From a virus: a DNA stretch of 36,956 nt. The stretch is taken from positions 1-36,956 of the IMG/VR virus record IMGVR_UViG_3300046167_000125, one strand, 5' to 3'. Under the pieces are notes generated by a model. The model was given only the letters and a program-made list of their open reading frames with translations, was not told the origin of the DNA and did no database searches. A program made the translations under genes and the position numbers. Below, in pieces: positions 1-36,956 of this stretch; positions within the stretch are counted from its first letter, which is position 1; each line of letters begins with the position of its first letter.

Positions 1-63
1 CCACAACACACACCTTAACACCGCAGCGCAGAGGCGCGCCCGCGTAGCAGATGTGGCTTAATA

Positions 64-85
64 GTGTCAAGAATGTGTCAAGAAT
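64..85. repeat. 11-bp tandem direct repeat
   Basis: The unit GTGTCAAGAAT occurs twice head to tail (64-74 and 75-85), and the start of a third unit follows. It lies at the left edge of the larger repeat array upstream of the terminase genes. It could be a protein-binding site, but no function can be read from it. Confidence 0.75.
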
Positions 86-95
86 GTGGCGCAAT

Positions 96-381
96 ACAAT
101 GCGCGGCACAATGTTTTGCATTGTCTTACATTTGACAAATGCAGTACCGAGCAAAACAATCAGCTGGCGATTGTTCGCCATTGTTCTACATTTGCCAAAC
201 TCAGTACCGAGCAAAACATTGCAATCCCGATTGTTTTACTCGGTATGCAATTGTTCTACATTTGGCAAATGTAGTACCGAGCAGAACAATGGCGAACAAT
301 GCAATCCCGATTGTTTTACTCGGTATGCAATTGTTCTGCATTTGCTAAATGGCGAACAATGAGATGCAGCGGTATACAATG
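96..381. repeat. Complex direct and inverted repeat array upstream of the terminase genes
   Basis: This stretch has no convincing gene; the short open frames across it are just repeat translations. A core of about 21 bp (ATTGTTCTACATTTG followed by a CAAA-type end) recurs at 119-139, 179-199, 249-269 and 329-349. TACCGAGCAAAACA or a one-base variant lies at 145-158, 205-218 and 275-288, and its near-perfect inverse TGTTTTACTCGGTA at 232-245 and 312-325, so two hairpins can form. A 37-bp block is exactly duplicated at 221-257 and 301-337 (80-bp period). ACAATG or CATTGT occurs at least eight times. A run of nine C follows at 382-390. The position just before terS fits a packaging recognition site or an origin; that is inference. 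Confidence 0.8.
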
Positions 382-400
382 CCCCCCCCCGGTCAAGCAT

Positions 401-428
401 TTGCCGGGTAGTGTTATTATTATACAAT
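401..428 (+). promoter_or_regulatory. Possible late promoter before terS
   Basis: TTGCCG (401-406) and TACAAT (423-428) are separated by 16 bases in an AT-rich stretch between the repeat array and terS. It is the best sigma70-like match in the 130 bases before the first plus-strand gene. The -35 match is modest, so this is tentative. Confidence 0.3.
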
Positions 429-513
429 CCACACACACGGGTGCCACCCCCCGTACCCCCTTGCCAATCACATGCCACCCAGCGTAAAATTATAAAAAAC
501 TGGAGTTAATCAA

Positions 514-1017
514 ATGGCAGGCAAGGCGTTACAAAAGCGAATACTGTCCGATGTCACCAAGCAAGGCGGCGCAGAGTATCTGTTTGAATATTTTTCTTCT
601 GGTGGCACAATGGCGCAACTTGCGACCCATTACGAGTGCAGCAGGGGTTACGTCAGCACGGCACTGCATAAGGTGCCGGAATATACTGCCGTGATAAACA
701 AGGCTCGGCAGGAGGCGGCTGACGCGCTGGTTGAGCAAGGCTTGGAGATGGTTGACGCGCTAGACGGCGGCAGCTCAACGCAGGAGATTGCTGCCACGCG
801 CGAGAAGGTGCAGTGGCGCAAGTTTATGGCTGGCTCGTATAATCAGGAGCGTTACGGCAATCGGCCTCAGACCAATGTTACGATTAGCGTGAGCGACATG
901 CACTTGGACGCGCTGCGCAAGGTTAATGCTGACTTGGCGCAGATTGATGCTGAGGACCGCCAGCGTGAGGCGATGGCTATTGACGCGGATTACGAGGATG
1001 TCACCGATGAGCAATGA
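514..1017 (+). CDS. terS: Terminase small subunit (TerS)
   Basis: A 167-residue protein directly upstream of and overlapping the large terminase, the usual position of the small subunit, which recognises phage DNA and regulates packaging. Residues around 30-55 (GTMAQLATHYECSRGYVSTAL) form a helix-turn-helix as expected for DNA binding. The middle is helical, and the C-terminus is acidic (AEDRQRE...DYEDVTDEQ). The start at 514 is supported by GGAG eight bases upstream. The call rests on position, size and the HTH; I do not recognise a specific TerS family. Confidence 0.8.
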   Translation: MAGKALQKRILSDVTKQGGAEYLFEYFSSGGTMAQLATHYECSRGYVSTALHKVPEYTAVINKARQEAADALVEQGLEMVDALDGGSSTQEIAATREKVQWRKFMAGSYNQERYGNRPQTNVTISVSDMHLDALRKVNADLAQIDAEDRQREAMAIDADYEDVTDEQ

Positions 1018-2407
1018 TAATCCGCTTGAAGAGTTTGTGCTGCGTTACCGCGACGACCCTGCGTTGTTTGTGCAGGAGGTTTTGGGCGCTACTCCGCACG
1101 ATTATCAGGCTGAGTTTCTGCGGGCTGTTGCAGACGGTGAGCGGAAGGTTAGCATTCGCAGTGGCCACGGCACGGGTAAGTCCACGTCGGCTAGTTGGAT
1201 TATGCTGTGGTTTGTTTTGCTGCGTTTTCCGAATAAGGTTGTTGTGACAGCGCCGACCAGTGGCCAGTTGTTTGATGCTTTGTTTGCGGAGTTGAAGCGT
1301 TGGATTAATGAGCTGCCACCTCAGTTGAAGGTTTTGCTTACGGTTAAGTCTGACCGGGTTGAGTTGAACGCGGCTCCTAGCGAGGCTTTTATTTCGGCTA
1401 GGACGAGCCGTGCGGAGACGCCTGAAGCGTTGGCTGGGGTTCACTCGGAGAATGTGCTGTTGGTTGTGGACGAGGCTTCTGGTGTGCCTGAGAAGGTGTT
1501 TGAGGCTGCTGCTGGCTCGATGTCTGGCCATGCCGCGACTACGATCTTGCTGAGCAACCCGACGCGCTCGTCTGGCACGTTTTACGAAAGCCAGACGCGG
1601 ATGGCAGACAGCTGGTGGACACGGCGTTGGTCGTGCATAGATAGCCCACTTGTGTCTGACGAGTTTGTTGACGAGATGCGCGCAAGGTATGGCGAGGAGA
1701 GCAATGCCTTTCGCATTCGTGTGCTTGGCGAGTTCCCTATGGCGGATGATGACACGATCATTCCGTTTCACTTGGTTGAGAGCGCGATCCATCGTGACGT
1801 TGAGGTGACGCCTGACGTTAAGCCTATTTGGGGCTTGGACGTTGCGCGCTTTGGCTCGGACAAGACTGCTTTGTGCAAGCGATATGGTAATGTTGTGACT
1901 GAGATTACGTCTTGGCAGGGCTTGGATTTGATGCAGACTGTCGGGCGCGTTATGGCCGAATACGAAGGCTTATCGCCTTCTATGCGGCCCAGCGAGATAT
2001 TGGTTGACAGTATTGGCGTTGGCGGCGGTGTGGTTGATAGGCTGCGCGAGCTTGGCGCGCCAGTCAGGGGCATTAACGTGGGCGAGGCTCCTGCTATGGG
2101 CAAGACGCACATGAATTTGCGCAGCGAGCTTTGGTTTAAGACAAAGGGTTGGCTTGAGGATCGGTCGTGCAAGCTGCCAAAGGACGACCAGCTTCTCGCG
2201 GAGTTAACTGCAATACGTTACTCGTTCACATCGTCAGGCAAGATGAAGGCTGAAAGTAAGGATGAGATGCGCAAGCGCGGGCTGAGGTCGCCTGACCTTG
2301 CGGATGCGCTCTGTCTAACAATGGCCAGCGACGCTGCGACTGCGTTATCTGGCGCGATGTCAAGTTGGAAGCAATCTATTAAGCGCAATTTGAAGGGTAT
2401 TGCATGA
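1007..2407 (+). CDS. terL: Terminase large subunit (TerL)
   Basis: The 466-residue packaging motor. It hydrolyses ATP to pump DNA through the portal and cuts the concatemer. The Walker A motif SGHGTGKS is at residues 52-59 and Walker B LLVVDEA at 151-157, with the catalytic pair D155-E156. LLSNPTRSSGTF near 181-192 is the coupling motif. The C-terminal RNase H-fold nuclease carries D278 (GLDVARFG), D334 (ILVDSIG) and D430/D433 (SPDLADAL), so all acidic positions are present. The start at 1007 was chosen over the upstream in-frame ATG at 926 because it has GAGG upstream and overlaps terS by only 11 bases. Length is typical of the family. Confidence 0.97.
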   Translation: MSNDNPLEEFVLRYRDDPALFVQEVLGATPHDYQAEFLRAVADGERKVSIRSGHGTGKSTSASWIMLWFVLLRFPNKVVVTAPTSGQLFDALFAELKRWINELPPQLKVLLTVKSDRVELNAAPSEAFISARTSRAETPEALAGVHSENVLLVVDEASGVPEKVFEAAAGSMSGHAATTILLSNPTRSSGTFYESQTRMADSWWTRRWSCIDSPLVSDEFVDEMRARYGEESNAFRIRVLGEFPMADDDTIIPFHLVESAIHRDVEVTPDVKPIWGLDVARFGSDKTALCKRYGNVVTEITSWQGLDLMQTVGRVMAEYEGLSPSMRPSEILVDSIGVGGGVVDRLRELGAPVRGINVGEAPAMGKTHMNLRSELWFKTKGWLEDRSCKLPKDDQLLAELTAIRYSFTSSGKMKAESKDEMRKRGLRSPDLADALCLTMASDAATALSGAMSSWKQSIKRNLKGIA

Positions 2408-2592
2408 AGCCAGTTCCGTTCCACAAGTTGTCACCTAAAATGAAAAATATCCGCATGAACCAATGGATCAAGTCGTACATTGGTCGAGGTTTAAGTTTGG
2501 AGGATGCTCAGCACGCAGCAAGGTGGCGCGCTGGCCATTGGAAGCTAAATGCGCGTATGGAGAAGGTTCTAGCGGATATTGAAGATGTGTGA
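2404..2592 (+). CDS. Small basic hypothetical protein
   Basis: A 62-residue protein whose ATG overlaps the terL stop as ATGA, so it is probably translationally coupled to terL. It is basic and predicted helical (RMNQWIKSYIGRGLSLEDAQHAARWRA reads as two amphipathic helices). No known domain is recognised. The position suggests a role in packaging or head completion, but that is only inference. Confidence 0.75.
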   Translation: MKPVPFHKLSPKMKNIRMNQWIKSYIGRGLSLEDAQHAARWRAGHWKLNARMEKVLADIEDV

Positions 2593-2658
2593 TATGCAGC
2601 CTGCGTGGTATTATTAATTAAACTGTGCTAATGTGCAAAAAAGCTAGAGGATAATGAT

Positions 2659-2739
2659 ATGAAACCATGTAAAGGTTGCCCCACCCCCGCAGCGTGTAAA
2701 CGTGCAGGCAAATGCCTTGCCAAAAAATACGGGAAGTAG
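2659..2739 (+). CDS. 26-residue cysteine-rich microprotein
   Basis: An ATG at 2659, preceded by AGAGGAT at good spacing, opens a 26-residue frame, MKPCKGCPTPAACKRAGKCL followed by AKKYGK. Cysteines at positions 4, 7, 13 and 19 and eight lysine or arginine residues suggest a tiny metal-binding knuckle. Similar tiny Cys-rich proteins occur near the terminase in other marine phages as far as I recall. The ribosome-binding site and tight spacing to the next gene support it being real. Confidence 0.6.
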   Translation: MKPCKGCPTPAACKRAGKCLAKKYGK

Positions 2740-2748
2740 ATATTTGCT

Positions 2749-3651
2749 ATGGGTGTTTTAGATTTTCTTTCTGATTTGTCAAAGGCTAGTAGAAAAGACG
2801 AGCTAGGCCTTGGCGGTATGCGTTCACTTTTAGGCACGCGCGGTGCTGCCCCGGAAGGCAAGCGCGGCGATGAAATGATGAACCGCACGTCCAGCGATAG
2901 TTTGCCGGGTTACTTTGATCCAGAGACACGCGAGTATGTTCCGTGGTACGTTGATTTGTTTGACGGCGGTGGCTTGAATAAGTCTGAGGGTTTGCTCAGC
3001 GATGCGCAGAAAGTAACTACTGCCGTTGACATGCTTAACACAAATGGCGCTCCTGTTCAGCGTGCAGGTCAGATGGCTCCGGGTTTGGGTAGCCAGCTTT
3101 CTGATATGGAAATGGCAAACCGTAATCGCGCTGCACAGATGGCTCCGGGTTTGGGTAGCCAGCTTTCTGACATGGAGCGTATGCAGCGAGCAAACCCACT
3201 TGAGCCATTTGGCGGGTCTGGTCCCGCAATACAGGACACTCCAGACACGTCGTATTACACGCCACCTTCGTCTATGCAAATGCCGACTTCCGCTGGTCCG
3301 GGTATGCCAAGTTATACGCCGCCTTCATCTATGCAGATGCCGACCCCAGCTCCAGCAGCAAAGCCTAGCGACTCAACACTAAACACTTTGCGTAAAAATG
3401 TTTATACTGTTGGGCCAATTGAAGCTATGGTGAACGCTTACAATAATCGGCCCGACATTCCGCTTACCCAGCCATATGCAGGCGGAGACGACACTCCTCG
3501 TTTAAGCGAAATGCAAACGTCTATGATGCAGCATCCAGCGTTTCCGCAGTTTGTTGACATTATGAAAAGAATGGGCAACGAGTCTGTGCTGCAAGACCCA
3601 AGCCAAGCATCATTCGTATTTAATAATTATCTCAAACAGATAGGTTATTAA
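2749..3651 (+). CDS. Putative virion protein with internal repeats
   Basis: A 300-residue protein of unknown function between the terminase and the adaptor gene. The N-terminal 100 residues are mixed. The middle is low in complexity, with two copies of QMAPGLGSQLSDME (about residues 108-141) and two of YTPPSSMQMPT (about 169-198). The C-terminal 90 residues look folded and helical. Pro, Met and Gln richness and the location in the structural block suggest a virion or assembly protein. The ribosome-binding site is weak (GGGAAG about ten bases upstream). It does not match any family I can name. Confidence 0.8.
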   Translation: MGVLDFLSDLSKASRKDELGLGGMRSLLGTRGAAPEGKRGDEMMNRTSSDSLPGYFDPETREYVPWYVDLFDGGGLNKSEGLLSDAQKVTTAVDMLNTNGAPVQRAGQMAPGLGSQLSDMEMANRNRAAQMAPGLGSQLSDMERMQRANPLEPFGGSGPAIQDTPDTSYYTPPSSMQMPTSAGPGMPSYTPPSSMQMPTPAPAAKPSDSTLNTLRKNVYTVGPIEAMVNAYNNRPDIPLTQPYAGGDDTPRLSEMQTSMMQHPAFPQFVDIMKRMGNESVLQDPSQASFVFNNYLKQIGY

Positions 3652-3653
3652 TA

Positions 3654-4274
3654 ATGGCAATCACAACTTACGCAGAGCTGCAATCAGCCATCACGGATTT
3701 TCTTAACCGTGATGACTTGGCTGCTGTTGCGCCGACTTTTATCTCGATGGCCGAGGCCAACTTGGGCCGCGACATACGACACTGGCGTCAGGAGAAGCGC
3801 AGCACTGCTGAGATTGACACGCAGTACAGCGCTATTCCGGCAGACTTTTTGGAGGCTGTGCGGTTTTACATTACGAGCGGAGACACTCGCCCGCTTGAGT
3901 TAATTTCGCAAGCTGAAATGCTTGACCGGAAATACCACAATCTTAACACCAGCGGCCAGCCTGCGTACTATGCGATTACTGCTGGCGAGATTGAAGTTTA
4001 CCCTGTGCCGGATGGAACGTACACGGCAGAGCTGTATTACATGGCAAACCTGCCTGCGCTGTCTGACAGCAATACATCAAACTGGTTGTTGCAGTATTAT
4101 CCTGACGCATACTTGTATGGCTCGCTAATACATTCCGCGCCATACTTGAAGGATGACGCGCGTTTGCAAGTCTGGGCGGCTTTGTATCAAAGCGCAATTG
4201 ATGGTATAAATGCTGAGAGCGAAAAATCAAAATTTGGCGGATCAGGTCGCCGCATGAAAATAAGGGCGTACTAA
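3654..4274 (+). CDS. Head-tail adaptor (SU10-type)
   Basis: A 206-residue protein beginning MAITTYAELQSAITDFLNRD, the characteristic start of the SU10-type adaptor family of podoviruses. These proteins form a ring under the portal that joins the tail nozzle to the head. Further family features are the MAEANLGRDIRHWRQE segment, IPADFLEAVRFY, and a C-terminal helix ending in a basic tail. Length is normal. The gene follows the preceding one by two bases and is likely in the same operon. Its presence argues strongly for a short-tailed phage. Confidence 0.85.
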   Translation: MAITTYAELQSAITDFLNRDDLAAVAPTFISMAEANLGRDIRHWRQEKRSTAEIDTQYSAIPADFLEAVRFYITSGDTRPLELISQAEMLDRKYHNLNTSGQPAYYAITAGEIEVYPVPDGTYTAELYYMANLPALSDSNTSNWLLQYYPDAYLYGSLIHSAPYLKDDARLQVWAALYQSAIDGINAESEKSKFGGSGRRMKIRAY

Positions 4275-4275
4275 C

Positions 4276-4656
4276 ATGAGCTTATCCAATACCTTCGAGA
4301 CGCACACACTAAACTATTTGTTTACGGCTACGTCAGTCACGCGGCCAACTGCTTGGTATGTTGCGTTGTTTACCAGCAATCCAGATGAGGATGCGTCAGG
4401 CACGGAAGTATCCGGCGGCGCATATGCTCGGCAGTCTGTTGCGTTTACTGTGTCTGGCAACACTGCGTCAAACTCAGCTGCGATTGAGTTTCCGACTGCA
4501 ACTGCCCCATATGGCACGGTCACGCACATCGGCGTGTTTGATGCTTCATCTGGCGGTAATTTGATTGCGTATGCTGCGCTGACAACCAGCAAGGCAATTG
4601 ACACGGGCGACGTGATGCGCATTCCTGCATCTGACCTTGACGTGACTATGGACTAA
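4276..4656 (+). CDS. Small virion protein, Gp80/tail-fibre-associated type
   Basis: A 126-residue beta-rich protein. The pattern WYVALFTSNPDEDASGTEVS, then GGAYARQSV, a FPTATAPYGTVTHIGVFDA segment and a GDVMRIPASDLDVTMD ending is a very common phage structural family, often labelled tail fibre-like. I recall it as a Gp80-type family; the exact name should be checked. AAGGG sits before the ATG. It lies between the adaptor and the tail-fibre region, which fits a tail or fibre-attachment role. Confidence 0.75.
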   Translation: MSLSNTFETHTLNYLFTATSVTRPTAWYVALFTSNPDEDASGTEVSGGAYARQSVAFTVSGNTASNSAAIEFPTATAPYGTVTHIGVFDASSGGNLIAYAALTTSKAIDTGDVMRIPASDLDVTMD

Positions 4657-4660
4657 GCCA

Positions 4661-5386
4661 ATGGCTGACACCACATACAGGACTGGCTTTGGCACTGGTG
4701 CATTCGGTGTCAGGGCTTACGGCGTTGATGGTGTTTTAAGAGACGGTGAAGCCATTGTTATTGGCGTCACCTCGACTGCGGCAGCGAATGTTCGCGTCAG
4801 GCTTTCTGGGTCTATCATTGCATCCAGCTCCAGCAACACGTCAGACGCCACGAGAGTTCGTGAAGTTAGCGCGTCTGCCTCAGTGTCAGCGAGCAGCACT
4901 TCCGCAGCCCAGCGCGTCCGTGAGAGCGCCTCAGAGGTATCTGCAAGTGCTGCGGGTGTTGCATCGGTTGAGCGCGTGCGTGAGCAAAGTGCAGCATCGA
5001 GCATTGCCGCGAGCAACACGGCGGCCTGCGAGAGAGTGCGTGAGCAAAGCGCAGCGGCAGCGTCTAGCGCGTCAATAAGCGCAAACGCTGTTACGGTTGT
5101 TAGCATTGCCCCGATTATATCTGCCGTTACTACAAATGTTGTAACGGTCAACCGCGTGCAGTTTAGCGGTGCTTTGATTAATGCTGCCAGTAGTATTACT
5201 TGTAATGCTATTGAAAAGTGGGAGCCTCTGCCCGGCACGGCTGAAGTGTGGACGGAGGTTGATCCTGCGTCTGAAATATGGCAAGGTGCATCTAACGCAA
5301 CCGAAAGCTGGTCTGCGGTTTCCCCTGACAATTCAGAATGGACACCAGCCCCGGCTACAGGTGAAACATGGGCAGACGCCGCATAG
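4661..5386 (+). CDS. Ala/Ser repeat virion protein with Trp repeats at the C-terminus
   Basis: A 241-residue protein with two repeat systems. Residues 45-144 are five tandem 20-residue units, each starting RVR, with Ala/Ser-rich bodies. Residues 186-241 are about six 10-residue units each carrying one tryptophan (WEPLPGTAEV, WTEVDPASEI, WQGASNATES, WSAVSPDNSE, WTPAPATGET, WADAA). The N-terminus (FGTGAFGVRAYG) is glycine-rich. Such W-x9 ends occur in marine phage tail proteins. A structural, probably tail or fibre-network role is inferred. The long minus-strand open frame here (4717-5406) is a compositional shadow. Confidence 0.8.
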   Translation: MADTTYRTGFGTGAFGVRAYGVDGVLRDGEAIVIGVTSTAAANVRVRLSGSIIASSSSNTSDATRVREVSASASVSASSTSAAQRVRESASEVSASAAGVASVERVREQSAASSIAASNTAACERVREQSAAAASSASISANAVTVVSIAPIISAVTTNVVTVNRVQFSGALINAASSITCNAIEKWEPLPGTAEVWTEVDPASEIWQGASNATESWSAVSPDNSEWTPAPATGETWADAA

Positions 5387-5394
5387 GAGAGCAA

Positions 5395-5895
5395 ATGCTT
5401 ACGCAAAGCAGGTTAAAAGAATTACTGGTTTACCATGCTGATACTGGCGTGTTTACTTGGCGTTTTGGCAGACCTAAAGCGAAAGCTGGCTCCGTGGCGG
5501 GTTCTGTAACTTGGAAGGGTTACTGGTTAATTGGCGTTGATGGCCGCCGCTACAGAGCGCATCATTTAGCGTGGCTTTACGAGCATGGTTATTTACCATC
5601 ACATCAAATAGACCACATTAATCACAACAAGCTGGACAACCGCATTGAAAATTTGCGCGAAGTTACAAACTGCCAAAACCATAAAAATATGGGGATACCC
5701 TCAAACAACAAGACTGGGTATCGCGGTGTTAGCTTTGCTAAAGACAGAGAAAAATATACCGCCCGCATAAAGGACGGCAAGTCTTACAAGAACTTGGGCT
5801 ATTTTGAATGCGCAGCAGCGGCGGCTATTGCTTATGCAAAAGCAAAAATTAAACTTGGGTATCACCCAAATCACGGTTTAAAACAGGAGGCATAA
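5395..5895 (+). CDS. HNH homing endonuclease with AP2 domain
   Basis: A free-standing homing endonuclease of 166 residues from the preferred start at 5395, where AGGAGA lies just upstream; an in-frame ATG at 5368 would overlap the previous gene. The HNH core is YRAHHLAWLYEHGYLP...QIDHINHNKLDNRIENLR, with the conserved His-Asn pair. A C-terminal AP2 DNA-binding module follows (TGYRGVSFAKDREKYTARI...YFECAAAAAIAYA). Family members nick DNA and spread by recombination. It sits exactly upstream of the tail-fibre gene and has a relative on the other side at 9204. No interrupted host gene or intron is visible. Confidence 0.93.
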   Translation: MLTQSRLKELLVYHADTGVFTWRFGRPKAKAGSVAGSVTWKGYWLIGVDGRRYRAHHLAWLYEHGYLPSHQIDHINHNKLDNRIENLREVTNCQNHKNMGIPSNNKTGYRGVSFAKDREKYTARIKDGKSYKNLGYFECAAAAAIAYAKAKIKLGYHPNHGLKQEA

Positions 5896-8800
5896 ATGGC
5901 CGATACAACAACAACGACATATGGTCTAACAAAACCTGAAGTCGGAGCCTCAGAAGATTCTTGGGGATTGAAGTTAAACGACAATCTCGATGACATTGAT
6001 AACCTGCTGGATGGCACAACGCCCATTACTGGCATTGATATTAATTCCGGCACAATTGACGGCGCAATGATTGGCGGTGCAACGCCTGCTGCTGGCACGT
6101 TTACAACGCTGACTGCAAACACAAGCCTTGGTGGCACTTTGTCTACGGCTGCGCAGCCAAACGTGACATCTGTTGGCACGCTGACTTCGCTTGATGTTTC
6201 GGGCAACGTAACCTTCGGCGACAACGACAAAGCCATTTTCGGCGCTGGGTCTCAGCTAGAAGTTTATTATGATGGTTCTACAAGTATTATTGCCGATGTT
6301 GGTTCTGGCAATTTACGGATTAAGGCAAATGACTTTCAGCTTATGGATGCTGCGGGAACAAAAAACATTATTCGTGGATATGATACTACTGGCGCAGTAG
6401 GTTTGCATTATGGCGGCTCTGAAAAACTCGCCACCACAGCGGGTGGTGTTTCAGTAACTGGAACTGTTGACACGACAGGGACTATTAGTTCTGGTGGAAA
6501 TATAGTTACTGGTACGGATACTGGTAAAATCATGGCTGGGGCATCAAATGACCTCCAGATTTATCACGATGGGTCTAATAGCTATGTAAAAGATAGCGGC
6601 TCTGGTGACTTGTACTTGCAGGGTACAGCAAACGTGCGCATTACTAATACCAGCGGTCAAAAAATGTTTCTTGGTCAAGATGGTGGTGAGGCGCAGTTGT
6701 ATTACAGCGGAGTTGAAAAACTCGCCACCACCAGCACAGGCGTAGACATCACGGGTACTTTGACCAGCGATGGGCTGACTGTAGCTGGCAACGTGTCAGT
6801 CGATGGCGGCACAATCAAGCTGGACGGGAATTATCCTGTTGGGTCAGGCAACGTGGCGTTGGGTGATGCTGCGCTGGATGATGGTAGTTTGTCTGGTAGT
6901 TACAATACTGCTATAGGCTCAAATTCCTTAACGGCTAATACAACTGGCTATAACAATACGGCAAATGGGGCATATGCACTAGGGTTAAACACTACGGGTT
7001 CCTTGAATGTTGCTGTCGGTGATAGTGCTTTATACTATAACACAACAGGGGGAACCAATACAGCTTTAGGTCGTCAAGCTCTCTACTCCAACACCACCGC
7101 AAGCAACAACACTGCGATTGGCTATCAATCTGGGTATAGTAATACAGCCGCTAACACAACTTTTGTTGGTTACATTGCAGGTCAAAACAATACTACAGGT
7201 ATTGGTGTTTCTGTTGGCTCTTATTCTTCAAACTCCAACACAACTGGGACAGCATATGTTGCGCTTGGCACTTCTGCCCTAGCATCAAACACTACAGGTG
7301 GTTTTAATACGGCTTTGGGTCATGAAAGCCTCTATTCCAACACCACCGCCAGTAACAACACCGCTGTGGGGTATCAGGCTGGGTACTCTACAACAACAGG
7401 CAGCTACAGCACTTCTGTTGGTTATCAAGCATACTACTCAAACACCACAGGTCGTAACTCCGCTTTGGGTTACGTCGCATTGCGTTCAAATACAACAGGA
7501 ACAAACAATACTGCGGTTGGGGATAGTTCTTTATATAATTCAACGACAGGCAACTATAACACAGCAGTTGGACATGAAGCACTCCAAGCAAACACCACCG
7601 CATCCTACAACACAGCCGTTGGGTATCAGGCGGCGTACAGTAATACTACTGGGCTGGCTAACTCTGCTTTTGGCACAGGTGCATTGTATGCAAATACAAC
7701 AGCAATGGATAATACTGCGATAGGTGCATATGCGCTCTATCCAAATACAACTGGTGCATCAAATACCGCAACAGGCTCTGCGGCATTACGACTGAATACT
7801 ACGGGTTCATACAATACGGCTCACGGTCAGGCTGCACTCTTCAACAACACCACCGCAAGCAACAACACTGCTGTTGGGTATCAGGCGGGGTATAGTAATA
7901 CGGCAGCGGGTGGTGTTTTTGTTGGTTATCGTTCTGGTTACGGAAACACGACTGGTATTGAAAACACGGCGATAGGCAAAGAAAGCCAGTATGCTACGAC
8001 AACAGGTCGGGACAACGTGTCGGTAGGTTCGACATCTTTGGCTAACACCACTAGTGGGTCTTATAATACTGCAATTGGCAATTACGCACTCCTCTCCAAC
8101 ACCACCGCCAGCAACAACACGGCTGTTGGGTATCAGTCGCTTTATGATAATACGACTGGGGCGGAAAATACAGCCGTTGGTCGGTTAGCACTGGCAAACA
8201 ATACCACGGCTAATCACAACACAGCTTTTGGTAGAAACGCTTACCAGACAAATACAACTGGCGCAGAGGGTGTGGCTGTTGGTTCTGGTGCATTAGCTTC
8301 AAACACAACGGGAAGTTATAACGTAGCAATCGGACGTGATACCTTAGTATCCAACACCACCGCCTCCAACAACACTGCGGTTGGGTATCAGGCTGGGTAT
8401 AGTAATACTACTGGTGCTGGTAATGTTGCGGTTGGCAATAGTGCGCTTTTGAATTGCGCTACTGGTACAAACAATACAGCGATTGGTTATCTTGCGGGTC
8501 TTGGTTTAACGAGTGGAAGTCAAAACACCTTTATCGGCCCACACGTTGCTGGGGTCGGAGCTGCTGGCTACTCTATGACCACAGGCTCCAAGAACACCAT
8601 CCTCGGTGGCTACAACGGCAACCAAGGCGGCTTGGACATCCGCACCTCAAGCAACAACATCGTGCTGTCGGATGGGGATGGTGAGCCTAGGATTAGCGTC
8701 ACTAGTAGTGGTGTAGTCAGAATGTACCAAGCTACTATTAACCCGTCGACATTATATGGCGCACGTTTTGCTCCTCAAGACGCAAATCGGGACACTCTTA

Positions 8801-9204
8801 TTCTAGGAACATCATCAGGTTCTGCTAAGCCTTTGGTTTATTTCTATAACTCGAGTGGTTATGTTGGAAGAATTGAAACAAGTGGCTCTGCTACGTCCTA
8901 TATTACATCCTCAGACTACCGCCTTAAAGAAAACGTAGTTGAGCTGACAGGCGCAACAGATCGCCTCAAGCAACTCAATCCATCACGCTTCAACTTCATT
9001 GCAGACGCAGACACAACTGTTGATGGTTTCTTAGCACACGAAGTGCAAGCTATCGTACCAGAAGCAATCTCAGGTGAAAAAGATGCAGTAGATGCAGACG
9101 GAAACCCTGAATACCAAGGCATTGACCAAAGCAAGTTAGTGCCACTCTTGGTCGCTACAATCAAAGAACTAGAGGCACGGATCACTGCACTGGAGGCTAA
9201 CTGA
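5896..9204 (+). CDS. Tail fibre with YadA-like head repeats and S74 self-cleaving chaperone
   Basis: A 1102-residue receptor-binding fibre. The N-terminus (TYGLTKPEVGASEDSWGLKL) is a common phage fibre attachment start. Residues to about 330 are generic fibre with two YYDGS/KLATT-type repeats. From about 334 to 905 there are dozens of 14-residue NTTGxxNTAxGxxAL units, the left-handed beta-roll pattern of YadA-like adhesin heads. The C-terminus is a peptidase S74 intramolecular chaperone: the Ser-Asp dyad S1006-D1007 opens SDYRLKENV, followed by GFLAHEVQ and a trimeric coiled coil (LVATIKELEARITALE). Auto-cleavage before S1006 would release 97 residues after trimer folding. It starts directly after the first HNH gene. 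Confidence 0.93.
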   Translation: MADTTTTTYGLTKPEVGASEDSWGLKLNDNLDDIDNLLDGTTPITGIDINSGTIDGAMIGGATPAAGTFTTLTANTSLGGTLSTAAQPNVTSVGTLTSLDVSGNVTFGDNDKAIFGAGSQLEVYYDGSTSIIADVGSGNLRIKANDFQLMDAAGTKNIIRGYDTTGAVGLHYGGSEKLATTAGGVSVTGTVDTTGTISSGGNIVTGTDTGKIMAGASNDLQIYHDGSNSYVKDSGSGDLYLQGTANVRITNTSGQKMFLGQDGGEAQLYYSGVEKLATTSTGVDITGTLTSDGLTVAGNVSVDGGTIKLDGNYPVGSGNVALGDAALDDGSLSGSYNTAIGSNSLTANTTGYNNTANGAYALGLNTTGSLNVAVGDSALYYNTTGGTNTALGRQALYSNTTASNNTAIGYQSGYSNTAANTTFVGYIAGQNNTTGIGVSVGSYSSNSNTTGTAYVALGTSALASNTTGGFNTALGHESLYSNTTASNNTAVGYQAGYSTTTGSYSTSVGYQAYYSNTTGRNSALGYVALRSNTTGTNNTAVGDSSLYNSTTGNYNTAVGHEALQANTTASYNTAVGYQAAYSNTTGLANSAFGTGALYANTTAMDNTAIGAYALYPNTTGASNTATGSAALRLNTTGSYNTAHGQAALFNNTTASNNTAVGYQAGYSNTAAGGVFVGYRSGYGNTTGIENTAIGKESQYATTTGRDNVSVGSTSLANTTSGSYNTAIGNYALLSNTTASNNTAVGYQSLYDNTTGAENTAVGRLALANNTTANHNTAFGRNAYQTNTTGAEGVAVGSGALASNTTGSYNVAIGRDTLVSNTTASNNTAVGYQAGYSNTTGAGNVAVGNSALLNCATGTNNTAIGYLAGLGLTSGSQNTFIGPHVAGVGAAGYSMTTGSKNTILGGYNGNQGGLDIRTSSNNIVLSDGDGEPRISVTSSGVVRMYQATINPSTLYGARFAPQDANRDTLILGTSSGSAKPLVYFYNSSGYVGRIETSGSATSYITSSDYRLKENVVELTGATDRLKQLNPSRFNFIADADTTVDGFLAHEVQAIVPEAISGEKDAVDADGNPEYQGIDQSKLVPLLVATIKELEARITALEAN
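7091..8363 (+). repeat. About 252-bp higher-order tandem repeat in the tail-fibre gene
   Basis: The word ACACCACCGC starts at 7091, 7340, 7592, 7847, 8099 and 8354. The spacings are 249, 252, 255, 252 and 255 bp, all multiples of three and close to 84 codons, or six 14-residue units. Each copy encodes NTTASNNTAVGYQ or a close variant. DNA-level conservation of one phase of the array suggests recent duplication or gene conversion. Confidence 0.85.
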
Positions 9205-9692
9205 TGGATATGACGCACGATCTTGCTCATCAGATATTTGACTACAAGGATGGGCAGCTTTTTTGGAAGGTAGATTTTCGGCATATCAAAGCTGGAACTA
9301 TGGCTGGAACAAAAGACAAAAGATACGCTTCTGTTAGGTATGGGGGTAAAAAATACCTAACACACAGAATAGTATTTCTCATGCACCATGGGTATTTTCC
9401 TGAAATGGTAGATCACATAAACAGCAACACGTTTGATAATCGTATAGAAAATCTTCGTGAAGCAAATGCAACCCAGAACGCACAGAACAGACCAGTTATT
9501 TCACGCAATAAAACTGGAGCTGCGAATGTGATTTGGGTTCCAGAGCATGAGAAATATCGTGTACGTTTAAGCGTCAATGGAAGCAGAAAATGCTTTGGAT
9601 ACTATGACGATCTTGAAGCCGCCGCTGTTATAGCAGAACAAGCTAGGCAGCAGCATTATGGTAGTTTTGTCTATAAAGGAGAAAGAACATGA
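9204..9692 (+). CDS. Second HNH homing endonuclease with AP2-like domain
   Basis: A 162-residue relative of the gene at 5395. The HNH motif runs THRIVFLMHHGYFPEMVDHI, then NSNTFDNRIENLREANATQN. The C-terminal AP2-like part reads KTGAANVIWVPEHEKYRVRL, then CFGYYDDLEAAAVIAEQA. GGAGG lies seven bases before the ATG, and the start overlaps the tail-fibre stop as TGATG. Divergence from the first copy implies separate arrival or an old duplication. It is probably mobile and not needed for virion assembly. Confidence 0.92.
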   Translation: MDMTHDLAHQIFDYKDGQLFWKVDFRHIKAGTMAGTKDKRYASVRYGGKKYLTHRIVFLMHHGYFPEMVDHINSNTFDNRIENLREANATQNAQNRPVISRNKTGAANVIWVPEHEKYRVRLSVNGSRKCFGYYDDLEAAAVIAEQARQQHYGSFVYKGERT

Positions 9693-9910
9693 CAGACACA
9701 CCGACAGTAGAAGAAATACAGCAGCACTATGTCGCAATGGGACATAGCGTAGAGTTATTAAACGCTGGCAAACCAGAAGGCATGGAAGATGCTGACTGGA
9801 CAGACACTGTGTCTCGCAACGTAGAGCATCTGACACTCATGGTGGCGAAAGACTTCTGGACTACAGAAGACATGACCGCTGCCAATGCTGCAATCGCAGC
9901 TAACTCTTAA
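9689..9910 (+). CDS. Small acidic hypothetical protein
   Basis: A 73-residue protein whose ATG overlaps the HNH stop (ATGA), with AAAGGAG upstream. It is acidic and predicted helical (TVEEIQQHYVAMGHSVELLN, then WTTEDMTAANAAIAA). Proteins of this size and pattern occur beside tail-fibre genes in other marine phages. No function is known. Confidence 0.75.
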   Translation: MTDTPTVEEIQQHYVAMGHSVELLNAGKPEGMEDADWTDTVSRNVEHLTLMVAKDFWTTEDMTAANAAIAANS

Positions 9911-9933
9911 ACTTAACCTGAAAGGAGACCGTT

Positions 9934-10155
9934 ATGAGTAAAAACGAAAAGAACCTCATCACAGTCAACGACATCGAATACAACATCGAAGACTTCACTG
10001 ACGCACAGAAGGCTATGCTGAACCATGTGCAAGACCTAGATCGAAAGCTGGGCAATGCTCAGTTTAACTTGGATCAGCTTTCAGTGGGTCGTGAGGCGTT
10101 TGTTAAGATGCTGGCTGACTCTTTGGAAGCACCAGCGGAAGACGAAGCTGAATAG
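9934..10155 (+). CDS. Small coiled-coil protein, DUF6447-like
   Basis: A 73-residue acidic protein with an excellent ribosome-binding site (AAGGAGA). ITVNDIEYNIEDFTDAQKAM followed by a heptad-like helix and an acidic end (EAPAEDEAE) resembles the DUF6447 family as I recall it. Function unknown. It is the last gene before a terminator, so it closes the first transcription block. Confidence 0.75.
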   Translation: MSKNEKNLITVNDIEYNIEDFTDAQKAMLNHVQDLDRKLGNAQFNLDQLSVGREAFVKMLADSLEAPAEDEAE

Positions 10156-10176
10156 CTCGCACAACATAACGCAACT

Positions 10177-10199
10177 GGCCAGCTATATGCTGGCCTTTT
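10177..10199 (+). terminator. Intrinsic terminator
   Basis: A perfect 7-bp stem, GGCCAGC (10177-10183) with GCTGGCC (10189-10195), has a 5-base TATAT loop and is followed by TTTT. It sits 22 bases after the preceding stop codon and before the tail-nozzle candidate gene. Confidence 0.85.
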
Positions 10200-10225
10200 G
10201 CATATTTGGTACAATGTGCTATATT
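10198..10225 (+). promoter_or_regulatory. Possible promoter restarting transcription
   Basis: TTGCAT (10198-10203) and TATATT (10220-10225) are 16 bases apart, immediately after the terminator and 30 bases before the next start codon. This would restart transcription for the second structural block. It is a sequence match only. Confidence 0.4.
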
Positions 10226-10254
10226 GGCCGCAATGCGTTTTCCGAGAGGCGACA

Positions 10255-10557
10255 ATGGCTTTAATTGATCTAAACATTCCCGCTGGCGTTTACCGCAACG
10301 GGACTGACTTGCAGAGCATGGGCCGCTGGCGTGATGCAAGCCTTATTCGCTGGCATGACGGCGTTATGCGTCCGGTAGGCGGGTGGCGCACACGCAACAA
10401 CAACGCTGCAAATGCAAGCATACGCGGCATGACCACTTGGATCACAAATAGCAGCGACCGCTGGATTGCCGCTGGCACATACAACAAACTTTATGCTTGG
10501 GCCGCCACTGGCGCTCAATATGACATTACCCCCGGTTGGCTTAACTGCTGGGCGTGA
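10255..10557 (+). CDS. Tail protein (nozzle candidate), N-terminal part, frameshifted
   Basis: The frame starting MALIDLNIPAGVYRNGTDLQ encodes 100 residues and ends early at TGA 10555-10557. GAGAGG lies before the ATG. Coding sense is lost inside the C5 run at 10529-10533: after YDITP the continuation GLTAGREDA is found only in the +1 frame, which runs on to 11737. Removing one C gives a seamless protein of about 493 residues. The N-terminal third (GRWRDASLIRWHDGVMRPVG) is characteristic of a podovirus structural family sited between the adaptor and ejection genes. A nozzle or tail-hub role is inferred. Confidence 0.75.
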   Translation: MALIDLNIPAGVYRNGTDLQSMGRWRDASLIRWHDGVMRPVGGWRTRNNNAANASIRGMTTWITNSSDRWIAAGTYNKLYAWAATGAQYDITPGWLNCWA

Positions 10558-11737
10558 GGACGCAATATCTTTCACAGGCTACGGCGGAGCGGAGTTTGGC
10601 GCATACGCATACGGCATTGCCCGGCCTGATACAGTTCGCATTCAGCCAGCGACCAGCTGGGATTTGGAAACGTGGGGCGAATACTTACTGGCGTGCAACG
10701 AGGACGACGGCAAGATTTACGAATGGCAGCTCGGCACAGGTACGCCCGCTGCGGTTTTGTCTAACGCGCCGACAAGCAATCTTGGTTGCGTTGTAACTGA
10801 GGAACGCTTTTTGTTTGCGCTTGGCGCGGGCGGCAACCCTCGCAAAGTGCAGTGGTCTGACCGTGAGGATAACAATTCATGGACGCCAGCCGCTACAAAC
10901 GAGGCTGGTGATCTTGAGCTAAACACGTCTGGCGCATTGATGAAGGGCATGACTGTTGCCGGGCAAACCTTGCTTTTGACAACCCGCGATGCCCACGTTG
11001 CCAACTACATTGGCCCGCCATACGTTTACGGCATTGAGCGCGTTGGCACGTCCTGCGGGCTTGCAGCAAAGCAGGCTGCCGTTGTTGTGGATGCTGGTGC
11101 ATTCTGGATGGGCGTTAATTCGTTTTACGTTTACACGGGCGGTCAGGTTCAGGAGTTACCCTGCGACGTGTCAGATTATGTCTTCAACGACATCAACCGT
11201 GGCCAGATCAGCAAATCGTTTGGCATGTCTAATTCCATGTTTGGCGAGATTACTTGGTTTTACCCAAGCGCGGCATCAACGGAAAACAATCGCTATGTGA
11301 CGTTTAACTACACAGAAAACACATGGTACATTGGCGAGCTGGCTCGCACAGCTGGCGTTGACCGCAGCGCATTCCGCCAGCCAATGATGGCTGACCCAGA
11401 AGATTACAAGATTTACGAGCATGAGATTGGCTTTGATTACGGTGCGTTGACACCTTACGCCGAGACGGGTCCGTTCCGCATCGGCGCTGGGGATCAAGTT
11501 ATGAGCGTGACTGAGCTTCTGCCGGATGAAAAGTCGCAAGGTGACGTAAATGCCGTCTTTAAGACGCGCTTTTACCCGAATGGCACTGAGCGGTCATACG
11601 GGCCTTACTCCATGAGCAACCCGACATCTGTGCGGTTTACCGGGCGTCAGGTACGGATGCGCGTTGAGGGTCAGCGCTTGTCTGATTGGCGCGTTGGCAT
11701 TAATCGGCTTGAAGCTGTTGGCGGTGGCCGTCGATGA
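10466..11737 (+). CDS. Tail protein (nozzle candidate), main part after frameshift
   Basis: Real coding sense in this frame begins around 10534, just after the C5 run; the stretch before that is an out-of-frame shadow of the N-terminal part, so an ATG at 10466 is unlikely to be a true start. It encodes a long beta-rich protein with repeated YAYG, WSDRED, YIGPPYVYGIERVGTSCG and AFWMGVNSFYVYTGG segments that look like beta-propeller blades. That fits a tail nozzle below the adaptor ring. It ends with a VRFTGRQVRMRVEG strand region. Family membership is by pattern only. Confidence 0.78.
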   Translation: MPLAHTTNFMLGPPLALNMTLPPVGLTAGREDAISFTGYGGAEFGAYAYGIARPDTVRIQPATSWDLETWGEYLLACNEDDGKIYEWQLGTGTPAAVLSNAPTSNLGCVVTEERFLFALGAGGNPRKVQWSDREDNNSWTPAATNEAGDLELNTSGALMKGMTVAGQTLLLTTRDAHVANYIGPPYVYGIERVGTSCGLAAKQAAVVVDAGAFWMGVNSFYVYTGGQVQELPCDVSDYVFNDINRGQISKSFGMSNSMFGEITWFYPSAASTENNRYVTFNYTENTWYIGELARTAGVDRSAFRQPMMADPEDYKIYEHEIGFDYGALTPYAETGPFRIGAGDQVMSVTELLPDEKSQGDVNAVFKTRFYPNGTERSYGPYSMSNPTSVRFTGRQVRMRVEGQRLSDWRVGINRLEAVGGGRR

Positions 11738-12393
11738 CGCAACAAAACCGTCCACCAGAGCCGCGAGATAAGGACTGGCAGACGTGGGGTCGGCGCATGA
11801 TGTCGTACCTCTCGCAAACCCGTTCTGCGCTGGTTCAGCAGACTGGCGACGAAAGCGCAGCCGATGATGGCACGTTGATGTGGGACAGAGAAAACCTGTA
11901 TCCGGTCGTAAGTAAAAATGGCGAGTGGGTTCAGGTTGTGTTAGAGGACGGCAATGCCAGCGGCTCAATTACAACTGACCAAACAGCTGTTGCGATAAAC
12001 ACAGCGTACGCTTTAACGTACACTTTATCATCATCTGATGGCATTACTAGCGGCACACCAGCCTCGCGCTTGGTGTTTGAGGAAGCTGGCGAGTACATGG
12101 TTAGCTTCTCGGCGCAGATTGCGTCCACATCCAGTTCAACTGTAAACTTCTGGTTTTGGCCTCGCGTCAACGGAGTTGACCTTGCTGGTTCAACTATGAA
12201 AAACGCTTTGCATCAAAATGGCGCAACTCTTGTGGTTAGCCGATCTGCAATACTTGACCTTTCCGCTGGAGATTACTTGGAAGCTATGTGGGCCGTTGAC
12301 AGCACCAGCGGGTTTCTTGATGCAACTGCGGCAACTGCGTTTGCACCCGCAGCACCAGCGTCCACTATTGCAATAACGAGGCTGCATGGATAA
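11734..12393 (+). CDS. Virion protein with C1q/TNF-like jelly-roll domain
   Basis: A 219-residue protein overlapping the previous stop by four bases. Residues 1-80 hold a basic N-terminus and a GTLMWDRENLYPVVSKNGEW link. From about residue 85 the pattern ASRLVFEEAGEYMVSFSAQI, then NFWFWPRVNGVD, then ILDLSAGDYLEAMWAV is typical of a C1q-like jelly roll, a fold used by phage tail proteins for trimerisation or surface binding. It ends with STIAITRLHG, the usual last strand. A tail-surface decoration or fibre role is inferred. Confidence 0.75.
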   Translation: MTQQNRPPEPRDKDWQTWGRRMMSYLSQTRSALVQQTGDESAADDGTLMWDRENLYPVVSKNGEWVQVVLEDGNASGSITTDQTAVAINTAYALTYTLSSSDGITSGTPASRLVFEEAGEYMVSFSAQIASTSSSTVNFWFWPRVNGVDLAGSTMKNALHQNGATLVVSRSAILDLSAGDYLEAMWAVDSTSGFLDATAATAFAPAAPASTIAITRLHG

Positions 12394-12748
12394 CGAGATT
12401 AGCAGATGTCGAAAGTGGATTGAGGCAGCTTTAAGCTACAGCGGTGGCACGCACGACTTTGAAGATATTGTCGCTGGATTGCATCGTGGCGTGTTGCAGT
12501 TGTGGCCAACGCCAAAGGGGTGCATAGTAACTGAAATTGTGGTATATCCCAAAAAGAAAGTTTTGAATGTCTTTCTCGGCGGCGGTGAATTGGAGCAGAT
12601 TTTGGATATGCACAGCGATGTGATAGCATGGGCTAAGACGCAAGGCTGCTCTGCCCTAACAATGTCTGGCCGCACTGGCTGGAAGAAACCATTAAAGGCG
12701 CATGGCTGGAAAGCTCAACACGCCTCATACGTCAAGGAGTTCGCATAA
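12386..12748 (+). CDS. GNAT-like acyltransferase-fold phage protein
   Basis: A 120-residue protein overlapping the previous gene by eight bases. The arrangement of strands and helices (GCIVTEIVVYPKKKVLNVFL, a helix ending WAKTQGCSALTMSGR, then LKAHGWK) resembles the GNAT fold seen in small podovirus proteins near ejection genes. The acetyl-CoA loop (Q/RxxGxG/A) is not visible, so enzymatic activity is doubtful and a structural or assembly role is as likely. Confidence 0.65.
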   Translation: MDNEISRCRKWIEAALSYSGGTHDFEDIVAGLHRGVLQLWPTPKGCIVTEIVVYPKKKVLNVFLGGGELEQILDMHSDVIAWAKTQGCSALTMSGRTGWKKPLKAHGWKAQHASYVKEFA

Positions 12749-14337
12749 TGTCTGGCGGAAAAGGTGGATCAACAACCTCAACGGTTACAATCCCAGAATA
12801 CATTGAGGCCGCTGCACAGCGCAACCTGAACAAGGCTGAGCGTATTTCGCAGATCGGCTATACGCCGCATTACGGTCCAGACGTTGCAGCGTTTACGCCC
12901 ATGCAGCAAGCTGGCTTTCAAAACATTGCCAACACAGCTGGCGCGTTTGGCATGGCGGCCCCAACTACCCAGCAAGACATTATGGGCGGAATGGGGCCAG
13001 CGACAACTTACGCAGGCGGCGTGCAGGGTTATTCCTCTGCCCCAATTTACGAGCAATCACTGGCCACGCTTGGTCAGCAGCGTCCCGGTCAGAAGGCTTA
13101 CATTGATAGCTTCTTTATTGACCCATACGCGGGCGGCGCTGCTGCGGGTAACTTTGCTCCGATTGATTACACCAGCTATGGCACGATGGCGGATCAAGCT
13201 GCGGCAGAGCGAGCCAACAATTTGGCAATTGCTCAGGCTGGAGCAGGCGATTACACGTCAACTGACTTTGCAGGAAACGAAGTTCCGTACACTGTTGTTG
13301 ACGCGACAGATACAAGGCCACCTGGGTATGTAAGCAACCCTCCCGTCCCTTTCACAGAGCAGCGTCAATATACTGACTCAAGCCCGATGACAGATGGCGG
13401 CCCAGCTATAATCTATAATAGCGATGGCACGACAACTGACCTTGGCTATACCCTTGGGCCTTCAGTCGCAGGCGGTCGTGGAACAATCGTACCCGGCCAG
13501 CCCAGTGGTGGCGAGCAGGCTTCTGCATACATAACTAACCCAGCCGAAGGCATAACAGACACATCTACTGCTGGCACTGGCACGCAGATTTTTAACGATG
13601 TTACCGAGTTCGGCACTGGCCTTGCGAGTAATACGCTTGCAGGCAACATTCTACTCGGCCCATCGTACAATGTTGGTGGCGCAAATAACCCAATTGAAAC
13701 TCCGACTGTTGCGGAAATGCAGGCAAGCGCACCTCCGGGCATGACATATCAACCGTCAACAGGCTCTTATGTTGCTGCTCCGGCTCCAGCTCCAGCTCCA
13801 GCCCCAGCTCCAGTTAGAAACAATGATAATGATAGCGGCAATACTGCGCATGAGGAAATGATGAAGGCCGCCGCATTAAGAGAGGCCACCAAAACTGCCA
13901 CCGCGTCTGCTCCTGTAAGTACACCTCGCCCAATCTCCAGAAGCGATGCTGCTGGCGGTGCAGACACAGGCGACAGCGGCGGAACAGTTCTCTGCACGGC
14001 ATACGCGAGCATGGGCTATCTACCCGCTGACATTTGGTCGCTGGATACGCGCTACGGCATCAAGCGTTTCCGTCAAGACCCAGTTATGGTTAGCGGCTAT
14101 CGCTTGTGGGCGTCTCCAATAGCTGAGTTTATCAAGACTGACACGCTGGCTGCGAAAGCCGTGCGCGCAGCTTTGTGGCCAATGGTTCGCGTTTGGGCGG
14201 AAGAAATGGCACACCAAATGAAACCAGAAAAATACAGCGGCAATAAGTTTGGCAAGCTAGTCATGGCGATGGGCGAACCTTTCTCATACGCTGTTGGCGC
14301 TACGTTACTGAAGCGCAACGCACAGAAGGAATTATAA
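12748..14337 (+). CDS. Probable internal virion (ejection) protein
   Basis: A 529-residue protein starting by TAATG overlap. The N-terminus (MSGGKGGSTTSTVTIPEYIE, then FTPMQQAGFQNIANTA) is shared by a group of podovirus internal virion proteins. The centre is low-complexity, Gly/Thr/Pro-rich, with a (AP)6 stretch near residues 345-356. The last 130 residues look folded and helical (GYRLWASPIAEFIKTDTLA) and could be membrane-active. It is the first of four consecutive ejection-type genes before the portal. Confidence 0.7.
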   Translation: MSGGKGGSTTSTVTIPEYIEAAAQRNLNKAERISQIGYTPHYGPDVAAFTPMQQAGFQNIANTAGAFGMAAPTTQQDIMGGMGPATTYAGGVQGYSSAPIYEQSLATLGQQRPGQKAYIDSFFIDPYAGGAAAGNFAPIDYTSYGTMADQAAAERANNLAIAQAGAGDYTSTDFAGNEVPYTVVDATDTRPPGYVSNPPVPFTEQRQYTDSSPMTDGGPAIIYNSDGTTTDLGYTLGPSVAGGRGTIVPGQPSGGEQASAYITNPAEGITDTSTAGTGTQIFNDVTEFGTGLASNTLAGNILLGPSYNVGGANNPIETPTVAEMQASAPPGMTYQPSTGSYVAAPAPAPAPAPAPVRNNDNDSGNTAHEEMMKAAALREATKTATASAPVSTPRPISRSDAAGGADTGDSGGTVLCTAYASMGYLPADIWSLDTRYGIKRFRQDPVMVSGYRLWASPIAEFIKTDTLAAKAVRAALWPMVRVWAEEMAHQMKPEKYSGNKFGKLVMAMGEPFSYAVGATLLKRNAQKEL

Positions 14338-14338
14338 A

Positions 14339-15430
14339 ATGGCAGGTTCAGCAGGAAGCCCAAGCTCCTCCATAATACGCCCCGGCGACCCGGGTTATAA
14401 CCCGCGCGGTAATGTTTCCGGGACTCTCATGGGAGCTGGCTCTGGCAGCGTATTCCCAACGCTGCCAGCCTCAAGCGCTATGCAGGGTCAACCTTCGGTT
14501 GGCGCGTTTGAGCCAAACCTTCCGCCCAACATGCAGGGCCAAAGTTTTTCATATGGACCGGACGCGCAAGGCAGCCCCCAAGTCCAAGGCCAAGTGGAAA
14601 GCGTGAATGCTCCCGCTCCCGCAGGATTTTTCCCAAATATGGCTGCTAGTGCAGTGGGCGACGCAGCCTTCAGCCAGCGGCAAGCCACGCCAACTTCCGG
14701 GAAAGGTGGCACAAGCACAGCCACGCCCGCAGTCGCAGGCGCGCAACCAGCCACGCCAGCCCCACAGTATGCACCGGTTGCTCCTCAACAGCAGGGCTTT
14801 AATGTAAACCAAGCATCCGCAAGCGCATTGCAGGGCGCACTTGGCTCAACGCAGCGAGCCATGCAGGGGCCACTGAATATTGGCGCGTATGCTAACCCGT
14901 ACACAAGCGCAGTCATTGACCGCACTCAGCAAGACATTGAGCGTCAGCGTCAGATGGCAATGAACACGCTCGGCGCGCAGGCAACTGCGGCCAAGGCGTT
15001 TGGCGGGTCTCGCCAAGGTGTTGCCGAAGGTGTGATGGCTGGCGAGTATGGCCGCATGGCGGGCGATATGGCAGCGCAGCAGCGTCAGCAAAACTACAGC
15101 CAAGCGTTACAGGCTGCGATGGCAGATCGTCAGGCTCGCCTTGGTGCTGCATCCCAGCTCGGTGGTCTTGGCCAGCAGGCGTTCCAAACGGGTCAAACTA
15201 TTCAGCAGCAACAGCAGCAAGCTGGTTTGCTTCAGCAGGGCATTCAGCAAGCGCTCATCGACGCTGCCAAACAGCAATACGCTGGCTACACTGGCGCGCC
15301 ACAGCAAGCGCTTCAAGCACCGCTGGCTGCGCTTGGCGTTACGCCAACACCGCAAACTACAACAAATTCCATGCAGCCCGGCTTGTTTAATTACTTGCAA
15401 CTTGGCGCAAGCATGGTTCCGAAAGGATAG
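14339..15430 (+). CDS. Probable internal virion protein, Gln/Ala-rich
   Basis: A 363-residue protein. The first 150 residues are disordered (Gly/Ser/Pro/Gln). From about residue 180 comes a long helix, NPYTSAVIDRTQQDIERQRQ, then QATAAKAFGGSRQGVAEG, and a Gln-rich coiled coil with six consecutive Gln near residue 287. This combination recurs in marine podovirus ejection-region proteins. It probably travels in the capsid and enters the cell with the DNA. No enzymatic motif is seen. Confidence 0.7.
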   Translation: MAGSAGSPSSSIIRPGDPGYNPRGNVSGTLMGAGSGSVFPTLPASSAMQGQPSVGAFEPNLPPNMQGQSFSYGPDAQGSPQVQGQVESVNAPAPAGFFPNMAASAVGDAAFSQRQATPTSGKGGTSTATPAVAGAQPATPAPQYAPVAPQQQGFNVNQASASALQGALGSTQRAMQGPLNIGAYANPYTSAVIDRTQQDIERQRQMAMNTLGAQATAAKAFGGSRQGVAEGVMAGEYGRMAGDMAAQQRQQNYSQALQAAMADRQARLGAASQLGGLGQQAFQTGQTIQQQQQQAGLLQQGIQQALIDAAKQQYAGYTGAPQQALQAPLAALGVTPTPQTTTNSMQPGLFNYLQLGASMVPKG

Positions 15431-15439
15431 GGGTCTAAA

Positions 15440-16573
15440 ATGGTTATGAATCCAGATCAGCAAGCAAACAAGCCGCGCGGTGGCTTGCTCGGCTTATTTG
15501 ATAAAGCCATGAAAACGGACGAGGACACTGGCCTTAGCCCGCTGCAAAACTTTGCTGCGGCGCTTGACCCTTTGATCCTGAAAGACTTGCGTGGCGGGGA
15601 GGGTATCCGCCAGCAAGGCGTTCAGCGTGCGGCCACTATGTCAAAAAACAAAACTGTTGACATGCTGCGCCAGCAAGGTCGGAACGACCTAGCAGACGCA
15701 GTGATGAACCGCACCATTGGCGCGAAAGAGGCGTTTGGTATTTTGCAGAGTGAGAAGGCTGCTAATTTGGCGTTTAGTCGTCAACAAGCTCTTGCTGCGG
15801 GCAAAACAAAAGACACCGCTTTAATGCGTAGAGCAGTGGCGGCGGGTCTGAAGCCGGGGTCAGACGAGTACAAAAAATTCATGCTTACTGGTGGCGATAC
15901 TTACGCGCCCGGCGCGCCAGTTGAGTTTGGCACCCTTGATAAAGGCACTATGATGGTGCAGGGCCGCGATGAGCAGGGGAATATTACATATAAAGTTGTG
16001 CCTATTCCGGGTTCACAGGCTGCGGCTGATGTAGAGCAGGAGGCTTCTGCAAGAGAGGCTGCTAGAGAGGGCGGAATTAAAACAGCCGGAGTTGTGCTAA
16101 CAAATATAGACGAAGCCCAAAGAGTAATAAAAGAATCCAAACTTCCCACATCTGGCTTTGTTGGCAGCATGTTAACAAAAATTCCGGGTACGGCCGCCAC
16201 TGACGTTAGCGCTTTAGTCAACACAATTAAGGCCAATATTGGCTTTGATAAATTGCAAGCTATGCGAGACGCAAGCCCTACTGGCGGGGCATTGGGTCAA
16301 GTCTCAAACCAAGAGATTGATTTTCTGCAATCTACGCTTAACAACTTGACGCAAGATCAAAGCCAAGAACAGTTCAACAAGCAACTTCAAATACTTGAGA
16401 ACCAATACCTGCAAACAATTGCAAAGTTTAACGCATACCCAGAAGAAGCCAAGGCTGCTGCTGGATATATAGATATTGGCACGGGTTCCTCGGGGGGCGA
16501 TCAGGGCGCTGGAGTAAATGCTACCCCACAGCCGACTGTAATAAACGGCTACACCATTCAGCCAAAAAATTAG
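15440..16573 (+). CDS. Probable internal virion (ejection) protein
   Basis: A 377-residue protein with AGGATAGGGG before the ATG. The C-terminal region (LVNTIKANIGFDKLQAMRDA, then SPTGGALGQVSNQEIDFLQS, then LNNLTQDQSQEQF) is a widespread phage module found in internal virion or DNA-transfer proteins. The N-terminal part is helical and basic. Position between two other ejection candidates supports the same role. An in-frame ATG at 15446 is an alternative start. Confidence 0.75.
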   Translation: MVMNPDQQANKPRGGLLGLFDKAMKTDEDTGLSPLQNFAAALDPLILKDLRGGEGIRQQGVQRAATMSKNKTVDMLRQQGRNDLADAVMNRTIGAKEAFGILQSEKAANLAFSRQQALAAGKTKDTALMRRAVAAGLKPGSDEYKKFMLTGGDTYAPGAPVEFGTLDKGTMMVQGRDEQGNITYKVVPIPGSQAAADVEQEASAREAAREGGIKTAGVVLTNIDEAQRVIKESKLPTSGFVGSMLTKIPGTAATDVSALVNTIKANIGFDKLQAMRDASPTGGALGQVSNQEIDFLQSTLNNLTQDQSQEQFNKQLQILENQYLQTIAKFNAYPEEAKAAAGYIDIGTGSSGGDQGAGVNATPQPTVINGYTIQPKN

Positions 16574-16582
16574 GACTGACTT

Positions 16583-18124
16583 ATGCCTACCTTTGAAATA
16601 ACAGCTCCAGATGGCAAAAAGTATGACGTTACGGGCGATAATGCTGAGGGAGCGTACAACGCTTTAATTAGTATGCTTGGGGGTAATCAGGCAGAGCAAG
16701 CGCCAAAACCAACCCCAGCCCCAACAGAGCCATACGTTGATGAGCAAGGCGTAACTCGCTACCCAAACTTGCAGCAAGTTGAAAGCGGTGCGTTTGAGGA
16801 TATTGCTGGGGCTGGTCTTGCTGGTATGGCAAGGGGCGTTAAGGGTCTAGCTGAGACCCCAGAAATGCTTGGTCGAGCGGTAATTCGCGGAGGCCAAGAA
16901 TTGGCTCAGCTTGCTGGCGCTGAGATTCAAAATGAAATGCCTGTATTGGATACGACCACAGGCAGAGGGATTGAGGCAGCTCTTTCAACCTTTGGCGGTG
17001 ATAAGGCTATGGCGTACCGTGGCGAAAGCACGCCAGCGCAGTTTGCAGGTACTATAGGTGAGTTTGTTGGACCCGGAGGAATATTGGGTGGCGGTAAAAA
17101 GCTAATGCAGGCTTCTGTTGCCGCTGGCGCTGGAAGCGAAGCTGCTGGTCAGGCAACTGAAGGTACGGAGTTTGAGCCTTATGCAAGAATTGCTGGCGCT
17201 CTAATTTCACCATACGCGGCAAATAAGACGCTATCAGCCTTTCAGAAGAAAAACGTGACCTCCCCAACGCTTCCAACATTAAAGGCAGAAAAAAACTCCG
17301 CGTATGATCTTTTAAAGTCAGAGGGAACTGGCTTAACAGGTACGCAGACAGCATACTTGGTACAGGACATGAGAAGCGTCCTAAACATGGACGACATCAT
17401 ACTATCAGCAAAACCGTCTGTTGAAAAAGCTCTGGCCCTTGTTGATGAGGTTGAAAAGTCTGGGGCAATGAATTTGTCAAAGTTTAACGAGCTTCAAAAG
17501 GCTTTGGGGAAAATATACAGGACAGCGCCGGACGCGCCAGAGGTCTTGTTAATGCTGAAGAAAATGGATGACGTTCTTGCTGACGGCAGTAGGGATGCTG
17601 CGTTAATGCAGGCCGCAAAGGCAGCAAATTCTAAATACGCAAAAGCCCGGATGTTAGACAAGTATTTTGCGCAGGCAACTCAAAACGCAAAAAAAGGCAA
17701 TTTAATACCTAAGACTGGTGAGGCGTTTCAAGCCGCTGCTACCAAAATACTGAACAACGACAGGGCCGCTGCATTTTGGTCGCCCGATGAATTGGCCGCG
17801 CTAAAAAAGGTTGCTGACGGCACAATAGGCAGCAAAGTATTAGCGACGATTGGCAAGTTGGCCCCTACATCTAACGGCTTAACCTCTGGGATGAGCATTG
17901 CCCTTTTGTCTATTCCCGGCAATTTCGCCTATGAAATCATGGGCATGACGGCAGCCTCTTTTGCGAAGTTGGGCTACAACGCTAAAATCAAAACCTCTCG
18001 CAAGGCTCTTGAAGATTTGGTTCGCTCTGGCGGCGTTGCGGAGCCTTCAAAAGTTGTAACCAAGGAATTAGTGCAAGACATAGTTGCTAGATTAAGCGGC
18101 TTGCAGGCTCAGGAGCTACAATAA
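16583..18124 (+). CDS. Probable DNA-ejection protein
   Basis: A 513-residue protein. The first 35 residues (MPTFEITAPDGKKYDVTGDN) form a small beta module common at the start of phage internal virion proteins. A glycine-rich segment (residues about 60-210) follows, with alternating helices (GAGLAGMARGVKGLAETPEM) reminiscent of membrane-inserting ejection proteins. A hydrophobic stretch near residues 432-460 (MSIALLSIPGNFAYEIMGMT) may contact membrane. No transglycosylase motif is seen. It ends by TAATG overlap with the portal gene. Confidence 0.7.
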   Translation: MPTFEITAPDGKKYDVTGDNAEGAYNALISMLGGNQAEQAPKPTPAPTEPYVDEQGVTRYPNLQQVESGAFEDIAGAGLAGMARGVKGLAETPEMLGRAVIRGGQELAQLAGAEIQNEMPVLDTTTGRGIEAALSTFGGDKAMAYRGESTPAQFAGTIGEFVGPGGILGGGKKLMQASVAAGAGSEAAGQATEGTEFEPYARIAGALISPYAANKTLSAFQKKNVTSPTLPTLKAEKNSAYDLLKSEGTGLTGTQTAYLVQDMRSVLNMDDIILSAKPSVEKALALVDEVEKSGAMNLSKFNELQKALGKIYRTAPDAPEVLLMLKKMDDVLADGSRDAALMQAAKAANSKYAKARMLDKYFAQATQNAKKGNLIPKTGEAFQAAATKILNNDRAAAFWSPDELAALKKVADGTIGSKVLATIGKLAPTSNGLTSGMSIALLSIPGNFAYEIMGMTAASFAKLGYNAKIKTSRKALEDLVRSGGVAEPSKVVTKELVQDIVARLSGLQAQELQ

Positions 18125-20208
18125 TGGAACTTAAACCAAAATCACGCAGCGAAATTGAGGCCATTGTTCAGGACGCAATTTCAAGTGCAGTGGACTTCAT
18201 TGAGAGTGAGATCAGCGAAGACCGGATCAAGGCTCAGCGTTACTACGACGGCGAGGTTGACCTTGGCCATGAGAATGGGCGCAGCAAGGTTGTAGCCACA
18301 AAAGTACGGGATACTGTACGTTCTGTGAAGCCAAGCCTGATGCGCATATTCCTCAGCACAGCCAAGCCCGTTGAATTTGTGCCGCGCGGCCCAGAGGACG
18401 TGGCAATGGCCGAGCAGGCCACTGAGTTTATGCACCATGAGTTCACCCGGCTGAACGGATACCGTGTCATCAATGACGCCTTCCAAGATGCGCTGGTCAA
18501 GAAGCAAGGTATCGTGAAGGCATACTGGATGACATATCCAGAGGCCGAGATATTCACATTCACCGACCTATCCGACGATGAGTACACATATCTGGTGGAC
18601 GATGACAACGTAACTGTGCTTGAGCATAGCGTTGAGATGGTAATCTCAATGGATCAGATGGGTATGGAGATTGAGCTGCCCGTCCATAGCGTAAAGCTAA
18701 GCCGCCAGAAGGAAATGGGCGAGCTGTGCATTGAGAGCGTCCCGCCGGAAGAATTCTTCATTAACCGTGACGCACGCAGCTTTGACGATGCGTATATAGT
18801 TGCGCACCGCACAGACATGCGCGCTGGAGATTTGATCGCAATGGGCTACGATCCTGACGTTGTTCTCAAGCTGGATAGCTTGGAGAGCGGGTCAGAAATG
18901 ACAGAGGCAGAGGTGTATGAGCGCCGTGGCTATGACATGGATACCTCTGACGATGATGAGCAAGACCCGGCGATGCGCAATGTCACTGTGACGGAAGCGT
19001 ACATGCGCATTGATGCTGACGGAACTGGCGTGCCAATTCTGCACAAGCTCACATGCGGTGGCACTGCCTATGAGTTGCTGGACGTTGAGCCATGCGATGA
19101 GTTGCCGTTTGCCAAGTTTGAAATCGACCCAGAGCCACACACATTCTATGGCCGCTCACTGGCCGAGATTGTTATGGATGACCAAGACGCTGCCACATCT
19201 GTGCTGCGCTCTATCCTTGATAACGTGGCGATGACAAACAACCCTCGCCTTGGCATCGTTGAAGGCGCAGTTAATATTGACGACGTTCTCAATAACGAGA
19301 TTGGCGCAATCGTGCGTATGCGCCAGCCCGGCTCAGTCCAAGAGTTGTCCGTTCCATTTACTGCCGGGCAGACACTTGGCGCTCTGACATACCTAGATGG
19401 CCTCGTAGAGAGCAAGACAGGCGTTTCCAGAGCATCAATGGGCCTTGACCCAGATGCAATGCAGTCAACCACAAAGGCTGCTGTGCAGGCCACTGTGCAG
19501 GCCGCAGCGGGTCAGGTTGAGGTTATGGTGCGCAACCTTGCCGATGGTATGCGCGATCTATTTGGCATCATGCTGCGCTTGATGAGCAAGAATGTTGACG
19601 AAGAGCAAATGATGCGGATGAACGGCTCGTTTGTGCCTGTTGACCCGCGCGTTTGGGATCAGTCAATGGACGTGAGCATCAACGTGGGCCTCGGCACTGG
19701 ACGTGAGGAAGAGAAGGCGATGGCTCTCAGCCAAGCCCTCCAGATGCAAACAATGGTTTACCAAACATACGGCCCGATGAATGGTTTGGTGAGCCTGACC
19801 AACATTCGCAACACGCTGGCAGATCAGCTGGCTGTGTCGGGCATACGCAACGCCGACCGTTACTTTGCGCCGATCACGCCAGAGATTGAAATGCAGATGT
19901 TGCAGATGCAGCAACAAGCACAGGCTCAGCAGGGTCAAGCCGCTGATCCAAACGCTGCGTTCTTGCAGGCTGAGCAAATGAAGGCTCAGACAAAGGCGCA
20001 GACAGACATGGCTAAGTTGCAACTTGAAATGCAGAAGGCTGCCGCAAATGATGATCTCAAGCGGGATCAGATGGCGCAAGACTTGCTGGTTGATGCCGCC
20101 AAAATCTATGGCGAATACGGCACAGCGGTTGACGTTGCCCGCGTGCAGGCTGAGCAGGATAAAATGCGCATGATTGGCGGCATGGCTCAGGGAGTGCCGC
20201 AGCAATGA
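18124..20208 (+). CDS. Portal protein
   Basis: A 694-residue podovirus portal, the dodecameric DNA gate at the capsid vertex. Recognisable segments are RIKAQRYYDGEVDLGHENGR and VVATKVRDTVRSVKPSLMRI (N-terminal clip entrance), ESVPPEEFFINRDARSFDDA, DQDAATSVLRSILDNVAMTN and TGVSRASMGLDPDAMQSTTK. The C-terminus is a long Gln-rich helical barrel region (residues about 590-690). Length matches P22-type large portals. It starts by TAATG overlap, so translation is coupled to the ejection gene. Confidence 0.93.
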   Translation: MELKPKSRSEIEAIVQDAISSAVDFIESEISEDRIKAQRYYDGEVDLGHENGRSKVVATKVRDTVRSVKPSLMRIFLSTAKPVEFVPRGPEDVAMAEQATEFMHHEFTRLNGYRVINDAFQDALVKKQGIVKAYWMTYPEAEIFTFTDLSDDEYTYLVDDDNVTVLEHSVEMVISMDQMGMEIELPVHSVKLSRQKEMGELCIESVPPEEFFINRDARSFDDAYIVAHRTDMRAGDLIAMGYDPDVVLKLDSLESGSEMTEAEVYERRGYDMDTSDDDEQDPAMRNVTVTEAYMRIDADGTGVPILHKLTCGGTAYELLDVEPCDELPFAKFEIDPEPHTFYGRSLAEIVMDDQDAATSVLRSILDNVAMTNNPRLGIVEGAVNIDDVLNNEIGAIVRMRQPGSVQELSVPFTAGQTLGALTYLDGLVESKTGVSRASMGLDPDAMQSTTKAAVQATVQAAAGQVEVMVRNLADGMRDLFGIMLRLMSKNVDEEQMMRMNGSFVPVDPRVWDQSMDVSINVGLGTGREEEKAMALSQALQMQTMVYQTYGPMNGLVSLTNIRNTLADQLAVSGIRNADRYFAPITPEIEMQMLQMQQQAQAQQGQAADPNAAFLQAEQMKAQTKAQTDMAKLQLEMQKAAANDDLKRDQMAQDLLVDAAKIYGEYGTAVDVARVQAEQDKMRMIGGMAQGVPQQ

Positions 20209-20447
20209 CAGCAGAAATACGCATAGAGGCCGATGAGGCACGTCGCTTGAAAAACGACACTGCATTTAAGCAGTTCATGCAGAGTGTGCGCGAAAATCAA
20301 ATGCAGATTTTCGCAAGCAGTGGGGCGGCTGACGTAGCCGCCCGTGAGGAGGCGCACGCGATAATCCGTGCGCTTAACCAGATCGAAGTGAACCTTGACG
20401 CCGCGCTTGCGGCAGAGACACTTTTGGATCGCAAACAGAGGAAGTAG
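20205..20447 (+). CDS. Small helical protein between portal and scaffold
   Basis: An 80-residue protein whose ATG overlaps the portal stop as ATGA. It is nearly all helical and charged (EARRLKNDTAFKQFMQSVRE). Small helical genes at this position are common in podoviruses with SU10-like portals. Function unknown; an assembly-factor role is inferred from position. Confidence 0.8.
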   Translation: MTAEIRIEADEARRLKNDTAFKQFMQSVRENQMQIFASSGAADVAAREEAHAIIRALNQIEVNLDAALAAETLLDRKQRK

Positions 20448-20452
20448 CACCG

Positions 20453-21442
20453 ATGGAATCGACTACCCTAGAACAAGCCGCAGAAAGCCTGCTGGCAACC
20501 TCCGAGGAAGTATCCGCAGGAGTAGATAATCTTGACGCAGCCGTTGACGAAATTACTGAACCCGATGACGATCAGGTTGAGGAAGTTGAAGCCAGCGGTG
20601 AAGAGCAAGATGACGTTGAGGCATCCAGCGAGGATCAAGATGAGTATGATCTTGATGATGCCGAGGTTGACGACGAAGACCCTGTGGAGGCTACTGAAGA
20701 CACCACTGTTTTCTCCGTTAAAGTTGACGGCAAGGAAGAACAGTGGACACTGGATCAGTTAAAGCAATCTGCTGCGGGACAAGCGGCAATTAATAAGCGG
20801 TTTCAAGAAGTTGCTGAGGCGCGTAAGCAAATTCAGCAACATGCAGCCGCATTGCAACAGCAGCAACAGCAAATCATGCAGCTGCACCAGCAAGCGCAAA
20901 ACGGTGGACTGCAAGCTCCAACCCCGCCAACACGCGAGCTATTTGAAAGTGACCCAATCGGGTACATGGAAGAAAAGCTCAAGTATGACGAGGCTCACGC
21001 ACAGTACGCCCAAAATATGCAGCAACTAAACCAAGTGCAGCAGCAACGGACGCAAGCTCAAGAACAGGCACGTCAAGCCTACCTTCAAGAGCAAGCCGAA
21101 ATTCTGCAAAAGCACATTCCTGAATTTGCCGACCCCGAAAGGGGAGACAAGCTCAAGAATAGTTTAGTCCAAACTGGCGTTCAGTACGGCTTTACGGAGC
21201 AAGAAATGTCGGCGGTTACAGACTCACGTTATGTGCGGGCATTGAATGATGCGCGCAAGTACCGCGAGCTGGTTGCGAAGCGCAAAACAGTACAGGCCAA
21301 AGGCGAGAAAGCCCGGCCAGTGGTGAAAGCTGGAGCGAAAAAGCGAAATGATGGCAACGCTGCAACTCGTAACAAGGCGAAAACTCGCTTGCAGAAAACT
21401 GGCTCAATTGACGACGCATTGAGCTTGATCTTAAATCAGTAA
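20453..21442 (+). CDS. Capsid scaffolding protein
   Basis: A 329-residue protein directly before the major capsid gene. Residues 20-82 are strongly acidic (runs of Glu and Asp). A short folded part with the pattern FSVKVDGKEEQWTLDQLKQS follows. The centre is a Gln-rich coiled coil (about residues 120-215). The C-terminus is basic and helical (residues about 260-310: Lys, Arg and Ala rich), the usual coat-binding end. This matches podovirus scaffolding proteins, which guide procapsid assembly and are removed later. The assignment rests on position and architecture. Confidence 0.85.
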   Translation: MESTTLEQAAESLLATSEEVSAGVDNLDAAVDEITEPDDDQVEEVEASGEEQDDVEASSEDQDEYDLDDAEVDDEDPVEATEDTTVFSVKVDGKEEQWTLDQLKQSAAGQAAINKRFQEVAEARKQIQQHAAALQQQQQQIMQLHQQAQNGGLQAPTPPTRELFESDPIGYMEEKLKYDEAHAQYAQNMQQLNQVQQQRTQAQEQARQAYLQEQAEILQKHIPEFADPERGDKLKNSLVQTGVQYGFTEQEMSAVTDSRYVRALNDARKYRELVAKRKTVQAKGEKARPVVKAGAKKRNDGNAATRNKAKTRLQKTGSIDDALSLILNQ

Positions 21443-21462
21443 GTCTTTGAAAGGACACACCA

Positions 21463-22419
21463 ATGGCACAGCCAGCAAACACATTCGACAGCTATGATTC
21501 TGTCGGCATCCGTGAAGACCTCAGCAATGTTATTCATAACATTTCCCCAGAGGAAACTCCATTTTACAGCAAGTCTGCTAAAAAATCTGCCAAGAACACT
21601 TTGGTAGAGTGGCAGACAGATAGCCTTCGTGCTTCCGCTGCAAACGCTCACATTGAGGGTGACGCAACAGCAGGCGAAGCTCGCTCTGCTACAACACGTC
21701 TCGGCAACTACACACAAATCTTTAAAAACGCTGTTGTCGTTCCAGACACAGACGAAGGTTTGGACAAAGCTGGTCGTGCAAAAGAAGTTGCATACCAAAC
21801 TTTGAAAATCGCCAAAGAGCAAAAATTGGACATCGAAAAAGCACTTTTCGACAACAATGCTCGCGCTGCTGGTAACTCCACCACAGCCCGTGAACTTGCT
21901 GGCGCTCCTGCATGGATCACCACCAACACCGACTTCGGTGCTAACGAAGGTGCTGACCCAACTGGCGACGGTACAGACGCTCGTACAGATGAGACCACAA
22001 CTTTGGTTGCGTTCTCGCAGGCTCGTTTCGACGGCGTTATGCAGTCCATCTGGGAAGAAGGCGGCAAGCCAGACACAGTTTACTTGTCTGCTTTCCAAAT
22101 GAATGTAGCTCTGGGCTTCACAGGTAACAACAACCAGCGTTCAGCAGTTCAAGCTGGCGATGAGCGTGTTATCAAATCCTTGGCAGTATATGTAACCCCT
22201 TGGGGAAGCGTAGAATTTATGCCAAGCCGTGAGAACCGCTCCCGTGACATCTTCATCATGCAAGATGATATGTGGGAAATCGCATCCCTGCGCGGCACAA
22301 AGAACGTAGCTTTGGCAAAAACTGGCGACAACACTACTCGCCAAGTTGTGACAGAGCTTACACTTTGCGCCAAAAACGAAGCTGCCAACGGCGGCATCTT
22401 CGACAACACAACTTCTTAA
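21463..22419 (+). CDS. Major capsid protein (SU10-type, HK97 fold)
   Basis: A 318-residue capsid protein. The start MAQPANTFDSYDSVGIREDL, then the segment ISPEETPFYSKSAKKSAKNT and VEWQTDSL are the hallmark of the SU10 major capsid family (DUF5309). Later segments (VYLSAFQMNVALGFTG, VEFMPSRENRSRDIFIMQDD and TGDNTTRQVVTELTL) are also typical. Codon use in this gene is more even and C-rich at third positions than in its neighbours, as expected for a highly expressed gene. AAAGGA lies before the ATG. A strong terminator follows. Confidence 0.95.
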   Translation: MAQPANTFDSYDSVGIREDLSNVIHNISPEETPFYSKSAKKSAKNTLVEWQTDSLRASAANAHIEGDATAGEARSATTRLGNYTQIFKNAVVVPDTDEGLDKAGRAKEVAYQTLKIAKEQKLDIEKALFDNNARAAGNSTTARELAGAPAWITTNTDFGANEGADPTGDGTDARTDETTTLVAFSQARFDGVMQSIWEEGGKPDTVYLSAFQMNVALGFTGNNNQRSAVQAGDERVIKSLAVYVTPWGSVEFMPSRENRSRDIFIMQDDMWEIASLRGTKNVALAKTGDNTTRQVVTELTLCAKNEAANGGIFDNTTS

Positions 22420-22430
22420 TTGTGTAAATT

Positions 22431-22455
22431 GGGGGCGGCCTGTGTCGCCCCCTTT
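22431..22455 (+). terminator. Intrinsic terminator after the major capsid gene
   Basis: GGGGGCG (22431-22437) pairs perfectly with CGCCCCC (22446-22452) around an 8-base loop and is followed by TTT. It lies 12 bases after the capsid stop codon. The short T run suggests partial read-through into the lysis genes. Confidence 0.85.
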
Positions 22456-22473
22456 CACCATCTGGAGGCTTAA

Positions 22474-22725
22474 ATGAAAAAAGTTATTGTAAATGCGCTG
22501 AAAATGAAGTGCAGCAAAGGCCGGATTGAGAAGGGCGAAACAGTTATTCTCTCCGACGAAGAAATTGAGAAAATCACCAAAATTCGCCCAGCCATCTTAA
22601 CTGTGCTGGAAGACGTAAAGCCAGTGGCCGCTGCGCCAGCTAAACCCGCAAAAACCAATGGCGCGAAGGTTGCCAAAAAGCCAACTAAAAGGTCGATCAA
22701 TGTTAAAAGCAAATCACTCAACTAA
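22474..22725 (+). CDS. Small basic protein after the capsid gene
   Basis: An 83-residue protein with TGGAGG upstream. The first 50 residues look folded (MKKVIVNALKMKCSKGRIEK, then VILSDEEIEKITKIRPAILT), and the tail is Ala/Pro/Lys-rich and basic. Similar proteins follow capsid genes in other phages and are sometimes annotated as head-completion or decoration proteins. Function here is unknown. Confidence 0.75.
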   Translation: MKKVIVNALKMKCSKGRIEKGETVILSDEEIEKITKIRPAILTVLEDVKPVAAAPAKPAKTNGAKVAKKPTKRSINVKSKSLN

Positions 22726-23008
22726 GGTCTCTGAAAAGTTTACCGTTGACGATGATAAGATCATTATCAAGAAAACCTTTGACGCATCCCATATGCTCAA
22801 GGACGCGGCACAAGCGCGTGAAGTGACGCAAAACAGCTTTGGCTCGGACTATAAGCACGTTGGCAACGTAGACATGGGTTTGCTGGCCGTATGGCTTAAA
22901 GAGGCAGGCGTATCATGGACTGATACACAAGCGGTCAAAGATGTGTTAAAACGTAAGTTGGCAAGCAACGAATTTAGCGCCCTTCGGGTCTGGGAAGGCA
23001 GTTACTAA
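22700..23008 (+). CDS. Hypothetical protein, possible head-tail or virion component
   Basis: A 102-residue protein, starting at the ATG 22700 that has AAAAGG upstream and overlaps the previous gene by 26 bases; the longer in-frame start at 22658 lacks a ribosome-binding site. Segments DDDKIIIKKTFDASHMLKDA and NVDMGLLAVWLKEAGVSWTD suggest a folded alpha/beta protein. I recognise the look from other marine podoviruses but no function. Confidence 0.75.
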   Translation: MLKANHSTKVSEKFTVDDDKIIIKKTFDASHMLKDAAQAREVTQNSFGSDYKHVGNVDMGLLAVWLKEAGVSWTDTQAVKDVLKRKLASNEFSALRVWEGSY

Positions 23009-23009
23009 A

Positions 23010-23243
23010 ATGGAAATGGACGCGATCTTGAATATACTTTTTGGAGTCGTAATCGCTGGCATTAGCTGGTGGTTAAAGACACAACGTGAGGAGCTGGATC
23101 GCCTTCGTATTCTGCTGAATAGAACCCGCGAAGAAATGGCTAAAGAATACGTCACAAAGTCTGACAGCTCTGAGGTTCTTTCTCAAATTATGAATAAGTT
23201 TGATCGGCTTGAAGAGAAAATTGACCGACTAATGGAGCGGTAA
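23010..23243 (+). CDS. Membrane-anchored coiled-coil protein, lysis candidate
   Basis: A 77-residue protein with one N-terminal transmembrane segment (residues about 5-22, AILNILFGVVIAGISWWL) and a charged coiled coil to the end (EELDRLRILLNRTREEMAKE, then FDRLEEKIDRLMER). This is the layout of inner-membrane spanins or small holin-like proteins. It begins the membrane-protein cluster that ends in the endolysin. Confidence 0.75.
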   Translation: MEMDAILNILFGVVIAGISWWLKTQREELDRLRILLNRTREEMAKEYVTKSDSSEVLSQIMNKFDRLEEKIDRLMER

Positions 23244-23244
23244 T

Positions 23245-23718
23245 ATGATTGAGGTTCTCGCTCTCGCAAGTGCGGTTAGCACTATCGCAGGCGGGATCAG
23301 CTCCGCCGTTCAGGCTGGCAAGGACGTTGGCTCTGTTCTGCCGCAGTTTGGAAAGCTGGCCAAATTGGAGGCTGACATTCACCTCGCGGAGCAAGGCCGA
23401 CACAAAGGCCCACTTGGCAGGCTTACCTCGACTGAGGAAGAGGGCTTTGCAATTGCCAATGCCAAAATGAAGCACAAGGAAGCGATGGACACTCTCCGCA
23501 GCCATTGCCGGCTGTACGGTCCACCGGGCATGTGGGAGACGGTGCAACGTGAGATGGGCGCAGCCAGAGCGCGGCAGAAACGTGCGCTTGAGGAGCAAGC
23601 TGCAAAGCGTGACCGCATTTTCTACTTCATCACAGTTGCAATCGCCTGCACAGTTTTTGCTGTGGGCAGCGGCGGCTTGTTTTGGGTTGCAGCTTTGCTT
23701 GCGGATGAGGTCAGATAA
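23245..23718 (+). CDS. Membrane protein of unknown function in the lysis cluster
   Basis: A 157-residue protein. The N-terminus is a mildly hydrophobic helix (LASAVSTIAGGISSAVQAGK). The middle is a charged helical region, with the segment GPPGMWETVQREMGAARARQ. A clear transmembrane helix lies near residues 126-150 (FYFITVAIACTVFAVGSGGL). Proteins of this design occur beside holins in marine phages. A role in lysis or injection is inferred from the neighbours only. Confidence 0.75.
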   Translation: MIEVLALASAVSTIAGGISSAVQAGKDVGSVLPQFGKLAKLEADIHLAEQGRHKGPLGRLTSTEEEGFAIANAKMKHKEAMDTLRSHCRLYGPPGMWETVQREMGAARARQKRALEEQAAKRDRIFYFITVAIACTVFAVGSGGLFWVAALLADEVR

Positions 23719-23885
23719 TGTGGTTATTACTTTGGTTCCAACTTTCTGCAAACGTCATTCACTTTGAGGTGGGTCAATATAGCAGCGAGAAAGAGTGCTT
23801 TGATGAGCTGGCTCGCGCGGCGGTTCTGGTGACGAAGAACAATGAATATTTGCAGTGCTTTAGGATAGCAGGAGATGCTAAATGA
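23718..23885 (+). CDS. 55-residue exported cysteine microprotein
   Basis: A short gene linked by TAATG to the one before and by ATGA to the one after, which makes it very likely real. It starts with a hydrophobic segment (MWLLLWFQLSANVIHF) that could be a signal or anchor, followed by SSEKECFDELARAAVL and YLQCFRIAG. The two cysteines and the C-terminal CFRI align in pattern with the gene at 24878 (CQADAMNLALELVDK, then CFKVG). Probably periplasmic with a disulfide. Function unknown; an outer-membrane lysis partner is possible but no lipobox is seen. Confidence 0.65.
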   Translation: MWLLLWFQLSANVIHFEVGQYSSEKECFDELARAAVLVTKNNEYLQCFRIAGDAK

Positions 23886-24181
23886 CTGAATATGACTTGA
23901 ATGGCAACGGCAAGATTGATCCAAATGAATATGAGATCATGCTGGAAGACCGCCGCCGACGCATGGAAGACGCAGACGCAAAGCGCGACACGCAGCGGCG
24001 TCTAACTACTGCCTGCGCTTCTGGTATGCTGTTATACCCTTTCGCCATCGTGGGGGCCTCTGCGGCGGGTCTAAGCGATGCCGCTGGCCTGATTGCGGAT
24101 ATTGCTGCGGTTTATGTTGTGGCAGCTTCAGGCGTTGTCGCTGCATACTTTGGATTTAATGCTATGGAGGCCAAGAAATGA
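23882..24181 (+). CDS. EF-hand membrane protein, holin-like
   Basis: A 99-residue protein. Residues 5-16 are a full EF-hand calcium loop (DLNGNGKIDPNE). A charged helix follows (YEIMLEDRRRRMEDADAKRD), then two transmembrane helices (about residues 45-65 and 72-92). This arrangement is known from many marine phages near the lysis genes. Calcium binding is implied by the motif, and pore or holin activity is inferred. It overlaps both neighbours by four bases. Confidence 0.8.
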   Translation: MTEYDLNGNGKIDPNEYEIMLEDRRRRMEDADAKRDTQRRLTTACASGMLLYPFAIVGASAAGLSDAAGLIADIAAVYVVAASGVVAAYFGFNAMEAKK

Positions 24182-24522
24182 TCGGTCAGATAATCGGATC
24201 ACTCGGAGGGCTTGCAACAAGTTATCTTGATAGCAAGGCTGTGGTTAAAAAAGCGGAAGCTGAGACCAAGATGAAAATCGCCACTGGCGAGATCAGTTGG
24301 GAGCAGGCTGCTATCGAGGCCAGCAACAGTTCGTGGAAAGATGAGGCTTGGACCGTTGCGTTCATAGCCATCGTGCTGGGCAGCTTCATACCGGGCATAC
24401 AGCCTTACATGGCGCAGGGTTTTGCTAATCTGGACGCTGCGCCGCAGTGGTTTCAGTGGGCAATGTACGCTTCGATTGCGGCGAGCTTTGGTATCCGCAC
24501 GGTGAAGGGGCTGAAAAAGTAA
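24178..24522 (+). CDS. Putative holin
   Basis: A 114-residue protein. The N-terminal amphipathic part (MIGQIIGSLGGLATSYLDSK) is followed by a charged helix, the SSWKDEAWTVAFIAIVLGSF segment (first transmembrane), a PGIQPYMAQGFANLDAAPQW loop and a second hydrophobic helix (AMYASIAASFGIRTVKGL). This pattern is a recurrent phage holin family that perforates the inner membrane to release endolysin. It overlaps the gene before by four bases. Confidence 0.75.
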   Translation: MIGQIIGSLGGLATSYLDSKAVVKKAEAETKMKIATGEISWEQAAIEASNSSWKDEAWTVAFIAIVLGSFIPGIQPYMAQGFANLDAAPQWFQWAMYASIAASFGIRTVKGLKK

Positions 24523-24878
24523 TGGAAAACGTCAAGCTACCTCTGGCCCTCGTGGCGGCTATGGCCGTGCAGTTAGCGGCGGGTGTCTGGTGGGTAAGCC
24601 AGCAGGCTGCAACTATTGCCAGCCTAGAAGAGACTGTCGGTCAAATAGGCTCTCGCATGGCCATTGAGGACAATATTAACCTCAAGCGTGACGTGCAGGA
24701 CAATGCTATGGAGCTTCAATATGCTTTCGATGAGATTGACGACCTCTGGGATGAGCTGGGGTCTATGACAATGGCCATTGGCGAGATCAATAAGCTGAAG
24801 GCGCGAATATCGGTCATAGAAAGTGAGTTGAAATACATCGGTCGAGACCACATGGATATGAAAGGCGGAATGAAGTAA
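24522..24878 (+). CDS. Putative inner-membrane spanin (Rz-like)
   Basis: A 118-residue protein from the ATG at 24522 (TAATG overlap with the holin stop); the longer frame from 24447 is out of keeping with that coupling. One N-terminal transmembrane helix (residues about 5-25, PLALVAAMAVQLAAGVWWV) precedes a long charged coiled coil (IASLEETVGQIGSRMAIEDN, then INKLKARISVIESELKYI). This matches the layout of i-spanins, which bridge to the outer membrane. The outer partner is not certain. Confidence 0.65.
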   Translation: MENVKLPLALVAAMAVQLAAGVWWVSQQAATIASLEETVGQIGSRMAIEDNINLKRDVQDNAMELQYAFDEIDDLWDELGSMTMAIGEINKLKARISVIESELKYIGRDHMDMKGGMK

Positions 24879-25066
24879 TGTTCCTCGCGGCCCTCCTGAT
24901 ATGCTCGACATTGGAGGCGCAATCCTGTGTGGTCGTCGCAAATACGAACAATATATGGTACAACGAGGCTAATTGTCAGGCAGACGCGATGAACTTGGCG
25001 CTTGAACTGGTTGACAAGGGCTTTGCCGTAAGGCCGTATTGTTTCAAAGTTGGAGAAAACACATGA
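24878..25066 (+). CDS. Small exported cysteine protein, possible spanin partner
   Basis: A 62-residue protein starting by TAATG overlap with the spanin candidate. A short signal-like segment (MFLAALLICSTLEAQ) is followed by CVVVANTNNIWYNEANCQAD, then AMNLALELVDKGFAVRPYCF. The Leu-Leu-Ile-Cys at residues 6-9 is a poor lipobox, so a classical lipoprotein is doubtful. Its second half resembles the microprotein at 23718. Disulfide-bonded periplasmic function is inferred. Confidence 0.7.
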   Translation: MFLAALLICSTLEAQSCVVVANTNNIWYNEANCQADAMNLALELVDKGFAVRPYCFKVGENT

Positions 25067-25323
25067 GTAGAGCTACACCAGCGAAGGGCAAGGCCCGAGT
25101 TAAAGTTACATCAAGCGGGCGTAAAGTCAGCTACGGGCAAGCGGGCAAAGCGAAAGACGGCGGGCCACGGGTCAAGTCCGGCACGTCCAAGGGCGATGCG
25201 TATTGCGCACGCTCTGCCGCGCAGAAGAAAAAGTTTCCCAAGGCTGCGGCTGATCCAAACAGCCCGCTAAATCTTTCACGCAAGCGCTGGAAATGCTCCG
25301 GCACTAAATCGAAGAGGACTTAA
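25063..25323 (+). CDS. Small basic protein, DUF6321-like
   Basis: An 86-residue, very basic protein. The start at 25063 (ATGA overlap, TGGAGA upstream) is better than the in-frame ATG at 25039. The conserved segment VSYGQAGKAKDGGPRVKSGT, then KGDAYCARSAAQKKKFPKAA and NLSRKRWKCSG resembles the DUF6321 family of marine phages as I recall it. Nucleic-acid binding is plausible from charge. Function unknown. Confidence 0.75.
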   Translation: MSRATPAKGKARVKVTSSGRKVSYGQAGKAKDGGPRVKSGTSKGDAYCARSAAQKKKFPKAAADPNSPLNLSRKRWKCSGTKSKRT

Positions 25324-25327
25324 TGAA

Positions 25328-25477
25328 ATGGGACTGTATTCAAACATCGCAAAAAAGCGTGCGCGTATTAAAGCCGGAAGCGGAGAGAAAATGCGCAAGC
25401 CCGGCACTAAAGGAGCGCCAACGGCCAGTGCATTTAAAGCGGCTGCCAAGACAGCAAAGAAAAAGGCTAAAAAATGA
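25328..25477 (+). CDS. 49-residue basic microprotein
   Basis: The frame starts MGLYSNIAKKRARIKAGSGE and ends in a lysine-rich tail (KTAKKKAKK). A KMRKPGTKGAPTASAFK core is a pattern I recall as a small conserved marine phage protein. It begins two bases after the previous stop and overlaps the endolysin start by four bases (ATGA). The alternative frame in the same stretch has no such pattern and is rejected. Function unknown; the strong positive charge suggests nucleic-acid binding. Confidence 0.7.
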   Translation: MGLYSNIAKKRARIKAGSGEKMRKPGTKGAPTASAFKAAAKTAKKKAKK

Positions 25478-26094
25478 GCAAGGCAATGGCAACGCTCCAA
25501 GCTAAAATCGGCGCAACAGCCGATGGCGAGTTTGGTCCAAATACAGCGCGAGCAATCGCAAAACACTTCAACCTATCCCCGGCGCGTGGCGCTCACTTGA
25601 TGGGGCAGGCATCGCATGAGAGTGGTGGCTTCAAGCGCACCCGTGAGAGCCTGTATTACAGCACGCCAGAACGCATCCAAGCTGTCTGGCCCTCGCGCTT
25701 CCCAACCGTTGTTGATGCAGAGCCGTATGCCAAAAACCCAACCGGGCTTGCTGGCAAGGTTTACGCTGGCCGCATGGGCAATGAGAATGAAGCGCAGGCC
25801 AGCCTGTACATTGGTCGAGGATTTCTTCAGTTGACCGGGCGGAATAATTATCGGGCGTTTGCGTCCGACATGGGCGTGCCGAAGGTTATGACTGACCCAG
25901 ACTTGGTGGCTGACGAATATGCCTTTGAGACTGCGCTGTGGTTCTTCAATAAGAATGGGTTGTTTGCCATTGCCGACGAGGGTGTGACGGATGACGCCAT
26001 CAAGCGCATAACCAAGCGTGTGAACGGCGGCTATCATGGTCTGGATGATCGAAGCAACCAGAGCAAGAAAATCCACACTTGGCTCATGGCTTAG
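25474..26094 (+). CDS. Endolysin, glycoside hydrolase family 19
   Basis: A 206-residue lysin that cuts peptidoglycan at the end of infection. The N-terminus (LQAKIGATADGEFGPNTARA) resembles a trimmed peptidoglycan-binding repeat. The GH19 domain has the first catalytic glutamate in GQASHESGGF (E49), a probable second glutamate in GNENEAQ (E104/E106) and the signature YIGRGFLQLTGRNNYRAF. The end (RVNGGYHGLDDR) is typical of the family. There is no signal peptide, so export depends on the holin. It is the last member of an overlapped lysis operon. Confidence 0.93.
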   Translation: MSKAMATLQAKIGATADGEFGPNTARAIAKHFNLSPARGAHLMGQASHESGGFKRTRESLYYSTPERIQAVWPSRFPTVVDAEPYAKNPTGLAGKVYAGRMGNENEAQASLYIGRGFLQLTGRNNYRAFASDMGVPKVMTDPDLVADEYAFETALWFFNKNGLFAIADEGVTDDAIKRITKRVNGGYHGLDDRSNQSKKIHTWLMA

Positions 26095-26112
26095 TCTAGC
26101 CTAGTTAGCTAA

Positions 26113-26496
26113 GTGGCGAAGCAAGATCAAAAAGCAAGCGCGGCGGTGGGTAGGGCTGGAGAGCATTTAGCCCTCGCCTACTTATCGCTTGCTGGATACA
26201 TATGCACGCTCTGCCAGATCAAAGATCACGATGCGTATATACAGACGGATACACAGACGTTGACCTTGCAGGTTAAAACCGCAAGCAAGACGCATAAGAC
26301 TGCCAATAGATACGCATTTCACACACCCAAGAAGAATGTCGATGTTTCAGACGTGTTTGCGTTTGTATCCATTGAATTAGGCGCTGTGATTTTCCGCCGG
26401 GGAGACGAGCTGACCTCTGTGACAACATACATTTCGCCAGACGAATTTATGGATGAAAAGCAGTCGATGCAAAAAACATTCGACAGCTTCAAATAA
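26113..26496 (+). CDS. PD-(D/E)XK-like nuclease
   Basis: A 127-residue protein with a GTG start; no ATG lies near the beginning, and the ribosome-binding site is weak. Residues fit the PD-(D/E)XK core: E17 in GRAGEHLALAYL, D40 in DHDAYI and LQVKTAS (Gln53-Val-Lys55). Related small nucleases resolve Holliday junctions or degrade host DNA. It is placed after the endolysin, separate from the recombination genes on the other strand. Fold assignment is by motif only. Confidence 0.7.
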   Translation: MAKQDQKASAAVGRAGEHLALAYLSLAGYICTLCQIKDHDAYIQTDTQTLTLQVKTASKTHKTANRYAFHTPKKNVDVSDVFAFVSIELGAVIFRRGDELTSVTTYISPDEFMDEKQSMQKTFDSFK

Positions 26497-26535
26497 TCGC
26501 TTGTGACCGAGTGCGGCTTTCATTACAAAGTTTGA

Positions 26536-26645
26536 GTGGGTGGCTATCATCACAAGTAAGATCGACTTGCCGCGGGACGGCGGTTGTTTAGCCTAGTGTG
26601 ACGTTGCTACCAAATGTGCCAGCATTCAATTCAACGGCCACCCAC
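26536..26645. other. Intergenic inverted repeat between converging gene blocks
   Basis: The 155 bases between 26496 and 26652 hold no gene I can support. GTGGGTGGC (26536-26544) and GCCACCCAC (26637-26645) form a 9-bp perfect inverted repeat with a 92-base interior. Inside it is a small hairpin, CAAGT (26553-26557) with ACTTG (26565-26569). It lies where the late and early blocks meet tail to tail. A structured RNA or two-way termination region is possible. Confidence 0.5.
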
Positions 26646-26651
26646 ACGACC

Positions 26652-26762
26652 TCAAAATATAATTGCGACCAGCATCATTAGGCCAGCGCCGCTTGCAAAG
26701 CCAAAGATAGCTCCGACAAGTCCGGCAATGTGAATTTTACGCTCTACCTCTTCGTTAATCAT
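26652..26762 (-). CDS. 36-residue membrane microprotein
   Basis: A very short gene starting in a TGATG overlap with the stop of the HTH gene before it. It reads MINEEVERKIHIAGLVGAIF and continues through a single glycine-rich transmembrane helix (GFASGAGLMMLVAIIF). GAGGGTGAG lies upstream as a possible ribosome-binding site. It is the last gene of the minus-strand operon. Function unknown; small inner-membrane proteins of this kind may alter host physiology. Confidence 0.55.
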   Translation of the reverse strand: MINEEVERKIHIAGLVGAIFGFASGAGLMMLVAIIF

Positions 26763-27529
26763 CACTCACCCTCATCAAAACAGTTATTTAACGGCTGAAT
26801 AGGTTGCTTACTAAATACCCATCGCCACTGCCGCTTGGTGTAACCCGGAACTTCCACGAAATCACGCACACGATAAACCTTGTTCGCTTGCCACATTTTC
26901 TTGAGATAGCTTGACGTGCGAGGAATGCTGTCACCCAGCAGCTCAGCCGCCTCTGCTGCCGTCACGCGCTGGTCATACGGGATCAAAGAAAACAAGCGGT
27001 TGCCTTGGTCAATGCTGTGTTGTTTGCTGGCCTCAGCTGCGCGCTGCATAGATGGGGCCATAGTTGTCGGCCGACGCGGGCCAGATGGCAGAGCTTCACG
27101 TTTGCGCTGGCGATACATGAGATTTTCAAACTCCCACAGGCAATGGCCGTATGTGATCTCGTAGCGCTCGTGCTTATCGGTTACGCCCTCCAGCTTAGCC
27201 CTCAATCGCTCTGCTGCATCTTTTTCATATCGCGCTTTAGCAGATCGAGAAGCGCTTTCTGCTCTTCCAGCCGTTGCTTTAAGTTTGGCCGCATCGCCGT
27301 CTTCTGCTCCGTCAGCATTATGCTGTTGTTGCGCTCCAGCCTTTTTATAATAATCTGAGTTTGGTCCGTACTCACGTTTTTTCCTTTCAAGTTTTATGTT
27401 CGCAGCCGAACAAATGCGATATATTGTTGACGGTGATACGCGCAGCAATTCTGCGGTCTCAATTTGTGACATGCCCTGTTGAGCGCAGTCAAGAACGTGG
27501 CGGGTGAGCGCATCTGGATCGTATTTCAT
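26762..27529 (-). CDS. Helix-turn-helix DNA-binding protein
   Basis: A 255-residue protein from the start at 27529, supported by GGAGG ten bases upstream and by ATGA overlap with the zinc-finger gene; the longer in-frame start at 27580 is not. Residues about 8-40 (HVLDCAQQGMSQIETAELLR, then SPSTIYRIC) form a clear helix-turn-helix. A charged linker (about 50-125) follows. The last 70 residues (VTAAEAAELLGDSIPRTSSY) look like a second winged helix. It follows the primase-helicase gene in the same operon. A replication or transcription role is plausible; I cannot decide which. Confidence 0.75.
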   Translation of the reverse strand: MKYDPDALTRHVLDCAQQGMSQIETAELLRVSPSTIYRICSAANIKLERKKREYGPNSDYYKKAGAQQQHNADGAEDGDAAKLKATAGRAESASRSAKARYEKDAAERLRAKLEGVTDKHERYEITYGHCLWEFENLMYRQRKREALPSGPRRPTTMAPSMQRAAEASKQHSIDQGNRLFSLIPYDQRVTAAEAAELLGDSIPRTSSYLKKMWQANKVYRVRDFVEVPGYTKRQWRWVFSKQPIQPLNNCFDEGE

Positions 27530-27693
27530 TGGTAGTCCTCCAAGGGGTCTATCTGGCCTATGCCGTTGCAGACTTCGCATTCTTCCATGTGGCTTTCAAA
27601 GTCGCCATGCCAAGTTGAGCTTTGGCGAACCCAAACATCGCGCTCAACCTCGCCCTCGCCATCGCATTCAGGGCAGTTTATCCAATCTTCCAT
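27526..27693 (-). CDS. Small DnaJ-like zinc-finger protein
   Basis: A 55-residue protein from ATG 27693, chosen because AGGAGG lies six bases upstream; the in-frame ATG at 27720 has none. CPECDGEGE (C7, C10) and CEVCNGIGQ (C39, C42) are two CxxCxGxG half-sites that together can bind one zinc ion, as in DnaJ. It sits between the primase-helicase and the HTH protein. Partner and function unknown. Confidence 0.8.
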   Translation of the reverse strand: MEDWINCPECDGEGEVERDVWVRQSSTWHGDFESHMEECEVCNGIGQIDPLEDYQ

Positions 27694-27704
27694 AACCTTC
27701 CTCC

Positions 27705-29612
27705 TTATAAATTTTTGCATTTGCCTTCGTTGTCAGTGAACCACACATGGCCATCGTTTATAACCATATGGCCAGCGCCAATAAGCGCGTCTACAGCTTG
27801 CTTGTAAACTTGGCTCTTGTTGGATGCAGTTGTTACCTTGCCTATAAAGTGATCCTTCAGTGTCTCTTCAGAGATAACCCAATATGTTCTCGGCTCTGGC
27901 CACCCAACCCCTCCGGGGTTTGGTTGCCCAACGCCCTCACCGCGCAGCTGCGTGAATACCTTGCGGATCAGGACTTGGTTCTTGCCCTTGATGCGTGGCT
28001 TGTTGGCCTCTTCGATCTCGCTCTCAGTAGCCTGCACAACGGTACAAGTCGTAACGCTGTCACCATCCTCATCAACGCCAAGCTCGATGACGTTCAACTT
28101 AAACTGGAATATAACGCCTGTTTCCATGTCACGCTGTTTCGTGGCTTTTGCCGTGCGCAGGCCAGTGTTCTCATCGTAATCAAGCTCAATCTCTGTGTCG
28201 GTCGCGGCGCGTAAACTCGAATGCCCCCTAGCGCCAGCAGCTTTGTCCTTGCCGGAGTGGTGAACAACGTCCAAGTGTGCGCTTGTAATCTCGCGCAGCT
28301 TATCGCAGTTGCCGATAAACTTTGTCATATCCTCTGGCGAGTTTTCATTGCCGCCAGCCATTGAGCGGCTGAGCGTGTCAACAAATATGCACTTCACCTG
28401 ACCGTGCTTCTTAGACACCTCACGGCACAGCTTCTCAAGCACAGCCATGTCAACTTCGCCGTCGAGCAAGTTGACCGGGGCAGGGCGCACAGCCAGCTTC
28501 ACATTCTTATGCTCTGGGTATTTCTTTTTCAGCGCAACAACGCGATTGTGGAACGCCATGCCGCCCTCGGTTGCGAGGTATAAGACAGAGCCACCAATAA
28601 CCTTGTGGCCATTCCACTCCTCACCGCAGGCAATGTGCCATGCAAGGTCAAGAGCGAAGAATGATTTGCCCACATTTGATGGTCCGTAAATTACAGACAT
28701 TTGACCCTCGCCAAGCCAGCCCTTCACGAGATAGTTGCGGCTGAGCTGGGGAATGGCCTCATCCGGCATAAAGATTTGATCCATGACGCTCTGCACGGTC
28801 AATGCTTTCTTCGCCGCTGCCGGGCCTTGGTTTACCCACACGTCAGAGTAATCCCATCCCTCCATGTCGGGCAGGATGTACTCAACGCCCAGCTCAGAGA
28901 ATGCGCGCTCGCACTCCTTGCGCCCGGCATCGTCATTGTCGCCAGCAATGACAAGCTCGGCATCTGGCTTGGCTTGTTGCAGGTTGTCTATCACAGCCAA
29001 AATGTTTCCTGCATTTAAAGCAAACACGCATGGCTTGCCCGTGGCCTCATGCACAGTCGCGGCTGTTGCCCAGCCCTCTGCAACATATGCAAACTCACGA
29101 ATGGGGCCGCCAATCACGCTGAAGTTGCCGATCACGGGCAGCTGGTAGGAAAACTTTTTCTTGCCGTCAGCATCAATAAACTGCGCGCCAACGCGCCTGC
29201 CCTTCACATCAATGATTGGTATGGTTAGCGTGTCGCCGTCAATCTTGGCGTTATGCAGTTTAATCTTTTTCTTCTCAAGGTATGGGTGACTGCTCATAGG
29301 GTCACGCTCCGGCCATTCAATATCAACTCTCTTCACCTCCACTGTCGGCGTATGCCCCGGCTGGGGCCAGAGAGACATATCGCGCAGCCTGTCCTTGATG
29401 GCCTTATAGTCATTGCACTTGCGGCAATGAACCATGACCTCGCCTTGAAACTCTTTAATCCAAAACCGATCCGTGCCAGCGCAGGATGGGCATGGACCAT
29501 GATACTCACCCTGCGCAGTCTTTTTCAACTCAAGACTGCGAATGATCGTGTTACCAAACTCCGACCAGCGAGCGGCTGGAAACTTGCTTTCTCTGTTCTG
29601 ATCGGATAACAT
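27705..29612 (-). CDS. DNA primase-helicase (zinc finger, Toprim, RecA-like ATPase)
   Basis: A 635-residue replication protein. A zinc ribbon (C41, C44, C63, C66) is followed by a Toprim domain with E179 (VAEGWATAATVHEATG) and the D225-N-D227 pair (IAGDNDDAG). The RecA-like motor has Walker A GPSNVGKS (310-317), Walker B CIFVDT (D412) and the HHSGKD motif near 451. A winged C-terminal part reads IRKVFTQLRGEG. It synthesises primers and unwinds DNA at the fork. With no phage polymerase in view, it presumably loads the host replicase. The start is the first ATG, with AAAGG ten bases upstream. Confidence 0.93.
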   Translation of the reverse strand: MLSDQNRESKFPAARWSEFGNTIIRSLELKKTAQGEYHGPCPSCAGTDRFWIKEFQGEVMVHCRKCNDYKAIKDRLRDMSLWPQPGHTPTVEVKRVDIEWPERDPMSSHPYLEKKKIKLHNAKIDGDTLTIPIIDVKGRRVGAQFIDADGKKKFSYQLPVIGNFSVIGGPIREFAYVAEGWATAATVHEATGKPCVFALNAGNILAVIDNLQQAKPDAELVIAGDNDDAGRKECERAFSELGVEYILPDMEGWDYSDVWVNQGPAAAKKALTVQSVMDQIFMPDEAIPQLSRNYLVKGWLGEGQMSVIYGPSNVGKSFFALDLAWHIACGEEWNGHKVIGGSVLYLATEGGMAFHNRVVALKKKYPEHKNVKLAVRPAPVNLLDGEVDMAVLEKLCREVSKKHGQVKCIFVDTLSRSMAGGNENSPEDMTKFIGNCDKLREITSAHLDVVHHSGKDKAAGARGHSSLRAATDTEIELDYDENTGLRTAKATKQRDMETGVIFQFKLNVIELGVDEDGDSVTTCTVVQATESEIEEANKPRIKGKNQVLIRKVFTQLRGEGVGQPNPGGVGWPEPRTYWVISEETLKDHFIGKVTTASNKSQVYKQAVDALIGAGHMVINDGHVWFTDNEGKCKNL

Positions 29613-29654
29613 TTGCTTATCGCCTTTTCATTGTGGTGGGTTTCTTATGATATT

Positions 29655-29693
29655 GTGTGGCCCGGCATGTAAGTGTCGGGCCACACTTTTTTT
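29655..29693 (+). terminator. Strong intrinsic terminator oriented plus, inside minus-strand operon
   Basis: GTGTGGCCCG (29655-29664) pairs perfectly with CGGGCCACAC (29677-29686). Inner G-T, C-G and A-T pairs extend the stem, and seven T follow (29687-29693). The T run makes it a plus-strand terminator, yet both flanking genes are on the minus strand. For minus transcripts the hairpin follows an A run and has no T tract after it. Confidence 0.8.
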
Positions 29694-29952
29694 AAATAGA
29701 GATTTTTATAACCTTTATTTGGTCATCTCTATTTGGCTTCGCCTTCTTCAACCTCTTAACCCTTTTAGGCTCTTCGGTATCTGAGTTGCTCAGCAACTTC
29801 TCCGCCTTAATCATATCTTTTATCAGAGCGTCTGCATCCGACTTTGATATGGGCAGTGATGCGGATGGCGACCCACTAGCTCCACTCAGTAGGTGTGTGA
29901 GCTTGTTGATCCTATACATCTGGTTTGGAGTTGCATAAAACATTTCGCTCAT
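29692..29952 (-). CDS. Small hypothetical protein with basic tail
   Basis: An 86-residue protein. The ATG at 29952 overlaps the preceding stop as ATGA and is preferred over an in-frame TTG at 29964. The N-terminus (MSEMFYATPNQMYRINKLTH) is helical. The C-terminus is lysine-rich (KRVKRLKKAKPNRDD). It lies in the replication operon between the SSB region and the primase. Function unknown. Confidence 0.7.
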   Translation of the reverse strand: MSEMFYATPNQMYRINKLTHLLSGASGSPSASLPISKSDADALIKDMIKAEKLLSNSDTEEPKRVKRLKKAKPNRDDQIKVIKISI

Positions 29953-30176
29953 GCTGTGATCCAAACGCAGTACATGCCATCATGCTTCCTAGTTGTCGAT
30001 GACACTCCTCGCCTACGAAGAAGACCCCAAAAATAACGCTGCTGGCCCCTTTCCTTGAACTGCACGCAATCACCAGCCGACACTTGGTCAATTATTGCAT
30101 TATATCTTGACCCGGAGCCTGCTCGGCCATTTTTGGCTCTTGGGATAGGCATGTTTTGAACGATAGTAACTTCCAT
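29949..30176 (-). CDS. Small basic hypothetical protein
   Basis: A 75-residue protein with AAAGGA at a suitable distance before the ATG. It is beta-rich and basic. A segment like SAGDCVQFKERGQQRYFWGL and RRRGVSSTTRKHDGMYCVWI suggests a small SH3- or OB-like barrel that could bind nucleic acid. No family recognised. It is coupled to the next gene by ATGA. Confidence 0.7.
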   Translation of the reverse strand: MEVTIVQNMPIPRAKNGRAGSGSRYNAIIDQVSAGDCVQFKERGQQRYFWGLLRRRGVSSTTRKHDGMYCVWITA

Positions 30177-30200
30177 TGTAGTTTCCTTTATCTGATTGAT

Positions 30201-30845
30201 TTAAAACGGGATTTCGTCGTCAAGGCCAGCATGTGCTGCTGGCGATGGTGTGGATACAGGCATTGCAAATGGATCATCCGCAGCCGCAACTGGCGTTGCC
30301 GTCACGCTGGACGTAAAGCCACCAGAGACCGAAGTGAACGGATCATCTGAGCCTTGCATCTCTGCAAGCTCCAAGACCTGCACGGCACGCAGCCTAAGCG
30401 ACACGCCATTCAGGCTGCCTGTATTGTATGGCACAACAACAACGGCCACGTTGACCTTGCTTCCGCTGGTCAGCATGAAATCATCCGGCAACTTATTGCG
30501 CTGGGCATCAACTTGCTTTGGTGGCTGTGTCTTGTCACCGCCGTAGGCACCTTTCAGCTTGCACTTGCCGACGACTTCGCCATCGTCATTGCGTTTGTAT
30601 GGAAGCATTGTTGGCTTCTCTGGCCATTTGCGCTTTGTATCCAACGCCGCAGCGTTAGAATACGCCTCCATACAGATACGATGCAGCTCCTTTGCCTTCT
30701 CATCGGACATTACGAAGCTCATTTCGTATGCTGCGCCGTCATCAAACGCATCGCATTTCACTGACTTGTTCTCGTAAGTGTCGAACTTATAAGTGGAATT
30801 TAGACGCGGGTAACGTGCGACGACTTCTGTAATCATGTGTTGCAT
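30201..30845 (-). CDS. Single-stranded DNA-binding protein
   Basis: A 214-residue protein from ATG 30845, where AGGAG lies eight bases upstream; the longer start at 30875 is not supported. The body fits a phage SSB of the T7 gp2.5/DUF2815 type: TYKFDTYENKSVKCDAFDDG, then KCKLKGAYGGDKTQPPKQVD and SGSKVNVAVVVVPYNTGSLN, an OB-like fold. The tail is Gly/Ser/Pro-rich and ends in DDEIPF, almost the bacterial SSB tip (DDDIPF) that binds host replication and repair proteins. It lies just downstream of a recombination exonuclease. Confidence 0.82.
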   Translation of the reverse strand: MQHMITEVVARYPRLNSTYKFDTYENKSVKCDAFDDGAAYEMSFVMSDEKAKELHRICMEAYSNAAALDTKRKWPEKPTMLPYKRNDDGEVVGKCKLKGAYGGDKTQPPKQVDAQRNKLPDDFMLTSGSKVNVAVVVVPYNTGSLNGVSLRLRAVQVLELAEMQGSDDPFTSVSGGFTSSVTATPVAAADDPFAMPVSTPSPAAHAGLDDEIPF

Positions 30846-30892
30846 TTTGCAACTCCTCTCAATGTTGTGCAGCACCCCTGCACTGGGATAGG

Positions 30893-31693
30893 TTAAAACG
30901 CTTCTTCACTGTCCATCCATGCTGGCAAGTGGATCGTGTTTAAGTCAGGCCAATTCGTGACATATTCCTCAGTCTCAATCGCCTGCTTTATGTCAACCAA
31001 TGCAGAAAGCATACGGTTGTGAGCGTGGCGCAAATACATCTCCGAAAGCTCATGGCACGCAGTGACGTGCGGCGCGTCCTTCTCGATGCAGATGAAGATA
31101 AAGTTCTCCACACGAATGCCGTTCAGTTTCAGGACGTGCATGTAAAATGCAGCCTGCAAATCGTAGCCGAACTGACGCACAGAACGCTCAAAGCCTCTGG
31201 GTGATGCGTCTTGTGTCGTTTTGATGTCCAGCACAATGCCTGCGTTGCGCAGGAGGCCATCTGGGCGCGTCTTTAGGTCAATGTCAATGTCTGGATCAGT
31301 GGCGAAGAATGAAGCCTCAGGCCAGCATGTCAGGATTTGTGAGCAAATGATTTCGCCATGCGGTTTTGCAGGCAGGCATCTGCCATTCTGTTTGCCAGAT
31401 CATAATCGGCCTCGGTGAGCAATATCTTGCCAGCAGCATCGCATTCGGCTTTCATGTCCAGCCATACGTTTCCGCGACGTGTCTCAGGGGCCGCGCACAA
31501 CAAGGTTTTTCTCTGGCTCAAGCAAGTAAGCGTGAACCGCGCTGCCCAATGCAAATGCCGGGCTATCCTTACGCTCGGCGCCAAACAAATGCGCAATGCT
31601 CTTGTTTGCTGCGGTCTTGATTGACGTTGAGCCAAACGCATGATGCGCATGATACTCTTCGTTTGACATGTCTTCCGATTTGATAATTGTCAT
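30893..31693 (-). pseudogene. RecE-like/PD-(D/E)XK exonuclease with two frameshifts
   Basis: The gene starts at 31693 (GGAGG five bases upstream) and reads MTIIKSEDMSNEEYHAHHAF, then SIKTAANKSIAHLFGAER, to TGA at 31486-31484. The family continuation (ETRRGNVWLDMKAECDAAGK, then LLTEADYDLANRMADACLQN) is in the +1 frame from the CCCC run at 31487-31490 to TGA 31330-31332. The last part (CWPEASFFATDPDIDIDLKT, RPDG, then IVLDIKTTQDA, then YDLQAAFYMHVLK) is back in the first frame after the AAA at 31336-31338. The catalytic Asp, RPDG and Asp-x-Lys are all in this last part. One C removed and one A added restores about 266 residues. A 5'-3' recombination exonuclease paired with the SSB is inferred. 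Confidence 0.8.
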
Positions 31694-31729
31694 GTTTTCC
31701 TCCGTTTCCTCATTGTTCGCATATATGTT

Positions 31730-31741
31730 TTGCATATGCAA
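31730..31741. promoter_or_regulatory. 12-bp perfect palindrome, possible operator
   Basis: TTGCATATGCAA is fully self-complementary and lies 37 bases upstream of the exonuclease start. Just beside it, CATATATG is another short palindrome. The AT-rich stretch could hold a minus-strand promoter. A related word, AAACATATAT, also occurs near 34398 in the divergent promoter region, so a shared regulator is possible. Confidence 0.45.
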
Positions 31742-31758
31742 TACCTAATTCAGGGGGG

Positions 31759-31831
31759 GAACTTCTTTTATTTTTTAGAAGTTCTATTTTGTTAAGGGGG
31801 TAATGACTTCGTGAAGTTGTTACCCCTTAAC
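31759..31831. repeat. Two adjacent inverted repeats
   Basis: GAACTTCT (31759-31766) pairs with AGAAGTTC (31777-31784) around a T-rich 10-base loop. Next to it GTTAAGGGG (31791-31799) pairs with CCCCTTAAC (31823-31831), with TAA/TTA and ACTTC/GAAGT pairs continuing inward. Both hairpins share ACTTC/GAAGT. The second overlaps the end of the gene at 31827. Neither has a proper T tract in the minus direction, so these may be RNA-stability or operator elements. Confidence 0.65.
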
Positions 31832-32159
31832 GGACAGGCTGGACATGTCCGGGCTTTGTCCGTGTCTGTCTGGATCTCCGCTCAATCTCCTCCTCGATCC
31901 CGGCGCCAAGAGCCTTCAAGTGGGTATCGGACGATCCATCAATTATTGACCAGATCAAATTGTTTACCACCATACCCTTTAGCCAGATAATCGGAGACTC
32001 GCCTCGATAGATCGTTACTTGACTGTTATATGAGAAATTTCTTGCATCATCATAGAACTCGACACCTTGGCTTGAGTGGGTTCCGTTTATACTAATAGTT
32101 TCATGTTCGCAGTTACCCGGACCAATTCCAATCTGCTTGGGGTTCAGAAATATACTCAT
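31827..32159 (-). CDS. Hypothetical protein
   Basis: A 110-residue protein whose ATG (32159) overlaps the preceding stop as TGATG. Predicted mixed alpha/beta: MSIFLNPKQIGIGPGNCEHE, then NSQVTIYRGESPIIWLKGMV. The last 25 residues are charged and basic (EEEIERRSRQTRTKPGH). No family recognised. A large hairpin overlaps its stop codon. Confidence 0.7.
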   Translation of the reverse strand: MSIFLNPKQIGIGPGNCEHETISINGTHSSQGVEFYDDARNFSYNSQVTIYRGESPIIWLKGMVVNNLIWSIIDGSSDTHLKALGAGIEEEIERRSRQTRTKPGHVQPVR

Positions 32160-32650
32160 CACACCACCTCAATAAATGTTTTAGCCGCAGCGGCCCACAA
32201 TATCATTGTTGGCCGTTGCTGGCCCACACGATTGAACACGTCTGCCTTGGCAATCTTGCCGGAGTTAAAGAGGCGCTGGGCTGCGTTGCCTGCGGTCTTG
32301 TGGTCAAGCTCAAAATAATCCGCCAGCTCTGCCGTTGTGTGATACCCGCCAGCAAGAATATAACGCATAATTTCTGCGTCCAACGCTTCATTATTTAATG
32401 TTTGCGAATTATCTATGATTGCTTTTTCGCAAACTTCATTGTCGCGCTGCAACTTCACAGCCTGCCACGGCGTGCCTTTGTCTGACTTGTCTTGATAATT
32501 AGGCACAAGAACAGCGTTTATTTCATCGCCCGGCGCAAGGTCAAAGCCGTCAGCGATGTGAACCGGGATAAAGACTTGCCCTTGTGTTTCCGTATCGCAG
32601 GCAAATGCAAAGCCATGTGCGTGCGCGTTTGTTATGATGATCTTGTTCAT
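32159..32650 (-). CDS. OB-fold plus winged-helix DNA-binding protein
   Basis: A 163-residue two-domain protein. Residues about 1-66 look like a cold-shock/OB barrel (AHGFAFACDTETQGQVFIPV, then LAPGDEINAVLVPNY). Residues about 86-163 form a winged helix (YILAGGYHTTAELADYFELD, then TAGNAAQRLFNSGKIAKADV). It is coupled to the nuclease before it by ATGA and to the next gene by TGATG. A regulator or replication accessory is plausible; the domain calls are by eye. Confidence 0.72.
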   Translation of the reverse strand: MNKIIITNAHAHGFAFACDTETQGQVFIPVHIADGFDLAPGDEINAVLVPNYQDKSDKGTPWQAVKLQRDNEVCEKAIIDNSQTLNNEALDAEIMRYILAGGYHTTAELADYFELDHKTAGNAAQRLFNSGKIAKADVFNRVGQQRPTMILWAAAAKTFIEVV

Positions 32651-33156
32651 TTTGCTTCCTTCAATTTAATGCTGCGGGCAGTCGCCCATAGTTTTTCAAG
32701 CGGCAATAGATTTTCCTGATCCATTGCCCAGCCTTTGCCGTGGCCAAGGTCAATCTCGTAAGCCTGATCTAAAAAGTGCGTGCGGGGTATGTAGCCCACA
32801 ACGTGCATCCGGTCAGGCGCTTGCTGGCACACCAGAATAGAGCAATCAGCCTTGAATGCCTCGCGCTTCTTAAACAGTAGCCGCCCTGTGGTGTAGAACG
32901 TGGCCTTCACATCTACAGAAATATTATCCAGCCATACGTCTCGGCCATCATCTACGCCAACGGCGTGGATGTGGTCGAGATCAAACACTTTAGACACAGC
33001 AAGCTCTGCCTTTACTCCCAGCAAGTCCAAGTCAGCGTCAGACCTGCCCTTGTCCCGGCGCTGATTAACAACGCCAGATGCTCGGGCCAATTGCCAGCGC
33101 ATTGCGGCGGCCTGATTGCATTGCGCAACCTCTTTTTGCGTTAGGTGTACGAGCAT
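32647..33156 (-). CDS. PD-(D/E)XK-like nuclease
   Basis: A 169-residue protein. E51 (GVKAELAVSKVF), D73 (DGRDVWLD) and D82-Val-K84 (ISVDVKATF) make a recognisable PD-(D/E)XK core. The C-terminal half (DCSILVCQQAPDRMHVVGYI, then PRTHFL) continues the expected strands. Such proteins act in recombination or host DNA breakdown. It is in the early operon and coupled to the next gene by ATGA. Confidence 0.75.
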   Translation of the reverse strand: MLVHLTQKEVAQCNQAAAMRWQLARASGVVNQRRDKGRSDADLDLLGVKAELAVSKVFDLDHIHAVGVDDGRDVWLDNISVDVKATFYTTGRLLFKKREAFKADCSILVCQQAPDRMHVVGYIPRTHFLDQAYEIDLGHGKGWAMDQENLLPLEKLWATARSIKLKEAK

Positions 33157-33168
33157 GGCGTGTCCTAT

Positions 33169-33312
33169 CTAAAATGGCGGTTCTTGATCCGGGTGTGCCG
33201 GAACCCAACCCCCGAAAGGCTCCGGCACACTATTGGTTTGAGCTTCCCGCAACGCTACAACGGGGCCGAACATTTGCATCAAAAACGTCGGCAGATGCTC
33301 AGACCAAATCAC
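33169..33312 (-). CDS. 47-residue microprotein with acidic Pro-Phe tail
   Basis: A GTG at 33312 overlaps the preceding stop (GTGA), and the frame runs 47 codons to TAG at 33171-33169. It reads MIWSEHLPTFLMQMFGPVVA and ends HPDQEPPF. The acidic Pro-Phe end resembles the SSB tail of this phage (DDEIPF). The gene fills the gap between two well-supported genes, and the coupling supports it, but the GTG start makes this less certain. Confidence 0.5.
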   Translation of the reverse strand: MIWSEHLPTFLMQMFGPVVALREAQTNSVPEPFGGWVPAHPDQEPPF

Positions 33313-33566
33313 TTGCGAGCCTTCGCGGCAGCTCGCGCAAGAAACTCGTCAGCGGCCTGCGCTGCGCGCTCATCGTCGCGCATGTCATGCTCCAGCATGA
33401 CGTTTAAAACGCCCTCGCAAATATCAACGCGGGTCTCATGGCCAAGCCCAAACGCCTCAAACATCGTACATATAACAGAGCCTAAATGGCCGTTCTTCAT
33501 TTTGTCAGGCAAGGCCATCAAAAAATCTTGCGTGGCTTGCGCAATTTGCCCCTCACGTTCAGTCAT
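33309..33566 (-). CDS. Small helical hypothetical protein
   Basis: An 85-residue, mostly helical, acidic-to-neutral protein (MTEREGQIAQATQDFLMALP, then GHLGSVICTMFEAFGLGHET), starting in an ATGA overlap. It has a short basic end (ARAAAKARK). No known family. Confidence 0.7.
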   Translation of the reverse strand: MTEREGQIAQATQDFLMALPDKMKNGHLGSVICTMFEAFGLGHETRVDICEGVLNVMLEHDMRDDERAAQAADEFLARAAAKARK

Positions 33567-33841
33567 AACCCTTGCTCCTCTTTTTCCAGCACAATGGAAA
33601 TAATTGAGCGGTGAATGCCTGTGTCGCCATCCAAATCAAGCCCATCTTTCACAAGCGCATGATGTATTTTGCGCCGGGCAGAAACAGATGCGCGGCTCAA
33701 TCGTGTTTTCTGTGGGTGTGACCAGCTCCAGAACTGAGCTACACCCATATAATCCGGCGAGCCAATAAACTCGCGGTCAATCTCTGTGAGCTTGCACAAA
33801 GCATTGAACGTCACGTCAGGCAATCCAACCTTAATGCTCAT
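33563..33841 (-). CDS. Small hypothetical protein
   Basis: A 92-residue protein. The start at 33841 lies just inside the end of the preceding gene; the long upstream extension to 34111 in this frame is an out-of-frame shadow of that gene. It reads MSIKVGLPDVTFNALCKLTE, then REFIGSPDYMGVAQFWSWSH, then RLSRASVSARRKIHHAL. It looks folded, basic in the middle, and could bind nucleic acid. Function unknown. Confidence 0.7.
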   Translation of the reverse strand: MSIKVGLPDVTFNALCKLTEIDREFIGSPDYMGVAQFWSWSHPQKTRLSRASVSARRKIHHALVKDGLDLDGDTGIHRSIISIVLEKEEQGL

Positions 33842-34307
33842 CGACTTCGCCCTCCCACACAATGCCATGCTCGGCAAAGCGCTCCATTTGGTATTTGTTT
33901 GGCTTGGTATGCAGAAGGCCAGTGATGCGCGGATATATGCCACCAAAATCCTTGGCTTGGCCGTAAGACAAGCGCGGTCCATCGCCAGCATCACCGCGAA
34001 GAGCGCCGGCAAGCGCAAGCGATTTCTTGCCAATGTCGCGCTTGTCTTCGTTTTCAGATGTGTTCCAGCTGTATTCTTCGCACAAGAAGTCAGCTGCGCG
34101 GCAGAATCCAATCACTTCACTATAGCAAAAGTCCATCAAATAGCTGACATCTTCAGATATGGACATGCTGGTCCAGCGCAAATCTTGCAGGGCTTCAAGC
34201 TCATCGCCATCAAGCTCCGCAATAACATCTGCGCGATCAAGAATGATTTGCTTGACGCCTTCCCAAAATTTAACTTGCTCTGCGGATGGTTTGGTTTCGT
34301 TTGTCAT
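33831..34307 (-). CDS. Hypothetical early protein
   Basis: A 158-residue acidic protein, the first gene of the minus-strand early operon, with GGAG eight bases before the ATG. It is helical at the start (SAEQVKFWEGVKQIILDRAD), with DVSYLMDFCYSEVIGFCRAA in the middle. Being first behind the early promoter it may be a host-takeover protein, but no family is recognised. Confidence 0.75.
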   Translation of the reverse strand: MTNETKPSAEQVKFWEGVKQIILDRADVIAELDGDELEALQDLRWTSMSISEDVSYLMDFCYSEVIGFCRAADFLCEEYSWNTSENEDKRDIGKKSLALAGALRGDAGDGPRLSYGQAKDFGGIYPRITGLLHTKPNKYQMERFAEHGIVWEGEVDEH

Positions 34308-34338
34308 TTGTTAAACTCCATGTTTGTGTTGTGCCGCC

Positions 34339-34368
34339 AGTATAAACACGAAAAAAACATATCTGCAA
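34339..34368 (-). promoter_or_regulatory. Early promoter for the minus-strand operon
   Basis: Read on the minus strand, TTGCAG (34368-34363) and TATACT (34344-34339) are 18 bases apart. They lie about 30 bases before the first minus-strand start codon region. The 131-base gap between divergent genes (34308-34438) also has AT-rich TATATT/TATAAA words that may serve the plus-strand genes. The good match makes this the likely main early promoter. Confidence 0.55.
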
Positions 34369-34438
34369 GTATATTTTCCACTGGCTCCCTATATTTTAAA
34401 CATATATAAAGAAAACAGACACAAGAGGAGTCAAAACC

Positions 34439-34603
34439 ATGTCAGATAAGAAGCGCCTAATCAATTTCGCAGAAGAATATGACCGCATAATCACAGAAGC
34501 CGCGCGCAGGTCAGGGCTATCTTTCAGCGCGTTCTGCCGGAGCGCAGCACTAGAAAAGGCGGCAACAATTGTGGATCATGTACAGCAGCCGAGGGCTGAT
34601 TGA
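34439..34603 (+). CDS. Ribbon-helix-helix DNA-binding protein
   Basis: A 54-residue protein with GAGGAG upstream. The pattern KKRLINFAEEYDRIITEAAR, then SGLSFSAFCRSAALEKA is a typical ribbon-helix-helix (CopG/Arc/DUF1778-like): one short strand and two helices. It sits in the divergent promoter region between the two transcription arms, so it may regulate them. It overlaps the next gene by TGATG. Confidence 0.75.
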   Translation: MSDKKRLINFAEEYDRIITEAARRSGLSFSAFCRSAALEKAATIVDHVQQPRAD

Positions 34604-35076
34604 TGCTTATCTACGGATGCGACCCGGGGTTTACCGGGGCCGTGGCTTTATACTGGACCGATACGGGCAAGCTGGAAATCCACGACATGCCAACGGTGAA
34701 AAACACCAAAGGCAAAACGGTCATAAACTGCCCGGCATTGCTGGACGTGCTACAGAACGAAAGCGGCGAGCGCTGCCTTGCCGTCATCGAGCAAGTGGCC
34801 GCAATGCGCGGGCAAGGCGTGTCCAGCATGTTTCGCTTTGGCGAAGGCTATGGGATGCTGCAAATGGGATGCGCTGCAAACAAGCTGCCCGTGCAATTCG
34901 TAACGCCTGCAAAATGGAAAGGCTATTTCCGATTGAGCCGGGATAAAGGCGTGTCGCGCGGTCTCGCAATGCAGCGCTTTCCAGATAACGCCAGCGACTT
35001 TGGCAGGGCGAAAGATGACGGAAGGGCAGAAGCGGCCTTGCTTTGCCTTTACGCGGCAGAAAATATGGTTTCATAA
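34603..35076 (+). CDS. RuvC-like Holliday junction resolvase
   Basis: A 157-residue RNase H-fold endonuclease that cuts four-way junctions formed in replication and recombination. The catalytic acids are D7 in GCDPGFTGAVAL, E63 in AVIEQVAAMRG, and D138/D139 in KDDGRAEAALLCLYA. Length is close to bacterial RuvC. The start at 34603 (TGATG overlap) is used; TTG at 34600 is an alternative. It lies directly next to the iteron-like array. Confidence 0.9.
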   Translation: MLIYGCDPGFTGAVALYWTDTGKLEIHDMPTVKNTKGKTVINCPALLDVLQNESGERCLAVIEQVAAMRGQGVSSMFRFGEGYGMLQMGCAANKLPVQFVTPAKWKGYFRLSRDKGVSRGLAMQRFPDNASDFGRAKDDGRAEAALLCLYAAENMVS

Positions 35077-35218
35077 TTGGATCATAATTGCTGAGCCATA
35101 TAAATAAGGGCTTTAGATGGGTAATTATGATAATTATGATGTGATTATGATCTAATTATTAATTTTGCCCAGCCTCATCATAATATCATAAAATGCCTAT
35201 AGGCATTATGATTATGAT
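35071..35218. repeat. Iteron-like array, candidate replication origin
   Basis: ATTATGAT or its complement ATCATAAT occurs exactly at 35081-35088, 35124-35131, 35133-35140, 35144-35151, 35177-35184, 35205-35212 and 35211-35218, and one variant (ATTATGAA complement) at 35070-35077. Two-thirds of the copies are on the plus strand. Several spacings are 9-11 bp, about one helical turn. A perfect 16-bp palindrome, AATGCCTATAGGCATT, lies at 35192-35207. The stretch 35077-35247 has no gene and is AT-rich. Clustered repeats, a palindrome and AT-rich DNA next to replication genes suggest an origin or a complex operator. Confidence 0.8.
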
Positions 35219-35247
35219 CTGGGGCGAGGATGTAGGTGAGGAATGAT

Positions 35248-35499
35248 ATGGCATATGATTGGGTGAAGTGGGTCAATCAAAAGATTAAGAAGGGCGAGGC
35301 GATTGTTCGCCCTGTAGGCTATCATAAAGGGGGGGAGCGGTTGCAGGGGTTTAGATCAAGGCTTGACGCCTGCCGGGATTTAGCAGAGCTTGAGGGCTTC
35401 GCCAATCGGCGCAGGTTTGATCCAACATTGCCGAGATGGAACGCCAGCGAGCGTGATGCAATCCTGCGGCGCAAGTTTGAGATGGAGAATAAGAAATGA
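35248..35499 (+). CDS. Small basic hypothetical protein
   Basis: An 83-residue protein from the ATG at 35248, preceded by GTGAGG; a GTG at 35236 is the longer alternative. It is basic with segments VKWVNQKIKKGEAIVRPVGY and RLDACRDLAELEGFANRRRF. It is coupled to the next gene by ATGA. No known family; DNA binding is plausible given its place beside the repeat array. Confidence 0.7.
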   Translation: MAYDWVKWVNQKIKKGEAIVRPVGYHKGGERLQGFRSRLDACRDLAELEGFANRRRFDPTLPRWNASERDAILRRKFEMENKK

Positions 35500-35768
35500 G
35501 TGAAGCAAAAAACACAAGGTCGGAAGTGCTGGCGATTGCCGGAGACCTAATCAATGGCGACCGTCAGGCCCATTACGGAACGCCGCAAGAAAACTTCGGG
35601 ACATGCGCCGACATGTGGACGGCTTACCTTGGCCGGGACATATCACCCGCTGATGTATGTCATATGATGGCGCTGCTAAAGATTGCACGGCTAAAGCGTG
35701 GGCCGCATAGGGACAGCTCAATTGACGCCTGCGGTTATATGGCGCTCGGGGCTGAGGTGGCAGAATAG
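35496..35768 (+). CDS. DUF6378-like phage protein
   Basis: A 90-residue protein with the well-known pattern RSEVLAIAGDLINGDRQAHY, then GTPQENFGTCADMWTAYLG, then VCHMMALLKIARLKRGPHRD and DACGYMALGAEVAE. I know this as the DUF6378 family, common in phages and of unknown biochemical function. Length is normal. Confidence 0.88.
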   Translation: MSEAKNTRSEVLAIAGDLINGDRQAHYGTPQENFGTCADMWTAYLGRDISPADVCHMMALLKIARLKRGPHRDSSIDACGYMALGAEVAE

Positions 35769-35773
35769 GTCTA

Positions 35774-35790
35774 GGGCTTGATCTAAGCCC
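35774..35790 (+). other. Small hairpin after DUF6378-like gene
   Basis: GGGCTT (35774-35779) pairs with AAGCCC (35785-35790) around GATCT. No T run follows, so it is not a clear terminator. It may be an RNA-processing or stability element upstream of the true terminator. Confidence 0.4.
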
Positions 35791-35834
35791 GGTTTGAGGG
35801 CTAGAAAGGCTTTGCGGGTACTTCTCCTCCCAAT

Positions 35835-35886
35835 CGCCCGCAAACTAGCTCGGCACGGCCCCAAAACGTGCCGGGCGTCTTTTTTA
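35835..35886 (+). terminator. Branched intrinsic terminator
   Basis: CGGCACG (35851-35857) pairs with CGTGCCG (35867-35873). An outer CGCCCG (35835-35840) can pair with CGGGCG (35872-35877), and TCTTTTTT follows. It separates the DUF6378-like gene from the next one, which has its own good ribosome-binding site. Confidence 0.7.
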
Positions 35887-35900
35887 CAGGAGCCGGGTAA

Positions 35901-36101
35901 ATGTCGTTCCAGATTGACTTTCGTATGATGCTCAATTGCGAGGATACGGAGCAGCAGGAGATTGTGACGGGTGAGCTGATCGACCACGTTGAAGATCAAT
36001 TATCTGCGGGTGTGCCTGTGGAGCGAATGATGCAGGGGCTTGCAGAGGTTATTCTTGAAATGCACGATATGATAAGCCCAGAGGGTGAAACGGTGCATTA
36101 A
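35901..36101 (+). CDS. Small acidic hypothetical protein
   Basis: A 66-residue acidic helical protein with AGGAG before the ATG (MSFQIDFRMMLNCEDTEQQE, then VPVERMMQGLAEVILEM). It stands alone between two terminators. No family recognised. Confidence 0.7.
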   Translation: MSFQIDFRMMLNCEDTEQQEIVTGELIDHVEDQLSAGVPVERMMQGLAEVILEMHDMISPEGETVH

Positions 36102-36132
36102 AAAAAAGCCCGGCGCGGTGGCCGGGCGTTTT
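36101..36132. terminator. Two-way terminator between converging genes
   Basis: GCCCGGC (36108-36114) pairs perfectly with GCCGGGC (36121-36127) around GCGGTG. Seven A precede it, giving seven T in the minus direction, and GTTTT follows in the plus direction. It sits between the plus gene ending at 36101 and the minus gene ending at 36150, so it can stop both transcripts. Confidence 0.88.
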
Positions 36133-36149
36133 GATTGGTATTGTGGGGA

Positions 36150-36332
36150 TTATTTCACGCAGGGCGATAATGCGACAGGGAATGTCTCACCAATCTCAAG
36201 CATGCAATCTATAGCCGCAATCTTTGCCTCCTCTAGCGTATCAAAACTGGCGTTAGATAGGCTCTTGTGAACGCGGCCAACAAAACTATATCGGCCAGAT
36301 GGGGTTTTCATTATTGTTGTGGTTTTAAACAT
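36150..36332 (-). CDS. Small hypothetical protein
   Basis: A 60-residue protein with AGGAGG upstream. MKTPSGRYSFVGRVHKSLSN, then FDTLEEAKIAAIDCML has the three-strand-plus-helix look of AP2- or integrase-arm-type DNA-binding modules. This similarity is weak and may be coincidental. Confidence 0.65.
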   Translation of the reverse strand: MFKTTTIMKTPSGRYSFVGRVHKSLSNASFDTLEEAKIAAIDCMLEIGETFPVALSPCVK

Positions 36333-36344
36333 TTGTTTACCTCC

Positions 36345-36461
36345 TTACAGGTTAAGAAATAATACAGCGCCGATGACAAGCCCGGCGCAAACGCCAAGGC
36401 TGATCTGGATCAATGCGGCCCTGACTTGCTGGCGAATTGCTTTGCTTTGGCGGCGTGTCAT
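36345..36461 (-). CDS. 38-residue membrane microprotein
   Basis: It starts in a TAATG overlap with the preceding gene, with GGAGG seven bases upstream. A basic N-terminus (MTRRQSKAIRQQVRAAL) is followed by one transmembrane helix (ISLGVCAGLVIGAVLFLNL). The coupling and ribosome-binding site make it likely real. Function unknown. Confidence 0.6.
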   Translation of the reverse strand: MTRRQSKAIRQQVRAALIQISLGVCAGLVIGAVLFLNL

Positions 36462-36784
36462 TATGCTGCCTCCTCTTCGCGCTCTTCAAATATCTCCCAA
36501 AGGCGAGCGCATATGCGAGCGTTTATCTCGCCATATGCCATGATGCAGGCAATGTCGTCATATGACTTGCCATGTTCGCCGCCGTAGCATTCAGAGAAGA
36601 AATCTTCGCCTTGGTCAATGTTGCAGTTTTGGCAAACCGCGTGTGCCTTAGCGTAATAGATGACATATTCGGAGCCGTCAGCGCTTTCATGCGCCCAATC
36701 TATAGCCTGCTCAATGTCGCTGGCGTCGCGTGCAATCTCTTCGGCAATGTCGTTGCAGTACTGTGTGATGTCATAATCTTGCAT
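36461..36784 (-). CDS. Acidic hypothetical protein
   Basis: A 107-residue acidic protein with AAGGAG before the ATG. It begins MQDYDITQYCNDIAEEIARD and continues DIEQAIDWAHESADGSEYVI and YYAKAHAVCQNCNID. The pattern is familiar from other marine phages, but the function is unknown. Its cysteines (C10, C51, C54, C66) might bind metal. Confidence 0.75.
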   Translation of the reverse strand: MQDYDITQYCNDIAEEIARDASDIEQAIDWAHESADGSEYVIYYAKAHAVCQNCNIDQGEDFFSECYGGEHGKSYDDIACIMAYGEINARICARLWEIFEEREEEAA

Positions 36785-36813
36785 TGTCTTTCTCCTTGTT
36801 TGTGTTGTGTCGT

Positions 36814-36956
36814 TTAAGAATAAACCGCAACGGCTGTTGGCTTATATGTCGCGACCAATTTAAGAAAAGTGCGGCAAGTTTTATCTATGCCGTGCGATTT
36901 AATGCCTGATTTAAATTGAGACAGAGTTATGTTGCGCCCATTCTTATTGCAAAGCT
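36814..36956 (-). CDS. Partial gene cut by the window edge
   Basis: The minus-strand frame enters at 36956 and runs 46 codons to TAA at 36816-36814. The end reads NITLSQFKSGIKSHGIDKTC, then RTFLKLVATYKPTAVAVYS, which looks like real protein. If the genome is circular, the frame stays open across the join to the left end, and a GTG with AAGG upstream would give a start nearby. That depends on circularity, which cannot be tested here. Confidence 0.45.
   Translation of the reverse strand, partial: LCNKNGRNITLSQFKSGIKSHGIDKTCRTFLKLVATYKPTAVAVYS

Follow-up and report, generated by a model that had tools for sequence, protein, structure and literature searches.

The region upstream of the terminase genes

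We begin by considering the DNA upstream of the terminase genes in IMGVR_UViG_3300046167_000125, a whole IMG/VR record of topology class linear, whose 36,956 bases were analysed at full length and are called the window here. Rightward head, tail and lysis genes occupy about 0.5-26.5 kb; from about 26.7 to 34.3 kb the genes run leftward and include those for a helicase-primase, an SSB-like protein and exonuclease (PHROGs, 40 proteins scanned); no integrase or repressor was found among these 40 proteins. The phage is podovirus-like, with a portal similar to those of podoviruses including Octadecabacter Antarctic DB virus 2 and phiM5. Its host is probably a member of the Rhodobacteraceae because the single relative in the GTDB contigs (TerL 84%) sits in the bin Rhodobacteraceae bacterium Water_Bin34, which is thin evidence, the contig being single and short and the bin metagenomic. 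Over window 1-9222 and 34191-36956 the sequence matches contig L162 without a difference, and in that contig 187 further bases connect both window ends; this segment (L162:2767-2953), absent between window end and start, holds the palindrome TGACGTWACGTCA beside a likely leftward promoter.

Several other places in the window drew attention. The Exonuclease VIII-like protein (phrog_412) at 30893-31650 is found as two ORFs covering different parts of the profile, as a split gene, a frameshift or a sequence error would give. The gene for a 1102-aa tail protein has internal repeats at 7010-8440 with copies 65-91% identical, and ORF 2749-3651 contains a 41-bp near-exact direct repeat at 3070-3176.

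The subject of this study is a repeat array placed between divergent transcription units, directly upstream of terS and terL. The features of the region are as follows.

23-46, plus strand: conserved left block GCAGCGCAGAGGCGCGCCCGCGTA, found whether the array is there or not; a loose pattern recognises it in 60 of 71 distinct upstream regions
64-96, plus strand: three 11-bp repeats (GTGTCAAGAAT, GTGTCAAGAAT, GTGGCGCAATA), the local copy of a family-wide tandem array, type C
94-102, plus strand: 9-bp direct repeat ATACAATGC, left copy flanking the array
103-373, no strand: palindromic repeat array, type A, 271 bp, with units of 60, 70 and 80 bp, an incomplete fourth unit and an internal 10-bp period
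127-143, plus strand: X1, 17-bp palindrome TRCATTTGNCAAATGYA
144-158, plus strand: Y block GTACCGAGCAAAACA, copy 1
187-203, plus strand: X2, two mismatches
204-218, plus strand: Y block, copy 2
220-257 and 300-337, plus strand: 38-bp exact duplication, 80 bp apart
232-246, minus strand: inverse Y block, copy 1
257-273, plus strand: X3
274-288, plus strand: Y block, copy 3 (GTACCGAGCAGAACA)
312-326, minus strand: inverse Y block, copy 2
337-353, plus strand: X4, three mismatches
374-382, plus strand: 9-bp direct repeat ATACAATGC, right copy flanking the array
382-408, plus strand: conserved C-run hairpin CCCCCCCCCGGTCAAGCATTTGCCGGG, right edge of the variable slot
406-425, plus strand: the block with the strongest conservation, GGGTAGTGTTATTATTATAC, with exact copies in 53 viral contigs
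461-490, plus strand: promoter-like site TTGCCA-18-TAAAAT, 5' of terS, by consensus match alone
514-1017, plus strand: terS, terminase small subunit (Pfam Sf6_terminase PF20901; phrog_1482)
926-2407, plus strand: terL, terminase large subunit

Each unit of the array consists of the palindrome X followed by Y (GTACCGAGYARAACA), and an inverse Y stands ahead of units 3 and 4. The initial annotation, made from the letters alone, had described four copies of a core and three blocks with two near-perfect inverses, and both descriptions hold: exact copies of the core ATTGTTCTACATTTG stand at 180 and 250 and copies with one or two changes at 120 and 330, while TACCGAGCARAACA lies at 145, 205 and 275 with inverses at 232-246 and 312-326, one mismatch each. 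The exact duplication it reported is present with the 80-bp period and measures 38 bp, not 37. The 11-bp tandem repeat is likewise present, at 64-88, and is a separate feature that is widespread in relatives lacking the array. The region is non-coding, as had been said, since the carriers do not preserve the reading frame of the ORF at 51-362 (103 aa), which runs over the array. It is also correct that this is not a CRISPR array, for the spacings are 60, 70 and 80 and the intervening sequence is itself repeated and inverted.

The claim that the region is more ordered than ordinary intergenic DNA is borne out by the main measures. The longest exact direct repeat measures 38 where 1000 dinucleotide shuffles give no more than 13, and 77 8-mers recur inverted where the same shuffles give no more than 29; among 684 segments (318 b each) of the genome no other attains these values, the best inverted count elsewhere being 31, at 35.06 kb. 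At 18, the longest single inverted match is unremarkable when taken alone, one shuffle having given 22. With up to two mismatches, GTRCCGAGYARAACA is found at five sites in the window, all within the array region, where 0.38 is expected. The block as a whole is one long imperfect palindrome with fold z values of -9.3 and -10.2 (RNA, two strands) and -10.3 (DNA). Across seven aligned rows, two of which (the window and L162) are one phage differing in extent alone, the long hairpin is 97.5% paired with three double changes, which 10 of 500 shuffles reach, and the local X palindromes are 87.3% paired, also with three double changes, which 76 of 500 shuffles reach; there is little variation in either. 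No AT periodicity of 10-11 bp, as for curvature, is found in the array carriers.

A number of identities were tried and rejected. Rfam gives no match to a known structured RNA family at gathering score. A mobile element or MITE is rejected on the single locus in the window and the lack of copies at other sites; the 9-bp flanking direct repeat and the long inverted repeat would suit such an element, but the alleles of the slot that hold something else have no clean empty site. The initial annotation had also raised a decoy and a comparison with host sequences. The array motif has no match in phages or plasmids, its exact pattern has none in genome contigs, and a search of 295 genomes from the likely host family, allowing up to three mismatches, does not find it; of 394 genomes of this family four have matches, and these are only 23-42 bp long (E 0.0015-0.005). 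A host mimic or decoy is rejected on these results. Two loci matched by a looser pattern (L165 and L166) are a methyltransferase-like coding sequence and chance, and no phage gene, host sequence or database record was found that tracks the array.

Interchangeable cassettes in a fixed slot

Comparison with relatives draws on 80 of 572 confirmed terL loci and on a terS search that gave at least 80 loci. The array-specific patterns match six phages only: that of the window (L162), L160, L161, L163, L164 and L009. Two of these six lack one unit, L161 a 60-bp unit and L164 an 80-bp unit, which is the kind of scrambling in relatives that the initial annotation had named as speaking against its packaging proposal. 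Among the matches listed, a 100% identical TerS is accompanied by 13 distinct upstream regions, five with the array (window/L162, L161, L009, L164 and L160, the TerS of the last truncated by the contig end) and eight with another module in its place.

The array is therefore not an obligatory recognition sequence of TerS, since eight of the 13 regions with the identical protein have another module; its absence from relatives with the same terminase is likewise what the initial annotation had said would refute its proposal. Nor is either array alone required, because L009 and L160 lack the 11-bp array and others lack type A. A pac site whose sequence is read by TerS, the first suggestion of the initial annotation, is thus very improbable, despite the repeats, the position of the array next to terS and its near-constant distance to terS. 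In the pac site of phage P1, phased short repeats form a fixed recognition sequence. The type C 11-bp array resembles it as phased short repeats beside a packaging locus; the P1 repeats are fixed, however, whereas the arrays of the window family differ under identical TerS. What survives of the suggestion is the wider idea of a packaging or control region, which is still plausible from the position, the conserved flanks and the terminal repeats of phiM5.

Relatives exchange several kinds of repeat cassette at one fixed place, the slot, and the array is one of these kinds. The left edge of the slot is a conserved block (the palindrome TGACGTWACGTCA and GCGCGCCCGCGTA), its right edge consists of the conserved C-run hairpin, GGGTAGTGTTATTATTATAC and the terS leader, and the whole is flanked by leftward genes on one side and the rightward terS/terL operon on the other. 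The cassettes are unrelated in sequence and have periods of about 10 bp (type A), 11 bp (most relatives) or 7 bp (others). We define type B by 7-bp repeats such as GGTATAC with a cut of six heptamers, and type C by three or more G[GT]C[AG] cores set at exact 11-bp intervals. From the matches listed, the census takes in 72 distinct upstream regions with a length of 200 b or more; type A is found in 6 of them and the left palindrome in 41. The 41 comprise 6 regions of type A, 6 of type B and 33 of type C, four of the A and two of the B regions also scoring as C, and two that reach no threshold, one of which (L158) has five heptamers and so falls under the type B cut.

The periods are also seen in the autocorrelation, where lag 10 is the top lag in all six type A carriers (z 3.3-4.7), lags 7, 14 and 21 reach z 4.0-11.4 in L150, L146 and L058, and lag 11 appears in the type C regions. 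The 11-bp phasing lies beyond all 1000 shuffles in each of the 19 tested type C loci without an A array; in the A-array carriers L003 and L107 it is reached by 1 and 0 of 1000 shuffles, and the non-C loci L078, L108 and L057 (23, 70 and 845 of 1000) do not stand out. In L150, L146, L058, L141, L147 and L203 the slot is taken by 7-bp tandem arrays of unrelated, GTATACG-like sequence, with up to about 25 recognised heptamers.

Coding sequence may also stand in front of terS. An ORF of at least 150 aa is present there in 17 of the 72 upstream regions, and both kinds that were examined match HNH_3, one with a score slightly under the Pfam cut-off. A sister group (TerS about 73-82%) has an HNH-type gene of 177 or 198 aa directly ahead of terS (L109:342-938; L043:3987-4520; L068:3983-4516), placed in L109 and L043 between the C-run hairpin and the terS leader. 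Separately, three relatives (L008, L015 and L046, genomes G001, G002 and G004) have a TerL 94-99% identical to that of the window and a TerS only about 80% identical, and lack its helicase-primase; this is strong mosaicism.

Among five carriers, the array diverges by 4-8% and terS third positions by 4-7%. Against L163 the array differs by 9-13% and terS third positions by 29-30%, measured outside the overlap of terS with terL. The pattern fits, and does not decide for, near-neutral change together with some constraint or recent exchange.

A possible genome-end role and competing explanations

The reading that we tentatively prefer, as a possible one, is that the array belongs to the region controlling genome ends and packaging, as a variable segment of short repeats comparable with SRL/SRR of T7; phages would exchange it as a whole cassette, and TerS would not read its individual bases. 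SRL and SRR are the names of the T7 short-repeat arrays beside its direct terminal repeats. By analogy with them, the slot would belong to the genome-end and packaging control region of the phage, and its cassettes would act like arrays adjoining terminal repeats. The cassette DNA may aid the processing of concatemers or the loading of packaging or replication proteins, through its form or repetitiveness and not through a fixed sequence read by TerS; exchange could proceed by recombination through the conserved flanks, with units gained or lost along the way.

In favour of a genome-end role are the swapping of cassettes under identical TerS and the known ends of related phages. The closest characterised TerL relative, phiM5 (MF074189, 55% identity), has an annotated 357-bp direct terminal repeat, which we confirm to be identical at both ends; a C-run hairpin lies at about 314-345 of it, and the repeat ends 36 bp before terL. 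The likeness to the window is this C-run hairpin shortly upstream of terL. On the other side, the phiM5 terminal repeat includes terS coding sequence, its repeats are weak and its TerS is not similar to that of the window. The terminal repeat of T7 is 160 bp long; directly inside its left copy lie repeats spaced 13 bp apart (z 8.2), and a weaker array precedes the right copy (z 2.9). The window family resembles T7 in having short-period arrays at a non-coding, putative genome-end region of a podovirus, with the lag-10 signal in all six carriers. It differs in that the T7 element is CCTAAAG at 12-13 bp spacing, to which the units of the window family are unrelated, in that arrays of three periods replace each other here, and in that an adjoining terminal repeat is here only putative; the want of common sequence with the T7 arrays counts against the comparison. 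Among the Rhodobacteraceae, the portion of the cobavirus report considered here gives terminal repeats of 159-173 bp, from PacBio reads, for cultured Roseobacter-group cobaviruses, and describes the corresponding region of SIO1 as an ORF-free stretch between gene modules (PMC6775973). These marine podoviruses share with the window a non-coding stretch between modules with a conserved G+C-rich part; swapped arrays are not mentioned in that portion (PMC6775973).

Contig ends offer a further, indirect view. Within 100 bp of the right block we count 8 ends in 44 whole contigs where 1.2 are expected, against 1 in 39 at a control site in terL, a weak contrast that involves a single control site (Fisher p 0.04). 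The ends lie at -45, -50, -86, +39, +43, +83 and +84, some beside variable bases. Strain variation may explain the clustering because there are several positions with adjacent variable bases, and as packaging cuts these ends are suggestive only. Further points stand against the genome-end reading. The window TerS matches the Sf6 family, and Sf6 is a headful phage. None of these records has end repeats flagged by IMG/VR. Two of the 41 regions with the left palindrome fall below every array threshold, and in the five carriers compared, divergence of the array roughly keeps pace with that of terS third positions, as expected of neutral DNA.

This last point is shared with the explanation that the array is functionless, a tolerant spacer where slippage and template switching enlarge tandem and palindromic repeats. 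Such turnover would agree with arrays that are unrelated, vary in copy number and are freely replaced, and with the weak covariation; we nevertheless judge it somewhat unlikely: the comparison with L163 suggests constraint or recent exchange, the slot almost always holds repeats of some kind, and a near-perfect 240-bp palindrome is expected to be unstable unless it is maintained. A regulatory role along the lines of the operator array of the initial annotation, in which the palindromes X and Y form an operator or enhancer-type array bound by a dimeric regulator of the divergent leftward and rightward promoters, would account for the location between divergent units, for 17-bp palindromes in three to four copies at constant distances from terS, and for the six promoter-like matches in window 1-1000 where 1.0 is expected. 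It is unlikely, as the X motif is found nowhere else in the window and in none of the 295 likely-host-family genomes (both at up to three mismatches), and a comparison of six carriers with 19 chosen non-carriers gives no carrier-specific gene among 11 window ORFs at 32.1-36.8 kb. Moreover, G001, G002, G003 and G005 (loci L008, L015, L021 and L052, the upstream region of L015 being the same as that of L011) all lack the array and yet encode the sole clear HTH protein (26762-27580) at 94-97% identity. Matches to this protein in three other genomes (G009, G010 and G008; L231, L232 and L233) contain in-frame stops.

A replication origin, another suggestion of the initial annotation, here with iteron arrays as alternative alleles, is a role for which we see a still smaller chance. 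Short direct and inverted repeats are present, transcription diverges at the locus, and the cumulative GC skew runs up from the locus to about 26 kb and then down to 34 kb, although this skew is confounded with gene direction. The helicase-primase is not matched to the array allele, because two phages with another array, G003 and G005, have it at 98% and 97% identity, and no initiator gene tracks the array among the 11 ORFs tested. Another candidate lies at 35.08-35.24 kb, AT-rich and with 9-11 bp tandem repeats. These repeats (TAATTATGA, window 35080-35240) stand before a rightward gene, are near-identical in some relatives and replaced in others, and are possibly another origin or a swapped control region. 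The slot may also be read as a dedicated one: whole arrays that differ in sequence and in period (7, 10 or 11 bp) would be exchanged there, some array being kept while its identity changes, as an escape from a host defence or phage satellite that recognises genome-end or origin repeats, with the arrays acting by repetitiveness and not by sequence. The contest of ICP1 with PLE is an arms race over origin repeats; for the present phages we regard such an escape as a long shot.

Consequences for the phage group

The new element here is the exchange of unrelated arrays in one slot. Swapped arrays upstream of terS are a subject for which no description was found in the open-licence PMC literature with the search terms used. 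Repeats that adjoin terS should accordingly not be called a pac site before relatives with an identical terminase are compared. If the reading of the slot as a genome-end and packaging control region is right, the control or packaging end of a common group of marine phages tolerates or needs an array, and not a particular one. The form of an array would then be separable from its sequence, and the naturally swapped alleles would offer a means to probe what an array does, in a setting comparable with the T7-type arrays, which are known and poorly understood.

Follow-up and report, generated by a model that had tools for sequence, protein, structure and literature searches.

The DNA analysed here (the window) is a stretch of 36,956 nucleotides, the IMG/VR virus record IMGVR_UViG_3300046167_000125. 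A contig of a relative, L230 (3300047357_000118), matches both window ends with more than 99.8% identity and holds 187 bp between them (L230:6736-6922), therefore the record is regarded as a near-complete, circular or permuted genome minus 187 bp, and a protein read across the window ends (36956/1) was discarded as spurious. No polymerase family was found among the large ORFs searched in the window, in agreement with the first-pass annotation, which had described a polymerase-less phage. The genome encodes a primase-helicase (P0004, 635 aa; 27705..29612, minus strand), closest, among phage records, to those of the cultured Roseobacter phages CRP-831, CRP-821 and CRP-811. It also encodes a Gp2.5-like SSB (PHROG 112; 30201-30848) with the C-terminal end DDEIPF, which is like the bacterial SSB tip recruiting host partners and fits the use of the host replisome.

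The subject of this work is a 148-bp array of short repeats (28% G+C) located between the end of a RuvC-like resolvase gene (PHROG 1770; 34600/34603-35076, plus strand), which lies directly upstream, and a small plus-strand ORF at 35248..35499 whose function is not assigned. The two genes are co-directional and the divergent intergenic region is found elsewhere (34308-34438), so the divergent-arm setting proposed in the first-pass annotation does not apply to the array. The word ATTATGAT occurs in seven exact copies in 35081-35218, starting at 35081 and 35177 on the minus strand and at 35124, 35133, 35144, 35205 and 35211 on the plus strand. The whole window holds nine copies, a number never reached in shuffled sequences (mean 1.0), and the best 8-mer in 20,000 Markov-1 sequences matched to the array in composition had at most six copies; a chance origin of the array is thereby excluded. 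A scan with AATTATGAT allowing two mismatches gave about 10 sites. The seven exact copies of the first-pass annotation are thus confirmed, while the variants number three and not one.

From left to right, a reverse pair of sites is separated by a 33-bp spacer from four forward ones; after a second, short spacer come another reverse pair, a 16-bp palindrome and a final forward pair. The first reverse pair (35070..35089, minus strand) consists of a degenerate site at 35070-35078 and an exact one at 35081-35089, and paired reverse sites are present at the same place in other array types. The spacer (35090..35122) contains CATATAAATAAGGG, common to types A and B described below, at the position where distant relatives have the IHF-consensus site TATCAATGACTTA. 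A perfect IHF consensus, WATCAANNNNTTR, is located between the first pair and the quartet in many outgroup arrays (shuffle frequencies 0.00-0.05 each); in the window spacer the IHF site has two mismatches to the consensus and is no better than in shuffles. The quartet (35123..35162, plus strand) is made up of sites at 35123, 35132, 35143 and, weakly, 35154, spaced 9, 11 and 11 bp apart, and the use of both strands with spacings of about one helical turn was noted correctly at the first reading. The hairpin element is composed of a left arm (35177..35193, minus strand; sites 35177-35185 and 35185-35193, the latter weak), a tip and a right arm (35204..35218, plus strand; sites 35204-35212 and 35210-35218). 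The tip is the perfect palindrome AATGCCTATAGGCATT at 35192..35207, as had been reported before. In relatives the tip reads CCTTTAGG, CCTATAGG or GTGTCTGAAAGACAC: the letters differ and the symmetry is kept, which suggests that structure, or a symmetric assembly, may matter here. In some arrays (L003, L037, L287) the hairpin tips are GAA or GTA triloops with no continuous palindrome, a hint at a folded single strand, beyond a mere symmetric protein site.

The RuvC-like neighbour is encoded by 59 IMG/VR contigs, and in about 50 of them an array of the same layout is found just behind it. Comparison of the array across relatives, a check put forward with the first annotation, thus showed that the layout is conserved but the word itself differs: site positions and orientations are retained, whereas all copies in an array change together. 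The words, each of 8-9 bp, fall into type A (ATTATGAT; 12 contigs and the window), type B (TGTATTAAT/TGTATGAAT; 26 contigs) and a remainder with related words or with GATACTAAT, the word of type C. Two clades of the RuvC-like protein, about 98% and 69% identical to that of the window, each occur with both A and B words, so recombination among these phages is free and the word bears no fixed relation to RuvC; the link to this gene suggested in the first-pass annotation is accordingly incidental. Contig L287 is a natural recombinant which joins a D-type left half to a B-type hairpin half with TGTATGAAT in both, and this is the pattern expected if the word must match a protein while the segments around it recombine. 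Another repeat region, with ATTGTTC/GAACAAT and ACATTTGNCAAAT words in both orientations, is situated at window positions 60-380 upstream of the terminase genes. It is about 89-93% conserved among type A and type B relatives alike, with the same word in both, and is possibly a packaging site.

The gene which follows the word was sought by an association scan, in which every window gene was compared by alignment with homologues from contigs whose word type was known, and positions where A and B are fixed for different residues were recorded. The scan scored 28 genes or reading frames, many structural genes being left out because too few contigs carried them, and the contigs with both a complete patch (see below) and an array (five of type A, six of type B, one or two of each other type) are related to one another. 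Among the scored window genes the word was tracked by the primase-helicase only. Its sequences are about 97% identical between the types and carry seven fixed A/B amino-acid differences, all of them in residues 594-602, while no other scored gene has more than one (two singletons, both from small samples). At the DNA level the same five A and six B contigs show 443 segregating sites in this gene, 14 of which are fixed between the types, and 13 of these 14 lie in codons 594-602. It follows that a 27-base patch (27807..27833, minus strand) tracks the word while its flanks assort freely. The patch reads TTASNKSQV in type A, including the window, SSAANPRST in type B, SSVANPRST in a b type with TGTATTAAT-like words and SSASNPSSI in type C with GATACTAAT, and about 20 further patch/word pairs were found.

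The position of this patch within the protein is consistent with a role in DNA reading. Pfam searches of P0004 recognised Zn_Ribbon_Prim (just under the cut-off), Toprim_3 and AAA_25, which means that primase and helicase domains are fused in one chain. The helicase part is most similar to RepA of plasmid RSF1010 both in sequence (1g8y, E 1.1e-7) and in fold (1olo, Z 21.5, rmsd 2.6 over 225 residues), and its core also matches DnaB/T7-type folds, not SF3. An AlphaFold2 model built with an alignment of 26 relatives predicts a winged helix for residues 537-635 (mean pLDDT 94) with the recognition helix at 599-612, so that the patch would form the turn before it and its first helical turn. The fold matches of the C-terminal domain were mostly winged-helix domains, with the P4 alpha C-terminal domain absent among the 50 matches listed, and a sequence search with the winged helix in PDB returned chance-like matches only. 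In this architecture the primase-helicase is the proposed initiator.

Other binders had been put forward in the first-pass annotation, namely the HTH protein (26762-27529), the OB/winged-helix protein (32159), the RHH protein (34439) and host DnaA, and none of the phage proteins among them tracks the word. The recognition helix of the HTH protein (HTH255) is not type-specific, and an E166D link broke down in a larger panel, where patch B occurred with 23 D and 19 E. The RHH, RuvC-like, OB/winged-helix, SSB, exonuclease-like and DUF6378 proteins either are nearly the same in the two word types or assort freely between them. HTH255 occurs, with 89-98% conservation, also in four contigs (L151, L157, L163 and L210) that carry a different replication module, with no match to the window-type primase-helicase and an SSB only about 29% identical; this suggests that whole replication modules are exchanged beside it.

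In distant roseophages the array is located away from RuvC and starts from a few to about 100 bases past the stop codon of the primase-helicase gene. These outgroup arrays, found by an unbiased repeat scan, likewise have a reverse pair, which is followed by more sites and by a symmetric element that has sites on both flanks. Their words differ by lineage: TGTATAAA in CRP-831 and CRP-821, ACTACAAA in CRP-811 and CRP-823, and in others TGTACGAT, CTATAAAA, CTACTAAT and TGTAGGAAT, among others. In several outgroups the array is followed by a homologue of the small ORF at 35248, and hence the array and this ORF appear to have moved as a unit. Comparable repeats behind the homologous gene were detected in phages of Rhizobium (16-3, with GCGTGACA), Idiomarina, Alteromonas and Salicola and in alphaproteobacterial prophages. 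In bacterial genome contigs an 8-mer with at least six copies was present in 13 of 47 stop-codon regions, whereas none of the 643 control segments taken from these same loci had one. No array was detectable in up to 25.7 kb for the primase-helicases of the NPKT clade (L320-L345). Contigs L447-L452, which also have an NPKT patch, likewise showed no detectable array, and in one of them a 49-bp AT-rich near-perfect palindrome is present instead (L449:2355-2403).

The pairing of patch and word can be read in part as a protein-DNA code. With the words oriented by the analyst's choice so that the A-rich end is 3', and with lineages that are not independent, TGTA stands at the 5' end of the word in seven of seven lineages with Arg600 and in none of the 13 without it; a contact between arginine and guanine would explain this pairing. 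The code is not one-to-one, as contig L288 (NKVS patch, one ambiguous codon) and CRP-811 (NPDS) both use ACTACAAA, and type B tolerates two words. Judged from these sequences, the word and the few amino acids proposed to read it have been exchanged together among relatives in lock-and-key fashion.

Taken together, the layout kept in about 50 relatives, the covariation of word and recognition helix and the outgroup arrays behind the primase-helicase gene support the iteron-type origin that the first-pass annotation had suspected, and we consider it highly probable that the phage initiates replication at this array and that its own primase-helicase binds there through the C-terminal winged helix. 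The array is intergenic and the candidate initiator is encoded 5.5 kb away, unlike the lambda-type arrangement with iterons inside the initiator gene. Cumulative GC skew, which had been recommended as a check, follows the coding strand and for this reason is no test of an origin. Physical binding, opening, priming and recruitment of the host replisome are steps that we infer, and they may proceed as follows. The winged helix would bind the 7-10 copies of the 8-9-bp word, with the spacer between the reverse pair and the quartet probably bent (IHF-like in relatives). Binding would gather the RepA-like helicase ring and the AT-rich region would open, after which the attached Zn-ribbon/Toprim part could prime synthesis, perhaps on the extruded hairpin, for the host polymerase to continue. 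If specificity resides in residues 594-602, as proposed, phages can swap word and patch, become separate replicon types and nevertheless share the remaining genome.

Several other functions have to be weighed against an origin read by the primase-helicase. The array lies 30 bp upstream of the ORF at 35248, some copies resemble -10 hexamers, and five promoter-like matches were counted where 1.1 were expected, all of which would suit an operator to which a phage regulator, or the primase-helicase in an autoregulatory role, binds to control downstream transcription. Such an operator is nevertheless improbable: it is the primase-helicase that tracks the word and no regulator gene does, the words of other lineages (ACTACAAA, GCGTGACA) are unlike -10 boxes, outgroups have different genes behind an array that remains beside the primase-helicase, and the hairpin and quartet layout is more than an operator needs.

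It is even less likely that a host protein, e.g. DnaA, reads the word in a host-factor origin or other host-read site, the types then reflecting different hosts. Polymerase-less phages do need host proteins, but no DnaA-box-like site (TTATNCACA, at most one mismatch) occurs in 35071-35218, and there would be no reason for a 27-nt patch in a phage gene to track the word perfectly if the host were the reader. Equally little weight is given to the array as a cruciform or recombination substrate for the RuvC-like resolvase, or as a packaging site. The array abuts the resolvase gene and its palindrome could extrude a cruciform, yet RuvC clade and word type are unlinked and outgroup arrays lie away from RuvC, behind the primase-helicase; the repeats at 60-380 beside the terminase genes, whose word is the same in A and B, are the better packaging candidate.

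An origin read by the winged helix of a primase-helicase has several partial counterparts. The P4 origin consists of two separate elements, ori1 and crr. Its alpha protein is similar to P0004 in that primase and helicase are united with a winged helix at the C-terminus, which in P4 binds short repeats of the origin (PMC4234260), but the P4 helicase belongs to SF3, whereas here the fold is RepA/DnaB-like and a single compact array that includes the hairpin uses dozens of alternative words. The oriV of RSF1010 (IncQ) shares with the present system a RepA-type helicase and iterons and hairpins where priming starts (PMC4234260). It relies on three proteins, RepA, RepB' (the primase) and RepC, in contrast to the single chain in which reading, unwinding and Zn-ribbon/Toprim priming parts are joined here. 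No separate RepC-like binder and RepB' primase were found, as these parts are fused in P0004 and none of the remaining scored window genes follows the word. In SaPI Rep and SCCmec Cch2 the iterons lie directly behind the helicase gene and are read by the C-terminal domain of its product (PMC7581432), but there is no primase in the same chain, and layout and hosts are different. In the RepA_N/ori system of the PLE satellite, the DNA-binding domain changes in step with the origin iterons and is exchanged along with them, the remainder of the protein being conserved, and the specificity was tested by origin swaps (PMC8263062); there a whole N-terminal domain and iterons of about 30 bp are concerned, as against nine residues and a word of 8-9 bp in the present case. 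For pRN1 and for Bordetella phages it was proposed earlier that a primase-helicase ending in a winged helix acts at an element downstream of its gene, the putative origins of pRN1 and of phages BIP-1/BPP-1 having a stem-loop downstream of such a gene (PMC4234260). Those systems differ in their archaeo-eukaryotic primase, SF3 helicase and lack of iterons, and no specific binding was found for pRN1. A description of the origins of the present primase-helicase family was not found in the literature searched, most subscription journals being outside its coverage.

On balance, we lean towards the view that these phages represent a replicon family that is widespread and has so far gone undescribed. 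Its primase-helicase, a fusion of Zn-ribbon/Toprim and RepA-like parts, would read its own neighbouring array of 8-9-bp iterons by a readable code (Arg600/TGTA for example). Marine phages would switch type by means of a 27-nt patch and a 150-bp cassette, which would create orthogonal replication addresses in populations that in other respects recombine freely; attack directed at the origin, as in the ICP1-PLE conflict, may be the driving pressure. The comparisons pin down a likely origin and a likely initiator for a class of abundant polymerase-less marine phages. The about 20 matched word/patch pairs form a natural series that makes the recognition rule of the initiator directly testable, and since the patch changes between proteins that are about 97% identical, specificity can be tested by a swap of nine residues. 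Short repeats behind RepA-like primase-helicases may serve as a simple origin finder for many phages and prophages, and the finding raises the question of what makes origin addresses so diverse in a single phage population that recombines.
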